Position numbers and translations under genes: made by a program. Shown piece by piece: positions 1 to 64,000 of a stretch of 64,000 bases of DNA (positions are counted from its first letter, which is position 1; the number at the start of each line of letters is the position of its first letter). Where the stretch lies: positions 248,001 to 312,000 of the forward strand of contig NZ_JAGGJP010000002.1 in NCBI RefSeq assembly GCF_017872975.1. Reading direction: 5' to 3'. The stretch comes from Rubellimicrobium aerolatum. GTDB taxonomy: Bacteria > Pseudomonadota > Alphaproteobacteria > Rhodobacterales > Rhodobacteraceae. Under the pieces are notes generated by a model. It was not told the origin of the DNA, searched no databases, and was given only the letters and a program-made list of their open reading frames with translations.

Positions 1-504
1 GAGGTGGTGGGGCTCCTGCACTCGGACGATCTCTTCGCCGCGCCCGACGTGCTGGAGACGGTGGCCGCGGCCTTCGCCGACCCGGCGGTGGACGCGGTGT
101 ATGGCGACCTGCTGTATGTCGTCAGGGACGACCCGTCGCGGGTGGTCCGCACCTGGACCTCGCGCCCCTTCCACCGGAGGCTGCTGCGGCGGGGCTGGAT
201 GCCGGCGCATCCCACGCTGTTCCTGCGCCGCCGGGTGATCGAGGCGCACGGGGCCTTCGACACCAGCTTCCGCATCGCCGCCGACTACGACGCGGTGCTG
301 CGCTGGTTCGGGCAGCCGGGGTTCCGGGCGGTCCACGTGCCGAAGGTGCTGGTGCGGATGCGCCTGGGCGGCGAGAGCAACCGGTCGGTGGAGCGGGTGC
401 TGACCAAGAGCCGCGAGGACCTGCGGGCGCTGCGGCGCAACGGCGTGGGCGGCCTGGGGGCGCTGGCGCTGAAGAACGCGAGCAAGGTCGGGCAGTTCTT
501 CTAG
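1..504 (+). CDS. Glycosyltransferase family 2, 3' part only
   Basis: This is the C-terminal 167 codons of a glycosyltransferase that begins before the window; the frame is open from base 1. The residues HSDDLFA near the left edge fit the nucleotide-sugar/metal-binding DxD region of GT-A fold family 2 enzymes, and the later stretch with DTSF and AADYDAVLRW matches the part of these proteins that follows the acceptor-binding loop. Such enzymes transfer a sugar from an activated donor to a growing polysaccharide or lipid-linked glycan on the cytoplasmic face of the membrane. Donor and acceptor cannot be told from the visible part. Its stop codon TAG shares the four bases CTAG with the stop of the convergent next gene. 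Confidence 0.85.
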   Translation, partial: EVVGLLHSDDLFAAPDVLETVAAAFADPAVDAVYGDLLYVVRDDPSRVVRTWTSRPFHRRLLRRGWMPAHPTLFLRRRVIEAHGAFDTSFRIAADYDAVLRWFGQPGFRAVHVPKVLVRMRLGGESNRSVERVLTKSREDLRALRRNGVGGLGALALKNASKVGQFF

Positions 505-1250
505 GCCGACAGGAAGCGCACCCCGCCCGGGTCCACCAGCGCGGCCGTCAGGCGGCCGGTGGCGTAGGCCCCGGTGTCGATGGCGATGCGGCCCGGCGCG
601 ACCTGCGGCTCGGGCACGACCTTGTGGCCGTGGACGATCCAGAGCCCGTCGCCGCGCGGCCGGTCGTAGCGGGGATGGCCCCAGACCAGCTCGTCGGACT
701 GGTCCTCGGGCGGGAGGGCGGGGTCGGCCCCGGCGTGGGTGACGACGACGTTGCCGCTGCGCCAGAGGAGCGGGCGGTCGCGGAGCCAGGCGAGCGCCGC
801 CTCACCCATGGCGGCGCGGAGCGCGTCGCGGGCGCGGGCCAGCGCGGCGGGGCCGGCGGTCGTCGGGGTGATGCCGCCGATCCCGTAGCTCGCGAGCATC
901 TGGAGGCCGCCGTGGCGGAGCCAGCGGCCGGGCTTGCGCTCCTCGTCGTCGAGGAAGGCGAGCAGCATCGCCTCGTGGTTGCCGAGGAGGACCGTGATCT
1001 CGGGGCGCTGGCGCAGGCGGGCGATCACCCCCGCGCTGTCCTCCCCCCGGTCGATGAGGTCGCCGACGAGGATCACGGGGCGGCCGGGGTGGTCGCGGTC
1101 GAGGCGGTCGAAGAGACGGGCGAGGAGGTCGTCGCGGCCGTGCACGTCGCCGATGGCGGCGAAGGGCGCGTCGGGCGCGAGGGCGGCGTCGAAGGCGGCG
1201 GCGGGCGCCGGGCGGCGTCGCCCCGTCAGGAGGTCGAGAAGCCGTCGCAT
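501..1250 (-). CDS. Metallophosphoesterase (serine/threonine phosphatase-like)
   Basis: The 249-residue product shows the calcineurin-like metallophosphoesterase motifs in order: GDVHGR near residue 35, GDLIDRG near 65, GNHE near 95 and GHK near 215. These residues bind the two metal ions of this family, which includes the bacterial PrpA/PrpE-type protein phosphatases and diadenosine tetraphosphatases. The substrate is not predictable. I start at the ATG giving MRRLLDLL, because the longer upstream extension is low-complexity and Arg/Pro-rich. The gene is convergent with the glycosyltransferase and overlaps its stop by four bases. Confidence 0.88.
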   Translation of the reverse strand: MRRLLDLLTGRRRPAPAAAFDAALAPDAPFAAIGDVHGRDDLLARLFDRLDRDHPGRPVILVGDLIDRGEDSAGVIARLRQRPEITVLLGNHEAMLLAFLDDEERKPGRWLRHGGLQMLASYGIGGITPTTAGPAALARARDALRAAMGEAALAWLRDRPLLWRSGNVVVTHAGADPALPPEDQSDELVWGHPRYDRPRGDGLWIVHGHKVVPEPQVAPGRIAIDTGAYATGRLTAALVDPGGVRFLSA

Positions 1251-1387
1251 CGGGGTGTCCCCTGTCCGTGGTCGCGGGTGGCCTAGCACCGCCGCGCGCG
1301 GGGCCGCAAGGCGGGGCGCCATGGCCTTGCGGTTGACAGGCGCGGCGCGGGGGCGACCTTTGACGCCTGGGCGACGGGAGGAACGGG

Positions 1388-2215
1388 ATGAGCGTGTTCG
1401 AGGGTGGCCGGTCGGCGGTGGTGACGGGGGCGGCCGGGGGCATCGGCCTCGCGGTGGCGCGGGCCTGCCTGGGGCGGGGGATGCGGGTGACGCTCGCCGA
1501 CCGCGACGGGGAGCGGCTGGAGGCCGTGGCGGTGGCGCTGGCGTCCGAGGCGCCGGACCGGGTGGCGCAGGCGGTCTGCGACGTGGCCGACCCCGCGTCG
1601 GTGGAGCATCTGCGCGAGGTGGCGCTGGCGGCGCATGGGCCGGTGGACCTGCTGGTGAACAACGCAGGCATCGGGCGGGCGAGCAAGCCCTGGGGCGACC
1701 GCGCGGCCTGGGAGGCGACGCTGGGCGTGAACCTGTGGGGCGTGCTGAACGGGCTGGCGGTGTTCGTGCCGGGGATGATGGCCGGGGGGCGCGAGGGGGC
1801 GGTGGTCAACCTCGGCTCCAAGCAGGGGATCACCAACCCGCCGGGGAACGCCGCCTACAACGTGTCCAAGGCGGGCGTGAAGGCGGTGACGGAGCAGCTC
1901 GCCTGGGAGTTCCGGCAGGTGCCGGGCGGGCGGCTCTCGGCGCACCTGCTGGTGCCGGGGTTCACCTGGACGGGGATGACGGGGACCGGGGACCGGCCCG
2001 AAGGGGCCTGGACCGCCGATCAGGTGGCGGCGCGGATGATCGAGGGGGTGGAGGCCGGGGCCTTCTACATCATCTGCCCCGACAACGAGGTGGACTGGGC
2101 GACCGATCGCAGGCGGATCGCCTGGGGCGCGGGCGACCTGACCGAGGGGCGGCCGGCGCTGTCGCGGTGGCACCCCGACTGGGCCGAGGCGTTCGGGGCC
2201 TATCCCGGCCCCTAG
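1388..2215 (+). CDS. Short-chain dehydrogenase/reductase (SDR)
   Basis: A classical SDR of 275 residues. The N-terminal Rossmann fold carries the cofactor motif TGAAGGIG, NNAG follows near residue 93, and the catalytic region has YNVSK with Tyr and Lys in the usual spacing; the Ser position is filled by LGSKQG upstream. SDRs of this length oxidise alcohols or reduce carbonyls with NAD(P)(H). The substrate is unknown. A strong ribosome-binding site (GGGAGGAA) precedes the ATG. The gene converges on the DUF808 gene and their TAG stops overlap as CTAG. Confidence 0.9.
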   Translation: MSVFEGGRSAVVTGAAGGIGLAVARACLGRGMRVTLADRDGERLEAVAVALASEAPDRVAQAVCDVADPASVEHLREVALAAHGPVDLLVNNAGIGRASKPWGDRAAWEATLGVNLWGVLNGLAVFVPGMMAGGREGAVVNLGSKQGITNPPGNAAYNVSKAGVKAVTEQLAWEFRQVPGGRLSAHLLVPGFTWTGMTGTGDRPEGAWTADQVAARMIEGVEAGAFYIICPDNEVDWATDRRRIAWGAGDLTEGRPALSRWHPDWAEAFGAYPGP

Positions 2216-3162
2216 CCGTGGGCGGGGGCGGGCTTGACCACCCGCAGCGCGGCGAGGATCAGCCAGCCGAGGGCGAATCCCACCACCGCCGCGCCCAGCG
2301 CGCGAAGGAACCAGTCCACCGCCGCCTCCAGGGGGCCGGTCAGGGCGGCGACGGCGTGGGCGGCGTCGTGGATGATCTCCTCGGGGGCGTGCCAGCCGAA
2401 CTCGGCCAGCCCGTGGATCACGATGCCGCCGCCGACCCAGAGCATCGCCAGCGTGCCGACGACCGACAGGAGCTGGAGGACGCGCGGCATCCCCGCCACC
2501 AGCCCCCGCCCGAGGCCGCGCCCGAGCCCCGTGCGCGCGCCCCGCGCCAGCGCCGCGCCGGCGTCGTCGGCCTTCACGATCAGCGCCACCGCGCCGTAGA
2601 CGACGACGGTGATCGCCACGCCGACCGAGGCCAGCACGATCGCGCGGGTGAGGAGGTCCGGCGCCTCGATGGTGGCGAGCGCGATGGCCATGATCTCGGC
2701 CGACAGGATCAGGTCGGTGCGGATCGCGCCCGAGATCTTCTCCTGCTCCAGCTCCTCGGGGGTGCGGGCGATGTGCTCCACCCGCTCGGCCGCGTGGTCC
2801 TCGTGCGGGGTGAGGAGGTGGAGGAGTTTCTCGGCCCCCTCGTAGCAGAGATAGGCGCCGCCCAGCATCAGGAGCGGCGTGATGAGCCAGGGCAGGAACG
2901 CCGACAGGAGCAGCGCGGCGGGCAGGAGGAGGATGAGCTTGTTCTTCAGCGACCCCAGCGCGATGCGCCAGATGATGTGCAGCTCGCGCTCGGCGGCGAA
3001 GCCCACGACGTAGCGGGGGGTCACGGCGGCGTCGTCGATGACCACGCCCGCCGCCTTGCCGCCGGCCTTGATCGTCTGCGCCGCCACGTCGTCGAGGCTG
3101 GCCGCCGCCACCTTGGCGATGGCCGCCACGTCGTCCAGAAGCGCGAACAGTCCCGAGGCCAT
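2212..3162 (-). CDS. DUF808 family membrane protein (YedI-like)
   Basis: A 316-residue polytopic membrane protein beginning MASGLFALLDDVAAIAK, the hallmark start of the DUF808/YedI family, followed by a block with VIDDAAVTP and RYVVGF and several long hydrophobic helices through to the C terminus. The family is widespread in proteobacteria but has no established biochemical role. I chose the ATG at this MASGLF over one six codons upstream because of family conservation and the AAAGGA-like site just ahead. A single gene with its own upstream region; the terminator of the small-protein operon lies about 80 bases upstream. Confidence 0.88.
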   Translation of the reverse strand: MASGLFALLDDVAAIAKVAAASLDDVAAQTIKAGGKAAGVVIDDAAVTPRYVVGFAAERELHIIWRIALGSLKNKLILLLPAALLLSAFLPWLITPLLMLGGAYLCYEGAEKLLHLLTPHEDHAAERVEHIARTPEELEQEKISGAIRTDLILSAEIMAIALATIEAPDLLTRAIVLASVGVAITVVVYGAVALIVKADDAGAALARGARTGLGRGLGRGLVAGMPRVLQLLSVVGTLAMLWVGGGIVIHGLAEFGWHAPEEIIHDAAHAVAALTGPLEAAVDWFLRALGAAVVGFALGWLILAALRVVKPAPAHG

Positions 3163-3238
3163 GGTCGTCCTTTCCCTCACGCGTGGTCGAGGGAGACATA
3201 AGGCCCGCCTCGCTGCGCTTCCAGGGCGGAACGGAAAA

Positions 3239-3260
3239 CGAGGCCCCGGTGGGGGCCTCG
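3239..3260 (-). terminator. Intrinsic terminator of the small-protein operon
   Basis: A perfect 9-bp inverted repeat (CGAGGCCCC, loop of four bases, GGGGCCTCG) lies just beyond the last small gene. Read on the minus strand it is followed by GTTTTCCG, giving the short T-run of a Rho-independent terminator. Confidence 0.8.
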
Positions 3261-3281
3261 CCCGTGACGCCGCGCGCCTCG

Positions 3282-3467
3282 CTACTTCAGCTTGGGGTCG
3301 TGCGTGTGGTGGCTGTCGGTCTCGCCGCCGCCGCCGGACTTGCCGCTGCGGTGGTCGTCGGGGGCCTGGCCCGGCTTCTTGGGGTCGAGAGGGGCCTTGG
3401 CGTTCTCGTGGCTCGCGCCCGGGCCGCCCTGGCGGATGGTGTTGGGGTGCTTCTCGGAGGTGCTCAT
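3282..3467 (-). CDS. Small hydrophilic hypothetical protein, 61 aa
   Basis: A 61-residue product with no hydrophobic segment, rich in Gly, Lys, Asp, Pro and His, and a C terminus with SHHTHDPK. It is probably unstructured. I do not recognise the family. A GGACAGGTGA site precedes the ATG. It is the last of three same-strand small genes separated by only 1 and 9 bases, and a clear intrinsic terminator follows, so it looks like the distal gene of a real operon rather than a chance frame. Confidence 0.6.
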   Translation of the reverse strand: MSTSEKHPNTIRQGGPGASHENAKAPLDPKKPGQAPDDHRSGKSGGGGETDSHHTHDPKLK

Positions 3468-3468
3468 G

Positions 3469-3654
3469 TCACCTGTCCTGCTGGAGACCCTGGTGGGTCG
3501 TGTTCACCTTGCTGTTGCCCGCCTGCCCGATCTTGTCGGGGTTGGCCTTCTGCGGGTTGCCCACCGCGACGGCGGGATCGTCCGGGTGGGCGGCGGACAC
3601 GGGGCCCTTGTCGCTCCGGTTGCCGGGGGGGATGGGGGGCATCTTGCTGGACAT
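3469..3654 (-). CDS. Small hydrophilic hypothetical protein, 61 aa
   Basis: The second small gene encodes 61 residues beginning MSSKMPPIPPGN, rich in Asn, Pro, Asp and Gln and without any membrane segment or cysteine. A near-perfect ribosome-binding site (GAGGAGG, seven bases from the ATG) supports translation. It resembles the neighbouring small product in length and disorder-like composition, but I see no clear sequence identity between them. No function can be assigned. Confidence 0.6.
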   Translation of the reverse strand: MSSKMPPIPPGNRSDKGPVSAAHPDDPAVAVGNPQKANPDKIGQAGNSKVNTTHQGLQQDR

Positions 3655-3663
3655 GGGGCCTCC

Positions 3664-3933
3664 TCAGGCGTCGGCTTCGCCGTCGTCGAGATCGGCGCGG
3701 CCGTCGGGCCGCTCCTCGTCCTCGACGCGGCGGTTGGCGGAATGGTCGCGATACTGGTCGGTCTGCACGGCCTTGCTGTCGAGCCCGCGCTGGTCCGAGT
3801 GCTGGGCCTTGTCGCGGTTCGACAGAATCATGTTGTCGGGGATGTCGGCGGTGTCGATGGTGGTCATCGCCCCGGTTCCGTCGCCCTTGCCCTGGGCTCC
3901 GGGTCCGAAGTGCTTGCGGCTTGCATGTGCCAT
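3664..3933 (-). CDS. Small acidic hypothetical protein, 89 aa
   Basis: The first gene of the three encodes 89 residues. The N terminus is basic and Gly-rich (MAHASRKHFGPGAQGKGDGTG) and the C terminus strongly acidic (DEERPDGRADLDDGEADA). There is no signal peptide or membrane helix. An AAGGAGGA ribosome-binding site lies just upstream of the ATG. The conserved-looking start suggests a small-protein family of alphaproteobacteria, but I cannot name it. Stress-related or nucleic-acid-associated roles are possible; this is speculation. Confidence 0.6.
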   Translation of the reverse strand: MAHASRKHFGPGAQGKGDGTGAMTTIDTADIPDNMILSNRDKAQHSDQRGLDSKAVQTDQYRDHSANRRVEDEERPDGRADLDDGEADA

Positions 3934-4220
3934 GACGGCCTGTTCCTCCTTGGATCGCGCCGGATCGTCCTCCTCAACCCGTGGCGAGGGAGGGGGTTCC
4001 GGCCTGTCCTGGGGTCATCGGGGGCTTGTGGCGGTCGGGCGGGACGAAGGGGCCGGGTCGAGCGCGGCGTGATCCCCCCAGGCGCGGCAGCCCGGCGGGC
4101 AAGGACGGGCGCGTCGCCGCCGGCCCTCGTCCCCAAGGGCGCTGCCCATCAACTTGGCCCAAATACGCAAGCCGCCCGTTCCGCCCGCGCGCCCCGCTGG
4201 CCGGGGGGGCTCCGGCCCCG

Positions 4221-4592
4221 TCAGGGCCGCGCGCAGATCACGGAGCGGGTGAGGAAGCGCCGCTCCCGCCCGTTGTCGAGGGAGAACATCCCGCCCCGCC
4301 CCGGCACCACGTCGATGATGAGGTCGGTGTGCTTCCAGACCTCGTATTGCGACTCCGAGATGTAGACCGGCATCCCGCCGATCTCTCCCAGCCGCACGTC
4401 GCGGTCGCCGACGAGGAACTCGCCCACCGCGTAGCACATCGGGGACGATCCGTCGCAGCAGCCGCCCGACTGGTGGAACAGCACCGGGCCGTGCTCGGCC
4501 ACGATCTCGGCCAGGAGGTCGAGCGCGGCGGGCGTGGCCGTCACCTTGTCGAGCGGGACGGGGTCGAGGGAAGCGGGAGTGAGGTCGTTCAT
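4221..4592 (-). CDS. DUF779 protein, aldehyde dehydrogenase partner
   Basis: A 123-residue protein of the DUF779 family, recognised by the SGGCCDGSSPMCY cysteine cluster near residues 42-54 and by the conserved ISESQYEVWKHT block. Genes of this family regularly lie next to NAD-dependent aldehyde dehydrogenases of the AcoD/ExaC group, as here, where the dehydrogenase is immediately upstream on the same strand with a 73-base gap. The vicinal cysteines suggest a metal or redox role, but the function is not established. Confidence 0.9.
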   Translation of the reverse strand: MNDLTPASLDPVPLDKVTATPAALDLLAEIVAEHGPVLFHQSGGCCDGSSPMCYAVGEFLVGDRDVRLGEIGGMPVYISESQYEVWKHTDLIIDVVPGRGGMFSLDNGRERRFLTRSVICARP

Positions 4593-4665
4593 GGCCGTCT
4601 CCTGTCACGGGACAGGGCGCGCGGGGGGATGCCCCGCGCGCCCGCGCCTTACCAGTCGTGCCCGA

Positions 4666-6183
4666 TCAGAAGAAGCCGAGCTTCTTGGGCGAGTAGCTGA
4701 CCAGCATGTTCTTGGTCTGCTGGTAGTGGGCCAGCATGTCGAGGTGGTTCTCGCGGCCGATCCCCGACTGCTTGTAGCCGCCGAAGGCCGCGTGGGCCGG
4801 GTAGGCGTGGTAGCAGTTGGTCCAGACGCGGCCGGCCTGGATGGCGCGGCCGAAGCGGTAGCAGGTGTTCGCCTCGCGCGACCAGACGCCCGCGCCCAGC
4901 CCGTAAAGGGTGTCGTTGGCGATGGAGAGCGCCTCGTCCTCGTCCTTGAAGGTCGTCACCGACACCACCGGCCCGAAGATCTCCTCCTGGAAGATCCGCA
5001 TCTTGTTGGTGCCCTTGAACACGGTCGGCTTGACGTAGTAGCCGCCCGCGAGGTCGCCCTGGAGCATCGCCCGCTCGCCGCCCGTCAGCACCTCGGCGCC
5101 TTCCTGGCGGCCGATGTCCATGTAGGACAGGATCTTCTCGAGCTGCTCGGACGACGCCTGCGCGCCGATCATGGTGGAGGGGTCGAGCGGGTCACCCTGC
5201 ACGATGGCCTCGACGCGACGGAGCGCCTTTTCCATGAACTGGTCGTAGATGCTCTCGTGGATCAGCGCGCGCGACGGGCAGGTGCAGACCTCGCCCTGGT
5301 TCAGCGCGAACATCACGAAGCCTTCGATCGCCTTGTCGAGGAAGTCGTCATCCTCGCGCGCCACGTCCTTGTGGAAGATGTTCGGGGACTTGCCGCCCAG
5401 TTCCAGCGTCACCGGGATGAGGTTCTGGCTGGCGTATTGCATGATGAGCCGGCCGGTCGAGGTCTCGCCGGTGAAGGCGATCTTGGCGATGCGGTTCGAG
5501 GACGCGAGCGGCTTGCCTGCCTCCAGCCCGAAGCCGTTGACGATGTTGAGCACGCCCGGCGGCAGCAGGTCGCCGATCAGCTCGGCCCAGAGCATGATCG
5601 AGGCGGGGGTCTGCTCGGCGGGCTTCATCACCACGCAGTTGCCGGCGGCGAGCGCCGGGGCGAGCTTCCAGGTCGCCATGAGCAGCGGGAAGTTCCACGG
5701 GATGATCTGGCCGACGACGCCCAGCGGCTCGTGGAAGTGGTAGGCGACGGTGTCGTTGTCGATCTCGGAGATGCCGCCCTCCTGCGCGCGGACGACGCCG
5801 GCGAAGTAGCGGAAGTGGTCGATGGCGAGAGGCAGGTCGGCGGCCATCGTCTCGCGGATGGGCTTGCCGTTGTCCCAGGTCTCGGCGGTGGCGAGGAGCT
5901 TGAGGTTCTCCTCCATGCGGTCGGCGATCTTGTTCAGGATCACGGCGCGCGTCGCGACCGAGGTCTTGCCCCAGGCGTCCTTGGCGGCATGGGCGGCGTC
6001 GAGCGCGGCCTCGATGTCGGTGGAGTCCGAGCGGGCGATCTCGCAGAGGACCTGGCCGGTGACGGGCGAGGTGTTCTCGAAGTAGCGGCCGGCGTTGGGG
6101 GCGACGAACTTGCCGCCGATGAAGTTGTCATAGCGCGTCTTGTAGGGCGACGACGCCACGCGGAAAAACTCGACCTTGTTCAT
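4666..6183 (-). CDS. NAD-dependent aldehyde dehydrogenase (AcoD/ExaC type)
   Basis: A full-length 505-residue aldehyde dehydrogenase. It shows [10 protein letters not shown], the KPAEQTP cofactor region, FTGETSTGR, the general-base Glu in LELGGKSPN, and the catalytic cysteine Cys300 in GEVCTCPSR. It oxidises aldehydes to acids with NAD in the cytoplasm. Close relatives take acetaldehyde produced by PQQ ethanol dehydrogenase, which fits the quinoprotein genes nearby. I start at MNKVEFFRV, which gives the usual family length and has a GGGAGAGGA site; the frame upstream has no homology. It lies downstream of an ABC permease and is followed by the DUF779 gene. Confidence 0.93.
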
Positions 6184-6269
6184 GATCCTCTCCCTTGACC
6201 GCCTCCTCGCGGCCTTATGGGGGGGAAGATGCTCCTGCGGGGGGCCTCCGGTCAGCCCCGACGAAGGTC

Positions 6270-7028
6270 TTAGGCGGTTCGCCACCGACGGGCGCGCCCC
6301 TCGACGGGCTGGAGGAGGGCGTATTCCACCAGCAGCATGACGGCCACGAAGGCGGCCGAATAGGCCAGCACCGTCGCCACGTCGAAGAGCTGGAAATGCA
6401 GGTGGATCTGGAAGCCGACGCCGTTGGGGCGGCCCAGGAACTCCACCACGAGGACCAGCTTCCAGATGATCGCGAGGCCGTTCCGCGCGCTGGCGGCGAG
6501 GTAGGGGGCAAGCTGCGGGAGCAGGACGTGGCGGAGGCGCTGCCAGGGGGTCAGGCGGAACACCTTCGCCATGCCGGCCACGGCGGGGTCGAGGGCGCGG
6601 GCCCCCTCGCGCATCGTCACCAGCACCAGCGCGACCTTGTTGAAGGCGACCGCGCCGATGGCCGAGACCTCGTTCAGTCCGAACCAGATGTAGGCCAGCA
6701 CGATCACCACCAGCGCGGGCAGGTTCAGCGCGATCACCACCCAGGCGTCGGCCCAGCGGTCGAGCCTTGGGCGCGTGCCCAGCAGCAGCCCCAGCGCGGC
6801 GCCCACGACCATGGCGAGGCCGAAGGCCCAGGCGACGCGGGTCAGCGTGGCGAGGACGTGGCGGAGGAGGTCGCCGCTTTGCGCCTCGGACCACAGGACA
6901 TCGGCCACGCGCCAAGGGGTCGGCAGGCGCACCGGGTCCTGCGCCAGCGCGGCGGCGGCGGCCCAGATCGCCAGCATGGCAAGGAGCGACAATCCCAGCG
7001 CCGCGCGGTCCACCCTCGGCTTGGCCAT
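6270..7028 (-). CDS. ABC transporter permease, TauC/SsuC type
   Basis: A 252-residue inner-membrane permease with about six hydrophobic helices and the BPD_transp_1 EAA loop near residues 145-175 (the [13 protein letters not shown] region). It belongs to the nitrate/sulfonate/taurine importer group. No ATPase or binding protein of this type is adjacent. The matching ATPase (16301-16993) and periplasmic binding protein (17002-17973) lie about 9 kb away on the same strand, which suggests one transporter split by insertion of the cytochrome and PQQ-ABC genes. Substrate unknown; the setting suggests something needed for quinoprotein alcohol oxidation. Confidence 0.85.
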
Positions 7029-7103
7029 GGCCCCCTCTCCTTTTCATGGCAGACTGCGGCCGGGGCCGGGTCGGGTCAACGGCCCCCCGACGGTCCCCCG
7101 TCG

Positions 7104-7115
7104 CGACCTAGGTCG
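7104..7115. promoter_or_regulatory. Perfect 12-bp dyad CGACCTAGGTCG
   Basis: A perfect palindrome lies between the divergent permease and NosR-like genes, about 42 bases before the latter. The same CGACC-NN-GGTCG form and close variants occur in other intergenic regions of the PQQ island, so it is a candidate operator for the island's regulator. Inference from recurrence only. Confidence 0.45.
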
Positions 7116-7156
7116 TATGGGAGCGCGGGGGAAGCCCCGCCTATCCTGCGCCGATC

Positions 7157-9226
7157 ATGGCCGCGCTGCTCCGAATCCTGCTGCTGCTCCTCGTCGCCAC
7201 GGCGGCGCGCGGGGAGGTGCTGGGCCGCGAGGGGCTGGCGGGCTTCGTCCGCCCGCCGATGTCGGTGGGCGAGCCCTTGGGCGACGACGGCGTGTGGGAA
7301 CTTTTGAACTCCGGCGGCGCGCTGGCGGGTTACGTGTTCCAGACCGAACCGCTCGCGCCGATCCCCGGATTCTCGGGCGCGCCCATCGACCTGTTCGTGG
7401 CGCTGGACCTGGAGGGGCGCTTCATCGACGTGAAGCTGATCGCCCACAACGAGCCGATCTTCGTCTCGGGCCTGGGCGAGGCGCCGCTGCGGGCCTTCCT
7501 CGACCAGTATCGCGGGCTGTCCATCGCCGAGCCGATGGTGGTGGGGACGCCCTACGGCGACGCGGGGACCGGGTCGGCGCTGACCTATCTCGACGGGGTG
7601 ACGAAGGCGACGGCCTCGGTCCGCATCGCGCACGAGTCGATCCTGGCCGCCGCGCGGGAGGTGGCGCGGGAACGGATGCAGGGGATCGCGAGCGCCCCGC
7701 CCGCCGCGCCGGACCTTGCCCATCGCGAGGCGCTGGACTGGGATGCCTTGGTCGCGCAGGGGATCGCCTCGCGTAAGCGGGTGACGAACGCCGAAGTCGA
7801 GGCGGGCTTCGCCGGGACCAGATGGGCCGACGACGACCCGGAGGCGAAGGCCGACCCGGAGGGGGCGTATCTCGACCTCTGGATCGTGGACCTCGGCCCG
7901 CCGTCGATCCGCGACGCCGTGCTGGGCGAGGCGACGCTGGCGCGGCTGGCGCGACTGCTGGAGCTGTCCCCGACCGAGGAGCCGATCCTCGTCATCGACG
8001 CCGGGCGGCACGGGCTGGTGTCGCCGGACTTCGTGCGGAACACCGCGCCGGACCGGCTTTCGGCCACGCAGGACGGGCTGCCGCTGGCGCTGCGGGACGC
8101 GGACCTGTTGGTGGAGCTGAAGCCCGGCGTGCCCGAGGGGACGGCGATGATCCTGCGGACCGACCGGCGGCTGGGCTTCGACCCGTCGCGGCCCTGGGTC
8201 ATGGAGGTCGAGGCCGTCCGCGAGCACGGGATGTTCCAGCCCGAAGTGGGCCGCGTCACGCTGGAAGCGCCCCACGCCACGCCCGAGCGGTTTTTTCTCC
8301 GCGAGGAGCCCGCCGCGCCCCCCTCGCCGCTGCGCGAGGCGGTGCGGGCGCGGGCGGGCGACCTGTGGGTGCTGGGCGGGCTGGTGGTGGGGCTGGCCGT
8401 CCTGATGGGGCCGCTGATGCACCGCGTCGCGCGACGGGGCTGGCTCTTGCCGGTGCGGCTGGGGGTGCTGGCCGTGGTGCTGGGCTTCGTCGGCTGGTGG
8501 GGCCAGGGGCAGCTCTCCATCGTGACCGTGCTGGGCGCGGTGCGGACGGCGTGGGAGGGGGGGAGCTGGGCCTTCCTGCTCTACGACCCCTTCGGGCTGG
8601 CGGTCTGGGTCGCGGCGCTGGTCGGGCTGGTGGTCTGGGGCCGGGCGCTGTTCTGCGGCTGGCTGTGTCCCTTCGGCGCGATGCAGGAGTTCGCACATCA
8701 TGCCGGGCGGATGCTGCGTTTGCCGGAATGGGAGCCCTCGGCCCTCTGGGACCGCCGGCTGAAATGGGTGAAGTATGTCCTCCTCGCAGGCCTCGTGGCG
8801 GTGGTCTTCGTCGCCCCGGACCATGTGGACAAGGCGGCGGAGGTGGAGCCATTCAAGACCGCCATCACCACCGTCTTCGTCCGCGAATGGGTGTTCGTGG
8901 CCTATGCGGTGGGGCTACTGCTGCTCGGGATGGTGACGTTCAAGGGCTTCTGCCGCTACGCCTGCCCCCTGGGCGCGGTCATGGCCATCGGCGGGCTGGT
9001 CCGGGGCCGCGACTGGATCGCCCGGCGGGCGGAATGCGGCTCGCCTTGCCAGCTTTGCCGGGTGCGCTGCCGGTATGGAGCGATCGAGCCCTCGGGGAAG
9101 ATCGACTATTCGGAGTGCTTCGGCTGCCTGGACTGCGTGCAGATCCTCGACGACCCCCGGCAATGCGTGCCGAAGGTGCTGGCCGCGAAGGCGGCGCTGC
9201 GGATGCCGCAGAAGGAGGCCGCATGA
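7157..9226 (+). CDS. NosR/NirI-like FMN-binding polyferredoxin membrane protein
   Basis: A 689-residue protein with a signal peptide and a periplasmic FMN-binding domain. The flavinylation-like motif DGVTKAT spans residues 146-152, with Thr152 as likely acceptor, Lys replacing the usual Gly. A long periplasmic region follows, then five or so membrane helices from residue 395, with the paired motifs CGWLCP (500-505) and CRYACP (599-604), and a C-terminal ferredoxin-like region (cysteines 627, 631, 634, 638 and a second cluster). This is the architecture of NosR/NirI, which carry electrons across the membrane. No nosZ is present. The following gene encodes ApbE, the flavin transferase, and overlaps by four bases. 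An electron-transfer role in alcohol oxidation is inference. Confidence 0.88.
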   Translation: MAALLRILLLLLVATAARGEVLGREGLAGFVRPPMSVGEPLGDDGVWELLNSGGALAGYVFQTEPLAPIPGFSGAPIDLFVALDLEGRFIDVKLIAHNEPIFVSGLGEAPLRAFLDQYRGLSIAEPMVVGTPYGDAGTGSALTYLDGVTKATASVRIAHESILAAAREVARERMQGIASAPPAAPDLAHREALDWDALVAQGIASRKRVTNAEVEAGFAGTRWADDDPEAKADPEGAYLDLWIVDLGPPSIRDAVLGEATLARLARLLELSPTEEPILVIDAGRHGLVSPDFVRNTAPDRLSATQDGLPLALRDADLLVELKPGVPEGTAMILRTDRRLGFDPSRPWVMEVEAVREHGMFQPEVGRVTLEAPHATPERFFLREEPAAPPSPLREAVRARAGDLWVLGGLVVGLAVLMGPLMHRVARRGWLLPVRLGVLAVVLGFVGWWGQGQLSIVTVLGAVRTAWEGGSWAFLLYDPFGLAVWVAALVGLVVWGRALFCGWLCPFGAMQEFAHHAGRMLRLPEWEPSALWDRRLKWVKYVLLAGLVAVVFVAPDHVDKAAEVEPFKTAITTVFVREWVFVAYAVGLLLLGMVTFKGFCRYACPLGAVMAIGGLVRGRDWIARRAECGSPCQLCRVRCRYGAIEPSGKIDYSECFGCLDCVQILDDPRQCVPKVLAAKAALRMPQKEAA

Positions 9227-10092
9227 GGCGCCGCCGGTTCCTGTCCATCCTCGCCGCCGCGGCGCTGGCCCCCGGCCTGCCCCGCGCCCAGGAGTCGCGA
9301 ATCGCGCTGGGGGCCGAGGCGCGCATGACCCTTTACGGCCCGCCCGCTGTCACCGCCCGCGCCCGCGGCCGCGCCTGGGAGGAGATCGTGCGGATCGAGC
9401 GGGTGTTCAGCCTCCACGACCCCGCCTCGGCGCTGGCGCGGCTCAACGCGGCGGGCCGGCTCGACGCGCCTCCGCCCGAGCTGCTGGAGGTGCTGGCGCT
9501 GGCCGCGCAGCTCCACACGGCGACGGGCGGGCGGTTCGACCCCACGGTGCAGCCGCTCTGGCTCGCCCATGCGGGCGGCGGCGACGTGGAGGCCGCGCGG
9601 CGGCTGGTCGGCTGGGACGGCGTGGCCGCGACCCCCGAGGCGGTGACGCTGCGGGCCGGCCAGGCGCTCACGCTCAACGGCATCGCGCAGGGCTACGCCA
9701 CCGACCGCGTGACGGCGGTGCTGGCCGAGGAAGGGCTAACCCACGCGCTCGTCGAGATGGGCGAGTTCCGCGCCCTCTCCGGCCCGTTCCGCCTGGGGGT
9801 GGAGGACCCCGAGCACGGGCGGTTGGGTCAAGTGACGCTGGTGGACCGGGCCTGCGCCACGTCCTCGCCCGGCGCGATGACCCTGCCGGACGGCGCGGCG
9901 CATATCCTCGACCCGAGGGGGGCCGGCCCGGTCTGGTCCACCGTCACCGTCACCGCCCCCACGGCGGCGGTCGCGGACGGGCTCTCGACGGCGCTCTGCC
10001 TCACCCCGGCCGCCGAGGCGCGCGGCATCCTCGAACGGATGGACGCACGGGCCACGGCGGTGACGCCCGGCGGCGACCTGCTGACGCTCTGA
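9223..10092 (+). CDS. apbE: FAD:protein FMN transferase ApbE
   Basis: A 289-residue ApbE/NosX family protein. The N terminus has a twin-arginine-like signal (RRRRFLSILAAAALAPG). The family signatures are a central GGRFDPTVQPL, LNGIAQGYATD near residues 150-160 and a C-terminal HILDPR. ApbE attaches FMN covalently to Thr or Ser of partner proteins in the periplasm. The ATG overlaps the stop of the NosR-like gene (ATGA), so the two are translationally coupled and the upstream flavoprotein is the obvious substrate. The pair mirrors nosR-nosX of denitrifiers. Confidence 0.9.
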   Translation: MRRRRFLSILAAAALAPGLPRAQESRIALGAEARMTLYGPPAVTARARGRAWEEIVRIERVFSLHDPASALARLNAAGRLDAPPPELLEVLALAAQLHTATGGRFDPTVQPLWLAHAGGGDVEAARRLVGWDGVAATPEAVTLRAGQALTLNGIAQGYATDRVTAVLAEEGLTHALVEMGEFRALSGPFRLGVEDPEHGRLGQVTLVDRACATSSPGAMTLPDGAAHILDPRGAGPVWSTVTVTAPTAAVADGLSTALCLTPAAEARGILERMDARATAVTPGGDLLTL

Positions 10093-10153
10093 AGCTTGGA
10101 TCGGTCGCAGGCCGGGCTGAAGCCTGCCCTACGGAGATGCCCGTCCAAAAGAA

Positions 10154-10179
10154 CGCCCCGGAGCAGAGGCTCCGGGGCG
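10154..10179 (-). terminator. Intrinsic terminator between convergent operons
   Basis: A perfect 10-bp inverted repeat (CGCCCCGGAG, 6-base loop, CTCCGGGGCG). On the minus strand it is followed by TTCTTTTGG, so it terminates the MxaJ-like operon; it may also slow plus-strand transcription from apbE. Confidence 0.75.
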
Positions 10180-10224
10180 CGCAGGTGCCGGGTCCGGCAG
10201 GGAGGAAGGTCGTCGGCCCGGATT

Positions 10225-11121
10225 TCAGCGATCCGGCGGCGCGAAGGTCAGCCCGTGTTCTTCGAACAGCGCCGCCACCCGCCCGTCGGCCAGCGCGGCG
10301 GCGATGGCGTCGTCCACGGCATAGCCGAGGTCCCGGTGCGAGTGGTGCACCGCCACCCCCACCGTCCATTGCCCGACCGCCAGCCCGGCGAGAGACGGCT
10401 CGCCCACCGCGACGCCCTCGCCCGCCCCGTGCTCCAGCATGGCGCGCGGCCCCATGGCGGCCGACACCTCGCCCCGGTCCAGCGCCGCCATGGCGGCGGC
10501 CATCGTCGGATAGCGCCGGATATTGGCGTTGAGCTGCCCGCCCGCGAAGTTGGCGAGGTAGAAGTCGGCCAGGGTGTCGTTCTGCACCCCCACGAGGTCG
10601 AAGCGGAAGTAGGGCGGCGTCGGCGGCCCGTCGGGATAGGTCGCCTCGCGGTAGGCGACGGCGACCTTCTCCACGTAGGCCTGACCCGTGAACACCACCT
10701 GCTCCACCCGGCAGGCGAAGTCGGGGTTGTAGGGCACGTGCAGCATGACGTTCGCCACCACGTTCTCGCCCGCGCCCAGCGGCAGCCCCTGCCAGACGTT
10801 GTAGCGGAGGTCCGCCTCCAGGTTCTCCCCGGACTGGACGAAGCGGAAGCGCGGCTCCACCCCCAGCGCCTCGGCGACGATCCGGCCCAGGCCCACGTCG
10901 ATGCCGCGCGGCTCGCCCCCCTCCTCCCAGGAATAGGGGGGAAGGTTCTCGTAGGCCGCGAACTCGATCCAGCCGCGCGCCACGATCTCGTCGAGGCCCA
11001 GCCCCACGAAGTCGCGGTCGCGGTTCTGCACCGGCTGGCTGGGCACCACCCCCTCGCAGCGCGCGAAACCCGCGCCGGGCAGCAGCGCCAGCACCCCGGC
11101 GAGGACGACCCGCCGCCTCAC
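10225..11121 (-). CDS. MxaJ/XoxJ-like quinoprotein-associated binding protein
   Basis: A 298-residue periplasmic protein with a signal peptide, resembling the solute-binding-protein fold of the MxaJ/XoxJ family. Diagnostic stretches are NLPPYSWEEGGEPRGIDV near residues 60-77, RYNVWQGLPLGAGE near 105-120 and MLHVPYNPDF. XoxJ proteins are thought to help activate or stabilise lanthanide methanol dehydrogenases rather than import a solute. The GTG start lies one base after the stop of the cytochrome gene, so the two form an operon. The first residues RRRVVLAG are weakly twin-arginine-like. Confidence 0.85.
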   Translation of the reverse strand: MRRRVVLAGVLALLPGAGFARCEGVVPSQPVQNRDRDFVGLGLDEIVARGWIEFAAYENLPPYSWEEGGEPRGIDVGLGRIVAEALGVEPRFRFVQSGENLEADLRYNVWQGLPLGAGENVVANVMLHVPYNPDFACRVEQVVFTGQAYVEKVAVAYREATYPDGPPTPPYFRFDLVGVQNDTLADFYLANFAGGQLNANIRRYPTMAAAMAALDRGEVSAAMGPRAMLEHGAGEGVAVGEPSLAGLAVGQWTVGVAVHHSHRDLGYAVDDAIAAALADGRVAALFEEHGLTFAPPDR

Positions 11122-11122
11122 C

Positions 11123-11812
11123 TCAGTTCGCCACCGACAGCACGATGTCGATGAGCTGCGCGGCCTCGTGGAACTTCTCGGGGCTGCCGTCGATGACGCG
11201 TGCCGCGTGGGCCGCCGCGCTGTCGGCGACCGGGGCGCCCGACAGCGTCTCGAACCCGGCGTTGATCTCCAGCAGCTCGGCCTTCAGCGCCTCCACGTCC
11301 GCGCCCGCGGCGTCGGTCGCATAGCCCGCCAGCTTGTCGCGCATGGCGGTGAGCTGCGGCGCGGCCTCGACCACCTGCTGGTCGTCGGGCCGCGTCTCGA
11401 TGTAGGAGCGGATCGCCCAGGCGGCCTTCTGGCCCAGGATCTCGCCGAAGGCGGGCATCTTGGTCACGCCGTTCTGCGTCATGCCGTGCTGGAAGCGCTC
11501 CGCGAACCACTCGTCGCCATACTCCTCGGCCTCCAGGAACCGCAGGTCGGGGGCAAGGCCGCCCGAGATCGCGCCCAGGCCGTGGCAGCGCGCGCAGTTC
11601 TGGTTGAAGCCGGAATCGCCGATCTGGATGGCGGCCTGGAACACCTCGGGCTCCATGCTCCGGTAGGGGTTCTCGGTCAGCCACTCCTCGCCGATGTCGG
11701 GCAGGGCGTCGGTGTTGACGGCCTGCGGGGCCACGTCGCCATGGCCCCAGGCCAGCGTGGCGACGGCGATCAGCCCGGCCGCGAGGGGCCAGCGGGCGCG
11801 GATGGTGGTCAT
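11123..11812 (-). CDS. Cytochrome c-550, PedF-like
   Basis: A 229-residue periplasmic monohaem cytochrome c. A signal peptide precedes HGDVAPQAVNTDAL, and the haem site is CARCHGLGAISGG near residue 77, with a likely axial Met in GVTKMPAF. The start of the mature protein and the NQNCARCHG block resemble PedF, the electron acceptor of PQQ ethanol dehydrogenases. It should carry electrons from the quinoprotein encoded at 18178 towards a terminal oxidase. I chose MTTIRARW because an AGGAGGA site precedes it and the signal peptide begins there. A C-terminal extension of about 90 residues is helical and Ala/Glu-rich. Confidence 0.85.
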   Translation of the reverse strand: MTTIRARWPLAAGLIAVATLAWGHGDVAPQAVNTDALPDIGEEWLTENPYRSMEPEVFQAAIQIGDSGFNQNCARCHGLGAISGGLAPDLRFLEAEEYGDEWFAERFQHGMTQNGVTKMPAFGEILGQKAAWAIRSYIETRPDDQQVVEAAPQLTAMRDKLAGYATDAAGADVEALKAELLEINAGFETLSGAPVADSAAAHAARVIDGSPEKFHEAAQLIDIVLSVAN

Positions 11813-11896
11813 GCGGGTCGTCCTCCTCGGGGGTGCCCTCTCGCGGGGCGCGGCGTCAGGGGCGAAGGTAAGGGACGGGTCAGCCCTCCTGCCATT

Positions 11897-11909
11897 CGAC
11901 CTTGGTGGC
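11897..11909 (+). promoter_or_regulatory. 13-bp motif CGACCTTGGTGGC, copy 1
   Basis: It lies between the divergent cytochrome and binding-protein genes. The same 13 bases occur at 20013-20025 ahead of the LuxR regulator. It is an imperfect form of the CGACC-NN-GGTCG dyad seen at 7104 and 11930. Confidence 0.45.
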
Positions 11910-11929
11910 AACGGGCCCCCCCGCGCGTC

Positions 11930-11941
11930 CGACCATGGTCG
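11930..11941. promoter_or_regulatory. Perfect 12-bp dyad CGACCATGGTCG
   Basis: A second perfect CGACC-NN-GGTCG palindrome, 33 bases from the imperfect copy at 11897, in the divergent intergenic region of the cytochrome and PQQ-ABC genes. Candidate operator; no protein-binding evidence. Confidence 0.45.
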
Positions 11942-11980
11942 CGGTTCGCCCGCCCCCTCGGGCCGCTATCCTCGCCGTTC

Positions 11981-12023
11981 AAGGCCAAGGCCAGATCGGG
12001 GCCAAGGCCAAGGCCAAGGCCAA
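11981..12023 (+). repeat. Hexanucleotide tandem repeat before the PQQ-ABC operon
   Basis: Two copies of AAGGCC (11981-11992) and, after a 7-base interruption, four perfect copies of GGCCAA (12000-12023) run up to the GGGAGGA ribosome-binding site of the next gene. Copy-number change here would alter the leader just ahead of translation start. Confidence 0.75.
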
Positions 12024-12036
12024 GGGAGGACGACCC

Positions 12037-13212
12037 ATGCGACCCCATCCGCTCGCGGCCGCCCTGCTGGCCGCCCTCTGCGCCCTGCCGGCCGTGGCCG
12101 AGGAGTTGCCCGTGCCCATCGCCTACCTGCGCCAGCAGGTGGAGCGGCCGCCGGTGCTGTCCGAGCTGGACCCGATCCCCGCCGACGACGGCCTCGCCGG
12201 CGCGCGACTCGGCCGCGACGACAACGCCACCACGGGGGGGTTCCTCGGCCACGACTACCGCCTCGCGGTCGTGGACGTGCCCGTGGGCGGCGACTGGGAG
12301 GCCGCCGCGCGCGCGGCGCTGGCGGACTCGCGCCTCCTCGTCGTGGACGCGCCCGCCGACGCCCTCCTGCGCCTCGCCGATCTCCCCGAGGCCGGCGACG
12401 CCCTCCTCCTCAACGTGAGCGCCCCCGAGGACCGGCTCCGGGGCCCCGACTGCCGGGCCAACGTCCTCCACGCCCTGCCCTCGCTGGGGATGCGCGCCGA
12501 CGCCCTGGCGCAGTTCCTGCAGGCGCGGCGCTGGACCGATGTCGCGCTGCTCGCCGGGCCGTTCCCCGAGGACCGGGCCTGGGCGCAGGCGCTCCGCGAC
12601 GCCGCCACCAAGTTCGGGCTGTCCCTCACGGACGACCGCGACTGGACCCAGACCGGCGACCTCGGCCGCACCGCGCAGGGCGAGATCCCGATGCTGACGC
12701 AGGGCTTCGCCGCCCACGACGTGCTGCTGGTCGCCGACGAGGTGGGCGACTTCGGCCGCTACGTCCCCTTCAACACCTGGGAGCCGCGCCCGGTGGCGGG
12801 GTCCGAGGGGATCACGCCCGTCGCCTGGTCGCCGGTCATGGAGGACTGGGGCGCGAGCCAGCTCCAGGGCCGGTTCGAGGGCCTCGCGGATCGCCCGATG
12901 CGCCCCAAGGACTACGCCGCCTGGACGGCCGTCCGCGCGCTGGGCGAGGCGGTGACGCGCACCGGCTCGGCCGACCCGGCCAGCCTGCGCGCCTACCTCC
13001 TGTCGCCCGAGTTCGAGATGGACGGCTTCAAGGGCCGCCCGCTGTCGTTCCGCGACTGGGACGGGCAGCTTCGCCAGCCGATCCCGGTGACGCAGCCCCG
13101 CGCTATGATCGGCATGGCCCCCTTCGAGCCCTTCCTCCACGAATCGAACGAGCTGGACACGCTGGGGACCGACCGGCCCGAGAGCCGTTGCGCGGTTTTC
13201 GCAAGCCAATGA
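12037..13212 (+). CDS. PQQ alcohol dehydrogenase-associated ABC binding protein
   Basis: A 391-residue exported protein with a clear signal peptide (cleavage near AVAEE). It has the branched-chain amino-acid binding fold but begins with LPVPIAYLRQQVERPPVLSEL and carries DDNATTGGFLG, features of the family annotated as ABC substrate-binding protein of PQQ-dependent alcohol dehydrogenase systems (TIGR03863 type). Related genes in Pseudomonas putida belong to the pedA1A2BC locus, which supports growth on lanthanides. It begins a run of same-strand genes with the beta-propeller, ATPase and permease. GGGAGGA precedes the ATG. Substrate unknown. Confidence 0.83.
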   Translation: MRPHPLAAALLAALCALPAVAEELPVPIAYLRQQVERPPVLSELDPIPADDGLAGARLGRDDNATTGGFLGHDYRLAVVDVPVGGDWEAAARAALADSRLLVVDAPADALLRLADLPEAGDALLLNVSAPEDRLRGPDCRANVLHALPSLGMRADALAQFLQARRWTDVALLAGPFPEDRAWAQALRDAATKFGLSLTDDRDWTQTGDLGRTAQGEIPMLTQGFAAHDVLLVADEVGDFGRYVPFNTWEPRPVAGSEGITPVAWSPVMEDWGASQLQGRFEGLADRPMRPKDYAAWTAVRALGEAVTRTGSADPASLRAYLLSPEFEMDGFKGRPLSFRDWDGQLRQPIPVTQPRAMIGMAPFEPFLHESNELDTLGTDRPESRCAVFASQ

Positions 13213-13247
13213 TCCGGATGGGAAAAGGTGTTGATTTTCCGTTGCGC

Positions 13248-13261
13248 GCAACGCCCGTTGC
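13248..13261. promoter_or_regulatory. 14-bp inverted repeat GCAACGCCCGTTGC
   Basis: A perfect 6-2-6 dyad in the gap before the beta-propeller gene, inside a locally AT-richer stretch. Followed by TGTC it matches an element at 47663-47676 with one difference, in the spacer. A candidate operator or promoter element of unknown regulator. Confidence 0.45.
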
Positions 13262-13339
13262 TGTCGGGCTTCGTTAACCCTTTTCTGCGAACCTCGTCGT
13301 GCAAGCCCATCCCTGCCCAAAGGAGCGAAGACCCCGACC

Positions 13340-14308
13340 ATGACCCGACCCGCCGCCGCCATCCTCGCCGCCCTTCTCCTGTCCTCCGCCCTCCCGGCGG
13401 GGGCCGAGGAGATCTGGGTGACGAACGAGCTGGACGACACCATCAGCGTCATCGACGCCGGAACGCTGGAGGTCACGCGGACCATCCCCACCGGCGACCG
13501 CCCGCGCGGCATCACCTTCGCGCATGACGGCAGCGTGGTCTACATCTGCGCCTCGGACAGCGACGCCGTGCAGGTCATGGACCCCCAGACCGGCGAGATC
13601 CTGCACGACCTCCCCTCGGGCGAGGACCCGGAGCAGTTCGCGCTGGCCCCCGACGGCCGGCACCTCTGGATCGCCAACGAGGACGACGCCATCACGACCG
13701 TCGTGGACGTGGAGAGCCGCCGCGTGGTCGCCCAGATCAACGTCGGCATCGAGCCCGAGGGCATGGCCGTCTCGCCGGATGGGCGCATCGCCATCACCAC
13801 GAGCGAGACGACCAACATGGCCCACTGGATCGACACCGCGACCCACGAGGCCTTCGCGAACACGCTGGTGGACACCCGCCCCCGCCATGCCGAGTTCACC
13901 GATGACGGCGCGCGGCTCTGGGTGTCGTCCGAGATTGGCGGCACGGTGACGGTGTTCGCCACCGCCGACCAGGCGGAGCTGGCCAAGATCCGCTTCGCCA
14001 TCCCCGGCGTGAGGGACGAGCAGATCCAGCCGGTCGGCTTCGAGTTCACGGCGGACGGCGCGACCGCCTTCGTGGCGCTGGGCCCGTCGAACCACGTGGC
14101 CGTGGTGGACGCCGCGACCTACGAGGTCGAGGACTACATCCTCGTCGGCCGCCGCGTCTGGCACATGGCCTTCAGCGCGGATGGGTCTAAGCTGTTCACG
14201 ACGAACGGGGTCTCGGGGGACGTGACGGTGATCGACGTGGCCAGCCGCGAGGCGCTGTCCTCCATCAAGGTCGGGCGCTTCCCCTGGGGCGCGGCGCTGC
14301 GGCCGTGA
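13340..14308 (+). CDS. YVTN beta-propeller protein of PQQ-ABC locus
   Basis: A 322-residue exported protein with a signal peptide and about seven 40-residue YVTN-type repeats, for example IWVTNELDDTISVIDAGT, which should fold as a beta-propeller. It matches the family called PQQ-dependent catabolism-associated beta-propeller (TIGR03866 type). The role is not proven; it sits in the periplasm with the ABC components. The downstream ATPase starts at a GTG overlapping this stop by four bases (GTGA), which shows tight coupling. An AAAGGAG site precedes the ATG. Confidence 0.85.
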   Translation: MTRPAAAILAALLLSSALPAGAEEIWVTNELDDTISVIDAGTLEVTRTIPTGDRPRGITFAHDGSVVYICASDSDAVQVMDPQTGEILHDLPSGEDPEQFALAPDGRHLWIANEDDAITTVVDVESRRVVAQINVGIEPEGMAVSPDGRIAITTSETTNMAHWIDTATHEAFANTLVDTRPRHAEFTDDGARLWVSSEIGGTVTVFATADQAELAKIRFAIPGVRDEQIQPVGFEFTADGATAFVALGPSNHVAVVDAATYEVEDYILVGRRVWHMAFSADGSKLFTTNGVSGDVTVIDVASREALSSIKVGRFPWGAALRP

Positions 14309-15024
14309 GCGGGCTGGAGGTTCACAACATCGGCTTCCGCTACGGCGCCAAGGTGGCGCTGGAGGGCGTGAGCTTCGCCGTGGAGCCGGGCCGCTTCTGC
14401 GCGCTCCTCGGCCCCAACGGCGCAGGGAAATCGACGCTGTTCGCGCTGCTGACCGGGCTTCTCTCCGCGCCCGAGGGGACGATCCATGTCGCCGGCCACG
14501 ACATCCGGCGCGAACCGACCAAGGCGCTGGCGCGCATGGGCGTGGTGTTCCAGCAGCCGACGCTCGACCTCGACCTGACGGTGGCGCAGAACCTCCGCTA
14601 CTTCGCCGCGCTGCAAGGGCTGTCGGGCCGCGAGGCCGCGACGCGGATCGAGGGCGCGCTCGACCGCCTCGGCATGGCCGAGCGGGCGGGCGAGAAGGCG
14701 CGGGCGCTGAACGGCGGCCACCGCCGCCGGACCGAGATCGCGCGGGCGCTGCTCCACCGCCCCGCCGTCCTGCTGCTCGACGAGCCGACGGTGGGCCTTG
14801 ATGCCGCGTCCCGCGCGGCGATCACCGACCACGTTCACAGGCTGGCGCGCGAGGACGGGCTCACGGTCCTCTGGGCCACGCACCTGACCGACGAGGTGGA
14901 CCCGTCGGACGACCTCGTGATCCTGCACCAGGGCCGCGTGCTGCGCCACGCCACCGCCGGGGCGTTGACGGGGGGGGCGCCGCTGACCGAGGTGTTCCTC
15001 GGCCTGACGAGGGCCGCCGCATGA
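14305..15024 (+). CDS. ABC transporter ATPase of PQQ-ABC locus
   Basis: A 239-residue ABC ATPase with Walker A GPNGAGKST, Q-loop VVFQQPTL, and Walker B VLLLDEPTVGLD. The signature region reads LNGGHRRRTEIARA, so LSGGQ is altered to LNGGH, a variant seen in this PQQ-associated subfamily (TIGR03864 type) and in ABC-2 exporters. It pairs with the next gene, whose start overlaps this stop (ATGA). Together they form an ABC-2 type system that may export a compound linked to alcohol oxidation or lanthanide use. Confidence 0.87.
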   Translation: MSGLEVHNIGFRYGAKVALEGVSFAVEPGRFCALLGPNGAGKSTLFALLTGLLSAPEGTIHVAGHDIRREPTKALARMGVVFQQPTLDLDLTVAQNLRYFAALQGLSGREAATRIEGALDRLGMAERAGEKARALNGGHRRRTEIARALLHRPAVLLLDEPTVGLDAASRAAITDHVHRLAREDGLTVLWATHLTDEVDPSDDLVILHQGRVLRHATAGALTGGAPLTEVFLGLTRAAA

Positions 15025-15812
15025 GCCGTTACCTCACAGCCCTCCGCGCCATCGTCGCCCGCGAGGCGCTGCGCTTCCTCGGCCAGCGCGAGCGGTTCCT
15101 GTCGGCGCTGGTGCGCCCGCTGGTCTGGCTCCTCGTCTTCGCGGCGGGGTTCCGGGCGGCGCTGGGCCTGTCGATCACGCCGCCCTACCAGACCTACATC
15201 GAATACGAGACCTACATCGTCCCCGGCCTCTGCGGGATGATCCTGCTGTTCAACGGGATGCAGTCGTCCCTGTCGCTGGTCTACGACCGCGAGATGGGGT
15301 CGATGCGGCTCCTGCTCACGGCCCCCCTGCCCCGCTGGTGGCTCCTCGTCTGCAAGCTGCTGGCGGGGACGGCGATCGGGGTCCTGCAATGCTATGCGTT
15401 CCTTTTGGTCGCCTGGCTCTGGGGCATCCGGATGCCCTGGGGAGGCTACCTCGCCGCGCTGCCGGCGCTGGTGGTGGCGGGGCTGATGCTGGGGGCGCTG
15501 GGTCTGGCGCTGTCGTCGCTGGTCAAGCAGCTCGAGAACTTCGCGGGCGTGATGAACTTCGTCATCTTCCCGATGTTCTTCCTGTCCTCGGCGCTCTACC
15601 CGCTCTGGCGGATGCAGGAGGCGGGCGACCTCCTCCACGACATCTGCGCGGCGAACCCCTTCACCCACGCGGTGGAGCTGGTGCGCTTCGCGCTCTACCT
15701 CCAGTTCAACCCGGTCGCCCTGGGCTGGACCGTCCTCGCGACGGCGGCGTTCCTGGGACTGTCGCTCTGGGGCTACGACCCGGCGCGGGGGATGATGGGG
15801 CAGAAGGCCTGA
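15021..15812 (+). CDS. ABC-2 type permease, PedC-like
   Basis: A 263-residue inner-membrane protein with about six hydrophobic segments and the ABC-2 family block SALVRPLVWLLVFAAGF near residues 28-44. It resembles PedC, the permease of the alcohol-oxidation ABC systems (TIGR03861 type). It is translationally coupled to the ATPase upstream. The ABC-2 topology suggests export rather than import, although the operon also encodes a binding-protein-like component, so direction is unclear. Confidence 0.85.
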   Translation: MSRYLTALRAIVAREALRFLGQRERFLSALVRPLVWLLVFAAGFRAALGLSITPPYQTYIEYETYIVPGLCGMILLFNGMQSSLSLVYDREMGSMRLLLTAPLPRWWLLVCKLLAGTAIGVLQCYAFLLVAWLWGIRMPWGGYLAALPALVVAGLMLGALGLALSSLVKQLENFAGVMNFVIFPMFFLSSALYPLWRMQEAGDLLHDICAANPFTHAVELVRFALYLQFNPVALGWTVLATAAFLGLSLWGYDPARGMMGQKA

Positions 15813-15830
15813 CACATGAGGAGACCTGAC

Positions 15831-16361
15831 ATGATGCGACGCGCGACCGTTCTGCTCCTTGTCCTCGCCGCCCCGGCGCTCGCGGACGACTACGGGACGA
15901 CGAACCCCGAGGAGATGACCCTGGATCGCATGGTCGAGAACGCGAGGCGCGGGCAGACCGACATGGCGACCTGCGCCTCGGGGTATCTCATGACCAAGTC
16001 CGGCCAGCACGGCGCGGCGCGCGAGACCTTCACCGCCTGCGCCGAGGCCGGCTACACCGGGGCGATGACCTGGATGAGCTACCTCGACGACAACGGCTTC
16101 GGTGGCGACACCAACCCCGACGCCTCGACCGAGTGGAACCGCCGCGCGGCCGAAGCGGGCGACCCCATCGGGATGTTCAACCACGGCCTCGACCTCCTGC
16201 GCGGGCATGGCACGGCAGTGGACGAGGCGGCGGGACGGGCGCTGATCGACCGCGCCGCCGAGGCGGGCGTCGCGCACGCGCAACGGCTGGTCGGCGCGGG
16301 CTACGACCCCGACGAGGTGACGCCCGACGCCGACAACTGGAAGTATGCGCCGGCGTTCTGA
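15831..16361 (+). CDS. Exported Sel1-repeat-like protein
   Basis: A 176-residue protein with a signal peptide (cleavage near ALADDYG) and two or three Sel1/TPR-like helical repeats, with alternating AAEAGDP and AAEAGVA signatures. Such repeats mediate protein contacts. It follows the permease by 18 bases and is likely part of the same operon. I start at the second of two nearby ATGs because GAGGAG lies eight bases before it. Its last 61 bases overlap the end of the convergent ATPase gene. Confidence 0.75.
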   Translation: MMRRATVLLLVLAAPALADDYGTTNPEEMTLDRMVENARRGQTDMATCASGYLMTKSGQHGAARETFTACAEAGYTGAMTWMSYLDDNGFGGDTNPDASTEWNRRAAEAGDPIGMFNHGLDLLRGHGTAVDEAAGRALIDRAAEAGVAHAQRLVGAGYDPDEVTPDADNWKYAPAF

Positions 16362-16993
16362 CGCTCCTCCTCGATCCGGGCGGGGCGGCCGCCGAGGCGG
16401 AGGATGCGGCCCGCCAGCGCCTCGGCCTCGCGCGGGTCGTGGGTGACGAGGATGGTGGCGGTCTCGTGCCGGGCGCGCAAGCGGGCGAAGAGCCCCATCA
16501 TCTCCCGCACCCGCGCCTCGTCGAGCGAGACGAAGGGCTCGTCCATCAGGAGGAGGTCGGGCTTGCAGGCGAAGGCACGGGCGAGCGACAGGCGGCGCTG
16601 CTGGCCGAGCGAGATCTGCGACGGGTAGAGCCCGCCGGTGCCGCCGAGGCCGACCTCCACCAGCGCGGCCTCGGCCTCCTCGGCGGTGATCCCGGCGACC
16701 AAGGTCAGATTCTGCGAGAGAGTCCGCCACGGGAGGAGCGTCGGCTCCTGGAACACCATGGCGAGGCGGCCATGGCGGCGCACCTGCCCGTTGCCGGGCT
16801 TCGCGAGGCCCGCGACGACGCGCAGGAGCGTGGTCTTGCCGATGCCCGAGGGGCCGAGGAGCGCCACCGTCTCGCCCCGCCGGACGCGCAGCCGGATGGG
16901 GCCGAGGACGGGCGACCCGCCCAGCGATAGGCCGGGCAGGTCGAGGTCGAGCACCACGGGGGGCACGGCCTCGCGCGCGGGCAGGTCGAGCAC
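16301..16993 (-). CDS. ABC transporter ATPase, TauB/SsuB type
   Basis: A 230-residue ATPase with Walker A GPSGIGKTT, Q-loop MVFQEPTLLPW, a modified signature ISLGQQRRLSLARA, Walker B LLLMDEPFVSLD and H-loop VTHDP. The PW after the Q-loop is typical of nitrate/taurine/sulfonate importers. The gene follows the binding-protein gene with an 8-base gap. The partner permease is absent here and is probably the one at 6270-7028. The C terminus runs 61 bases into the antisense of the Sel1 gene. Confidence 0.87.
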   Translation of the reverse strand: MLDLPAREAVPPVVLDLDLPGLSLGGSPVLGPIRLRVRRGETVALLGPSGIGKTTLLRVVAGLAKPGNGQVRRHGRLAMVFQEPTLLPWRTLSQNLTLVAGITAEEAEAALVEVGLGGTGGLYPSQISLGQQRRLSLARAFACKPDLLLMDEPFVSLDEARVREMMGLFARLRARHETATILVTHDPREAEALAGRILRLGGRPARIEEERQNAGAYFQLSASGVTSSGS

Positions 16994-17001
16994 CGGGGGC
17001 C

Positions 17002-17973
17002 TCAGCCGCCGGTGCCGACGAAGACGCCGGGCGGCAGGGACGTGGCGGTGCCGACCAGCTCCTCGCCACCCAACTCCGCCATCAGGCGCAGCATCCGGTC
17101 GGCGGCTTCCTCGTCCACCGGGCCGGTTGCCGGGATGCCGGCGAGGAAGCCCTCGCGAAGCGCGGCGAACTCGGCGTCATCCTTGGCGTTCATGATCGGG
17201 CGGATGCGTTCCCACGCGGCATCGTCGGTGGCCAGCCGGTCCTTGGCCCCGCGCGAGGCGGCGGCGAGACCCTCGGCGAGGCCGGGGTTGGCGTCCAGCG
17301 TCTCCTCGTGGAGCACGTAGCCCAGGAGCGGCGTCTCGGGGTCGAGGCCGAGCGACAGCGCGGCGTCCTCGACCGAGATCAGCTCGCGCATCCCGGCGGC
17401 CTCCATCTTGGCGTGGAAGTGCCAGAAGTTGATCGCGCCATCGAGTTCGCCCGAGAGCGCGGTCTCGTAGATCAGCGGCGGCGCGCCGAAGACCTGCTCG
17501 GTCTCGGCCTGGAGGTCGAGGCCGTATTCCTGCTGGGCGTAGGCGCGCAGGATCAGCCAGGACTTGTCCACCGGGCCGCCGGCGATGCCGACCTTGCCGC
17601 CCGCGAGGTCGGCAAGGCTCTGGGCCGGGCTGTCGGCGGCGACGAGGAGGCCGCCCACGGCCTTGGAATAGGGCAGGAACACGAGGTCCATCCCCGCCGC
17701 CCGCTGCCGCGCCACCCAGAGCCAGTCGGAGACGATGGTATCGACCTCACCGGCGAGGAAGGCGGTCTGCGCGGCTGGCGAGCCCGCGAACTCCTGCACC
17801 TGAAGGTCGAAGCCGTTCGCGGCGTCGAGCCCCTCGGCCTCGATGGTGTTCAGCTCCCAAAGGACGGTGCCCGAGGCCTGCACCCCGGCGGTCAGCACGG
17901 GCCCTTCGGCCCAGGCGGCGGTGGACAGGCACGCGGCGGCCAGCGCCCCCCAGGCGGCGTGATGGATGGTCAT
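17002..17973 (-). CDS. ABC periplasmic binding protein, NitT/TauT type
   Basis: A 323-residue periplasmic binding protein with a signal peptide ending near AWAEGP. It has the fold of NMT1/TauA-type proteins: an early VQASGTVLWELNTIE, DTIVSDWLWVARQR near residue 80 and a central GGKVGIAGGP loop. It is read with the ATPase downstream. GGGAGGAG lies before the ATG. The ligand is unknown. It is divergent from the quinoprotein gene, so both may use the 200-base region between them. Confidence 0.87.
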   Translation of the reverse strand: MTIHHAAWGALAAACLSTAAWAEGPVLTAGVQASGTVLWELNTIEAEGLDAANGFDLQVQEFAGSPAAQTAFLAGEVDTIVSDWLWVARQRAAGMDLVFLPYSKAVGGLLVAADSPAQSLADLAGGKVGIAGGPVDKSWLILRAYAQQEYGLDLQAETEQVFGAPPLIYETALSGELDGAINFWHFHAKMEAAGMRELISVEDAALSLGLDPETPLLGYVLHEETLDANPGLAEGLAAASRGAKDRLATDDAAWERIRPIMNAKDDAEFAALREGFLAGIPATGPVDEEAADRMLRLMAELGGEELVGTATSLPPGVFVGTGG

Positions 17974-18029
17974 TGGCGCTCCTCCCAAAGCTCTCGGCCC
18001 TAGCCTACCGGCGTTCCGGCCACGGGCTA

Positions 18030-18072
18030 TACGACCAAAGCCGCAGCCGCCGGGGCCGTCGTTTACGACCAA
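18030..18072 (+). promoter_or_regulatory. Two TACGACCAA direct repeats upstream of the quinoprotein gene
   Basis: TACGACCAA occurs at 18030-18038 and 18064-18072, 34 bases apart, between the binding-protein and quinoprotein genes. The CGACC core is the half-site of the dyads at 7104 and 11930, so these could be paired sites for the same activator. Inference. Confidence 0.4.
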
Positions 18073-18075
18073 CGT

Positions 18076-18111
18076 GGGATATGAGGCGGCAAGCGCGCGG
18101 CTCAATATCCC
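18076..18111. promoter_or_regulatory. Interrupted dyad GGGATATGAG / CTCAATATCCC
   Basis: Arms at 18076-18085 and 18101-18111 pair over ten bases with one bulged A, 67 bases before the quinoprotein ATG. It could be an operator or a leader hairpin. Confidence 0.35.
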
Positions 18112-18177
18112 GGCAGGGGCCAACCTGCGCGCGACCGCGCCGGATCAAGGCCGGGACGGGAAACGGGGAGGAACTCC

Positions 18178-19944
18178 ATGCTACGCTTCGCACTGGCCGC
18201 GACGGTCAGCCTATTGGCCATGGGCACGGCCCAGGCCCAGGTCACGCAGACCGACATCGCCAACGACGCCACGACCACCGCCGACGTGGTGACGAACGGC
18301 ATGGGCCAGACGCTCCAGCGCTACAGCCCGCTGGACCGGCTGAACCGCCAGAACGTCCAGAACCTCGTTCCGGCCTGGGCCTTCTCGCTGGGCGGGGAAA
18401 AGCAGCGCGGGCAGGAATCGCAGCCGCTCGTCTATGACGGGGTGATGTATGTCACCGGATCCTATTCGCGGCTCTACGCCATCGACATCGCGACCGGGAA
18501 GGAGCTCTGGCAATACGATGCCCGCCTGCCCGAGGGCATCCTGCCCTGCTGCGACGTGGTGAACCGGGGCGCGGCGCTCTATGGCGACATGGTGATCTTC
18601 GGGACGCTCGACGCGCGGCTCGTGGCGCTGGACCGCAAGACCGGCGACGTGATCTGGAACAAGGAGATCGCGGAATACAAGGCGGGCTACAGCTACACCG
18701 CCGCGCCGCTGATCGTGAACGGCCTCGTCATCACCGGCAACTCGGGCGGGGAGTTCGGGGTCGTCGGCGAGGTGCAGGCCCGCGACGCCAACACCGGCGA
18801 GATCGTCTGGACCCGGCCCACCATCGAGGGCCACATGGGCACGCTGAACGGCGAGCCCTCCACGATGACCGGCGTGCAGAACGCCACCTGGCCGGGCGAC
18901 ATGTGGAAGACCGGCGGCGGGGCGACCTGGCTCGGCGGCTCCTACGACGCCGAGACGGACACGCTGATCTTCGGCGCGGGCAACCCCTCGCCCTGGAACA
19001 GCCACCTGCGCGGCGCGGGCAAGCCCACCGAGGGCAACACCGGCGACAACCTCTACGCCGCCTCGCGCATCGGGATCGACCCTGCGACCGGCGAGATCAA
19101 GTGGCACTTCCAGACCACCCCGCGCGAGGGCTGGGACTTCGACGGCGTGAACGAGGTCGTCCCCTACACCGACCGCGAGGGGAACGGCCGGCTCGCCACC
19201 GCCGACCGCAACGGCTTCTTCTACATCCTGAACCGCGAGGACGGGGCCTTCCTGCGCGCCACGCCCTTCGTCCAGAACATCACCTGGGCCAGCGGCATCG
19301 GCGAGGACGGCCGCCCGATCTACAACGAGGACAACCGTCCGGGCGACCCGGCGGCGGCGGCCGAGGGCGAGAAGGGCGAGACCGTGTTCGCCGTGCCGTC
19401 CTTCCTCGGCGGCAAGAACTGGATGCCGATGGCCTACAGCCAGCGGACCGGCAACTTCTACGTGCCCTCCAACGAATGGGGCATGGACATCTGGAACGAG
19501 CCCGTCACCTACCGCGAGGGCGCGGCCTATCTCGGGTCCGGCTTCACCATCAAGCCGATCTTCGAGGACCATATCGGCAGCCTCAAGGCGATCGACCCCG
19601 ACACCGGCGAGATCAAGTGGGAATACAAGAACCCCGCGCCTCTCTGGGCGGGGGTGATGACCACGGCCGGCGGACTGGTGTTCACCGGCACGCCCGAGGG
19701 CGAGTTCATCGCGCTGGACGACGAGACAGGCGAGGTCCTGTGGTCCTTCCAGACCGGCTCGGGCATCGTCGGCCAGCCGATCACCTGGGAGCAGGACGGC
19801 GAGCAATACGTCACGGTCGTCTCGGGCTGGGGCGGGGCGGTGCCGCTCTGGGGCGGCGAGGTCGCGAACCGGGTGAACTACCTCAACCAGGGCGGCATGG
19901 TCTGGACGTTCCGCCTGCCGAAGGAGCTCGCCTCGGCCGAATGA
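18178..19944 (+). CDS. Lanthanide-type PQQ alcohol dehydrogenase (ExaF/PedH-like)
   Basis: A 588-residue periplasmic quinoprotein with a signal peptide (cleavage near AQAQ). It has the vicinal cysteines Cys124-Cys125 (PCCD) of PQQ alcohol dehydrogenases, the metal ligands in GNSGGEFG and GAGNPSPWN, and the catalytic Asp320 in GWDFDGVNE. Asp322, two residues later, is the extra acid that marks lanthanide-dependent enzymes; calcium enzymes have Ala or Ser there. The body ([36 protein letters not shown]) resembles ethanol dehydrogenases ExaF/PedH rather than MxaF. It oxidises primary alcohols and reduces a cytochrome c. An AGGAACTCC-like site precedes the ATG and a strong terminator follows. Confidence 0.92.
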
Positions 19945-19966
19945 CCGGAGCGGCATGAGCGAGAGG

Positions 19967-20003
19967 CCGGCGCGTCCCGCGAGGGGCGCGCCGGTTCCCG
20001 TTT
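19967..20003 (+). terminator. Intrinsic terminator after the quinoprotein gene
   Basis: A 12-bp stem (CCGGCGCGTCCC with GGGGCGCGCCGG, one T-G wobble) closed by a GCGA tetraloop and followed by TTCCCGTTT. It ends the quinoprotein transcript before the regulator gene. Confidence 0.85.
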
Positions 20004-20012
20004 CGGAGGCTG

Positions 20013-20025
20013 CGACCTTGGTGGC
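20013..20025 (+). promoter_or_regulatory. 13-bp motif CGACCTTGGTGGC, copy 2
   Basis: Identical over 13 bases to 11897-11909, here 59 bases before the LuxR regulator ATG. If it binds that regulator, the gene would be autoregulated. Inference. Confidence 0.45.
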
Positions 20026-20083
20026 GTAGGCGCGGCGGGGCGGCGCTGCTAGGTTGGAGGGAGCCAGACCCCGGACGAGCATC

Positions 20084-20773
20084 ATGATTCAGGCCAGTTC
20101 CCTCGCCCTCCTGCCCCGAACCTTCGAGACGGCGCTGATCGTGGACGACCATCCGCTGTTCTGCGACGCCCTGTCGATGACGCTGCGGGCCGTCGCCGGG
20201 ATCGGCCGCACCGAGACCGCCGACAGCCTTGCCGCCGCGCTGGCGCGGGTGGAGGGCAAGGGAGTGGACCTCGTGGTGCTCGACCTGAACCTCCCGGACG
20301 TGAGCGGGCTCGACGGGCTGCTTCGGCTCAAGGCGGCGGTCGGCGAGGTGCCGGTGGTGATCGTCTCCTCGATGACGGACCATCGGATGATCGCGGCGGC
20401 CATCCGCGCCGGCGCCTCGGGCTTCGTGCCCAAGCACAGCCAGCGCGACGTGTTCCGCCGCGCCCTGGCCGAGATCGCGCTGGGCGGCACCTTCGTCCCC
20501 GAGGGCGTCGTCGTGGAGGACGAGGACGCGCCGCTCGGCGGACCCGAGGAGGCGATCCGACGGCTGTCGCAACTGACCCGCCAGCAGTCGCGCATCCTGG
20601 AGCTGATCTGCGAAGGCAAGCTCAACAAGCAGATCGCCTTCGACCTGTCCATCGCCGACGCCACCGTGAAGGCGCATGTCACCGCGATCATGCGCAAGCT
20701 GGGCGTGCAGACGCGGACCCAGGCCGTGCTGCTGGCGCGGGAGGTCAGCTTCTCCACGATCTTGCACGACTGA
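20084..20773 (+). CDS. LuxR/NarL-type response regulator (ErdR/PedR1-like)
   Basis: A 229-residue response regulator. The receiver domain has the acidic pair VDDHPLF, the phosphorylated Asp67 in VVLDLNLPD, and the Lys in FVPKHS. The C-terminal LuxR helix-turn-helix reads LTRQQSRILELICEG and KQIAFDLSIADATVKAHVTAI. Regulators of this group (AgmR, ErdR, PedR1) activate PQQ alcohol dehydrogenase genes, which fits the position directly downstream. The ATG lacks a close ribosome-binding site, so the start is tentative. It is followed by the FIST and kinase genes on the same strand. Confidence 0.88.
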   Translation: MIQASSLALLPRTFETALIVDDHPLFCDALSMTLRAVAGIGRTETADSLAAALARVEGKGVDLVVLDLNLPDVSGLDGLLRLKAAVGEVPVVIVSSMTDHRMIAAAIRAGASGFVPKHSQRDVFRRALAEIALGGTFVPEGVVVEDEDAPLGGPEEAIRRLSQLTRQQSRILELICEGKLNKQIAFDLSIADATVKAHVTAIMRKLGVQTRTQAVLLAREVSFSTILHD

Positions 20774-20838
20774 TGCCCGACCCGCTACGCTCCTTCGGCA
20801 GCCGGACGACAACGAACCGCCGGCTGGGGAGGAGCATC

Positions 20839-22011
20839 ATGGACAGGAGCGGGGCGCTGCGCCTTGCGCCGCCGACGCCCGGGCTGGCCCGGGTCCGGTC
20901 GGCCGAGGTCGCGCATGACGAGCCCGGCGCGGTGGATCGGCTCGGGCGCGCGCTGGGGGACGACCTCGCCTTCGTCGCGCTGTTCGTGTCGCCGCTGGCC
21001 GACTTCGGCGCCGTCATGAGGCAGGCCGCGCGGCGCTGGCCGGAATCCGTCGTGGTGGGCTGCACCACCGCCGGGGAGATCGGCGCGGCCGGCTACGCCG
21101 AGGGGGCCATCGTCGCGCTGGGCCTGCCTCGCCGCGACTTCGCCGCCGTGCCCATCGTCGTCCCCGACCTCGAATCCATCGACGGCGAGGAGCTTGTGGG
21201 CGACATGATCCGCGCCCGCACGGCGCTGATCGCCCAGGAGCCCCGCTGGTCGAGCGAGTTCGCCTTCCTCCTCGTGGACGGGCTGTCGATCCGCGAGGAC
21301 GAGTTGGTGTCGGCCATCGCCGCCGGGCTGGGGCCGGTGCCGCTGTTCGGCGGCTCGGCCGGCGACGGCAACCGCTTCCGCGAGACCTTCGTGGCCTTGG
21401 GCGGCGAGGTCATGCGCCACGCCGCCGTGCTGTGCGTCATCCGCACCGACTGCGAGGTGCAGGTGTTCAGCCTCGACCACCTGCGCCCGTCCGAGACGCG
21501 GATGGTCGTGACCGAGGCCGACCCCGCCCGCCGCATCGTCCGCCAGATCAACGCCGAGCCCGCCGCCCGCGAATACGCTCGCGTGCTGGGCCGCGACCCC
21601 GAGCAGCTCTCGGCCTTCACCTTCGCCGCCCATCCGGTCGTGGTCCGCTTCGGCGGCACCCACCACGTCCGCGCCATCCAGCGGGTGCTGGACAACGGCG
21701 ACCTCGTGTTCTTCTCGGCCATCGACGAGGGGCTGGTCCTGACGCTGGCCGACCCCGAGGACATGGCCCAGCACCTCGACCGCGAGCTTCAGCGCATCAG
21801 CAAGGGGCGGGAGCCCGAAGCGGTCTGGGCCTGCGACTGCATCCTGCGGAGGCTCGCGGCCGAGCAGACGCAGCAGACGCGGGCACTGTCGGCGATCCTG
21901 GCCAAGAACCACGTCGTCGGCTTCTCGACCTACGGAGAGCAGATCAACGGGATGCACGTGAACCAGACGATGACGGGCGTGGCGATCTTTCCGCCGCGCG
22001 ACCCGGACTGA
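20839..22011 (+). CDS. FIST-domain sensor protein (NosP-like)
   Basis: A 390-residue cytoplasmic protein with FIST_N (about residues 30-225; GCTTAGEIG, LVDGLS, FGGSAGDG) and FIST_C (about 230-370; ending GFSTYGEQ). FIST proteins sense small ligands; some, such as NosP, bind haem and nitric oxide and control a neighbouring hybrid kinase. That arrangement is repeated here, since the next gene encodes a NahK/ErcS'-like kinase. I use the second ATG because GGGGAGGAG lies just before it. Confidence 0.85.
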   Translation: MDRSGALRLAPPTPGLARVRSAEVAHDEPGAVDRLGRALGDDLAFVALFVSPLADFGAVMRQAARRWPESVVVGCTTAGEIGAAGYAEGAIVALGLPRRDFAAVPIVVPDLESIDGEELVGDMIRARTALIAQEPRWSSEFAFLLVDGLSIREDELVSAIAAGLGPVPLFGGSAGDGNRFRETFVALGGEVMRHAAVLCVIRTDCEVQVFSLDHLRPSETRMVVTEADPARRIVRQINAEPAAREYARVLGRDPEQLSAFTFAAHPVVVRFGGTHHVRAIQRVLDNGDLVFFSAIDEGLVLTLADPEDMAQHLDRELQRISKGREPEAVWACDCILRRLAAEQTQQTRALSAILAKNHVVGFSTYGEQINGMHVNQTMTGVAIFPPRDPD

Positions 22012-22016
22012 CGCCC

Positions 22017-24233
22017 ATGTCCGCCACAGGCCTGATCGACCCCGCCGAGCCGCTGGAGCGGCAGAACCAGAAGCTCCTGCGGATCTGCGAGGCGCTGATG
22101 AAGCGCGTGGAGCAGGGCGACGACGACCGGGGGGCGGCCTACAGCCAGTTCCAGCGCGCCGTCCTGCTGGAGGACCAGGTGCGCGAGCGGACGCGCGACC
22201 TGGAGCACGCGCTCGACCTCCTCAATGAATCGAACGCCCGGCTGGCGGCGGCGAGCCGGGAGACCGAGCGGGCGCGCTCCGACCTTGCCGGGGCCATCGA
22301 GACGGTGCAGGAGGGCTTCGCCCTCTTCGACCCGGACGACCGCATGGTGCTCTGCAACTCGCGCTTCGCGATGCACCTGCCCGACATCCGCCACGCCCTA
22401 CGGCCGGGCCTCACCTTTGCAGATTACGTCGCGCTGGTGAGCCGCAGCGCCTTCCTCGACCTGCCGCCGGGGATGACGCGCGAGGAGTGGTCGGTGGACC
22501 GCATGGCGCGGCATGGCGAGATGCACGTCGTCTTCAACGTCCGCATGGCCGGCTCGCGCTGGGTGCAGGTGAGCGAGCACCGCATGGCCGCCGGGCAGAC
22601 GGTCATCATGCAGACCGACGTGTCCGACATCATCCGGGCCGAGAGGGAGGAGCAGGGCAAGCTGCTGGATGACCAGGCCCGGCTGATCCGCGCGACGCTC
22701 GAACATATCGACCAGGGCGTGTGCATCGTGGACCCGAGGGGACGGCTGGCCGGGGTGAACAGGCGGCTGGCCTCGGTCCTCGGGCTGCCGCTGACGCACC
22801 TGCGCTCGGGGCTCGACTTCGAACTGGTGCTGAGCCGCCTGCGGACCGGGGCGAGCTTCGGCCCCGACGCCACGCCCGAGGAGGTGCTGGCCTGGGTCCG
22901 GCAGGAGGGCCGCCGCCGTCCCCTGCGCTTCGAGCTGCGGCGCGGCGAGTCGCAATGGTTCGACGTCTTCGCCGAGGAGATGCCCGACGGCGGCTTCGTG
23001 ATGAGCCTGACGGACGTGAGCGCCGAGCGCGAGGCGGCGCAGGCGCTGTCGGAGGCCAACGAGCTGCTGGAGGCACGCGTCGCCTCGCGGACGCTGGAGC
23101 TGGAGGACGCGCTGGGCGCGGCCGAGCGGGCCAACGCCAGTCGCACCCGCTTCGTCGCCGCCGCGAGCCACGACCTCCTTCAGCCGCTCTCGGCCGCCAA
23201 GCTCTACCTGTCCTCGATCACCGACGAACTGGCCGACCCGCACCACCGCGAGGTCGTGACCAAGGCGCAGAACGCGCTGGCCTCGGTGCAGGACATCATC
23301 GAGGCGCTGCTCGACATCTCCAAGCTGGAGTCGGGCCGCGCGGCCGCCGACGTCCGCACGGTGGACTTGGGCGCGCTGCTGAACCAGCTTCGCGACGAGT
23401 TCGCGCCCGCCGCCGCGCTCAAGGGACTGCGGCTGACGGTGCGGCCCACCAGCTTGAGGATCACCACCGATCCGACCTACATCAAGCGCATCCTCCAGAA
23501 CCTCCTCGCCAACGCCATCCGCTACACCGAGAAGGGCCGCGTGCTGGTGGCGGCGCGGCGCACCGGCGGCTCGGCGCGCATCGGCGTCTGGGACACCGGC
23601 CCCGGCATCCCGGAGTCGGAGCAGGAGAACATCTTCAAGGAGTTCCACCGCCTGGGCCGCCGCGCCTCGGCCAGCGAGGGGCTGGGCCTGGGCCTCGCCA
23701 TCGTGGACCGCGCCTGCGCCATGCTGGGGCATCCCCTCACGCTGGCTTCGGTCCCCGGCCGGGGCACCGCCTTCACCGTGTCGGTCCCGCTGGCCGAGCG
23801 GAGCAGCCACATTCCGGCCGAGGCGCGGCGGGCGGCGGCGGGCGACTGGCGGCACGACGGGCTCTGCGTGCTGGTGATCGAGAACGACCTCGACATGCGG
23901 CGCGCGCTGGCGCTGCTCCTCGGCTCCTGGGGGGTGCGGGTGCTGGATGCCGGGTCCGCCGACGAGGCGATCCGACAGTTGCAGGAGACCGGGCTGCGGC
24001 CCGATGCGCTGCTGGTGGACTTCCAGCTCGACGACGGCGAGACGGGGGTCAAGGTCATCGGCCGGCTGCGGCGGCGGCTGGGCCGGGTTCCCGCGCGCAT
24101 CGTCACCGCCAACCGCACGTCGGCGGTGGCGGCGCAGGCCCGCCGGATCGGCGTCGAGACGCTCTACAAGCCGCTCGACCCCCTGATGCTCCACCTGTTC
24201 CTGGGCTCCTTGGCGCTCGGCCGCACCGCCTGA
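22017..24233 (+). CDS. PAS hybrid histidine kinase with receiver domain (NahK/ErcS'-like)
   Basis: A 738-residue cytoplasmic kinase with no membrane helices. An N-terminal coiled coil (about 10-90) leads to two PAS-like domains (about 90-215 and 225-350), a second coiled coil, then HisKA with His385 in AAASHDLLQPL, HATPase motifs (NLLANAIRYT, DTGPGIP, GLGLGLAIV), and a C-terminal receiver with Asp668 in LLVDFQLDDG. The SHDLLQPL form of the H-box is that of NahK/ErcS' kinases. It starts five bases after the FIST gene and probably signals to the LuxR regulator of the same operon or to an HPt protein elsewhere. The 3' end overlaps the next convergent gene by 70 bases. Confidence 0.88.
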   Translation: MSATGLIDPAEPLERQNQKLLRICEALMKRVEQGDDDRGAAYSQFQRAVLLEDQVRERTRDLEHALDLLNESNARLAAASRETERARSDLAGAIETVQEGFALFDPDDRMVLCNSRFAMHLPDIRHALRPGLTFADYVALVSRSAFLDLPPGMTREEWSVDRMARHGEMHVVFNVRMAGSRWVQVSEHRMAAGQTVIMQTDVSDIIRAEREEQGKLLDDQARLIRATLEHIDQGVCIVDPRGRLAGVNRRLASVLGLPLTHLRSGLDFELVLSRLRTGASFGPDATPEEVLAWVRQEGRRRPLRFELRRGESQWFDVFAEEMPDGGFVMSLTDVSAEREAAQALSEANELLEARVASRTLELEDALGAAERANASRTRFVAAASHDLLQPLSAAKLYLSSITDELADPHHREVVTKAQNALASVQDIIEALLDISKLESGRAAADVRTVDLGALLNQLRDEFAPAAALKGLRLTVRPTSLRITTDPTYIKRILQNLLANAIRYTEKGRVLVAARRTGGSARIGVWDTGPGIPESEQENIFKEFHRLGRRASASEGLGLGLAIVDRACAMLGHPLTLASVPGRGTAFTVSVPLAERSSHIPAEARRAAAGDWRHDGLCVLVIENDLDMRRALALLLGSWGVRVLDAGSADEAIRQLQETGLRPDALLVDFQLDDGETGVKVIGRLRRRLGRVPARIVTANRTSAVAAQARRIGVETLYKPLDPLMLHLFLGSLALGRTA

Positions 24234-24763
24234 CCCCGGAGTGTGAGGAGCGACGGGCCGGGCGGCGGCGGCACGCGCGCCCGCTCCGCAGGGGTCGTGG
24301 CGCGGCGGCGCAGGATCTCCAGGCGCAAGCTCCGCTCGCCCATCCGCATGGCCCAAAGGTGGTTGGCGACGAACAGGGGCCGCAGGACCGGACCCAGCAC
24401 CCGCAGCAGCGGCTTCCTCGCCACCACGTCCCACTCGTAGCGGATCACGGCGACAGGCCCCTCCTGCGCGAAGGTCCATTCGCCCCGGCCGGTGAAGTCG
24501 CCCCGGGGCTCCAGGACCACGCGGCGCGGCGGGTCCACCTCCGTCACCCGGAAGCGCCAGCGGAGCGTGTAGGGCAACCACCCCTTGGTGTGGAGCGCCA
24601 CCTCCTTGCCGATCCCGCGCGCGTCGCCCGGGGCCTTCTCCTCGACGGCGAGGTAGACCGAGGGCCACCAGACGGGCAGCGCCGGAATGTCGGCGAGGAT
24701 CGCGCCGACCTCCTCCAGCGCGGCCTCGACGCGCCAGGTCGTGACGATGCAGTAGCGGCTCAT
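24164..24763 (-). CDS. SRPBCC-fold (polyketide cyclase/START-like) protein
   Basis: A 199-residue protein whose first 155 residues fit the SRPBCC helix-grip fold: an initial strand (YCIVTTWRVEA), LPVWWPSVYLAV, then alternating strands (TLRWRFRVTEV, RVVLEPRGDFTGRGEW) and a long C-terminal helix. Members bind hydrophobic ligands. The Pro/Arg-rich tail from about residue 165 reads through the antisense of the kinase 3' end and may be a run-on after loss of an earlier stop. Function unknown. Confidence 0.75.
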   Translation of the reverse strand: MSRYCIVTTWRVEAALEEVGAILADIPALPVWWPSVYLAVEEKAPGDARGIGKEVALHTKGWLPYTLRWRFRVTEVDPPRRVVLEPRGDFTGRGEWTFAQEGPVAVIRYEWDVVARKPLLRVLGPVLRPLFVANHLWAMRMGERSLRLEILRRRATTPAERARVPPPPGPSLLTLRGQAVRPSAKEPRNRWSIRGSSGL

Positions 24764-25265
24764 GCGGATCCTCGGGCCGGGGGCTCGAGGGAAGCTAGCG
24801 GCGCGGGGGCCGTGCTCCAGCCCGGCCGGGCCACCCGGCACGGGCCGCTGCCCAAACAAGCGGCAGCCCCGGCGCGCCCGGTGGCGGGGACGGCCCAGAG
24901 TCAGGGCAGGCCGCACGCGGGTTTCCGCCAGCCAACGCGGCGGCCCTGCCTCTTCCTTTCCCAGCGTTAAATCATTGTCCCAGCGAGGTTCATTGTGATG
25001 CGCCAGACGGGGGAGCAGCGTCGCCGGAAACATTCGCCTTCGCCGACGCCGCCCCGGCCCGTCGCCTGTTGCATAGCCGATATGCAGGGCTTGAATGCCC
25101 AACGCTTGTGCGATAGGCGAAAACCCGCGTCTTTCAGGACCATAGAACGGGCGGAACCATGGGCCTCGCGCCGGGTTGTGGAGCATACCTCTTGCAGGTG
25201 CAGCATTCTATCGCAAGTGATCGGCGGGAGCGCCCTGCGCCCCTCCTCCGACCGAATTCGAGATC
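24764..25265. other. Intergenic region upstream of opgG, no clear gene
   Basis: About 500 bases between the divergent SRPBCC and opgG genes. Composition is less GC-rich than the neighbours from about 24950. Small open frames exist on both strands, but none has recognisable similarity, a good ribosome-binding site or convincing composition. It probably holds the opgG promoter; I could not fix its position. Confidence 0.5.
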
Positions 25266-26822
25266 ATGCTCCTGACTTCCCTCCACCCGTCGCGACGGGC
25301 TCTCCTGAAGCTCGCGGCTGCGTCCGCCCTGCTGCCGCGCCTAGCCACGCCGGCCCTCGCGCAGGAGGACCGCCCTCCTTTCTCCTTCGACGCCCTTAGC
25401 GAGGAGATGAAGGCCGCCGCCGCCCAGCCCTGGGAGCCCGCGGCCGCCCCCGAGGGCTGGTGGGGCGAGCTCGACTACGACGGCTACCGCAAGATCCGGT
25501 TCCGCGACCGCCGCGCCCGCTGGCGCGACGGCGACGACGACTGGCGGCTGATGGCCTTCCATATGGGCTGGCTCTTTCCCGAGCCCGTGCGGCTTTTCGA
25601 CGTGACCGACGGCACGGCGCAGGAACTGGCCTTCACGACCGACGACTTCGACTACGGCCGCGACCTGCGCGAGCAGGTGCCGCTCCACGGCGAGCTGCCG
25701 GGCGTCGCGGGCTTCAAGCTGAACTGGCCGCTCAACGCCCCCGACCGCATGGACGAGGTGGTGTCCTTCGTCGGCGCCAGCTACTTCCGAGCACTGGGCG
25801 CGGGCAACGTCTACGGCGCGAGCGCGCGGGGCGTGGCGCTCAACACCGGAACCTCGGTGCCCGAGGAGTTCCCCCGCTTCTCGCGCTTCTATGTCGCGCG
25901 GTCGGACGAGACGGCCACAATCCACGCCGCCCTCGAAGGCCCGAGCGTCATGGGGGCCTACCGCTTCGTGCTGCGCCCCGGCCCCGTCACCGAGATGGAG
26001 GTAACGGCCCGGCTCTACTTCCGCGCCGCCGTGGAGGAGCTGGGCGTGGCCCCGCTCACCTCCATGTTCCTCTTCGCCGGGCAGAACCGGCAGGCCTTCG
26101 ACGACTACCGCCCCAACGTCCATGACAGCGACGGGCTCCGCATCCTGCGCGCCGATGGTCAGACGGTCTGGCGGCCGCTGAACAACCCCGCGCGGCTGGC
26201 CTCCTCCTACTTCAAGCTGAACTCGCCCCGGAGCTTCGGGCTGCTCCAGCGCGAGCGGGACTTCGACAGCTACCAGGACCCCGGCGCGCGCTACGACCGC
26301 CGCCCCTCCATCGAGATCGTGCCGCAGGGCGATTGGGGACCCGGCGCGGTGCGGCTGGTGGAGATCCCGACCGACCTGGAGGCCAACGACAACATCGTCG
26401 CCTTCTGGGTGCCCGAGCAGAAGGTCGCGCCCGGCGACGCGCGCGAGTTCGCCTACACGCTGCGCTGGGGCGACCTGTCGCCGGACCCGGCGGGACGGCT
26501 CGCCGTCGTGCACGAGACGCGGGCCGGCACGGGCGGCGTGTCGGGGACCGAGGGCATCGAGAACGCGCGCAAGTTCGCCGTGGACTTCCGGGGCGGGCGA
26601 CTGGGCGCGCTCGGGGCGGAGGCGAAGGTGGAGCCGGTGGTCACCGTCTCCTCCGGCCACGTCCTCACCTCCACCGTCGAAAAGCTGCCAGTGAACGGCG
26701 ACTGGCGCGTGGTGCTCGACGTGGCCGCCGAGCCGGGCGCGGTGGTGGAGCTCACGTTGCACGTCGCCGGCTACGGCGAGCGGCTGACCGAGACCTGGGC
26801 CTACCAATGGATGAACGCGTGA
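25266..26822 (+). CDS. opgG: Periplasmic glucan biosynthesis protein OpgG
   Basis: A 518-residue OpgG/MdoG family protein. A twin-arginine-like signal (RRALLKLAAASALL) is followed by a mature start PPFSFDALSEEMKAAA and the MdoG core (YRKIRFR, FHMGWLF, a central AAYFRALG-like SYFRALGAGNVYG, LNSPRSFGLLQRERDF). The protein acts in the periplasm on the branching or release of osmoregulated periplasmic glucans. opgG, opgH and opgC follow one another on this strand, the order known from Rhodobacter sphaeroides. A full-length gene. Confidence 0.94.
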   Translation: MLLTSLHPSRRALLKLAAASALLPRLATPALAQEDRPPFSFDALSEEMKAAAAQPWEPAAAPEGWWGELDYDGYRKIRFRDRRARWRDGDDDWRLMAFHMGWLFPEPVRLFDVTDGTAQELAFTTDDFDYGRDLREQVPLHGELPGVAGFKLNWPLNAPDRMDEVVSFVGASYFRALGAGNVYGASARGVALNTGTSVPEEFPRFSRFYVARSDETATIHAALEGPSVMGAYRFVLRPGPVTEMEVTARLYFRAAVEELGVAPLTSMFLFAGQNRQAFDDYRPNVHDSDGLRILRADGQTVWRPLNNPARLASSYFKLNSPRSFGLLQRERDFDSYQDPGARYDRRPSIEIVPQGDWGPGAVRLVEIPTDLEANDNIVAFWVPEQKVAPGDAREFAYTLRWGDLSPDPAGRLAVVHETRAGTGGVSGTEGIENARKFAVDFRGGRLGALGAEAKVEPVVTVSSGHVLTSTVEKLPVNGDWRVVLDVAAEPGAVVELTLHVAGYGERLTETWAYQWMNA

Positions 26823-26898
26823 TGCGCGAGGACGGCGGCACGCTCTTCCCCCACGGGGACTCCCCCGCGCGGGCCTGCGCAGGGGCCGCAACCTGACC

Positions 26899-28596
26899 AT
26901 GGCGCTCCGGACCGCCCTCCTGCGCGCCGCGGCCCTGGGACTGGCGGCGGCGCTGGCCGTGCTGGCGCTGACCCTCCTGCTGCGCGGCGGGGGCGTGGGC
27001 GCGCTCGGGCTCCTTCAGGGTCTCGCGGTGATGGTGGCGACCTTCTGGCTGGGCTTCGGCACCGCGCTCGTCCTCCTGGGCATCGGCGCCCCCGCGCCGC
27101 GCCGCGAGGAGAGGCCCTTCCAGGGCCGGGCCGTGGTGCTGATCCCCATCTGCAACGAAGACGCCTCGCCCATCTTCGCCGGCATCGTCGCCATGGACGC
27201 CGACCTGCGCGCGGAGGGCATCTGGCGCGACGTGGACATCGCCGTTCTCTCCGACACCCGCAACGCGGGCCTAGCCGCCGAGGAGGAGCGCCTGTTCCGC
27301 CGCCTGCTCGAGGAGACAGGGGATGACGGCCGGCTCTTCTACCGTCGCCGCACGGACAACCGGGGGCGCAAGGCTGGCAACATCGAGGAGTTCGTCCGCC
27401 GCTCGGGCGGGGCCTACGAATACGCGGTGATCCTCGACGCCGACAGCCTGATGTCGGGCCAGACCATCGCGACGATGCTGAACCGTATGGAGGCCGACCC
27501 CCGACTCGGCCTCCTTCAGACGGTTCCGTTCGTCATCGGCGCACGGTCGCGCTTCGGTCGGATGATGGCCTTCGCCGGAGCCTTCCACGGGCCGATCTTC
27601 GCGCGGGGGCTGTCGCGGCTCCAGGGCCGCACCGGGCCGTTCTGGGGCCACAACGCCGCCGTCCGCGTCCGCGCCTTCGCCGAAAGCTGCGGGTTGCCGG
27701 AACTCTCCGGCCCGCCCCCCTTCGGCGGCCATGTCCTGAGCCACGACTACGTGGAGGCGGCGCTGCTCGCCCGTGCCGGCTGGACCGTGCGGCTCGACCC
27801 CGACATCGGCGGCTCCTACGAGGAGGCCCCGCAGAACATCGTCGCCTATGCCAAGCGCGACCGAAGATGGTGCCAAGGCAACCTCCAGCACGCCCGCATC
27901 CTGCTGGCTCCGGGGTTCCGACCCTGGAGCCGCTTCGTCTTCGCGCAAGGCATCTTCGCCTATCTGGTGCCGCTGTTCTGGCTGAGCTTCGTGCTCCTGG
28001 GCCTCCTCGGCCGGGGCGAGGCGCGGGGGACGGCGGCGCTGGCGATCCTGGTCGTCGTGCTGCTGCTAGGGCCAAAGCTCCTCGTGGTCCTGCTCTCGGC
28101 GAGGCGCGCGCGCGCCTTCGGGGGGCGGCGGCTCCTCCTCGGCTCGGTGGCGGCCGAGGTCGTCCAGTCGAGCGTGATCGCGCCGATCCTGCTGATGTTC
28201 CAGGCGCGGTCGGTGCTGCAGGTCCTCATGGGCCGCGACGGCGGCTGGCCCGCTCAGGCGCGCGGCGACATGGGCCTGACTTGGGCCGATGGCTGGCGGT
28301 CGAGTTGGTGGATCACCGTCTGGGGCCTGGGGCTGATGGCGTTGGCCACCGTTCTCGCGCCGGCGCTGCTGCCCTGGCTGCTGCCGCTGGCGGTGCCCAT
28401 GGCGCTCGCGCCGCTGGTCATCACCTGGACCTCGCGGCCGCCACGCTCCTTCCTCTTCGCGACGCCCGAGGAGATCGCCCCGCCCGCCATCCTGCGCCGC
28501 GCCGAGGCCGAGCGGCGGCGCTGGGACGCGCCCGAGGCGGCCCCGCTTGCGCCGGCCGCCCGTCCCGCGATGCCACAGCAGGTTCATCATGCGTGA
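26899..28596 (+). CDS. opgH: Glucans glucosyltransferase OpgH
   Basis: A 565-residue inner-membrane family-2 glucosyltransferase. Two N-terminal helices precede the cytoplasmic catalytic domain with IPICNED, the DxD-like ILDADSLMSG (near residue 180), HDY as base region and KRDRRWCQGN, the R/QxxRW motif; more helices follow. It uses UDP-glucose to make the glucan backbone and moves it across the membrane. It is shorter than the enterobacterial enzyme (about 850 residues) at both ends, as in other alphaproteobacteria. Its stop overlaps the start of opgC. Confidence 0.94.
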   Translation: MALRTALLRAAALGLAAALAVLALTLLLRGGGVGALGLLQGLAVMVATFWLGFGTALVLLGIGAPAPRREERPFQGRAVVLIPICNEDASPIFAGIVAMDADLRAEGIWRDVDIAVLSDTRNAGLAAEEERLFRRLLEETGDDGRLFYRRRTDNRGRKAGNIEEFVRRSGGAYEYAVILDADSLMSGQTIATMLNRMEADPRLGLLQTVPFVIGARSRFGRMMAFAGAFHGPIFARGLSRLQGRTGPFWGHNAAVRVRAFAESCGLPELSGPPPFGGHVLSHDYVEAALLARAGWTVRLDPDIGGSYEEAPQNIVAYAKRDRRWCQGNLQHARILLAPGFRPWSRFVFAQGIFAYLVPLFWLSFVLLGLLGRGEARGTAALAILVVVLLLGPKLLVVLLSARRARAFGGRRLLLGSVAAEVVQSSVIAPILLMFQARSVLQVLMGRDGGWPAQARGDMGLTWADGWRSSWWITVWGLGLMALATVLAPALLPWLLPLAVPMALAPLVITWTSRPPRSFLFATPEEIAPPAILRRAEAERRRWDAPEAAPLAPAARPAMPQQVHHA

Positions 28597-29761
28597 GACC
28601 GCCGCTCACGAGATCCTGGCCGCGACCCCCGTCTCGGTCCTAGCCCGGACCGTGCCGCGCTCGGTGCGCGACCCGCGCCTGGACGTGCTGCGCGGGCTCG
28701 CGCTGGTGACGATCTTCATCGACCACGTGCCCGGCAACGCCTACGAGTCGCTCACCCTCCGCAATTGGGGCTTCTCGGACGCGGCCGAGGCTTTCGTGCT
28801 GATGTCCGGCGTCTCGGCGGGCCTCGCCTACGGCCTCGCCTTCCGTCCGGGCGGAGAGATGTGGACCGGCCTTGCCAAGGTCTGGCGGCGGGTCTGGACG
28901 CTTTACCTCACGCACCTCCTCGTGACGGTGATGGCCTTCGTGATCGCGGCCGGGCTGGCGCTCTGGGCGGACATTCCGGGCCTCCTGCGGATGAACGGCA
29001 TCGACGGGCTGTTCCGGCGGCCCTTGGAGACGATGGTGGCGCTGCCGCTGCTCTTCGACCAGATCGGCTACGCCAACATCCTGCCGCTCTATTGCCTGCT
29101 GCTGGGCGTGACGCCCGCGCTGCTCTGGGCCGCCTGGCGGGCGCCGCGCGCGCTGCTCCTCGGCTCGGTCGCGCTCTGGTTCGTGGCCGGCGAGCTGCGC
29201 TGGAACATCCCCACCTGGCCGGTGCCGCGCGGCTGGCAGTTCTCGCCCTTCTCCTGGCAACTCGTCTTCGTCCTGGGCCTCCTGACCGGCATCCGCCTCA
29301 AGGAAGGCAAGCGCTTCGCACCCCGGAGCGATTGGCTCCTCGCCGCCTGCGCGGGCTTCCTGGCCTTCGCGCTGGCGGCGCGAGTCCTGCCGCCCGTCAC
29401 TGGGGTCATGGACCTCGGCCTGGGCGGGCTCAAGGCGCTGGGCGCCCCCTGGACCCTGATCGGCTTCGACAAGGTCTTCGAGACCGCGCCCCGCCTCCTC
29501 CACGTCGCCGCGCTGGCCTACGTGCTGTCGGTCCTCCCCGTCGTGCGGCGGGCCTGCGCCTCGCCCTGGGTCGCGCCCTTCGCGCTCCTGGGCCGTCACG
29601 CCCTGCCGGTCTTCGCGCTGGGCTCGATCCTCGCCTTCCTGTTCCAGGGCATCAAGACCGAGACGGGTCACGACCTCCTCCTCGACTCCCTGATGCTGTC
29701 GGCGGGGCTGCTGGCGCAGTTCGCGCTGGCGCTGTCCAAGGACCGCTGGCCCCGTCGCTGA
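28589..29761 (+). CDS. opgC: OpgC, glucan-modifying membrane acyltransferase
   Basis: A 390-residue polytopic membrane protein with about ten helices and the OpgC signature early on (RDPRLDVLRGLALVTIFIDHVPGN, split here as RLDVLRGLALV and IFIDHVPGN), followed by NWGFSDAAEAFVLMSG. The family adds succinyl groups to periplasmic glucans in Rhodobacter sphaeroides. The ATG overlaps the opgH stop by eight bases, so it is co-translated. No obvious terminator follows. Confidence 0.92.
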   Translation: MRETAAHEILAATPVSVLARTVPRSVRDPRLDVLRGLALVTIFIDHVPGNAYESLTLRNWGFSDAAEAFVLMSGVSAGLAYGLAFRPGGEMWTGLAKVWRRVWTLYLTHLLVTVMAFVIAAGLALWADIPGLLRMNGIDGLFRRPLETMVALPLLFDQIGYANILPLYCLLLGVTPALLWAAWRAPRALLLGSVALWFVAGELRWNIPTWPVPRGWQFSPFSWQLVFVLGLLTGIRLKEGKRFAPRSDWLLAACAGFLAFALAARVLPPVTGVMDLGLGGLKALGAPWTLIGFDKVFETAPRLLHVAALAYVLSVLPVVRRACASPWVAPFALLGRHALPVFALGSILAFLFQGIKTETGHDLLLDSLMLSAGLLAQFALALSKDRWPRR

Positions 29762-29847
29762 GGACGCCGCTGACGCGGGGACCACGTTGACCCCGGCCCA
29801 CCCCCGGCTAAGGTCGTGTCCGCAGGCTGGACAGGTCAGGACACCCC

Positions 29848-31101
29848 ATGAACACCCATTCCCAGATCGGCGCGGACCCCATCGACGCCACCCGCCTCGA
29901 CCGGCTGGCCGAGCTGACGGTCAAGGTCGGCCTCAACCTCCAGCCCGGCCAAGACCTCCTCCTGACCGCGCCCGTCGAGTCGCTCCCCCTCGTTCGCCGC
30001 ATCGCGGAACAGGCCTACAAGGCCGGCGCGGGCCTCGTGACGCCGCTCCTGTCGGACCCCGAGGTGACGCTCGCCCGCTACCGCCACGGCCAGGGGGATG
30101 GCTTCGACCATGCGGCCGGCTGGCTCTACGAGGGCATGGCCAAGGCCTTCGACGCCAACACCGCCCGCCTCGCCATCGTCGGCGATGACCCCATGCTGCT
30201 CGCGCAGGAGGACCCGGAAAAGGTGGGCCGCGCCAACAAGGCCCTGTCGCTCGCCTACACCCCCGCGCGGGAGCGCATCACCAACTTCGCGATCAACTGG
30301 AACATCGTGGCCTTCCCCGGCCGCGCCTGGGCGCAACGGATGTTCCCCGACCTTTCCGCCGACGAGGCGCAGGCCCGCCTCGCCGACGCCATCTTCGCCG
30401 CCTCGCGCGTGGACGGCCCGGACGCCGTGGCAGCCTGGGACGCCCACAACGCCGCCCTCCGCCAGCGCTCCGGCTGGCTCAACGGCCAATCCTTCGCCGC
30501 GCTCCATTTCACGGGTCCCGGCACCGACCTGACCGTGGGCCTCGCCGACGGGCACGAATGGATGGGCGGCGCGTCGCTGTCCTCCAACGGGATCGTCTGC
30601 AACCCCAACATCCCCTCCGAGGAGGTCTTCACCACCCCCCACGCGCACCGCGTCGAGGGCCACGTCGCCTCCACCAAGCCCCTGTCCCACCAGGGCACCC
30701 TGATTGAAAACATCCGCGTCCGCTTCGAAGGCGGCCGCATCGCCGAAGCTCGCGCCTCGCGCGGCGAGGCCGTCCTCACCAAGGCGCTCGACACCGACGA
30801 AGGCGCGCGGCGGCTGGGCGAGGTGGCCCTCGTCCCCCACGGCTCGCCCATCTCCGAGTCCGGGCTCCTGTTCTACAACACCCTCTTCGACGAGAACGCG
30901 GCGAGCCACATCGCGCTCGGCCAGTGCTACTCCAAGTGCTTCCGCGACCAGAACCTCCCCGAGGAGGAGGTCGCCGCACGCGGCGGCAACCGCAGCGCCA
31001 TCCACATCGACTGGATGATCGGCTCGGGCCAGATCGACGTGGACGGCCTCAAGCCCGACGGCACCCGCGTCCCCGTCATGCGCCGGGGCGAGTGGGCCTG
31101 A
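29848..31101 (+). CDS. Aminopeptidase, peptidase family M29
   Basis: A 417-residue cytoplasmic metallo-aminopeptidase of the M29 (aminopeptidase T/S) family. Recognisable stretches are LNLQPGQDLLL near residue 33, VEGHVASTKPL near 270, and the metal-ligand regions NIPSEEVFTTPHAHRVEG, RLGEVALV, and HIDWMIGS at the C terminus. It removes N-terminal residues from peptides using Zn or Co. The gene stands alone, 86 bases after opgC. Confidence 0.9.
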   Translation: MNTHSQIGADPIDATRLDRLAELTVKVGLNLQPGQDLLLTAPVESLPLVRRIAEQAYKAGAGLVTPLLSDPEVTLARYRHGQGDGFDHAAGWLYEGMAKAFDANTARLAIVGDDPMLLAQEDPEKVGRANKALSLAYTPARERITNFAINWNIVAFPGRAWAQRMFPDLSADEAQARLADAIFAASRVDGPDAVAAWDAHNAALRQRSGWLNGQSFAALHFTGPGTDLTVGLADGHEWMGGASLSSNGIVCNPNIPSEEVFTTPHAHRVEGHVASTKPLSHQGTLIENIRVRFEGGRIAEARASRGEAVLTKALDTDEGARRLGEVALVPHGSPISESGLLFYNTLFDENAASHIALGQCYSKCFRDQNLPEEEVAARGGNRSAIHIDWMIGSGQIDVDGLKPDGTRVPVMRRGEWA

Positions 31102-31128
31102 CGCCCCCGGCCCCGGTCGTCCCATCCG

Positions 31129-31632
31129 TCAGGACTGCGCAGGCAGCAGCGCGGCGACGATCGCGAACGTGTCCTGCCCCGAGGCGGCGGCGATGTCGCT
31201 CAGCGACTCGTCCGGCCCCGTGACGGCAAAGCCCGCCGCCGTCAGTCGGTCCACCAGCGCCTCGGGCGTGGTGCCCAGCGCGGGCGCGACCTCGGCGGGC
31301 GAATGGGCCAGGATCTGCTGGGCCAGCGCGAACTGCGGCGGGCCGCCCGCCGTGCCGCCCTCGCCCGTGGGGATCATGAAGGCCACCGCCGCCACCAGCG
31401 ACGCCGCCAGCCCGATGGTCATCGGCAGCCGCCCCAGGTAGCCCATCATCGGCCGCCAGTTCTTCCAGACGTGCAGCACGAAGGGCACGATCAGCACGAG
31501 GCTCAGGATCTCGTGCATCTCGTGGAACAGGCTCTGCCCGACGCCCAGATAGAGGGCGACCCCCGAGATCAGGGACACGAGGAACAGCCCCGTGATGAAG
31601 GGCGTGGCGTAGCGTTGCAGCAGTCTGGACAT
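31129..31632 (-). CDS. DUF4405 membrane protein
   Basis: A 167-residue protein with three N-terminal hydrophobic helices, of which the second contains HEMHEILSLVLIVPFVLHVWKNW split over the helix, giving the conserved His residues of the DUF4405/cytochrome b-like fold that could bind haem. A hydrophilic domain of about 65 residues follows. Located just downstream of copA on the same strand (106-base gap). Function unknown. Confidence 0.75.
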   Translation of the reverse strand: MSRLLQRYATPFITGLFLVSLISGVALYLGVGQSLFHEMHEILSLVLIVPFVLHVWKNWRPMMGYLGRLPMTIGLAASLVAAVAFMIPTGEGGTAGGPPQFALAQQILAHSPAEVAPALGTTPEALVDRLTAAGFAVTGPDESLSDIAAASGQDTFAIVAALLPAQS

Positions 31633-31738
31633 GATGGTTCCCGATGGTGGCTGGGCGGGTGGCCCCGTCCGTGAAGCTTGTTCCTTCAACGCGGACGCGG
31701 CGCAGTTCCGTCGCGCCGCGCGAACATTTCCGCGAGGA

Positions 31739-34219
<2,481 letters not shown>

Positions 34220-34251
34220 GGCCGCCCCCTTGCATCGCATCCTACGGCTGT

Positions 34252-34282
34252 CACATAGGAACCGCCCCCCGGTCGCGGTCAA
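34252..34282 (-). promoter_or_regulatory. MerR/CueR-type promoter of copA
   Basis: Read on the minus strand: -35 TTGACC (34282-34277), a 19-bp spacer holding the dyad ACCGC-N9-GCGGT, and -10 TATGTG (34257-34252). The overlong 19-bp spacer with an internal dyad is the hallmark of promoters activated by MerR-family regulators such as CueR/HmrR. No merR gene is in the window. Confidence 0.7.
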
Positions 34283-34334
34283 CCCACGGCGTCCCCATGA
34301 CGCAGGCTCCGCCGGGCGCGTCAGGAGGTTCCAG

Positions 34335-34535
34335 ATGATCCGCTTCGACATCCCCGACATGACCTGCGCCGCCTGCGCCAAGCGCGTGACCCGCGCCGTG
34401 CAGGGCGTGGACCCCTCGGCCCAGGTCGAGGCCGACCCGCCGTCGCGCGAGGTCCGCGTGACCAGCGCCGCCCGGCCCGAGGCGCTGATGGCCGCGCTGG
34501 CCGAGGCCGGCTATCCCGCGACCGCCCGCGCCTGA
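34335..34535 (+). CDS. Small heavy-metal-associated (CopZ-like) protein
   Basis: A 66-residue single HMA domain with the metal-binding motif MTCAAC near residue 9 and the ferredoxin-like beta-alpha-beta pattern ([31 protein letters not shown]). It should bind Cu+ in the cytoplasm and hand it to CopA, encoded divergently 115 bases away. AGGAGG lies upstream of the ATG. Confidence 0.88.
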
Positions 34536-34579
34536 ACCCCGCCCTTGCGCCCCGCGCAAGGCTGGGGCCAGATGCGGCC

Positions 34580-35176
34580 ATGGCCGACCCCTCCCTCTCG
34601 ATCCTCGTCATCGACGAGAACCGCGCCCGCGCCGCGATCATCGAGGCCGGCCTGCGCGAGGCCGGGCACGACCGGGTGACGCTGATCCACTCCATGGCCG
34701 GCATAGCCCGCCGCATCCAGGAGGCCGCACCCGACGTCATCGTCATCGACCTGGAGAATCCCAACCGCGACATGCTGGAGGACATGTTCCAGCTCTCGCG
34801 CGCGGTGCGGCGCCCCGTCGCGATGTTCGTGGACCGATCCGACAGCACCTCCATCGCGGCGGCCGTGGAGGCCGGGGTCTCCGCCTATGTCGTGGACGGC
34901 CTCCGGCAGGAGCGGGTCAAGCCCATCCTCGACATGGCGGTGAGCCGCTTCAACGCCTTCGCGCGGCTGGCGCGCGAGCTTCAGGACGCCCGCGACGAAC
35001 TGGAGGGCCACAAGGTCGTGGACCGCGCCAAGCGCCTCCTGATGAAGCAGAAGCGCATCGGCGAGGAGGAGGCCTACGCCCTCCTTCGCCGCACCGCGAT
35101 GAACCGGAACCGCCGGATCGCCGACATCGCCCAGAGCCTTCTGACCGCTGCCGACCTCCTGGGGGACGACCTGTGA
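34580..35176 (+). CDS. nasT: ANTAR-domain antiterminator NasT
   Basis: A 198-residue protein with an N-terminal receiver-like domain (Asp in VIVIDLENP) and a C-terminal ANTAR RNA-binding domain (about 135-195: VDRAKRLLMKQKRIGEEEAY and ALLRRTAMNRNRRIADIAQ). NasT binds paired hairpins in nas leader RNA and prevents termination; NasS holds it inactive without nitrate or nitrite. nasS overlaps by four bases (GTGA). A leader with matching structure lies upstream of the transporter gene. Confidence 0.93.
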   Translation: MADPSLSILVIDENRARAAIIEAGLREAGHDRVTLIHSMAGIARRIQEAAPDVIVIDLENPNRDMLEDMFQLSRAVRRPVAMFVDRSDSTSIAAAVEAGVSAYVVDGLRQERVKPILDMAVSRFNAFARLARELQDARDELEGHKVVDRAKRLLMKQKRIGEEEAYALLRRTAMNRNRRIADIAQSLLTAADLLGDDL

Positions 35177-36414
35177 CGACGCACCGGATCACGGCGGGCT
35201 TCATGCCGCTCCTCGACAGCGCGATCCTGGTCGCGGCGCGCGCCAAGGGCTTCGCCGAGGCCGAGGGGATCGACCTGTCTCTCCTGCGGGAAACCTCTTG
35301 GGCCAACATCCGCGACCGCATCGCCGTGGGGCACGTGCAGGTGGCGCATATCCTCGGTCCCATGCCCATCGCCTGCAACCTCGGGCTGACCGCCTTCGCC
35401 GCGCCGATGGTGGTGCCGATGGCGCTGGGCCTCGGCGGCAACGCCGTCACCGTGTCGAACGCCCTTTGGACGCTGATGGAGGCGGCTGGCGCGCGGCCCG
35501 ACCTCGCCCCCGCCGCCGCCGGACGGGCGCTGCGCGAGGTGGCGGCCCGGCGCGCGCGCGACGGCTGGGCGCGGCTCCGCTTCGCGGTCGTCCACCGCCA
35601 TTCCGGGCACAACTACGAACTGCGCTACTGGCTCGCCGCCTGCGGGCTGGTCCCCGGCCGCGACATCGACATCGTCATCCTGCCGCCGCCCCTGATGCCC
35701 GACGCCCTCGCCTCGGGCGCGCTCGACGGCTTCTGCGCGGGAGAGCCCTGGAACACCGCCGCCGTGATGCACGGCTCGGGCCGCGTCGCCACCGTCAAGG
35801 CGGCGATCTGGCGCAACAGCCCCGAGAAGGTGCTCGGCGCCGACGCCGCCTGGGCCGAGGCCCACCCCGACGCGCTCGACGCCCTCCTGCGCGCGCTCCA
35901 CCGCGCCTCCCTCTGGTGCGGCACCCCCGCGAACCGCGAGGAGCTGGCCACTCTCCTCGCCGACCCCGCCCATGTGGGCTGCCCCGCCGACTGGCTCCTC
36001 TCGGCCCTGTCGGGCGAGCTGCGAACCGGTCCCGGCGTTACCGCCCGCGTCCCCGATTTCATCGTGCCGCAGGCCTCGGCCGCGACCTTCCCGTGGAAAA
36101 GCCACGCGCTCTGGTTCTACAGCCAGATGGTGCGCTGGGGGCAGATCGCCCACGACCCGGCGGCGACGGCCATCGCGCGCGACACCTACCGCCCCGACCT
36201 CTACCGCCGGGCGCTGGGGCCGCTGGGCGTCGGCCTCCCCGCCGCCAACGCCAAGGTCGAGGGCGCGCTGACCCGCCCCACCCCGGTCGGCGGCGCGGGG
36301 GCGGGGCTGACCCTCGGCCCGGACGGCTTCTTCGACGGCACCCGTTTCGACCCCGATTCGCTCGACGCCTACATCGCCGCGCAGGCCCTGTCCGATTCCG
36401 CCCAAACGGCGTGA
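35173..36414 (+). CDS. nasS: Nitrate/nitrite sensor NasS
   Basis: A 413-residue protein of the NrtA/CmpA binding-protein family but without a signal peptide, beginning MTTHRITAGFMPLLDSAILVAA (shown to 20: TTHRITAGFMPLLDSAILVA). This cytoplasmic form is NasS, which binds nitrate or nitrite and releases NasT. Other family blocks are AHILGPMPIACNLGL, GHNYELRYWLAACG and GFCAGEPWN. The start is GTG overlapping the nasT stop. The 310-base leader of the nas operon follows. Confidence 0.92.
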   Translation: MTTHRITAGFMPLLDSAILVAARAKGFAEAEGIDLSLLRETSWANIRDRIAVGHVQVAHILGPMPIACNLGLTAFAAPMVVPMALGLGGNAVTVSNALWTLMEAAGARPDLAPAAAGRALREVAARRARDGWARLRFAVVHRHSGHNYELRYWLAACGLVPGRDIDIVILPPPLMPDALASGALDGFCAGEPWNTAAVMHGSGRVATVKAAIWRNSPEKVLGADAAWAEAHPDALDALLRALHRASLWCGTPANREELATLLADPAHVGCPADWLLSALSGELRTGPGVTARVPDFIVPQASAATFPWKSHALWFYSQMVRWGQIAHDPAATAIARDTYRPDLYRRALGPLGVGLPAANAKVEGALTRPTPVGGAGAGLTLGPDGFFDGTRFDPDSLDAYIAAQALSDSAQTA

Positions 36415-36497
36415 CGTCGCCGCCCATCCGCTGGGCAGTCCGCGAACCGCCCGCCGCCGCAGCGCGGCACAGGGCGCAACGCCCAAAATCAGGGCAG

Positions 36498-36511
36498 TTC
36501 ATGTATATGAA
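36498..36511. promoter_or_regulatory. FNR/CRP-like dyad TTCATGTATATGAA in nas promoter region
   Basis: A perfect 5-4-5 dyad (TTCAT-N4-ATGAA) within an AT-rich patch of about 45 bases, 228 bases before nasA. The geometry is that of FNR/CRP-family sites (TTGAT-N4-ATCAA), with altered half-site. It may be an operator or part of the promoter. Confidence 0.45.
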
Positions 36512-36552
36512 AAATATGCGTTTTCCAGGAAATTCCGGGTTGGCCGACGCCC

Positions 36553-36606
36553 GGACTTAGGCTACGAAGGGCCATCCTCCCACTTCGGCGCCCAACGACG
36601 GACGCC
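36553..36606 (+). promoter_or_regulatory. Candidate ANTAR two-hairpin motif in the nas leader
   Basis: Hairpin 1: GGCT (36560-36563), hexaloop ACGAAG, GGCC (36570-36573), with outer GGA/TCC pairs. Hairpin 2: GGCGcCC (36587-36593), hexaloop AACGAC (36594-36599), GGaCGCC (36600-36606). A 13-base linker separates them. ANTAR targets are paired hexaloop hairpins with A at loop position 1 and G at 4; hairpin 2 fits fully, hairpin 1 has A at position 4. Confidence 0.65.
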
Positions 36607-36610
36607 AGGC

Positions 36611-36682
36611 AAAGCCGCCGGTTCAGGAGCTCGGGCCACCTCCCCTCGGGGTGCGTCGCGACCCCCCTGACGGCGGCTTTTT
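36611..36682 (+). terminator. Leader terminator (attenuator) upstream of nasA
   Basis: AAAGCCGCCG-gt-TCAGG (36611-36627) pairs with CCTGACGGCGGCTTT (36666-36680), a 15-bp stem with a 2-base bulge, and ends in TTTTTCCC. It lies 43 bases before the nasA ATG and directly after the two hexaloop hairpins, so it should stop transcription unless NasT acts. Confidence 0.85.
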
Positions 36683-36725
36683 CCCATTCCCCCAGCCACG
36701 CGCGGCCCGCGCCAGGAGAAGCCCC

Positions 36726-37982
36726 ATGCCCCAAGCCCGTCCCGACTCCGCCTCGCCCCCACGGGCGCTCGCCCTTTCGACGGTCGCCTTCACCGTCTGC
36801 TTCGCGGTGTGGACGATCTTCTCGATCATCGGCATCCGCATCAAGGAGGAGCTGGGGCTGAGCGAGACCGCCTTCGGTCTCCTGATCGGGATGCCGGTGC
36901 TGTCGGGCTCGCTCGTGCGGCTCGTGCTCGGCATCTGGACCGACCGCTTCGGCGGACGGCTGGTCTACACGGCGACGATGCTCCTCGCCGCCGCCGCGAC
37001 GGTGATGCTGTCCTTCGCCACCACCTACAACCAGATGCTCGTCGCCGCCCTCGGCGTGGGTCTCGCCGGCGGCTCCTTCGCGGTGGGCGTGGCCTATGTC
37101 TCCCGCTTCTACCCCTCCGACAAGCAGGGCACCGCGCTCGGCATCTTCGGCGTCGGCAACGTCGGCGCGGCCGTGACCAAGTTCGTCGCCCCCTTCGTCC
37201 TCGTGGCCTATGGCTGGCAGACCACCGCCCTCGTCTGGGCCGCCGCCCTCGCCGTCATGGCCGTCGTCTTCTGGTTCTCGACCGAGGACGATCCGGTGAC
37301 CCGCGCCCGCCGCGCCGGCCAGGCTGGCCCCGCCCGCCCCTTCCTCAAGGAGTTCGAGCCCCTCCGCGACCTCCGCGTCTGGCGCTTCGCCCTCTACTAC
37401 TTCTTCGCCTTCGGGGCCTTCGTCGCCCTCGCCCTCTGGCTGCCGCGCTACCTGGTCGGCGTCTACGGCTTCGACATCAAGACCGCCGGCATGATCGGCG
37501 CCGCCTACTCGATCCCGGCCTCCGTGGTCCGCGCCTGGGGTGGCCACCTGTCCGACCGCATCGGCGCGCGGCGGGTGCTGTGGTGGACCTTCGGAGTCTC
37601 GGCGGTCTGCACGCTGATCCTGTCGGCCCCCTCCTCGGGCAACGCCGCCGACGGCACCGCGACCGCCGCCCTTTCCACCCCGGTCTTCATCGCCGTGATC
37701 TTCGCGCTGGGCTTCTTCATGGCCCTGGGCAAGGCCGCCGTCTACAAGCACATCCCCGTCTACTACCCCGCCAACGTCGGCGCCGTGGGCGGCCTCGTCG
37801 GCATGATCGGCGGCCTGGGCGGCTTCGTCCTCCCCCTCGCCTTCGGCGCGCTCAAGGACGCGACCGGTCTGTGGTCGAGCTGCTTCCTCCTGCTCTTCCT
37901 CCTCGTCGCGGCCTGCACCCTCTGGATGGGCTCGACGATCCGCCGGATGAACGCCGCCCCCTCCCCCCTCCCGGCCGAGTGA
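36726..37982 (+). CDS. nasA: Nitrate/nitrite transporter (NarK/NasA, MFS)
   Basis: A 418-residue major facilitator with 12 helices. The NarK family motifs are present: a nitrate signature AALGVGLAGGSFAVGVAY (helix 4-5) and GFFMALGKAAVYKHIPVYYP near residue 335, plus the intracellular loop GIWTDRFGGR. It imports nitrate for assimilation. CAGGAG precedes the ATG. First gene after the attenuator, so its expression should depend on NasT. Confidence 0.93.
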   Translation: MPQARPDSASPPRALALSTVAFTVCFAVWTIFSIIGIRIKEELGLSETAFGLLIGMPVLSGSLVRLVLGIWTDRFGGRLVYTATMLLAAAATVMLSFATTYNQMLVAALGVGLAGGSFAVGVAYVSRFYPSDKQGTALGIFGVGNVGAAVTKFVAPFVLVAYGWQTTALVWAAALAVMAVVFWFSTEDDPVTRARRAGQAGPARPFLKEFEPLRDLRVWRFALYYFFAFGAFVALALWLPRYLVGVYGFDIKTAGMIGAAYSIPASVVRAWGGHLSDRIGARRVLWWTFGVSAVCTLILSAPSSGNAADGTATAALSTPVFIAVIFALGFFMALGKAAVYKHIPVYYPANVGAVGGLVGMIGGLGGFVLPLAFGALKDATGLWSSCFLLLFLLVAACTLWMGSTIRRMNAAPSPLPAE

Positions 37983-38042
37983 GCCCCGCGCGGCGGCCCC
38001 CCGCCGCGCCCTCCCCAGCCCCCGAGCCAAGGACCCCCTGAA

Positions 38043-40493
38043 ATGACCGAACGCCTCGTCATCATCGGCAACGGCATGGCCCCCGGCCGGATGCTGGAGC
38101 ACCTCCTCGACGCCGCGCCCGCCGCCTACGACGTGACCATCTTCAACGCCGAGCCGCGGGTGAACTACGACCGCATCATGCTTTCCCCCGTGCTATCGGG
38201 CGAGAAGACCTACGACGACATCGTGATCCACGACGACGCCTGGTATGCGTCCCACGGCATCACCCTGCACCGGGGCCACCGCATCGCCAGCATCGACCGT
38301 GACGCGAAGACCGTCACCTCCGAGGGCGGCATCACTGCCCCCTACGACCGGCTCGTGATCGCCACCGGCTCCAACCCCTTCATGATCCCCGTGCCGGGCA
38401 AGGATCTCCCCGGCGTCCTCGCCTACCGCGACCTCGACGACGTGCAGACCATGCTCAGGATGGCGGAACGCGGCGGCCGCGCCGTGGTCATCGGCGGCGG
38501 CCTGCTGGGGCTGGAAGCGGCGGCGGGCCTGAAACAGCGCGGCATGGAGGTCACGGTCCTCCACGTCATGCCGACGCTGATGGAGCGCCAGCTCGACCCC
38601 GCCGCCGGCTACCTGCTGGAGAAGGAGCTGAAGCGGCGCGGCATCCACGTCATTACCAAGGCCAACACCAAGGCCATCCTCGGCCGCACCCACGTCCAGG
38701 GCGTCGAACTCGCGGACGGCACGCAGATCCCCGCGAGCCTCGTCGTCATGGCCGTGGGCATCCGCCCGAACGTCCAGATCGCCAAGGACGCCGGGCTGGA
38801 GGTCGGGCGCGGCATCGTCACCACCGACGCCATGCAGACCTCCGACCCGGCGATCTACTCCGTCGGCGAATGCGCCGAGGTCGGGGGCCAGGTCTACGGC
38901 CTCGTCGCCCCCCTCTACGAGCAGGCCCGCGTCCTCGCCGCCCACCTGTCGGGCGACACCGCGCCCCGCTTCGTCCATGTGGACACGCCCACCAAGCTCA
39001 AGGTCACCGGCATCGACCTCTACTCGCTCGGCGACTTCGCCGAAGGCGACGACCGCGAGGAGATCGTGCTCCGCGACGCCTCCGCCGGCGTCTACAAGCG
39101 CCTCGTCCTCAAGGACAACGTCATCATCGGCACCGTCCTTTACGGAGAGACGGCGGACGGCGCGTGGTTCAACGACCTCAAGAAGAAGGCTACCGACGTC
39201 TCCGCGATGCGGGACACGCTGATCTTCGGGCAGATGTTCCAGGGTGGCACCCAATCGGACCCTCTCCAGGCCGTTGCGGCCCTCCCGGATGACGCGGAGA
39301 TCTGCGGCTGCAACGGCGTCTGCAAGGGGCGGATCACCGGCGCGATCCGGTCCAAGGGCCTGACCGACCTCGACGGCGTGCGCGCCCACACCAAGGCCAG
39401 CGCCTCCTGCGGGAGCTGCACCGGCCTCGTCGAGAAGATCCTCAAGCTGGAGCTGGGCGACGCCTTCAACCCCGCCGCCGTGCAACCGATGTGCCCCTGC
39501 ACGACCCACGGCCACGACGAGGTGCGCCGCCTGATCCGCGCCAAGGCCCTCAAGACCATCCCCGCCGTCATGCAGGAGCTGGAATGGTCCACCTCCTGCG
39601 GCTGCGCCAAGTGCCGCCCCGCGCTCAACTACTACCTCGTCTGCGACTGGCCCGAGGACTACCGGGACGACTACCAGTCCCGCTTCATCAACGAACGCGT
39701 CCACGCCAACATCCAGAAGGACGGCACGTATTCCGTGGTCCCCCGGATGTGGGGCGGCATGACCTCCTCCTCGGAACTCCGCGCCATCGCCGACGTGGTG
39801 GACAAGTTCGACATCCCCGCCGTCAAGGTCACGGGCGGCCAGCGCATCGACATGCTGGGCATCCGCAAGGAGGATCTGCCCGCCGTCTGGGCCGACCTTG
39901 GCAAGGCAGGCTTCGTCTCCGGCCAAGCCTACGCCAAGGGCCTCCGCACCGTGAAGACCTGCGTGGGCAACACCTGGTGCCGCTTCGGCACGCAGGACTC
40001 CACCGGCCTCGGCATCCGGCTGGAGAAGTTCATGTGGGGCTCCTGGACCCCCGCCAAGCTCAAGCTCGCCGTCTCCGGCTGCCCCCGCAACTGCGCCGAG
40101 GCGACCTGCAAGGACATCGGCGTCATCTGCGTGGACTCGGGCTTCGAGATCCACTTTGCCGGCGCGGCGGGCCTCGACATCAAGGGCACCGAGGTGCTGG
40201 GCCACGCCGCCACCGAGGACGAGGCCCTGGAGATCGTCGTCGCCCTCACCCAGATGTATCGCGAGGGGGCTCGCTACCTCGAACGCATCTACAAATGGAC
40301 CAAGCGGATCGGCGTCCCCGAGATCAAGAAGCAGATCATCGACGACCTCCCCCGCCGACGCGCCTTCTTCGACCGCTTCGTCCACTCCCAACGGTTCGCC
40401 CAGGTGGACCCCTGGTCCGAGCGCGTCTCGGGCAAGGACAAGCACGAGTTCAAGCCCATGGCCGTCGTGGGCTATCAGGAGGCCGCGGAATGA
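38043..40493 (+). CDS. nirB: Assimilatory nitrite reductase large subunit NirB
   Basis: An 816-residue protein with an N-terminal FAD/NAD(P)H domain (IIGNGMAPGRMLEHL), a BFD-like [2Fe-2S] region (CGCNGVCKG and SCGSCTG, about residues 420-465), and a C-terminal sirohaem/[4Fe-4S] domain with CVGNTWCRFGTQDS and CPRNCAEATCKD. It reduces nitrite to ammonium with NAD(P)H in the cytoplasm. The partner NirD starts in the last codon (ATGA overlap). Confidence 0.95.
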   Translation: MTERLVIIGNGMAPGRMLEHLLDAAPAAYDVTIFNAEPRVNYDRIMLSPVLSGEKTYDDIVIHDDAWYASHGITLHRGHRIASIDRDAKTVTSEGGITAPYDRLVIATGSNPFMIPVPGKDLPGVLAYRDLDDVQTMLRMAERGGRAVVIGGGLLGLEAAAGLKQRGMEVTVLHVMPTLMERQLDPAAGYLLEKELKRRGIHVITKANTKAILGRTHVQGVELADGTQIPASLVVMAVGIRPNVQIAKDAGLEVGRGIVTTDAMQTSDPAIYSVGECAEVGGQVYGLVAPLYEQARVLAAHLSGDTAPRFVHVDTPTKLKVTGIDLYSLGDFAEGDDREEIVLRDASAGVYKRLVLKDNVIIGTVLYGETADGAWFNDLKKKATDVSAMRDTLIFGQMFQGGTQSDPLQAVAALPDDAEICGCNGVCKGRITGAIRSKGLTDLDGVRAHTKASASCGSCTGLVEKILKLELGDAFNPAAVQPMCPCTTHGHDEVRRLIRAKALKTIPAVMQELEWSTSCGCAKCRPALNYYLVCDWPEDYRDDYQSRFINERVHANIQKDGTYSVVPRMWGGMTSSSELRAIADVVDKFDIPAVKVTGGQRIDMLGIRKEDLPAVWADLGKAGFVSGQAYAKGLRTVKTCVGNTWCRFGTQDSTGLGIRLEKFMWGSWTPAKLKLAVSGCPRNCAEATCKDIGVICVDSGFEIHFAGAAGLDIKGTEVLGHAATEDEALEIVVALTQMYREGARYLERIYKWTKRIGVPEIKKQIIDDLPRRRAFFDRFVHSQRFAQVDPWSERVSGKDKHEFKPMAVVGYQEAAE

Positions 40494-40825
40494 CCATCTG
40501 GATCGACATCGGCGCGCTGGACGACGTGCCCCTTCGCGGCTCGCGCTGCGTCGCCACCCCCACCGGCAAGGTCGGCGTCTTCCGCACGGCGGACGACCGC
40601 GTCTTCGCCATCCGCAACGAATGCCCCCACAAGGGCGGCCCCCTGACCGAAGGCATCGTCCACGGCCATTCCGTCACCTGCCCCCTCCACAACTGGGTCA
40701 TCTCATTGGAGACCGGCGAGGCGCAGGGCGCCGACGAGGGCGCGGTCGGGACGATCCCCGTCCGGCTGGACTCCGGCCGCATCCTCCTCCTGCGCGCCGC
40801 CATCGCGGCCAAGGCGGCGGCGTGA
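40490..40825 (+). CDS. nirD: Nitrite reductase small subunit NirD (Rieske type)
   Basis: A 111-residue Rieske-fold protein. Unlike enterobacterial NirD it keeps both ligand pairs, CPHKGG and CPLHNW, so it should hold a [2Fe-2S] cluster, as NasG of Paracoccus does. It passes electrons within the nitrite/nitrate reductase system. It overlaps nirB at its start and the nitrate reductase gene at its end (GTGA), so three proteins are made in a coupled way. Confidence 0.93.
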   Translation: MTIWIDIGALDDVPLRGSRCVATPTGKVGVFRTADDRVFAIRNECPHKGGPLTEGIVHGHSVTCPLHNWVISLETGEAQGADEGAVGTIPVRLDSGRILLLRAAIAAKAAA

Positions 40826-43476
40826 GCGTCGAGGTCCGCACCACCTGCCCCTACTGCGGCGTGGGCTGCGGCGTCCTCGCCCGCCTCGACGGCGACCGCG
40901 CCCAGGTCCGGGGCGACCCCGACCACCCCGCCAACCTCGGCCGCCTCTGCTCCAAGGGCGCGGCCCTGGCCGAGACGCTGGCCCTCGGCGGACGCCTCCT
41001 CCAGCCCGAGGTCGCGGGCCGGCCCGCGACCTGGGACGCCGCCCTCGACCTCGTGGCCCGACGCTTCACGGACACCATCGCGCAGCACGGCCCCGACTCC
41101 GTCGGCTTCTACGTCTCCGGCCAGTTGCTGACCGAGGACTACTATCTCGCCAACAAGCTGATGAAGGGCTTCCTCGGCAGCGCCAACATCGACACCAACT
41201 CGCGCCTCTGCATGGCCTCCTCGGTCGCCGGCCACCGCCGGGCCTTCGGCGAGGACATCGTGCCCGGCACCTACGAGGACCTCGAACAGGCCGACCTCGT
41301 GGTGCTCGTCGGCTCCAACCTCGCCTGGTGCCACCCGGTCCTGCACCAGCGCCTCCTCGCCGCGCGCGCCCAACGCGGCACGAGGATCGTCGTCATCGAC
41401 CCCCGCCGCAGCGCCGCCGCCGAGGACGCCGACCTCCACCTCCCCCTCCGCCCCGGCTCGGACGTGCTGCTGTTCAACGGCCTCCTCGCCCACCTCGCCG
41501 CCACCGGCGCGACCGACCCGGATCACATCGCGCAGCACACCACCGGCTTCGCCGACACCCTGGCGCTGGCCCAGTCCGACGCCCCCGACCGCGCCCGCGT
41601 CGCCAAGGGCTGCGACCTCCACCCCGCCGACCTCGCCCGCTTCTACGACTGGTTCGCCACCACCCCCCGCACCGTCACCGTCTACAGCCAGGGCGTGAAC
41701 CAGTCCGCCCACGGCACCGACAAGGTCAACGCGATCCTCAACTGCCACCTCGCGACGGGGCGCATCGGGCGCGAGGGCATGGGCCCCTTCAGCATCACCG
41801 GCCAGCCCAACGCGATGGGCGGGCGCGAGGTCGGCGGCCTCGCCAACCAGCTCGCCGCCCACATGGCCTTCACGCCCGCCGAGACCGACCGCGTGTCCCG
41901 CTTCTGGACCGCCCCCAACATCGCGATGAAACCCGGCCTCAAGGCCGTGGAGATGTTCGAGGCCGCCCGCACCGGCCGCCTCAAGGCGCTCTGGATCATG
42001 GGCACCAACCCCGCCACCTCCATGCCCGACGCCACCCGCGTGCGCGAGGCCCTGCGCCGCTGCCCCTTCGTCGTCGTCTCGGACGTGACCCGCACCGACA
42101 CGACCCGCTTCGCCCATGTGATCCTCCCCGCCGCCGCCTGGGGCGAGAAGGACGGCACCGTCACCAACTCCGAACGCCGCATCTCCCGCCAGCGCGCCTT
42201 CCTTCCCCTCCCCGGCGAGGCCCGCCCCGACTGGGAGATCATCGCCGAGGCCGCCCGCCGCATGGGCTTCGCCGACGCCTTCCCCTACCAGACCCGCGCG
42301 GAGATCTTCCGCGAGCACGCCGCCCTGACGGCCTTCGAGAACGACGGCGACCGCCTCCTCGACCTCGGCGCGCTGTCGGACCTCCCCGACGCCGACTACG
42401 ACGCCCTGCCCCCGACCCAATGGCCCGCCCGTCGCGGCACCGAGCCGGGGGGCCGCCTCCTCGCGACCCGCGTCCCCACCCCCGACGGCCGCGCCCGCCT
42501 CGTCCCCGTCCGCCACGAAGGGCCCGCCCGCCCGGTGGACCGCGACTTCCCCATCGCCCTCACCACCGGCCGCCTCCGCGACCAGTGGCACACCATGACC
42601 CGCACCGGCCTCGTCCCCCGCCTGATGGCCCACGCGCCCGAGCCCGTGCTCGACCTCGCCCGCCGCGAGGCGCAGGCCCTCGCCCTCCAGGACGGCGACC
42701 TCGTGCAGATCGACAGCCCCCACGGCCAGGCCCTCGCCCGCCTCCGCATCAGCGACGCCCTCCGCCCCGGCGAGGCCTTCCTGCCGATGCACTGGAGCGG
42801 CCTCTACGCCGCCCGCGCCTCCTCCGGCCCCGTCTCCAACCCGGCGACGGACGCCCATTCCGGCCAGCCCGAGCTGAAGCACGTCCCCATCCGCGTCACG
42901 CGCGCGACCGTCCGCTGGTCCGGCCTCCTCCTGACGAAGCGCGATCTCCGCCCCACCGGCCTCCTCCACTGGAGCCGCGCCCCCGTCCCCGGCGGCTGGG
43001 CCTACGAGCTGGCCGGGGCCGAGCCGCCCGCCGAGGGCACCCTCCTCGCCCGCGCCCTCCTCCCCGCCGCGATCCGCGACACCCTCATCGACTACGCCGA
43101 CAAGCGCGCCGGGACATGGCGGGCCGCCGCCCTCGACGCCGGGGGCCGCCTGACCGAGGCCCTCCTCGTCGCGCCCCCCGGCCGCCTCCCGGACCGCGCG
43201 TGGCTCCTGTCGCTCCTCGCGGACGGCCAGCCCCTCGCCCCCGCCGACCGCCGCGCGCTCCTGTCGGGCCGCGCCCCCACGCCCCTGCCCGACAAGGGCC
43301 GCATCGTCTGCGCCTGCATGAACGTCGGGCTCAATGACATCGCCAGCGCCGTCCGCGCTGGCGCGACGACCGTCGAGGCGATAGGCCAGCTCACCAGGGC
43401 CGGCACCAACTGCGGCTCCTGCCGCTCCGAGATCCGGGAGTTGATCCATGCGCAACGTCTCCTTGCCGCCGAGTGA
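40822..43476 (+). CDS. nasC: Assimilatory nitrate reductase catalytic subunit
   Basis: An 884-residue molybdopterin oxidoreductase. The N-terminal [4Fe-4S] site is CPYCGVGCGV plus LCSKG; the bis-MGD body has GSANIDTNSRLCMAS (Cys ligand region), NPATSMPD, and QWHTMTRTG. A C-terminal BFD-like domain (VCACMNVG and NCGSCRSEI, residues about 835-875) should bind a [2Fe-2S] cluster. It reduces nitrate to nitrite in the cytoplasm. The GTG start overlaps the nirD stop. The symbol follows Paracoccus usage. Confidence 0.94.
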   Translation: MSVEVRTTCPYCGVGCGVLARLDGDRAQVRGDPDHPANLGRLCSKGAALAETLALGGRLLQPEVAGRPATWDAALDLVARRFTDTIAQHGPDSVGFYVSGQLLTEDYYLANKLMKGFLGSANIDTNSRLCMASSVAGHRRAFGEDIVPGTYEDLEQADLVVLVGSNLAWCHPVLHQRLLAARAQRGTRIVVIDPRRSAAAEDADLHLPLRPGSDVLLFNGLLAHLAATGATDPDHIAQHTTGFADTLALAQSDAPDRARVAKGCDLHPADLARFYDWFATTPRTVTVYSQGVNQSAHGTDKVNAILNCHLATGRIGREGMGPFSITGQPNAMGGREVGGLANQLAAHMAFTPAETDRVSRFWTAPNIAMKPGLKAVEMFEAARTGRLKALWIMGTNPATSMPDATRVREALRRCPFVVVSDVTRTDTTRFAHVILPAAAWGEKDGTVTNSERRISRQRAFLPLPGEARPDWEIIAEAARRMGFADAFPYQTRAEIFREHAALTAFENDGDRLLDLGALSDLPDADYDALPPTQWPARRGTEPGGRLLATRVPTPDGRARLVPVRHEGPARPVDRDFPIALTTGRLRDQWHTMTRTGLVPRLMAHAPEPVLDLARREAQALALQDGDLVQIDSPHGQALARLRISDALRPGEAFLPMHWSGLYAARASSGPVSNPATDAHSGQPELKHVPIRVTRATVRWSGLLLTKRDLRPTGLLHWSRAPVPGGWAYELAGAEPPAEGTLLARALLPAAIRDTLIDYADKRAGTWRAAALDAGGRLTEALLVAPPGRLPDRAWLLSLLADGQPLAPADRRALLSGRAPTPLPDKGRIVCACMNVGLNDIASAVRAGATTVEAIGQLTRAGTNCGSCRSEIRELIHAQRLLAAE

Positions 43477-44902
43477 CGCCTCCTCCGCCGGGCCCGCGCG
43501 GGTCGAACCCCTCTCGGTCCTCCCCGTCTTCTTCGACCTCCACGGCAAGCGCGCCCTCGTCGCCGGCGGCACCGACCCGGCGGCGTGGAAGGCCGAGCTG
43601 CTCGCCGCCGCCGGGGCCGACGTGACCGTCGCCGCCGAGACGCTGGACGACGAGATGGCCCGCCTCGTCGCCGCCGGCACCGTCCGCCACCTCGCCCGCG
43701 ACTGGACCCCCGACCTCCTGCACGGCTGCGCCCTCGCCATCGCCGACGAGGAGGACCCTGAACGCGCGCAAGGTTTCGTGGACGCCGCCCGCGCCGCCGC
43801 CGTCCCCGTCAACGTCATCGACAACCCGGCCTTCTGCCAGTTCCAGTTCGGCTCGGTCGTCAACCGCTCGCCGGTCGTTGTCGGCATCTCCACCACCGGC
43901 GCGGCCCCGATCCTCGGCCAGGCCGTCCGCCGCCGGATCGAGACGCTGCTCCCCCGCTCCCTCGCCCAGTGGGGGGCGCTCGCGCAGCGCCTGCGCGACA
44001 CCGTGACGGACCGCCTCGCCCCCGGCCCCGCCCGCCGCGCCTTCTGGGAATCGCTCGTGGACCGCGCCTTCGGCCCCGCGCCCGAGGCGGACGCCGAATC
44101 CGACCTCCTGAAGCTGATCGACACCCCCGCCCCCAAGGGCGGCCACGTCACCTTCGTCGGCGCCGGCCCCGGCGACCCCGAGCATCTGACCCTCAAGGCC
44201 GTCCGCGCCCTGCAATCCGCCGACGTGATCCTCTTCGACGACCTCGTGTCCGATGGCGTCCTCGAACTCGCCCGGCGCGAGGCCAAGCGCATCCTCGTCG
44301 GCAAGCGCGCCGACCGCCCCTCCTGCAAGCAGCACGAGATCAACGACCTCATGGTGACGCTCGCCCGCGCCGGCCGCCGCGTTGTCCGCCTGAAATCCGG
44401 CGACCCCATGATCTTCGGCCGCGCCGGAGAGGAGATCGCCGCCCTGAACGCCCACGGCCTCCCCTACGACGTCGTCCCCGGCATCTCGGCGGGCCTCGCC
44501 CTGGCCGCCACCCTCGGCACCTCCCTCACCCACCGCGACCACGCGAAGTCCGTCCGCTTCGTCACCGCGCACAGCAAGCATGGTGGCCTCCCCGAGGACA
44601 TGAATTGGCACGCCATCGCCGACCCCTCGGCCACGACCGTCATCTACATGGGCGCGCGCATGGCCGCCCGCCTCTCGGACCGCCTCCTCGCCCTCGGGAT
44701 GCCCGCCGACACCCCCGTCGCCATCGGCCAGGCGCTGGGCCGCCCCGGCCAGCGCACCGCGACCGCCACCCTCGCCACCCTGCCGCAGGCCGTGGCCGCG
44801 CACGACCTGTCGCAGCCCATCGTCATCGGCCTGGGCCGAACCTTCGGCGAGGCGCGCGCCGACACCGCCCAAAGCGTCGACGCCCGGATCGTCGCTGCCT
44901 GA
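43448..44902 (+). CDS. cysG: Sirohaem synthase CysG
   Basis: A 484-residue trifunctional protein. The N-terminal part (about 20-230) is the precorrin-2 dehydrogenase/ferrochelatase domain with LVAGGTDPAAWKAELL and VNVIDNP, and the C-terminal part (about 232-475) the uroporphyrinogen-III methyltransferase (VGAGPGDPEHLTLKA, LKSGDPMIFGRAGEE, VVPGISAG). It makes sirohaem, the cofactor of NirB. The start lies 29 bases inside the nitrate reductase gene, so it belongs to the nas operon. Confidence 0.95.
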   Translation: MRNVSLPPSDASSAGPARVEPLSVLPVFFDLHGKRALVAGGTDPAAWKAELLAAAGADVTVAAETLDDEMARLVAAGTVRHLARDWTPDLLHGCALAIADEEDPERAQGFVDAARAAAVPVNVIDNPAFCQFQFGSVVNRSPVVVGISTTGAAPILGQAVRRRIETLLPRSLAQWGALAQRLRDTVTDRLAPGPARRAFWESLVDRAFGPAPEADAESDLLKLIDTPAPKGGHVTFVGAGPGDPEHLTLKAVRALQSADVILFDDLVSDGVLELARREAKRILVGKRADRPSCKQHEINDLMVTLARAGRRVVRLKSGDPMIFGRAGEEIAALNAHGLPYDVVPGISAGLALAATLGTSLTHRDHAKSVRFVTAHSKHGGLPEDMNWHAIADPSATTVIYMGARMAARLSDRLLALGMPADTPVAIGQALGRPGQRTATATLATLPQAVAAHDLSQPIVIGLGRTFGEARADTAQSVDARIVAA

Positions 44903-45106
44903 CCCGGCCGCCGACAGCCCCGCGCGCTGGTCGAGCCGCCGGCTCCGCGCGCGAACCCCGGCGCCCCGGCAGGTAAGCGCGCAGGACCCGGCAGGTTCCC
45001 GCCAACTCGCGACGATCACCCTGACAAAGCCGCGTTTGCGCCCCGCCCTCGTCACCTTACCCTGCCAGGGTCACGATGCGCCTTTCCTGCCCAGGGACCT
45101 TCGCCC

Positions 45107-46387
45107 ATGCCCAAGACCGCCTCCCTCAAGACGCTCGTGGCCTACCTGACCGACGGCTACTGGGACGACATGGGCAGCCCGTCGCACAGCTTCTCGGGCC
45201 ACCGGATCGACGTGAACCTGTCGGGCCTCGACGCCGACGCCAAGGCCGCGGCCCGCGCCGCCTTCGCCGCCTGGGAGATGGTGGCCGACCTCGACTTCCG
45301 CGAGGTGTCCTCCGGCGGCCGGATCACCTTCGACCCCACCTACGGCGGTGCCACGACCAATGCCATCATCAAGGGTGGCACCACCACCAGCGCCACCGTC
45401 CGGATCGGCACCGGCTGGAGCGACAGGTACGGCACCGACCCCGGCACCTACGGCTTCCAGACCTACCTGCACGAGATCGGGCACGCCCTGGGCCTGGGCC
45501 ACATGGGCCTCTACGCCGGCGGGGCCACCTACGACAACGCCAACTTCGCCAACGACTCGTGGCAGATGTCGGTGATGTCCTACCTCGACCAGAACGAGAA
45601 CCGGAGCCCCGCCGTCAAGGCCGACAAGGCCTATGTCGTGGGCCCGATGATGGCCGACATCGCCGCGATCCAGGATCTCTACGGCACGCCCTCGGGCGGC
45701 GTCACCGCCGGGGCGACCCGCTACGGCCAGGGCTCGGACCTCGGCACCTACCTCGATTCGGTCTTCGCGGGCGGCCTGACCTACGCCCTCACCCTCTATG
45801 ACGAAGGCGGGCGCGACCTCATCGACTTCTCCGACGACACCCGCGCGCAGGCCGTCAACCTCGCGGGGGGGAAGTTCTCCTCCGTCTACGGCAAGACCGG
45901 CAACCTCGGCATCGCCACCACCACCGTGATCGAGGATTACCGCGCCGGCTCGGGCGCGGACGTGGTGACGGGCAACAAGGCCCGCAACGTCATCGACGGC
46001 GGCGCCGGCGACGACCGGCTCTCGGGCGGGGACGGCAACGACCGCCTCCGGGGCGGAGAGGGCGACGACCGCCTCCGGGGCGGCAAGGGCAACGACCGGC
46101 TCGACGGCGGCGCGGGCGACGACCGGCTGAGCGGCGGCGGCGGGGCCGACAGCTTCGCCTTCGGGGTCGGCCGCGACACCGTGCTTGACTTCGCCGACGA
46201 CCAGGACCGGATCGTGCTCGACCGCGACCTCTGGGGCGGCGCGGACCTTTCGGCCGCGCAGGTGCTCGACCGCTTCGGCCGCGTGGACGGCGACGACGCG
46301 GTGCTGGCCTTCGACGGCGGCCACGAGCTGCGGATCGCCGGCCTCGCCGACCTGGGCGCGCTCGCCGACGACCTCGCCTTCGCCTGA
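45107..46387 (+). CDS. Serralysin-like M10 metalloprotease with RTX repeats
   Basis: A 426-residue secreted protease. The zinc site HEIGHALGLGH has His122, Glu123, His126 and His132, and the Met-turn is SVMSYLD. From about residue 295 there are six or seven Gly/Asp-rich nonapeptide repeats of the GGxGxDxLx type (GGAGDDRLSGGDGNDRL and following) that bind calcium. There is no N-terminal signal peptide, and the C terminus is acidic and hydrophobic, as in type I secreted RTX proteins. Genes for a type I exporter are not in the window. The catalytic N-terminal part is short compared with Serratia serralysin. Confidence 0.9.
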   Translation: MPKTASLKTLVAYLTDGYWDDMGSPSHSFSGHRIDVNLSGLDADAKAAARAAFAAWEMVADLDFREVSSGGRITFDPTYGGATTNAIIKGGTTTSATVRIGTGWSDRYGTDPGTYGFQTYLHEIGHALGLGHMGLYAGGATYDNANFANDSWQMSVMSYLDQNENRSPAVKADKAYVVGPMMADIAAIQDLYGTPSGGVTAGATRYGQGSDLGTYLDSVFAGGLTYALTLYDEGGRDLIDFSDDTRAQAVNLAGGKFSSVYGKTGNLGIATTTVIEDYRAGSGADVVTGNKARNVIDGGAGDDRLSGGDGNDRLRGGEGDDRLRGGKGNDRLDGGAGDDRLSGGGGADSFAFGVGRDTVLDFADDQDRIVLDRDLWGGADLSAAQVLDRFGRVDGDDAVLAFDGGHELRIAGLADLGALADDLAFA

Positions 46388-46453
46388 GCCGCCACAAGGC
46401 CGCTCCGGGGCCGCCCGCACCGTGCCCGGCCCGGCCTGTCCCGGCTCGGCCCG

Positions 46454-47269
46454 TCAGTTCTCCAGGATGTCGCGGTGGTGCCGCCACAGGAACAGGAGGC
46501 CCACGGCTCCCGTCGCCAGCGCCACGCCGAAGACATAGGCCGGCGACACATAGGCGGGCTGGTAGCCATGGTAGAAGCCCGTCCGCACCTCGGCGATGAT
46601 GTGGACGATCGGGTTCCAGACCAGCCAGGCCTGCCACTGCACCGGCAGGCGGTCGATCAGGAGCATGATGCCCGACAGGAACAGCATGGGCCGCATCATC
46701 ACGCCCCAGATGCTCCCCCAGAGCGGGAACATCGTGCTCAGGAAGCAGTTCAGGGTGCCGATGCCCGCCGCCAGCGCGGCCGCCATCGTGAAGCCCAGGA
46801 CGATGTGCGACAGCACGAGCTGCGTCCCCGTGTCCATGAGCAGCCGGATGCCCCCCAGCAGCACGTAGGCCACCAGGAGCTGCGTGATGAGCTGCACGAC
46901 GAAGCGCGCGATCAGCGCGTCCACCACCGTCACCCGCGGATAGCTCAGGAGGTTGCGCGAATAGGTCAGCGCCTGCGCGGTGCGGTTGCTGATGTGGATA
47001 TAGGTGAAATAGGGCATCAGCCCGGTGGCGTAGAAGATGGCGAAGTTCGATCCCAGCCCCGGGGTCCGCGCGCCGATCGCCATGAACAGCCAGGTCATCA
47101 GCGCCACGCCCGCGACCGGCTCGATGATGGTCCACAGGTAGCCGCCGGGCTTGCGGCCGTTGCTCGTGGTCATCTCCCGCAGGATCAGGGCCACCACCAC
47201 GCGCAGCGTCGCGAATCGCATCTGCCGGTGCACGGACCGGAGCCGGGGGCTGTCGGGGATCGTCGTCAT
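46454..47269 (-). CDS. Polysaccharide ABC exporter permease (KpsM-like)
   Basis: A 271-residue ABC-2 permease with six hydrophobic segments; MTTSNGRKPGGYLWTIIEP before the first helix and YFTYIHISNRTAQAL fit the KpsM/Wzm-type capsule exporter family. It pairs with the KpsT-like ATPase at 50377, which lies 3 kb away on the opposite strand with the export lipoprotein. It moves lipid-linked polysaccharide across the inner membrane. Confidence 0.87.
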   Translation of the reverse strand: MTTIPDSPRLRSVHRQMRFATLRVVVALILREMTTSNGRKPGGYLWTIIEPVAGVALMTWLFMAIGARTPGLGSNFAIFYATGLMPYFTYIHISNRTAQALTYSRNLLSYPRVTVVDALIARFVVQLITQLLVAYVLLGGIRLLMDTGTQLVLSHIVLGFTMAAALAAGIGTLNCFLSTMFPLWGSIWGVMMRPMLFLSGIMLLIDRLPVQWQAWLVWNPIVHIIAEVRTGFYHGYQPAYVSPAYVFGVALATGAVGLLFLWRHHRDILEN

Positions 47270-47479
47270 GGCGGGCCGGATACCAGGGAGGGACGGCGGA
47301 GGACGAGAGAGGAGCGGCCGCCCCGCCCCGGCGCTCCGCCCGGACGCGGCATCATGGCCCCGGCGGGCCCCGGATGCAAGCCGCGAGGCCGCGTCGCTCC
47401 GTCGCGCGGCACCTTCGCGTCGGGGTTCCGCGCGGCGGGTCCGGGCGCGGCCCGGAAGGCCCTCCCGAAACGGCCCGCC

Positions 47480-47511
47480 CCCGATCGGCTCTGGCCCCGA
47501 TCGGCTCTGGC
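47480..47511 (+). repeat. Tandem 16-bp repeat, two perfect copies
   Basis: CCCGATCGGCTCTGGC is repeated at 47480-47495 and 47496-47511, followed by three GTCGG units from about 47521. It lies upstream of the KpsM-like gene. Confidence 0.8.
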
Positions 47512-47662
47512 CCTGACCGGGTCGGGTCGGGTCGCCGGGATGGTCACCAGGGCGGCCCCGGCCCTGCCCGGGACGGGCCCATCGCGGGCGCGGGGGCCAG
47601 CCCCGAATCAGGCCGGATCGGGGAGATGGGGATCCCGGGGGGGTGTTGCGCGAATCGGGCAC

Positions 47663-47676
47663 GCAACGCTCGTTGC
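47663..47676. promoter_or_regulatory. 14-bp inverted repeat GCAACGCTCGTTGC
   Basis: The second copy of the GCAACG-NN-CGTTGC dyad; with the TGTC after it the match to 13248-13265 is 17 of 18. It lies 85 bases upstream of the DUF2793 gene. Confidence 0.45.
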
Positions 47677-47760
47677 TGTCAGGAGCCGGAAAGGTTTGGG
47701 CGGCATTCTGGCCCCCGACGCGATCACCCGACCGCATCCGCCAGACCCAAAGGAGCCGCC

Positions 47761-49062
47761 ATGACCACCGAGACCACGACCCGCCTCGCCCTGCCCCTGA
47801 TCCAGCCCGGCCAGGCCCAGAAGCACGTCACCCACAACGAGGCCCTCCAGGCCCTCGACGCCGTGGTGCAGCTTCGCCTCCTGTCGCTCGGCGCGACCGA
47901 GCCGCCCGCCGCGCCCGCGCCCGGCGATGTCCACGCCCCCGGCGAGGGCGCCTCCGGCGCGTGGTCCGGCCAGGAGGGCCGGCTCGCCCAATGGGACGGC
48001 ACGGGATGGCGGTTCCTGTCGCCCGAGGAAGGGTGGCGCGCCTGGGACGTCGCCGGCGGCGTGCTGCGCGCCTGGACCGGCGGCGCCTGGCGCCCGGTCG
48101 TGCCCGACCTCCGTGACCTCGATGGCCTGGGCATCGGCGCCGGCTACGACGCCGAGAACCGCCTCGCCGTCGCCGCCTCCGCCACGCTCCTCAGCCACGC
48201 GGGCGCCGGGCATCGGCTCAAGGTGAACAAGGCCGCCCCCGAGGACACGGCGAGCCTCGTGTTCCAGTCCGGCTGGACCGGCCACGCCGAGATGGGCCTC
48301 GCGGGCGGGCTCGACTTCACGCTCAAGGTCGGCGACGGCGCGACCTGGACGCCCGCGCTCAGCGTCGCCCGCGACACCGGCATCGTCACGCTGCCGCAGG
48401 GGGCGACGGTGAACGGCCCGCTGAACGGGACGGCCGTCCAGTCCACGCCCGCCGACGGCACCCCCGGCCGCGTCCTGACCGTCGGGGCCTTCGGCCTCGG
48501 CGGCCCCCTCCCCGCCGTCGGCGGCATCTCGGTCACCGACGGCTCGCTGGTCCCGGGCCTCTATGCCTACGACTCGTCGTCGGGCAGCTCGGGCGGTCCC
48601 GCCGGGGTGGTGCGCGCGACGGTCCTGCACGCCCGCCGCGGCGGCGCTGCCGGCGAGACGCAGCTGCTCATCGTCGAATCCGGCGCCACCGGCGTGCCGC
48701 CCGGCCTCATCTTCGGCCGGGCCCGCAGCGGCGCGGGCTGGGGCGCCTGGACCTGTGGCTCGGTGCTGGACAGCGTCTCGGGCCCCACGGGCCGCAGCCT
48801 GCGCCAGCAGGACGGCACCCAGACCTGCTGGCACACCCTGAGCACCTCCACCGCCGGCGAGGTGACCTGGGTCTTCCCCCAGCCCTTCGTCTCGACCGCC
48901 GGCCTCTCGGTGCTGCTGTCGGTCAACAGCGCGTCCGTGATCACGTTGTCGCCGCGGCACTGGAACAAGTCGGCGACGCAGGTGGGGATCTCGGTGACGA
49001 ACACGTCGAGCGTCCGGGTCGCAACCACCGTGGACGTGATGGCCATCGGCCGGTGGTTCTGA
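47761..49062 (+). CDS. DUF2793 protein, phage tail/GTA-like
   Basis: A 433-residue protein. The N-terminal 120 residues fit DUF2793 (RLALPLIQPGQAQKHVTHNEALQALD and, later, GEGASGAWSGQEGRLAQWDGTGWRF in pieces), a domain found in gene-transfer-agent and phage tail proteins of Rhodobacterales. The rest is Gly/Ser/Thr-rich beta structure, like tail-fibre or surface-adhesin domains. It lies among capsule export genes, so a cell-surface or glycan-binding role is possible. AAAGGAG precedes the ATG. Confidence 0.82.
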   Translation: MTTETTTRLALPLIQPGQAQKHVTHNEALQALDAVVQLRLLSLGATEPPAAPAPGDVHAPGEGASGAWSGQEGRLAQWDGTGWRFLSPEEGWRAWDVAGGVLRAWTGGAWRPVVPDLRDLDGLGIGAGYDAENRLAVAASATLLSHAGAGHRLKVNKAAPEDTASLVFQSGWTGHAEMGLAGGLDFTLKVGDGATWTPALSVARDTGIVTLPQGATVNGPLNGTAVQSTPADGTPGRVLTVGAFGLGGPLPAVGGISVTDGSLVPGLYAYDSSSGSSGGPAGVVRATVLHARRGGAAGETQLLIVESGATGVPPGLIFGRARSGAGWGAWTCGSVLDSVSGPTGRSLRQQDGTQTCWHTLSTSTAGEVTWVFPQPFVSTAGLSVLLSVNSASVITLSPRHWNKSATQVGISVTNTSSVRVATTVDVMAIGRWF

Positions 49063-49187
49063 CATCGCCGCGATTTTCCGCGCGGGGCGCCGGGGACGGG
49101 TTTTCCCCCCGCGCGGCAGCCGCTAAGGGAGGAACGGGGCCGACCGCCGGGCGCGGACGGCCCCATGTCAGGGGGCCAAGGGACCGC

Positions 49188-50321
49188 ATGTCGACACGTC
49201 TGCTCCGCCTCGGCGCGGGAATCGTCCTGAGCCTCGCCCTGGCGGGCTGCGGCCTGCCGCGCGGCGCGGGCTTCGAATCCGAGGTGCTGGGCTCGCGGCC
49301 CGGCGCGCAGGATCCGGCCGCCCGCGACTTCGCCGTGGAGCCCGTGACGCGCGAGCGGCTTGCCCGCTACGCCGCCTGGCCCGCCCCCGCCGCGCCGACC
49401 CTGGGCTGGCTCGCCCGGCAGGACGGCCCGGCGAACCGGATCATCGCCCCGGGCGACGTGCTCTCCATCACGCTCTGGAGCACCGAGGAGAACTCGCTCC
49501 TCACCGCCCCCGGCGAGCGGGCGATCAACATGCGGGCGGTCACCGTGTCCTCCACGGGAACGGTGTTCATGCCCTACGTGGGCGACATCAAGGTGTCGGG
49601 CATGAGCCCCGACCGCGCCCGCGAGGTCATCGAGGGCCGCTTCGTCGAGGTCTCGCCCTCGGCCCAGGTCCAGCTCGAGGTGGCCGAGCCCCGGGGCAGC
49701 CTGGTGAGCCTGGTCGGCGGCGTGAGCAAGCCGGGCACCTACCCGTTGCCGAACCAGGCCTACAGCGTCCTGTCCCTGATCGCCGAGGGCGGCGGCGTCC
49801 CGGACGACCTCAACAACCCGCAGATCCGCCTGATCCGGGGCGACTCGATCTACGGGACCTCCGTGGAGCGGCTCTTCGCCAACCCGTCTCTCGACGCCAC
49901 GCTGCGGCCCGGCGACAAGGTCCTAGTGCAGGAGGACGACCGCTACTTCCTGTCGCTCGGCGCCACCGGGGACGAGGCCGTGAACCCCTTCCCCAAGGAC
50001 CGCCTCAGCGCCATCGAGGCGTTGTCGCTGGTCGGCGGCGTGAGCGACAACCGTGCGAACCCCAAGGGCATCCTGGTGCTGCGGACCTACCCGGCCTCGG
50101 CCGTGCGGACCGACGGCAGCGGCCCTTCCAAGGAGCGCGTGGTCTTCACGCTCGACCTCACCTCGGCTGACGGCCTGTTCAGCGCCGGGCAGTTCGAGAT
50201 CCAGTCGGGCGACCTCGTCTACGGCACCGAGAGCCCCATCGGCTCGGCGCAGACCATCTTCTCGATCCTGGGCAGCGGCTTGGGCGTGTTCACCACTGCA
50301 GGCCTGATCAACAACGAATGA
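49188..50321 (+). CDS. Polysaccharide export lipoprotein (Wza/KpsD-like)
   Basis: A 377-residue outer-membrane lipoprotein with the lipobox LALAGC near residue 20. It carries the Poly_export domain (GDVLSITLW at about 90; FMPYVGDIKVSGMS) and two SLBB domains (VGGVSKPGTYPLPN and the region after residue 260). Such proteins form the outer-membrane channel for capsule or exopolysaccharide. It lies upstream of the KpsT-like ATPase gene with a 55-base gap. Confidence 0.9.
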   Translation: MSTRLLRLGAGIVLSLALAGCGLPRGAGFESEVLGSRPGAQDPAARDFAVEPVTRERLARYAAWPAPAAPTLGWLARQDGPANRIIAPGDVLSITLWSTEENSLLTAPGERAINMRAVTVSSTGTVFMPYVGDIKVSGMSPDRAREVIEGRFVEVSPSAQVQLEVAEPRGSLVSLVGGVSKPGTYPLPNQAYSVLSLIAEGGGVPDDLNNPQIRLIRGDSIYGTSVERLFANPSLDATLRPGDKVLVQEDDRYFLSLGATGDEAVNPFPKDRLSAIEALSLVGGVSDNRANPKGILVLRTYPASAVRTDGSGPSKERVVFTLDLTSADGLFSAGQFEIQSGDLVYGTESPIGSAQTIFSILGSGLGVFTTAGLINNE

Positions 50322-50376
50322 CAGCACCGCCGGGCGCGCGCGCCCGGCGCCCGACCCGCGACCAGGGAGGCCGCCC

Positions 50377-51033
50377 GTGATCGTCCTTCGCAACCTGACC
50401 AAGACCTTCGTCGTCGAGGGCCATCGCAAGACGGTGCTGCGCTCGGTCAACGCCGTTTTCCCGTCCGGGGTGTCGATCGGCCTCCTGGGCCGAAACGGCG
50501 CTGGCAAGAGCACGCTGCTTCAGATGATCGCCGGCTCGCTCGACGTCACCTCGGGCGAGATCCTGACCGACGGCCAGATCTCCTTTCCCGTGGGCTATGC
50601 GGGCTCGTTCCACCAGGACATGACGGGGGCCCAGAACACCCGGTTCACGGCCCGCATCTACGGCGTCGATACCCAGGCGCTGATGGATTACGTGGAGGAT
50701 TTCGCCGAGCTTGGTCCCAGCTTCCACCTCCCCGTGCGGACCTACTCCTCGGGGATGCGGTCGCGGTTGGCCTTTGGCGTCTCCATGGGACTCGACTTCG
50801 ACACCTACCTCATCGACGAGGTGACCGCCGTGGGCGACGCTTCCTTCAAGAAGAAGTCGCGCCGCGTCTTCGAGGAGCGGATGGAGCGTGCGGGCTCGCT
50901 CTTCGTCAGCCACTCGCTCGGCATGGTGGAGGCCATGTGCCAGGCGGGTGCCGTGATCGAGAACGGACGGCTGCACTACTATGAAGACGTCAAGGAGGCG
51001 ATCGCGCACCACCTCCGCAATCTCGACGTCTGA
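50377..51033 (+). CDS. Polysaccharide ABC exporter ATPase (KpsT-like)
   Basis: A 218-residue ABC ATPase with Walker A GRNGAGKST, the family-typical signature YSSGMRSRLAFGVSM, and Walker B LIDEVTAVGDASF. The LIDEVTAVGD form is characteristic of KpsT/Wzt capsule exporters. The start is GTG with CAGGGAGG upstream. Partner permease: the KpsM-like protein at 46454. The gene ends at a strong bidirectional terminator. Confidence 0.9.
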   Translation: MIVLRNLTKTFVVEGHRKTVLRSVNAVFPSGVSIGLLGRNGAGKSTLLQMIAGSLDVTSGEILTDGQISFPVGYAGSFHQDMTGAQNTRFTARIYGVDTQALMDYVEDFAELGPSFHLPVRTYSSGMRSRLAFGVSMGLDFDTYLIDEVTAVGDASFKKKSRRVFEERMERAGSLFVSHSLGMVEAMCQAGAVIENGRLHYYEDVKEAIAHHLRNLDV

Positions 51034-51038
51034 GAGGG

Positions 51039-51065
51039 GTCCCTCCCGCGGCGGTCGGGAGGGAC
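51039..51065. terminator. Bidirectional stem between convergent genes
   Basis: A perfect 10-bp inverted repeat (GTCCCTCCCG, 7-base loop, CGGGAGGGAC) sits between the KpsT-like and DUF4142 genes. No T-run follows on either strand, so it may act with Rho or as a weak terminator. Confidence 0.6.
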
Positions 51066-51075
51066 GGCCGGGGCC

Positions 51076-51576
51076 TCAGCCCTGCATCTGCCGCTGGAAG
51101 CTCCGCAGCATGACAAGATGGGTGTCGATGCCGGTGACGCCCACCATCGCCGCGCCACGCGCCATCGGGTCCTGCCCGCTCTCGGCGTAGCTCGCATGGA
51201 TCGGGCGGGCCTCCTCGTGGCCGGCGATCTGCGCCTCCAGATAGGCCATGTCAAAGGCATCGCCCTCGGCCGCCTGGAGTTGGGCGAGGATCGCCGCATG
51301 GTCCTCGCGCAGCGGCACCGGCGCGCCGTTGGCGCCGAAGGCGGTCGAGATGGCCTGCTGCTCGGCGACCTCCAGGGCCGCGAAGGCCCGGACGTTGTCG
51401 CTCACGCCCTTCTCGACGGCGAGCTGGCTCGTCTGGAGCAGGAAGGTCCCGCCCTCCAGCGCCGGGAGCTTGGCCTCCTCGATGGCGGCGGGCGCGGTCT
51501 GCGCGACGGCGAGGCGCGTGGCGGGCAGGAGGCTGGCGATGGCGACGCCGCCCACGAGAAGTCGTCTGCGGTCCAT
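51076..51576 (-). CDS. DUF4142 exported protein
   Basis: A 166-residue protein with a twin-arginine-like signal peptide (MDRRRLLVGGVAIASLLPA) followed by a helical DUF4142 domain (SQLAVEKGVSDNVRAFAALE, DMAYLEAQIAGHEE). The family has a ferritin-like helical bundle and unknown function. I start at the ATG opening the signal peptide, with GGGAGAA upstream. Confidence 0.83.
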   Translation of the reverse strand: MDRRRLLVGGVAIASLLPATRLAVAQTAPAAIEEAKLPALEGGTFLLQTSQLAVEKGVSDNVRAFAALEVAEQQAISTAFGANGAPVPLREDHAAILAQLQAAEGDAFDMAYLEAQIAGHEEARPIHASYAESGQDPMARGAAMVGVTGIDTHLVMLRSFQRQMQG

Positions 51577-51658
51577 GATGTTCTCCCTGGATGGAAACCT
51601 CGCGGGAGAACCCCGCATCCCGGCCGCCGGTTCCGCCGCTCGTTCGGGCATCCACAGC

Positions 51659-52723
51659 TCAGGTCGCATCGTTCGACAGCACTTCCAGCGCCGCATCCCT
51701 TGGGGATTCGGCCAGACGGCCCCAGAGCGCCTCGATGTCGGAGCGGCCTTGGGTCGCGCGCTCGTGAAGGGCGGTGCCGGAGTAGTCGAGCGCCTTGAGC
51801 GCGCGTTGGTGCGCCGGCGGACGATGGATCAGGTGCAGGAGGATGGCCGACGGCTCCTCGGGGCGGGCGGCGCGGCGCAGGTCCCGTTCGCGGGTCAGCG
51901 CCTCGATCCGCTTGCGCGCCTGCATCGCGAAGGCGAGGTCCTGCGCCCGCGTGGCCGCCCCATCGAGGCTGCGGGGACGGTCGCCCATGGGCGCGTAGAG
52001 GTCGGAGGCCACCACCAGCAGCGGGGCGCCCAGCGGCCCCGACAGCACGCGGTCCAGAGGCAGGTTGTTGGCCAGGCCGCCGTCCCAGAGCAGCCGGCCG
52101 TCGATCTCCACGGGGGGGAACAGCGGCGGCAGGGCGGTGCAGGCGAGGATGTGCCGCGCCCCGATGCGGTCGCGGCCGGTTTCCCACCAGACCTCCTCCC
52201 CGCGTTCGAGGTCGAGGGCGAAGCAGGCGAAGCGGCCCGGCGCGTCGTTCAGCCGGTCCCAGTCCACGAGCCGGTCCAGCGTCGCGGCGAGCGGCGCGTG
52301 GTCCTGAAGGGACACGTCCGGCGGCATGAGCGGCAGGATCGACAGGAGCCCCGGCGCGCGCAGGTGCGACAGGAGCCCCGGCGCGCGCAGGTGCGACAGG
52401 CCCGGCCGCCCGGCCAGCAGCGCGGCGACGCCGTAGGCATTGCTCCAGCGCGCGCGCAGCGCGTCCGGCATCCAGCCCAGCCAGCGGCCGTCGGCCTGCC
52501 CCGTCCGGGCCCAGAACTCCCGCAGGCGGTCGAGCCGGGTGGCGGGGGGATTGCCCATCAGGATCGCCCCCGTCACCGCCCCGATGGAGCAGCCGACCAC
52601 GCGGTCGGGCTCGACGCGGGCGAGCAGCGCCTCGGCGACGCCGAGGTGGTAGGCGCCGAGGGCGTTGCCGCCGCCCAGCACGAGAGCCGTGCGGAAGCCG
52701 TCCGCGAGAACCCGATCCGTCAT
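51659..52723 (-). CDS. Patatin-like phospholipase
   Basis: A 354-residue protein with the patatin fold: oxyanion loop LGGGNALGAYHLG (about 16-28), nucleophile elbow GCSIG with Ser46, and catalytic Asp in LLWDGGLANN near residue 210. It should hydrolyse acyl esters of lipids. No signal peptide. Residues SHLRAPGLL are duplicated in tandem near residue 115 because of a 27-bp repeat in the DNA. The gene is read towards the DUF4142 gene. Confidence 0.88.
   Translation of the reverse strand: MTDRVLADGFRTALVLGGGNALGAYHLGVAEALLARVEPDRVVGCSIGAVTGAILMGNPPATRLDRLREFWARTGQADGRWLGWMPDALRARWSNAYGVAALLAGRPGLSHLRAPGLLSHLRAPGLLSILPLMPPDVSLQDHAPLAATLDRLVDWDRLNDAPGRFACFALDLERGEEVWWETGRDRIGARHILACTALPPLFPPVEIDGRLLWDGGLANNLPLDRVLSGPLGAPLLVVASDLYAPMGDRPRSLDGAATRAQDLAFAMQARKRIEALTRERDLRRAARPEEPSAILLHLIHRPPAHQRALKALDYSGTALHERATQGRSDIEALWGRLAESPRDAALEVLSNDAT
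52344..52397 (-). repeat. In-frame 27-bp tandem duplication in the patatin gene
   Basis: Two identical 27-base units (52344-52370 and 52371-52397) add nine residues (SHLRAPGLL) to the patatin. A partial third unit follows. The length is a multiple of three, so copy change keeps the frame. Confidence 0.9.
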
Positions 52724-53423
52724 GCCCGCACCCCTTTCGCACCCGCAGCGAAACGGACGGGAGCGGTGGAAGTTCCGGGCGAGGGACAGAGTCGCGGCCC
52801 GGAGCGGCGCCGGCATCGACGCGGCCGGGCGAAGCCGACGGACGCCGCGCCGCCGGGGGTCCGGGCGGCGACGGTCCGCGCGCGCGGGGCCGCGACGCCC
52901 CCCGAGACGGGGGGCGCGGTCGGCTGCTGCGATTCCGTCCGGCCCCGCCACGAGCGGAGGACGAACGGCCGACGATTCCTTGGCCATGTCAAAACCTCCG
53001 GGGGGACCACGTTCGGCCTCCATCCTACCCGGAAACGGTTAAGGTCCGGTTACCCCCGCCCCCGCGCCGCGCCCCCCGATCGCTAAGATTGTTCGGACCT
53101 GCGGCGGGGCCGGGACCGGACGGGAGGGCGGAGGGACGGGGACGGGACGAGGCGGCGGGCCGAGGCGGCGGGCCAAGGCGGCGGGCGGGCCGCGCTGGGG
53201 GCGTGATGGGATGCATCAGGGCCCCGGCCCGGCGTTGAGGGTTTCGCGGCAGGCGCGGCCTCACCGGGCCGGGGTTCCCCTGGCGTCCGGCGGCGCGGCA
53301 GGCCAATCACGACGCATCGGGCCGGGGGGCGCGAATCGCGGCGCGGACCCCTCGGGCCCGCCAGTCCCGTCCGCCGGCCGCGCCCGTCGGTCCCGTCCGC
53401 TCATAGAGAAGGATCATCCCCGA
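52724..53423. other. 700-base gene-poor region with short tandem repeats
   Basis: Between the divergent patatin and IolE-like genes. Open frames on both strands are Arg/Pro/Gly-rich and without recognisable similarity. It contains a 3 x 13 bp repeat (53148-53186) and a locally AT-richer spot near 53035. I see no credible gene. Confidence 0.55.
53148..53186 (+). repeat. Tandem 13-bp repeat, three copies
   Basis: CGAGGCGGCGGGC is repeated perfectly twice (53148-53160, 53161-53173), and a third copy (53174-53186) differs by one base. It lies in a non-coding stretch. Confidence 0.8.
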
Positions 53424-54323
53424 ATGAAGGCCAGGCTCGGTATCTCCCCCATCTGCTGGTGGAACGACGACCTTCCCGAACTGTCCGACGACGTGTCGCT
53501 GGAGGAGTGCCTGCGGCAGGCTGCCGAGGCGGGCTATTCCGGCATGGAGACCGGACGGCGCTTCCCGATGAGCATGGCCGAGCTGGGGCCGGTGCTCGAC
53601 CGCCACGGCATCCGCGTGTGCGGGGGCTGGTTCTCGGGGACCGTGCTGGAGGGCGACCTGGAGGAGAACAAGGACCGCATCGGCCCGCAGATGGAGCTGT
53701 TCAAGGCGGCGGGCGCCCCCTGCATCGTCTACGGCGAGGTGGCGCGGTCGATCCAGGGCGACCGATCAAGGCCGCTGGCGACGAAGCCCAGGCTCCTGGA
53801 CGACGAGATGAGGGCCTATGCCCGCCGCATGACCCAGTTCGGGGAATGGTGCGCCGGGCAGGGGATGCCGCTGGCCTACCACCACCACATGGCGGCGGTG
53901 GTGGAGACCGAGGCGGAGCTCGATGCCTTCATGGCGAACTCGGGCGAGGGCATCCCTCTCCTCTATGACGCGGGGCACATGGCCTTCGCGGGGGGCGACG
54001 TGCTGCGGGTCATCGACAGGCACCACGCGCGCATCACCCATGTCCACACCAAGGACGTGCGGAGGGAGGTGATCGACGCGCTGGACCGCGACCGCGAATC
54101 GTTCCTCGACGCCGTGGTGAAGGGGGCCTTCACGGTGCCGGGCGACGGGAGCCTGGACTTCGAGGCCATCGTGAGGCGGCTGGCGAGCCATGGCTACGAG
54201 GGCTGGTTCGTGGTGGAGGCCGAGCAGGACCCGAGGACCGCCCCGCCGCTGCCGATCTCGGCCAAGGGGAACCGGGAGCTGCACCGCGTCCTCGGGCTGG
54301 CGGGCTATGAGGTGGTGGCCTGA
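53424..54323 (+). CDS. iolE: Inosose dehydratase-like TIM-barrel protein (IolE-like)
   Basis: A 299-residue AP-endonuclease-2-fold protein, starting RLGISPICWWNDDLPEL, with GYSGMETGRRFP, YHHHMA, LLYDAGHMAFAGGD, HVHTKDVR and WFVVEAEQDP, the metal-binding and active-site stretches of IolE (2-keto-myo-inositol dehydratase). It would convert 2-keto-myo-inositol to a diketone in inositol catabolism. No other iol gene is in the window, so a different sugar-phosphate isomerase role is possible. Confidence 0.82.
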   Translation: MKARLGISPICWWNDDLPELSDDVSLEECLRQAAEAGYSGMETGRRFPMSMAELGPVLDRHGIRVCGGWFSGTVLEGDLEENKDRIGPQMELFKAAGAPCIVYGEVARSIQGDRSRPLATKPRLLDDEMRAYARRMTQFGEWCAGQGMPLAYHHHMAAVVETEAELDAFMANSGEGIPLLYDAGHMAFAGGDVLRVIDRHHARITHVHTKDVRREVIDALDRDRESFLDAVVKGAFTVPGDGSLDFEAIVRRLASHGYEGWFVVEAEQDPRTAPPLPISAKGNRELHRVLGLAGYEVVA

Positions 54324-54382
54324 GCCTCGCCCCGCGCGCCGGGCCCCCTCGACGGGATACGGCGCGTTGCACGGCAAGGTTG

Positions 54383-54392
54383 CATAGGTTAA
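54383..54392 (+). promoter_or_regulatory. Shared 10-mer CATAGGTTAA upstream of the sigma gene
   Basis: It lies 76 bases before the sigma-factor start, in a locally AT-richer stretch. The same ten bases occur on the minus strand at 55875-55884 ahead of the Crp/Fnr gene. Function unknown; could be a promoter element or binding site. Confidence 0.35.
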
Positions 54393-54467
54393 CGCGCGCC
54401 CCGCGGGATTGTGTCCTTTTCAGGGCAATGGGACCGAGGCCCGGTCCCGCTGCCGAGGGAGGCGCCC

Positions 54468-55013
54468 GTGACCCTTCAACCCGCCCGGAGCCTGTCGCCC
54501 GACCCCGGCCCCTCCGCCGGGGGGCTGTCGGACTTCGAGAGGGAGGTGCTGGACCTGCGCCCCGCGCTCTGCGCCTTCGCGCGGCGGCTGCAGCGGCAGG
54601 AGGCCGACCGCGAGGACCTGGTGCAGGACACGATCCTGAAGGCGCTGGCGGCGCGGGGGCGCTTTCGCGAGGGGACCAACCTCAAGGCCTGGCTGTTCAC
54701 CATCATGCGGAACTCGTTCAACACGCGCTGGCGGCGGTCGCGCCGGGAGACGCTGCCGGGGCCGGAGACGATCGCGCTGGAGGCCGTCACCCCGGCGACG
54801 CAGGCCACCGACCTCTGGGCGCGCGAGGCCTTCGCCTGCCTCCTGCGCGACCTGACGCCCGCGCACCGGGACATCCTCATCCTGATCCCGGTGATGGGCC
54901 TGGGCTACGAGGAGGCGGCGGAGGTCTGCGGCTGCTCGGTGGGCACGATCAAGAGCCGGCTGAACCGGGCGCGGCTGGCCCTGGCCGCGCTGGTGGACGG
55001 GGACCCGGCGTGA
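54468..55013 (+). CDS. ECF RNA polymerase sigma factor (EcfG-like)
   Basis: A 181-residue ECF sigma factor. Region 2 (about 35-95) contains DREDLVQDTILKALA and NLKAWLFTIMRNSF, and region 4 (about 125-175) reads AHRDILILIPVMGLGYEEAAEV and CSVGTIKSRLNRARLAL in part. The GCSVGTIKSRLNRAR form resembles EcfG, the general-stress sigma factor of alphaproteobacteria. No nepR or phyR is adjacent, so it may be a paralogue. I chose the GTG preceded by GAGGGAGG; a GTG 19 codons upstream is possible. Confidence 0.87.
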   Translation: MTLQPARSLSPDPGPSAGGLSDFEREVLDLRPALCAFARRLQRQEADREDLVQDTILKALAARGRFREGTNLKAWLFTIMRNSFNTRWRRSRRETLPGPETIALEAVTPATQATDLWAREAFACLLRDLTPAHRDILILIPVMGLGYEEAAEVCGCSVGTIKSRLNRARLALAALVDGDPA

Positions 55014-55045
55014 GGCGGGGGGGGACCCGGCGGCCGGCCCGGCGG

Positions 55046-55837
55046 TCAGACTGTCGGGGCGACGTCGCCCGGGGCGTCGTTGGCGTCGAGGTGACGGCCC
55101 TCGTGCGAGAGGTGCAGGTAGTTCGGGTTGAAGAGGCTCGCGGCCATGAGGGCGTCGATGTCGGGGATCGTCATGACGCGGTTGCGGATCTCGACCAGAC
55201 GCTCGTCGCGGATGGCCTGGAAGGTGCGGCTGACATGGACGGTGCTGAGGCCGGCGATGTCGGCGATGATGGCCTGGGTGAGCGGGAACTCGCAGCTTTG
55301 GCCCCGCGCGCGGCCGGCGGCGCGCAGGCGCAGGAAGATCTCGCACAGGAGGTGGGTGATCCTCTCGAAGGCGGTGCGGCTGCCGAGGTTGAGCAGCCAT
55401 TCGCGCTGGATCGCCATGGTCACGAGGGAATCCCACCAGAGGGATTGCAGGAGGCGCGGATGGGCGAGCGTCGCCTCCTCGAAGGCGTCGCGGGTGATCT
55501 GGGCCAGGGTCAGCGCCGTGATCGCGCCGACGAAGTGGTCCATCTCGCGCAGGACGAAGACGTTGAGGTCGCACAGGTCGCCCGGCAGGAACAGGCCCAC
55601 GACCTGGCGCCGCCCGTCCTCGAGGTGCTTGTAGCGGCAGGCCCAGCCATCGACCACGAGGCGGATGACGCGGGGCTCCTCGCCCTCGCGGATCACGTCG
55701 TCCTTGGCGGCGAAGCGCTGCACCTTCTCGGCGCAGAGGCGCTGGACCGCGGCCCGGTCCTCGGCCGACAGGCGGGCGTAGTTGTCGAGCCGTCGGATGA
55801 GCGGGTTGTTCGACGGGGAGGCTGGCGCGACTGGCAT
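55046..55837 (-). CDS. Crp/Fnr family transcription regulator
   Basis: A 263-residue regulator with an N-terminal cyclic-nucleotide-binding-like domain (about 20-140; [22 protein letters not shown] in part) and a C-terminal HTH_Crp ([21 protein letters not shown]). There is no N-terminal FNR cysteine cluster, so it is not an FNR-type oxygen sensor. The group with this LSxEDRAA...VQRF pattern is abundant in Rhodobacterales and Rhizobiales and often acts in stress or light response. It is convergent with the sigma gene and divergent from the HWE kinase. Confidence 0.88.
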
Positions 55838-55874
55838 AGGGCCCGACCCTTTCACGGATGCGTGCCCGGTGACT

Positions 55875-55884
55875 TTAACCTATG
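55875..55884 (-). promoter_or_regulatory. Shared 10-mer CATAGGTTAA between Crp/Fnr and kinase genes
   Basis: It reads CATAGGTTAA on the minus strand, 38 bases before the Crp/Fnr ATG, matching 54383-54392. Its place between two regulator genes and ahead of a third suggests co-regulation. Confidence 0.35.
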
Positions 55885-55935
55885 TTGCGCGGTGGGTCTT
55901 TCCAGCCGGGGCAGCGGGCGGCGGGAGGGCGGGGC

Positions 55936-56961
55936 GTGAACGCGCGGCCCGACAGGCGCGGGAGGGCGGCGGGCCGGGAAGGGGCCGCGCGCGAGGATCG
56001 GGCGGCCGACCTGGAGGCGCGGCTGGAGATCGCGCTGGATCTCGCGGGGCTCTGCACCTGGGACTGGGACCTGACCACCGGCGAGGTGGCCTGGTCGGAG
56101 GGGCATTTCCGGTTGCATGGCTACGTTCCGGGCGAGGTCGCGCCGAGCTACGAGGCCTGGGCCGCGCGCGTCGATCCCGAGGACCTGCCGGCGACGGAGG
56201 CGCGACTGCGGGCGGCGCGCGACGAGGGGCTTCCCTACGAGGCCGAGTTCCGCGTGCGGGCGGGGCCCGGCGAGGTTCGCTGGTGCCGCGCGCGGGGGCG
56301 GTTCCTGCGCTCGGCGGAGGGACGGCCGCTGCGGATGATCGGGGTGATGCAGGACATCACCGCCCTGCGCGAGGCCGAGGCGCGGCAGCGCGAGCTGCTG
56401 TCGGAGCTGCGGCACCGGGTGCGCGGCAGCCTTGCGATGATCCGGTCGGTCCTGCGGCGCAGCGCGGCCACGGCGACCGGGAAGGAGGCCTACCTGACCC
56501 ATGTGGAGGGCCGGATCGACGCGCTGACGCGGGTGCAGGCCGCCGTGTTCCGCTCGCCGGGGGCGGAGCTGGAGTCGCTCCTGCGCGACGAGATGCAGGC
56601 CGCCGCCGTCGGGGCGGACCGGCTGCGCCTGTCGGGCCCGGAGGTGCGCCTGCCAGTCCGGGCGGCCGAGCTGCTGGGCCTTGCCTTCCACGAGCTGGCG
56701 ACGAACGCGCTGAAGTTCGGCGCGCTGGCCAAGGCCGAGGGACGGCTGGCGGTGGAGTGGACGGTGGACCGGGGTTCGCCGCCGCGGTTGCGGCTGTCCT
56801 GGACCGAGTCGGGGGGCGGCCGTCGCGCGCCGCCGCGCCGCCGGGGCTTCGGGACGGAGCTGCTGGAACGGACCCTGCCCTACAGCCTGGAGGCGCGGGT
56901 CGCCCTCGACCACCGGCCCGAGGGAACCCGCTGCACGATCGAGCTGCCCCTCGGCGGCTGA
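55936..56961 (+). CDS. HWE-type histidine kinase with PAS domain
   Basis: A 341-residue soluble kinase. A PAS domain (about 30-145; [35 protein letters not shown] in part) precedes a dimerisation helix with phospho-acceptor His160 in LRHRVRG, then a HATPase with the HWE-type [14 protein letters not shown]. In alphaproteobacteria, HWE kinases often feed the PhyR-NepR-EcfG stress pathway, and an EcfG-like sigma is encoded 1 kb away. I chose the GTG with GGGAGGG upstream; an ATG 18 codons earlier would place the promoter-like 10-mer almost inside the gene. Confidence 0.82.
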
Positions 56962-57041
56962 TCGGGGCGGAGCGGACGGCTTGCGCCGGGCGGGGCTTCG
57001 CGCCACGACTGGCGGGACCGCCCCTGCCCCGGACCTCCGAC

Positions 57042-58058
57042 GTGCTCAGCGACCGCAAGAACCAGCATCTGGACATCGTCCTCGACGGGCGGGGGCGCGG
57101 GGGCGCGCGGACGGGGCTCGACGGGGTGGCCTTCGCCCATGTCGCCCTGCCCGAGCTGCACATGGACGCGATCGACCTGTCCACCACCTTCCTGGGCCGG
57201 AGGATCGCCGCGCCGCTGCTGGTCAGCTCCATGACCGGGGGGCCGACGCGGGCCGAGGCGATCAACCGCAACCTCGCTCGGGCCTGCGCGGCGCTGGGGC
57301 TGCCCTTGGCCGTGGGCTCGCAGCGGGTGGCGCTGGAGGCGGGGGGCGAGGCGGGGGGGCTCGGGGCGGAGCTGCGGCGGATCGCGCCCGCCATCCCGAT
57401 CCTCGCCAACCTGGGGGCGGCGCAGCTCAACACCGGGTTCGGGGTCGAGGAGGCGCGGCGGGCGGTCGGGATGATCGGGGCGGACGCGCTCATCATCCAT
57501 CTGAACCCGTTGCAGGAGGCGGTGCAGCCCGAGGGGGACCGCGACTGGCGGGGGCTGCTGGGCCGGATCGAAGGGCTGGCGCGCGCCCTGCCCGTTCCTC
57601 TGGTCGCCAAGGAGGTCGGCGCGGGGCTGTCGGGGGCGGTGGCGCGGCGGCTCTGGGACGCGGGCGTGCGGGTGCTGGACGTGGCGGGCGCGGGCGGCAC
57701 GAGCTGGGCCGCCGTGGAAGCCGAGCGGGCGCGGAGCCCCCGGCAGGCCGCCGTGGCGCGGGCCTTCGCGGGCTGGGGCATCCCGACGGCGCAAGCCATC
57801 GCCGAGGTGCGCGCGGCCTGCCCGGAGGCGGTGGTCATCGGCTCGGGCGGCATCCGCGACGGCGTGGACGCGGCCAAGGCGATCCGGCTGGGCGCGGACC
57901 TCGTGGGGCAGGCCTCGGGCGTGCTGGAGGCGGCGGTGCAGTCGGAGGAGGCGGTGGTTGAGCACTTCGCCACGGTGATCGACCAGTTGCGGGTGGCCTG
58001 CTTCTGCACGGGGTCGGCGGACCTCGCGGCGCTGCGGCGGGCGGAGCTGCTGGGCTAG
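57042..58058 (+). CDS. fni: Isopentenyl-diphosphate delta-isomerase, type 2
   Basis: A 338-residue FMN enzyme of the type 2 IPP isomerase family: DRKNQHLDI at the start, [49 protein letters not shown], and [14 protein letters not shown] at the end. It interconverts IPP and DMAPP, supplying the farnesyl diphosphate for the squalene/carotenoid genes next door. The start is GTG without a strong ribosome-binding site. Its TAG stop overlaps the stop of convergent hpnE as CTAG. Confidence 0.92.
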
Positions 58059-59311
58059 GCCAGCGCGCGGGCGGCGCGGCGGCCCGAGAGCACCGCGCCT
58101 TCGAGCGTGGCGGGCAGTCCGGTGCGGACATGATCCCCCGCGAGGACGAGGTTGCGCCAGCGGGTGCGGGTCGGGGGACGGAGCGCCGCGCCTTGGGGCG
58201 ACTGGTCGAAGGTGGCGGCGCGTTCGCGCAGGAGGCGCTGGGCCTGCGGCTGGGCGGCCCCGAGGTCGAGCGCGCGGGCCACCTCGGACCAGAGGAGGGC
58301 CAGCGACTCGTCGCGGGGCATGGACCAGACGCGGGTCGCCTCGGCGGCGGAGACCGTGACGGAGAGCACGTCGCCGCGCCGGAACAGCCACTGCGCCTGC
58401 GCGCCGAGGAGGCCGAGGAGCGGCGGCACGGCGGCGGCAAGCGCGGGGTCCACGCGGAAATGGGCGTTGAGGATGGCGAGGCCCGGCGCGGGGCGGGGCA
58501 GGTCCGGCAGGAGGTCGGCCAGCGCGGCGGGCGGCACGGCGAGGACAACGGCATCGCGGGGGCCGAGGGAGACGCGGGGGCCATTGGCAAAGGCCAACGC
58601 CTCGGCGCGGGTGGGGCCGAGGGCGATTCCGGCGAGGGGCGCGCGGAGGCGCAGCTTGGCCCCTTGCTCTTGAAGGCGGTCGATGGCGGGGTCGATGAGG
58701 GCATCCCCCAGCCCCTCGGGGGCGAGGACGGGGCGGCAGGCGGCCTCGCCACGAAAGAAGCTGCGGAGGAGCGCGGCGCGCAGGAGGGCGGCGGAGCCGG
58801 TCTCGGGCGGGACGTTCAGGACGGCGGTCGCCATGGGGTCCCAGAAGGCCCGCCACATGGGGCCCCGGTCGCGGACGGCCTGGGCGACGGTGCGCGAGCG
58901 GGGAGCGGCGAGGAGGCCCGCGACCCCGGCCAGGGCTGAAAGGGGCGTGGCTCCGGGCGGGCGGGCGTCGGGCCGGAGCGCGCCGAGCGGCGAGCGGGGC
59001 ACGCGGACGGTCCAGCGCGCGCCGGTGGCGAGGTCGGCGAAGGGGAAGGCGGCCTCGGGCAGCGTCAGGAGCCGGTCGGCCGCGCCGATGCGGGCGGCGT
59101 GGGACAGGACGGCGGCGTTGCCCGACAGGATCAGGTGGTTGCCGTTGTCGATGCGCCGGTCGAGCGCGGCGTCGTGATAACTGCGGCAGCGCCCGCCCGG
59201 CTTGGGCGAGGCCTCGTGCAGCGTCACGCGCCACCCGGCCGCCTGAAGATCGAGCGCGGCGGCGAGCCCGGCGAGGCCCGCCCCGACGACGTGCGCGTGG
59301 CGGGAGGTCAC
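58055..59311 (-). CDS. hpnE: Hydroxysqualene dehydroxylase HpnE
   Basis: A 418-residue FAD-dependent protein. The dinucleotide motif [19 protein letters not shown] lies at the N terminus, with GGRCRSY and [11 protein letters not shown] next, and a C-terminal [21 protein letters not shown] in part. This is HpnE, which reduces hydroxysqualene to squalene in the three-enzyme route from farnesyl diphosphate. The GTG start overlaps the hpnD stop (GTGA). Without further steps the product would be squalene, a precursor of C30 carotenoids and hopanoids. Confidence 0.92.
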
Positions 59312-60171
59312 CGTCCGACGAGGCTCCCCGCCGCGCAGGCGAGCCCGTCCGCCGCCTTGCGCCAGCCGGGGCGACGCTCGGGCGGGCGGGTCCAGTCGGC
59401 CTCCATCTCGGCCAGGAGGCGCTCGTAGGGACCCATCATCATCAGGGCGGGGAGGACGCGCAGCCAGGGGTGGCCCGGCCGGGCGGCGCGGGCGCGGGCG
59501 AACTGGGCGCGGGCCAGGGTGCCGAGCTGGCGCCGCGCCTCGGGCAGGGCCGGGTGGGCACGGGCGAGATGCGGGTCGGGCGGGATGCCCGTCGCCTGGA
59601 GCACGGTGCAGGGAAGGTAGAGGCGGCCGAGGCCGGCGTCCTCCTCCACGTCGCGCAGGATGTTGGTGATCTGCATGGCGCGGGCCAGCGACAGGCCGAA
59701 GCGGCGCGAGGCGTCGCCGCGCCACGCGCCGAAGACCCGCATCGACAGGAGGCCCACCGCGCCGGCGACGCAGCGGACGTAGCGTTCGAGGCGGCGCGGG
59801 TCGGGGGCGACCATGCCCTCGGCGTCCATCCGCATCCCTTCGAGGATCAGGTCGAACTCGTGCCGCGGGAGGGCGTAGGCGGCGACGGCGCGGGCCAGTT
59901 CCTCGCCCACGGGGGTGCGGGGGGCACGCTGGAAGACGCGGGCGACCTCCTCGGACCAGAGGGCCAGCGCCTCGGCCTTGTCGGACGGGGAGAGGGGGCC
60001 GTCGGCGATGTCGTCCACGACGCGGCAGAAGGCGTAGACGGCGAAGATCGCCTCGCGACGCGCGCGGGGAAGGACGCGCATCCCGGCGGCGAAGGAGGAG
60101 CCGGATTCGACGACGATGCGGCGCACCTCGTGGCGGGGGGCGAAGTCGGCGAGGACCGGGAGGGCGGTCAC
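59308..60171 (-). CDS. hpnD: Presqualene diphosphate synthase HpnD
   Basis: A 287-residue squalene/phytoene synthase family protein with both Asp-rich motifs, VVDDIAD near residue 53 and RDVEEDAGLGRLYLP near 175, and SSFAAGMRVLP at the start. HpnD condenses two farnesyl diphosphates to presqualene diphosphate. The GTG start overlaps the hpnC stop, so hpnC, hpnD and hpnE are coupled by GTGA overlaps. Confidence 0.92.
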   Translation of the reverse strand: MTALPVLADFAPRHEVRRIVVESGSSFAAGMRVLPRARREAIFAVYAFCRVVDDIADGPLSPSDKAEALALWSEEVARVFQRAPRTPVGEELARAVAAYALPRHEFDLILEGMRMDAEGMVAPDPRRLERYVRCVAGAVGLLSMRVFGAWRGDASRRFGLSLARAMQITNILRDVEEDAGLGRLYLPCTVLQATGIPPDPHLARAHPALPEARRQLGTLARAQFARARAARPGHPWLRVLPALMMMGPYERLLAEMEADWTRPPERRPGWRKAADGLACAAGSLVGR

Positions 60172-61055
60172 GCTTGCTCCCTTCGGGCCGGGGCGGGGCG
60201 GGCGCGCGGGGCGAGGGCGGCCCAGGCGCCGAGGAGGCCCGCGTGGGCGAAGTCGGCGCGCGTGGGGGCCACGCGCCCTGCCAGGGGGTCGGCGCGGCGC
60301 AGGTGGCCGAGGAGGCGGCGGGCGAGGGAGAGGATCGTGGCGGATTCGCCCGCGAGGCGGCGCGAGGCCAGTGCACCGGGCAGGTCGCGGGCGCCGTCGA
60401 GCAGCGTCGCGCAGCGGTCGAGCGCGCGGTCGGTGGCGCGGCGCAGGCCGGGCGTCATGCGGGGGGCGGCGAGGTCGTCGGGCGTGGCGCCTTCCTCGGC
60501 CAGCCAGTCGAGGGGGAGGTAGTGGCGGCCGAGGCGCAGGTGGTCGTCCTTGAGGTCCTGGAGGTGGTTGAGGACCTGGAGCGCCGTGCAGAGGCGGTCG
60601 GAGAGCGGGCGGGCCTCCGGCCCCTCGCCGTGGAGGTCGAGGAGAAAGCGGCCGACGGGGTTCGCGGAGTCCTCGCAATAGGCGAGGAGGTCGGCCCAAG
60701 TGTTGCAGGGCTGGTTCCGGGCGTCGCGGCGGAAGGCGGCGAGGAGTTGGCGGGCGTAGCGGGCGGGGTCCGGGTGCGGGGCGAGGACGCGGCCCTCGGG
60801 CGAGCCGTCCGAATCGCCATCGAGTCCCCGTTCGTGCCATGCGAGGCGGCGGAGCTTGTCGTCGGTCGAGAGATGGGGGTCGTCGGCCACGTCGTCGGCC
60901 GCCCGGGCGAAGCTGTAGAAGGCGTGGACCGTCGCGCGCAGGTCGCGCCGGATCAGCAGGGAGCCCACGGGGAAATTTTCGCCCCGGCTCATGCGGATGG
61001 CCGCCTTGCGAACGATTTTACTAGGTGACGGGCACGCATCGCGATTTAGTTCCAT
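60168..61055 (-). CDS. hpnC: Hydroxysqualene synthase HpnC
   Basis: A 295-residue squalene synthase-like protein. ENFPVGSLLI near residue 26, ARAADDVADDP near 50 and LQDLKDDHLRLGRHYLP near 165 identify HpnC, which turns presqualene diphosphate into hydroxysqualene. The start is uncertain: ATG 61055 keeps about 20 residues before ENFPV and matches the family better, while ATG 60992 has an AAGGCGG ribosome-binding site. It is the first gene of the hpnCDE operon and divergent from the DUF2141 gene. Confidence 0.9.
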   Translation of the reverse strand: MELNRDACPSPSKIVRKAAIRMSRGENFPVGSLLIRRDLRATVHAFYSFARAADDVADDPHLSTDDKLRRLAWHERGLDGDSDGSPEGRVLAPHPDPARYARQLLAAFRRDARNQPCNTWADLLAYCEDSANPVGRFLLDLHGEGPEARPLSDRLCTALQVLNHLQDLKDDHLRLGRHYLPLDWLAEEGATPDDLAAPRMTPGLRRATDRALDRCATLLDGARDLPGALASRRLAGESATILSLARRLLGHLRRADPLAGRVAPTRADFAHAGLLGAWAALAPRARPAPARREQA

Positions 61056-61107
61056 CCGCAGGGGAAGCGGGCCGCAGGTCCCGCTCGTGACAGATTGGGG
61101 TCCGGCG

Positions 61108-61530
61108 GTGGTTTGGCAAACGAAAAGCGCGTGGGGGGTGGCTCTGGCGCTGCTCCCGGCGTTGCCCGGCGGGGCGGCCGACCTGCGGATCGAGGTCGAG
61201 GGGCTGCGGAACGCGACGGGGACTGTCTATGCCGCCGTCTGCGTGGAGGAGGACTTCCTCAAGCCGGCCTGCGATCATTTCGGCAGCGCGCCGGCCTCGG
61301 GCGGGGTGGTGACGGTGACCGGGGTTCCGCCGGGGACCTACGCCGTGCAGGTGGTCCACGACGAGAACGACAACCGGACGCTCGACCGGCCGGGGTTCCT
61401 GCCGACGGAAGGAATGGGCTTCTCGCGCGATGCGCCGATGCGGTTCGGGCCGCCGCGCTGGGGGGACGCGGCCTTCGCGCTCCCCGAGACGGGGGCGACA
61501 GTGAAACTGACGATGAGGTATTTTCAGTGA
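61108..61530 (+). CDS. DUF2141 exported protein
   Basis: A 140-residue protein with a signal peptide (cleavage near GGAADL) and a DUF2141 domain: LRIEVEGLRNATGTVYAAV, GVPPGTYAVQVVHDENDN and FLPTEGMGFSRDA. DUF2141 genes often lie beside carotenoid genes, but the biochemical role is unknown. The GTG start is chosen because it opens a normal signal peptide (VWQTKSAWG); another GTG lies 7 codons upstream. The stop lies two bases before the next ATG. Confidence 0.82.
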   Translation: MVWQTKSAWGVALALLPALPGGAADLRIEVEGLRNATGTVYAAVCVEEDFLKPACDHFGSAPASGGVVTVTGVPPGTYAVQVVHDENDNRTLDRPGFLPTEGMGFSRDAPMRFGPPRWGDAAFALPETGATVKLTMRYFQ

Positions 61531-61532
61531 GG

Positions 61533-63074
61533 ATGGGACGGCGGATGGCTGGTCGCGGGCGCCGGGTCGTGGTGATCGGGGCGGGGCCGGGGGGCCTCGC
61601 GGCGGCGATGCTGGCGCGGGCGGCGGGGGCCGAGGTGACGGTGCTGGAGCGCGCGCCGCGCGTCGGCGGGCGCACGGCGGCCATCGAGCAGGACGGGTTC
61701 ACCTTCGACACCGGGCCGACGTTCTTCCTTTACCCGGAGATCCCGCGCGAGATCTTCGCCGCCTGCGGCTTCGACTTCGACGCCATGGTGCCGATGACGC
61801 GGCTCGACCCGATGTATCGGCTGCGGTTCGAGGACGGGCGGACCTTCGACGCGACGCCGGACGTGGCGCGGCTCAAGGCCGAGGTGGCGCGGATCGACCC
61901 GGAGGACGCGCGGAACGTCGAGGCCTACCTCGCCGACAACCGCGCCAAGTTCGAGGCGTTTCGGCCGGTGCTCCAGAAGCCGTTCCTGGGGCTCGGGGCC
62001 TTCGCGGACGTGGCCATGGCGAAGGCCCTACCCCACCTGCGGCCCTGGGCCACGGTGGACGCGGACCTGAAGCGGTGGTTCCGCAACCCGGACACACGGC
62101 TCGCGTTCAGCTTCCAGTCGAAATATCTGGGGATGTCCCCCTTCAAGTGCCCGTCGCTGTTCACGATACTGGCGCACATCGAATACGGGCACGGGGTCTG
62201 GCACCCGATGGGCGGCTGCAACGCCATCCCGCGCGCCATGGCGGAGTGCCTCGCGCGGATGGGCGTCGAGGTGCGGCTGTCGGAGCCCGTGGAGGCGATG
62301 ACGTTCGATGGCCGTCGCGCGACGGGGGTTCGGACGGCGAAGGGAAGCTACGGCGCCGACGCGGTGGTGGTGAACGCCGACTTCGCCCACGCGATGCGGA
62401 GCCTCGTGCCCGACGCGCTGCGGCGGCGGTGGACGGACGCGAAGATCGACTCGAAGAGCTACTCCTGCTCGACCTTCATGCTTTATCTGGGCGTCGAGGG
62501 GACGTTCCCCGAGATGGCGCACCACACCATCCACCTGAGCCGCGACTACGAGCGCAACATCCGCGAGATCGAGGCGGGACAAGCCCCGTTCGAGCCCTCG
62601 ATCTACGTCCAGAACGGCAGCGTCACCGACCCGTCGCTGGCCCCGCCCGGCCATTCGGCGCTCTATGTGCTGGTCCCCGTGGGCAATCTCGCCACCGGGA
62701 CGGACTGGCGGGCCATCGCCGCGCCCTACCGCGAGGCGGTGCTGGATCGGCTGAAGGTGCTGACCGGCCACGATCTGCGGCCGCTGATCCGCACCGAAAG
62801 GATGGTCGCGCCGCCCGACTGGCGCGACATGGGCATCCACCACGGGGCGACGTTCAACCTCGCGCACAACCTGGGACAGATGCTGCACCTGCGGCCCCGG
62901 AACAGGTTCGAGGATCTGGACGGCGTGTATCTGACGGGGGGCGGCACCCATCCGGGGAGCGGGCTGCCCACCATCTTCGAATCGGCCCGGATCGCGACCA
63001 AGCTGCTCGCGAAGGACCTGGGACTGGATGCGGGCCGCGTGCCCGAGAGCGCAATGGCGGAGGCGGCGGAATGA
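61533..63074 (+). CDS. CrtN-like carotenoid desaturase/oxidase
   Basis: A 513-residue FAD-dependent enzyme of the CrtI/CrtN family: VVVIGAGPGGLAAAMLARA at the N terminus, GGRTAAIEQDGFTFDTGPTFF, the central FSFQSKYLGMSPFKCPS, YGHGVWHPMGGCNAI and a C-terminal YLTGGGTHPGSGLPTI. With hpnCDE upstream it most likely introduces double bonds into squalene or a diapo-carotene to make C30 pigments, as in Methylobacterium and staphylococci. Its stop overlaps the start of a second enzyme of this family (ATGA). The first of two in-frame ATGs is used. Confidence 0.88.
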   Translation: MGRRMAGRGRRVVVIGAGPGGLAAAMLARAAGAEVTVLERAPRVGGRTAAIEQDGFTFDTGPTFFLYPEIPREIFAACGFDFDAMVPMTRLDPMYRLRFEDGRTFDATPDVARLKAEVARIDPEDARNVEAYLADNRAKFEAFRPVLQKPFLGLGAFADVAMAKALPHLRPWATVDADLKRWFRNPDTRLAFSFQSKYLGMSPFKCPSLFTILAHIEYGHGVWHPMGGCNAIPRAMAECLARMGVEVRLSEPVEAMTFDGRRATGVRTAKGSYGADAVVVNADFAHAMRSLVPDALRRRWTDAKIDSKSYSCSTFMLYLGVEGTFPEMAHHTIHLSRDYERNIREIEAGQAPFEPSIYVQNGSVTDPSLAPPGHSALYVLVPVGNLATGTDWRAIAAPYREAVLDRLKVLTGHDLRPLIRTERMVAPPDWRDMGIHHGATFNLAHNLGQMLHLRPRNRFEDLDGVYLTGGGTHPGSGLPTIFESARIATKLLAKDLGLDAGRVPESAMAEAAE

Positions 63075-64000
63075 GGATCGGCGGGACGGGGATCATCGGC
63101 GGGGGCCTGGGGGGGTTGGCCGCCGCCTGCACGCTGGCGGCGCGGGGGCACAAGGTCACGCTGCTGGAGAAGAACGCCTGGCTGGGCGGCAAGGCCGCCG
63201 TGCTGGAGGACGGCGGCTTCCGCTTCGACATGGGGCCGACGATCCTGACCATGCCGCGCGTGCTGGAGCGCATCTTCGCGGAGGCCGGGCGGGAGCTGTC
63301 AGACTACCTGACGCTGGTGCGGCTCGACCCGCAGTGGCGGTGCTTCTACGACGATGGCACCGTGCTGGACCTGCGGGAGACGGAGGCCGAGGCGCGGGCG
63401 GCGATCGGGGCGCTGAGCCCCCGCGACACGCGCGGCTTCGACGACTTCATGGCGGTGGCCAAGCGGCTCGCGGACGTGTCCGACAGGTTCTTCTTCTGGA
63501 AGTCCGTCGAGGACCTGAAGGACACGATGAACCTGAAGGCCAACATGAGCCTGAGCACGCTGTCGGACGTGCTGTCGCTGCGGATGCACCGGACGGTCGC
63601 CGGGCAGATCAAGAGGAACATCGCCGACCCGCGCGTGCGGCAGATGCTGGAGCACTTCATCCAGTATGTCGGGAGCAGCCCGCTGGGCGCCCCGGCGGTG
63701 CTCTGCGGGATCGCGCAGATGCAACTCGGCGAGGGCGTCTGGTATCCGATGGGCGGGACGCGGGCGGTGCCCGTGGCGCTGACGCGGCTGGCCGAGGAGC
63801 TGGGCGTGGACCTGCGGACCGGCGTGGACGTGACGCGCATCGATACCGAGGATGGGCGCGCGACGGCCGCCGTCACGGCCGAGGGCGAGCGGCTGGAGTT
63901 CGACCGCATCGTGTCGAACATGGATTCGGTGCGGACCTACCGGGAGCTGGTGGGCGGCGCGACCTGGGACAGCTTCTCGCGCGGGAGGACGCGCGAGGCG
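63071..64000 (+). CDS. Second CrtN/CrtP-like desaturase or oxidase, 5' part
   Basis: The first 310 codons of another CrtI/CrtN family enzyme; the frame runs open off the window end. It begins GTGIIGGGLGGLAAACTLAARG (NAD/FAD motif, shown to 20 as TGIIGGGLGGLAAACTLAAR), then LEKNAWLGGKAAVLEDGGFRFDMGPT in pieces, and GEGVWYPMGGTRAVP at about 222. It differs from the first enzyme enough to have a separate step, for example desaturation of the other half or terminal methyl oxidation (CrtP). The ATG overlaps the upstream stop. Confidence 0.87.
   Translation, partial: MRIGGTGIIGGGLGGLAAACTLAARGHKVTLLEKNAWLGGKAAVLEDGGFRFDMGPTILTMPRVLERIFAEAGRELSDYLTLVRLDPQWRCFYDDGTVLDLRETEAEARAAIGALSPRDTRGFDDFMAVAKRLADVSDRFFFWKSVEDLKDTMNLKANMSLSTLSDVLSLRMHRTVAGQIKRNIADPRVRQMLEHFIQYVGSSPLGAPAVLCGIAQMQLGEGVWYPMGGTRAVPVALTRLAEELGVDLRTGVDVTRIDTEDGRATAAVTAEGERLEFDRIVSNMDSVRTYRELVGGATWDSFSRGRTREA

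Follow-up and report, generated by a model that had tools for sequence, protein, structure and literature searches.

A very probable inverted-repeat operator conserved among PQQ alcohol-oxidation genes of Rubellimicrobium aerolatum and relatives, probably read by an adjacent two-component system

Does a short dyad that recurs between the genes of a PQQ alcohol-oxidation island serve as an operator, and which regulator would read it? We addressed this question in a 64-kb stretch of Rubellimicrobium aerolatum (genome 3.76 Mb, 72% GC), referred to here as the window. A preliminary description of this DNA had proposed eight sites as a single operator, and all eight strings that it quoted are present letter for letter at the positions given for them. 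Our study indicates that the repeated motif is very probably a real and widely conserved control site uniting alcohol-oxidation genes, and the sequences suggest that it is most likely read by the adjacent regulator encoded in the island, whose genes are listed below.

4666..6183, minus strand: exaC-type acetaldehyde dehydrogenase (NF050026, 923.7 bits, cut-off 900)
7157..10092, plus strand: NosR-like Fe-S protein and ApbE genes (NosR model 440 bits, cut-off 1000)
11123..11812, minus strand: PedF-type cytochrome c550 (TIGR04494, 191 bits, cut-off 122)
12037..15812, plus strand: PQQ-ABC binding protein, beta-propeller, ABC ATPase, permease (TIGR03863 and TIGR03866 above cut-off; ABC_tran, ABC2_membrane)
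17002..17973, minus strand: NMT1-type ABC binding protein (PF09084; start from sequence)
18178..19944, plus strand: PedH/ExaF-type PQQ-dependent alcohol dehydrogenase (TIGR03075; best solved relative PedH 6zcv)
20084..20773, plus strand: LuxR/NarL-type response regulator, the proposed binder (Response_reg, GerE domains)
20773..22011, plus strand: NosP-like FIST-domain protein (FIST, FIST_C; NosP model 373 bits, cut-off 450)
22008..24233, plus strand: NahK/ErcS'-like hybrid histidine kinase, start provisional (PAS_7, HisKA, HATPase_c, Response_reg)

The FIST protein and the kinase fall below the cut-offs of the NosP and NahK equivalog models, the kinase scoring 406 bits on NahK (cut-off 1500) and 378 bits on near_NosP_CTERM (cut-off 400). 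The quinoprotein carries DFD, like PedH (6zcv, 6zcw); ExaA (1flg) has DFS. This DFD/DFS pair separates lanthanide from calcium enzymes, and the lanthanide idea, as far as sequence can indicate it, fits the DFD of the quinoprotein.

The window was scanned with a symmetric 16-mer matrix trained on 138 sites from 80 other genomes only. Its eight top-scoring positions (11895, 7102, 18064, 18030, 11928, 24967, 20011, and 6257) comprise seven previously noted sites and one outsider, 24967. Scores of at least 10 bits were found at seven window positions, six of them previously noted, where 60 Markov-resampled windows averaged 1.0 such positions, and scores of at least 12 bits at five positions, where the resampled average was 0.35; it should be borne in mind that the top position of a resampled window averages 11.1 bits and that lone sites of 10-12 bits are not significant by themselves. 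Seven of the eight proposed sites are thus upheld as one operator by this matrix and by conservation. The eighth, at 13288 before the beta-propeller, drops out: it has no matrix match, congeners do not keep it, and of the 65 regions upstream of propeller genes none scores above 10 bits. The seven boxes are given here with their symmetric-matrix rank and their fate in the genus genomes aligned, the comparison of the two boxes at 18030 and 18064 leaving out L161.

6257..6272, minus strand: exaC-type aldehyde dehydrogenase box, reading TAAGACCTTCGTCGGG (eighth; kept in 4 of 4)
7102..7117, plus strand: NosR-like/ApbE box (second; kept in 5 of 5)
11895..11910, minus strand: PedF cytochrome c550 box (first; kept in all 5, of which one has an altered half)
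11928..11943, plus strand: PQQ-ABC binding-protein operon box (fifth; kept in 5 of 5)
18030..18045, minus strand: box nearer the divergent NMT1-type binding-protein gene (fourth; also in three congeners)
18064..18082, plus strand: quinoprotein gene box, full 19-bp form TACGACCAACGTGGGATAT (third; also in three congeners)
20011..20026, plus strand: response-regulator gene box (seventh; recognisable in 5 of 5)

Both divergent regions, that of PedF and the ABC protein and that of the NMT1 protein and the quinoprotein, hold one box per direction, the strand of the box at 18030..18045 having been assigned from its -10. The form at 6259 reads best from the minus strand, as TAAGACCTTCGTCGGGG. With a second matrix, built on exaA promoters (the exaA matrix), the box at 18064..18082 reaches 22.7 bits, the top of both window strands. 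An overlap of the 11930 dyad with a start codon was rejected, as the gene most likely begins at 12037 behind GGGAGGA.

The full operator form, TACGACCWWKGTNCAATWY, sits 39 bases 5' of a predicted -10 hexamer, which is class-II activator geometry. In aligned exaA promoters the -10 lies at offset 39, where 43 of 66 are within two mismatches of TATAAT, and a -10-like hexamer was recognised by eye at +38 to +40 for six of the seven window boxes; at the exaC box no good -10 was seen at the usual offset (CATCTT lies at +41). The predicted elements are as follows.

7142..7147, plus strand: predicted -10 TATCCT, NosR-like gene (offset +40; kept in 5 of 5 genus genomes)
11865..11870, minus strand: predicted -10 TACCTT, PedF gene (offset +40; string not conserved in the genus alignment)
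11967..11972, plus strand: predicted -10 TATCCT, PQQ-ABC operon (offset +39; kept in 5 of 5 genus genomes)
18002..18007, minus strand: predicted -10 TAGGCT, NMT1-type gene (offset +38; sequence reading)
18103..18108, plus strand: predicted -10 region CAATAT, quinoprotein gene (+39, the offset as in 66 orthologous promoters)
20050..20055, plus strand: predicted -10 TAGGTT, response-regulator gene (offset +39)

The conserved element exceeds the dyad core: it also takes in the CAAT side, and its distance from the -10 is likewise kept.

Boxes are conserved at orthologous promoters not only within the genus but across Alphaproteobacteria, which bears out the earlier proposal of an operator common to the promoters of a single island for PQQ alcohol oxidation. 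Because the exaA matrix had been seeded by eye, its score at 75 of 80 exaA promoters is no independent test. At the other genes, this matrix exceeds 10 bits upstream of the PedF cytochrome c550 in 49 of 61 cases (coding controls 0/61), of the PQQ-ABC protein, which shares PedF's divergent region, in 46 of 62 (coding 2/62), of the NosR-like gene in 9 of 17 (coding 0/17), of exaC in 4 of 7, two of the seven being just 32-38% identical (coding 0/7), and of the regulator gene in 15 of 53 (coding 0/53), so that self-control is not general at that cut. The NMT1 gene (18/27 upstream) was left out, since its upstream region is that of exaA and the query was one base off frame. Operon-internal genes gave no upstream region above 10 bits (0/65, 0/62, 0/59, and 0/51). 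The SBP3 coding control passed 10 bits in 4 of 62 cases, exceeding its upstream regions (0/62). Upstream of class-III ADH (adhI) in relatives, the exaA matrix found 0 of 30 above 10 bits and the symmetric matrix 2 of 30 (L135 and L154). The pqq operons of five congeners were also scanned, and the pqqB start was located in three of them: in L246 a 13.7-bit box with TAGGCT at +39 lies some 220 bases ahead of it, L248 has a 20.2-bit box 1.4 kb upstream, and in L249 none of the top three matches lies upstream of pqqB.

The LuxR-type regulator of the island, suggested at the outset as the binder, is tied to the box by co-occurrence. All 70 of the 70 genomes whose exaA box reaches 10 bits carry an orthologue of at least 50% identity, as do three of the nine without such a box (Fisher 3e-7; 79 genomes, L040 left out, kinship ignored), and all six genomes without an orthologue also lack a 10-bit exaA box. 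Three genomes have the regulator and no 10-bit box, namely L054 (9.7), L059, and L072, and at a cut of 8 bits one orthologue-free genome, L049, counts as boxed. It is conceivable, although in our view unlikely, that a real operator is bound by a LuxR/NarL-type regulator from elsewhere (AgmR/ErbR-, ExaE/PedR2- or CrbR-like), the island's own regulator having other targets: the available sections of PMC12997753 name AgmR and PedR2/ExaE as regulators of the Pseudomonas ped/exa genes, other response regulators are encoded in the R. aerolatum genome, and in 21 of 80 genomes the box is present with the regulator outside the locus. However, those 21 genomes hold an orthologue elsewhere, at 57-66% identity, while the other regulators of R. 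aerolatum show at most 32% identity over most of their length (28 matches; partial ones at most 38%). The co-occurrence of box and regulator also counts against a foreign binder, as does the box that precedes the regulator's own gene.

We consider it probable that the boxes serve as operator for the two-component system encoded in the island itself, its regulator acting as a class-II activator. Boxes, conservation, -10 spacing, and regulator co-occurrence were computed; binding, activation, phosphorelay, and signal we infer. A dimer of the phosphorylated LuxR/NarL-type regulator (20084-20773) would bind the imperfect inverted repeat TACGACC-WW-GGTCGTA, and the box would cover the -35 region with its centre 31.5 bases 5' of the -10, a placement from which the regulator would recruit RNA polymerase; class-II activation of the island promoters is proposed here from predicted -10 elements. 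The box 5' of the regulator gene suggests self-control, and the signal sensed by the NahK-like kinase and its NosP-like partner would be an alcohol, an aldehyde, or NO/haem. That the boxes are instead repressor or architectural sites appears quite improbable: the R. sphaeroides system RfdRS, related to the island's by its gene order, is believed to repress adhI (PMC4776306, in the part available), but the conserved place before the -35/-10 coincides with the one that the CrbR-activated ACTU box occupies, at -52 to -36.

In Pseudomonas fluorescens and other Gammaproteobacteria, CrbR (ErdR) acts through this ACTU motif, a 17-bp imperfect inverted repeat that, at -52 to -36, is required for activation by this LuxR-type response regulator, as set out in the available part of PMC5715377. 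The acs form given there, TACTACCATCGTCGAAT, has the same core as the island operator and scores 14.9 bits on the exaA matrix, a value that 0 of 3000 shuffles attain; three other ACTU forms score 7.8, 5.9, and 3.2 bits, with 1, 2, and 8 of 3000 shuffles as high. Judged by the predicted -10, the island box lies just 5' of the promoter, as ACTU does at RpoD promoters. The type of operator is therefore already known, and to call it undescribed was too strong, because a closely similar repeat of the related CrbR/ErdR had been published for Pseudomonas acetate genes. The systems differ in other respects: from what the excerpted text gives, CrbS/R serves acetate use (acs, actP) and CrbS has an SLC5 transporter domain, whereas the island serves PQQ alcohol oxidation and encodes a kinase with PAS domains, in which SLC5 found no match. 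ErdR is the nearest NCBIfam model of the island regulator, although the score of 162.7 bits is below the cut-off of 390. For EmaR of Acinetobacter, which shares 53% identity with ErdR, the accessible passages of PMC9603970 report a different motif, a point against our preferred reading.

Two further groups of systems invite comparison, each described here from parts of the papers cited. FlhRS of Paracoccus denitrificans and AfdRS/RfdRS of Rhodobacter sphaeroides are two-component systems that serve methanol/formaldehyde genes in bacteria of the Rhodobacteraceae type (PMC4776306, PMC8879981), likened to the island by gene order only; in them an extra ORF lies between regulator and kinase, and the island order is regulator, FIST protein, kinase. 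Their known targets are glutathione-dependent formaldehyde genes and mxa/mau, in contrast to PQQ alcohol oxidation, and a binding sequence for them was not found in those parts of the two papers. The ped/exa cluster of P. putida and P. aeruginosa has quinoprotein, PedF, and PQQ-ABC genes as in the island, and likewise a NosP-like/NahK-like pair (PP_2663-PedS1); the regulators described for it are AgmR and PedR2/ExaE (PMC12997753). No ped/exa operator sequence was found in the available part of that paper, nor any description of an operator for alphaproteobacterial PQQ genes in the open-licence papers searched.

A broader reading, which we offer tentatively, is that one operator-regulator pair across Rhodobacterales, Rhizobiales, and Rhodospirillales may act as master switch for PQQ alcohol oxidation of the lanthanide type, its reach possibly extending to the cytochrome, to the NosR-like/ApbE genes, and, in a subset of genomes, to pqq synthesis. 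The NosP/NahK-like sensor might then couple alcohol oxidation to NO or haem plus alcohols, FlhR/AfdR-type regulators might read the box, and ErdR-type boxes might have moved between acetate and alcohol metabolism through a change of partner kinase. Our analysis proposes an exact DNA site and a target set for widespread alphaproteobacterial response regulators, for which the papers searched gave no site, predicts which genes cooperate in lanthanide-type alcohol oxidation, among them genes whose role is unclear (for instance the NosR-like/ApbE pair and those for the PQQ-ABC proteins), and would tie the regulation of alcohol oxidation to the Pseudomonas acetate box.

The dyad core by itself is common. 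With at most two mismatches it occurs 175 times throughout the window, a number that none of 100 shuffles reached (mean 140), and exact CGACCNNGGTCG lies at 33 positions of the 3.76-Mb genome, two of them inside the window. The core was consequently rejected as a sufficient signature, with copies throughout window and genome and 29 of the 33 exact ones having another centre; the island copies are told apart by their A/T-A/T (WW) centre and their position. Coding and non-coding surroundings were judged by GC phase over 60 bases on either side of each copy. All four exact copies with a WW centre are non-coding-like (two in the window and, outside it, L086 at 0.12 and L088 at 0.03), whereas the 29 with another centre have phases of 0.25-0.53, and the intergenic regions known here reach 0.17 (Fisher 2.4e-5 for WW centre versus non-coding phase, the cut of 0.2 having been chosen after the data were seen). 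The lowest copy with another centre, L114 at 0.25, is ambiguous by GC phase. Genome-wide, CGACCWWGGTSG has 10 forward and 8 reverse matches versus 2 and 1 for the reversed control pattern, and the eight CGACCWWGGTGG copies beyond the window have coding-like or borderline phases (0.32-0.60). TACGACCWWNG has four matches in the genome, three of them within the island, and is not enriched genome-wide as such because its reversed control has six forward and six reverse matches.

It is scarcely credible that chance or the base composition of the genome (72% GC) produced the boxes, since the 33 exact cores with 29 coding-like phases, the 13288 string, which belongs to the chance kind, and the rarity of TACGACCWWNG relative to its reversed control are countered at seven of the eight places by the conservation and spacing of the boxes, by the coding controls, and by the scan with the independent matrix. 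Some copies elsewhere in the genome are unsupported as targets. The fourth TACGACCWWNG copy, C21:35609, which reads TACGACCAAAG and precedes an adhI-like start in R. aerolatum, scores 9.2 bits, is missing from 3 of 3 congeners, and by eye shows no -10 at offset 39. L086 and L088 are non-coding-like, yet their exaA-matrix scores are 0.2 and -1.9 bits; a start codon follows L088 after about two dozen bases.

Several intergenic regions of the PQQ alcohol island share a probable operator box whose type is known and whose form is a new variant of that type. The window corresponds to G000:C2:248001-312000, the genome G000 having 3.76 Mb and 59 contigs. GC3 phase together with family models gave the following genes for the island:

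4666-6183, minus strand, exaC-type aldehyde dehydrogenase
6270-7028, minus strand, ABC permease
7157-9226, plus strand, NosR-like protein
ending at 10092, plus strand, ApbE, after the NosR-like gene
10225-11121, minus strand, SBP3
11123-11812, minus strand, PedF cytochrome c550
12037-13212, plus strand, PQQ-ABC binding protein
13340-14308, plus strand, beta-propeller
ending at 15812, plus strand, ABC pair, after the beta-propeller
15816-16361, plus strand, ORF
16301-16993, minus strand, ABC ATPase
17002-17973, minus strand, NMT1-type binding protein
18178-19944, plus strand, quinoprotein (exaA)
20084-20773, plus strand, response regulator
20773-22011, plus strand, NosP-like FIST protein
about 22008-24233, plus strand, NahK-like hybrid kinase

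The closest named relatives of the quinoprotein belong to Salipiger, Rhodobacter and Jannaschia (82-83% identity), and it carries DFD, like PedH (6zcv) and unlike ExaA (1flg), which has DFS; we take this difference as the mark of a lanthanide-type enzyme, which the quinoprotein probably is. The predicted 5' untranslated region of the PQQ-ABC binding-protein gene holds a GGCCAA-type tandem repeat (11981-12028), and none was seen in four aligned congeners.

The preliminary description had proposed a CGACC-NN-GGTCG dyad as an undescribed operator, quoting eight strings (6259, 7104, 11897, 11930, 13288, 18030, 18064 and 20013), all of which are present in the window at those positions. The dyad core by itself is weak evidence, since with up to two mismatches it occurs at 175 places across the whole window (shuffle mean 140; 0 of 100 shuffles reach 175) and exactly in 33 copies genome-wide. 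GC phase, measured for 31 exact copies and eight CGACCWWGGTGG places, all outside the window, was non-coding-like for the exact copies with a WW centre (n = 4, two of them inside the window), 0.25-0.53 for those with another centre (n = 29, the lowest being ambiguous) and 0.32-0.60 for CGACCWWGGTGG. The pattern TACGACCWWNG had four genome matches, three within the island, against 12 for the reversed control.

In 80 named alphaproteobacterial loci, TACGACCWWKGTNCAATWY precedes quinoprotein orthologues. A 19-column exaA matrix, its seed picked by eye, was fitted on 75 of these loci, leaving the window out; on both window strands its top place was 18064-18082 (22.7 bits), followed by the exaC start (9.8 bits), with 20011, 11928 and 11892 ranking third, sixth and ninth. 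The eight top places of a symmetric 16-mer matrix, built from 138 sites of several promoter classes in the same loci, were seven of the previously described sites and an outsider, 24967-24982 (TTAAATCATTGTCCCA, 11.2 bits), which lies 3' of the kinase gene. Seven places reached at least 10 bits, six of them previously described, against a mean of 1.0 in Markov-resampled windows; significance attaches to the set and not to individual sites of about 10-12 bits.

The boxes are also conserved at orthologous promoters: those of NosR, PedF, the ABC protein and the regulator are recognisable in five of five genomes (four congeners and the window), as is TATCCT at the NosR-like and ABC-protein promoters, while the exaC box is retained in 4/4 genus genomes. 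Two tandem boxes precede exaA in the window, and likewise in each of the three congeners read in the correct orientation. The shared operator stands in essence, without the site before the beta-propeller (13288), where four other genus genomes show nothing. Taking the top exaA-matrix score within 280 bases around each start in the 80 loci, more than 10 bits was found upstream of PedF in 49/61 (coding stretches 0/61), the ABC protein in 46/62 (2/62; the divergent region is that of PedF), the NosR-like gene in 9/17 (0/17), exaC in 4/7 (0/7) and the regulator in 15/53 (0/53). Upstream of operon-internal genes this score was never exceeded (propeller 0/65, SBP3 0/62, ABC1 0/59, NosP-like 0/51), against 4/62 in SBP3 coding stretches.

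In 66 box-aligned exaA promoters, a -10 like (G/A)ATA(A/C)T begins 39 bases from the first T, and the hexamer at exactly this offset has at most two mismatches to TATAAT in 43. Judged by eye, a hexamer resembling a -10 follows six of seven window boxes at +38 to +40; for the exaC box the nearest candidate is CATCTT at +41. Given these offsets, the repeat centre is placed 31.5 bases upstream of the predicted -10, over the -35.

The regulator consists of a receiver and a GerE domain; its closest NCBIfam model is ErdR, at a score under the cut-off, and the closest other protein of the genome that aligns with most of it is 32% identical. Co-occurrence was assessed in 79 genomes, 49 through their locus and 30 through a search of the whole genome (E 1e-30), with locus L040 excluded. 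An orthologue (at least 50% identity) is present in 70/70 boxed genomes (at least 10 bits) and in three of nine unboxed ones, being absent from six (Fisher 3e-7, kinship ignored). At cuts from 8 to 20 bits the value ranges from 3e-7 to 1e-4, kinship again ignored; at 8 bits, 73 genomes have both, one the box only, none the orthologue only and five neither. Boxes, conservation, spacing and this co-occurrence are results of computation. In two Rhizobiaceae MAGs that lack an orthologue (L056 and L061), a different repeat, TACCAAGGTA, precedes exaA by about 100 bases. The distant regulators of these MAGs have KAHVSKIL where KAHVTAIM stands in most orthologues, which fits altered specificity without proving it.

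Binding, activation and signal are what we infer: most likely, a dimer of the phosphorylated regulator would bind the box, over the -35, and activate the genes for the quinoprotein, PedF, PQQ-ABC, NosR-like/ApbE and exaC, probably along with the regulator's own operon.

The operator type is known from the ACTU motif of P. fluorescens, an inverted repeat described as imperfect, spanning -52 to -36 and required for CrbR-dependent activation (PMC5715377). On the exaA matrix the acs form of this motif reaches 14.9 bits, more than any of 3000 shuffles, and three further forms reach 7.8, 5.9 and 3.2 bits, values attained by 1, 2 and 8 of 3000. Since the island system has a different kinase and regulon, and a regulator below the ErdR cut-off, we do not class it as CrbS/R, though by analogy it would work like it. 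As reported, AfdRS and FlhRS share the island's order of regulator, extra ORF and kinase (PMC4776306; for the role of FlhR also PMC8879981), and P. putida ErdR does not shift an acsA-I fragment without the box (PMC8402216), in agreement with box dependence. The reported motif of Acinetobacter EmaR, a 53% relative of ErdR, differs (PMC9603970), which counts against a simple rule; motif letters are absent from the accessible passages on ErdR AIDmut-Seq (PMC9927353). No description of an alphaproteobacterial box was found in the open-licence papers searched; the original FlhR and AfdR papers may hold one.

Across 20 genomes, together about 99 Mb and picked for having an exaA box, TACGACCWWNGKNCAATW with at most one mismatch occurs 30 times, against six for the reversed pattern. 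Twenty occurrences match the exaA box of their genome in sequence; the other ten comprise two at PedF/ABC protein, one at a NosR-like gene, one between a NosR-like and a PqqB-like gene, two adjoining a CoxG-like gene (which in one case lies downstream of the box and in the other is divergent) and four with no obvious connection. PqqB and CoxG are presumptive names, judged from the protein sequences. A good box adjoins the CoxG-like gene, a possible further target, in Gemmobacter aquatilis and, divergently, in Palleronia salina (loci L237 and L233).

In the whole genome of the window, no match to pqqB (TIGR02108) or pqqE (TIGR02109) exceeded the cut-off, and pqqE is present in 5/8 genus genomes (congeners G002-G005 and G007); a gap in the assembly, which is 95.6% complete, or else reliance on outside PQQ would account for this. 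At another locus, L082:2094-4789 (G000:C21:33093-35788), genes for a SoxYZ-like carrier (TIGR04557) and a SoxH-related hydrolase (TIGR04559) are accompanied by an adhI-like start at the contig end. In congeners a second quinoprotein neighbours class-III ADH, which suggests that here the contig broke off within a cluster of that kind. Among plasmid records, the quinoprotein is found in 308 and the regulator in 142, the two standing side by side on one replicon in Ruegeria, Leisingera and others.
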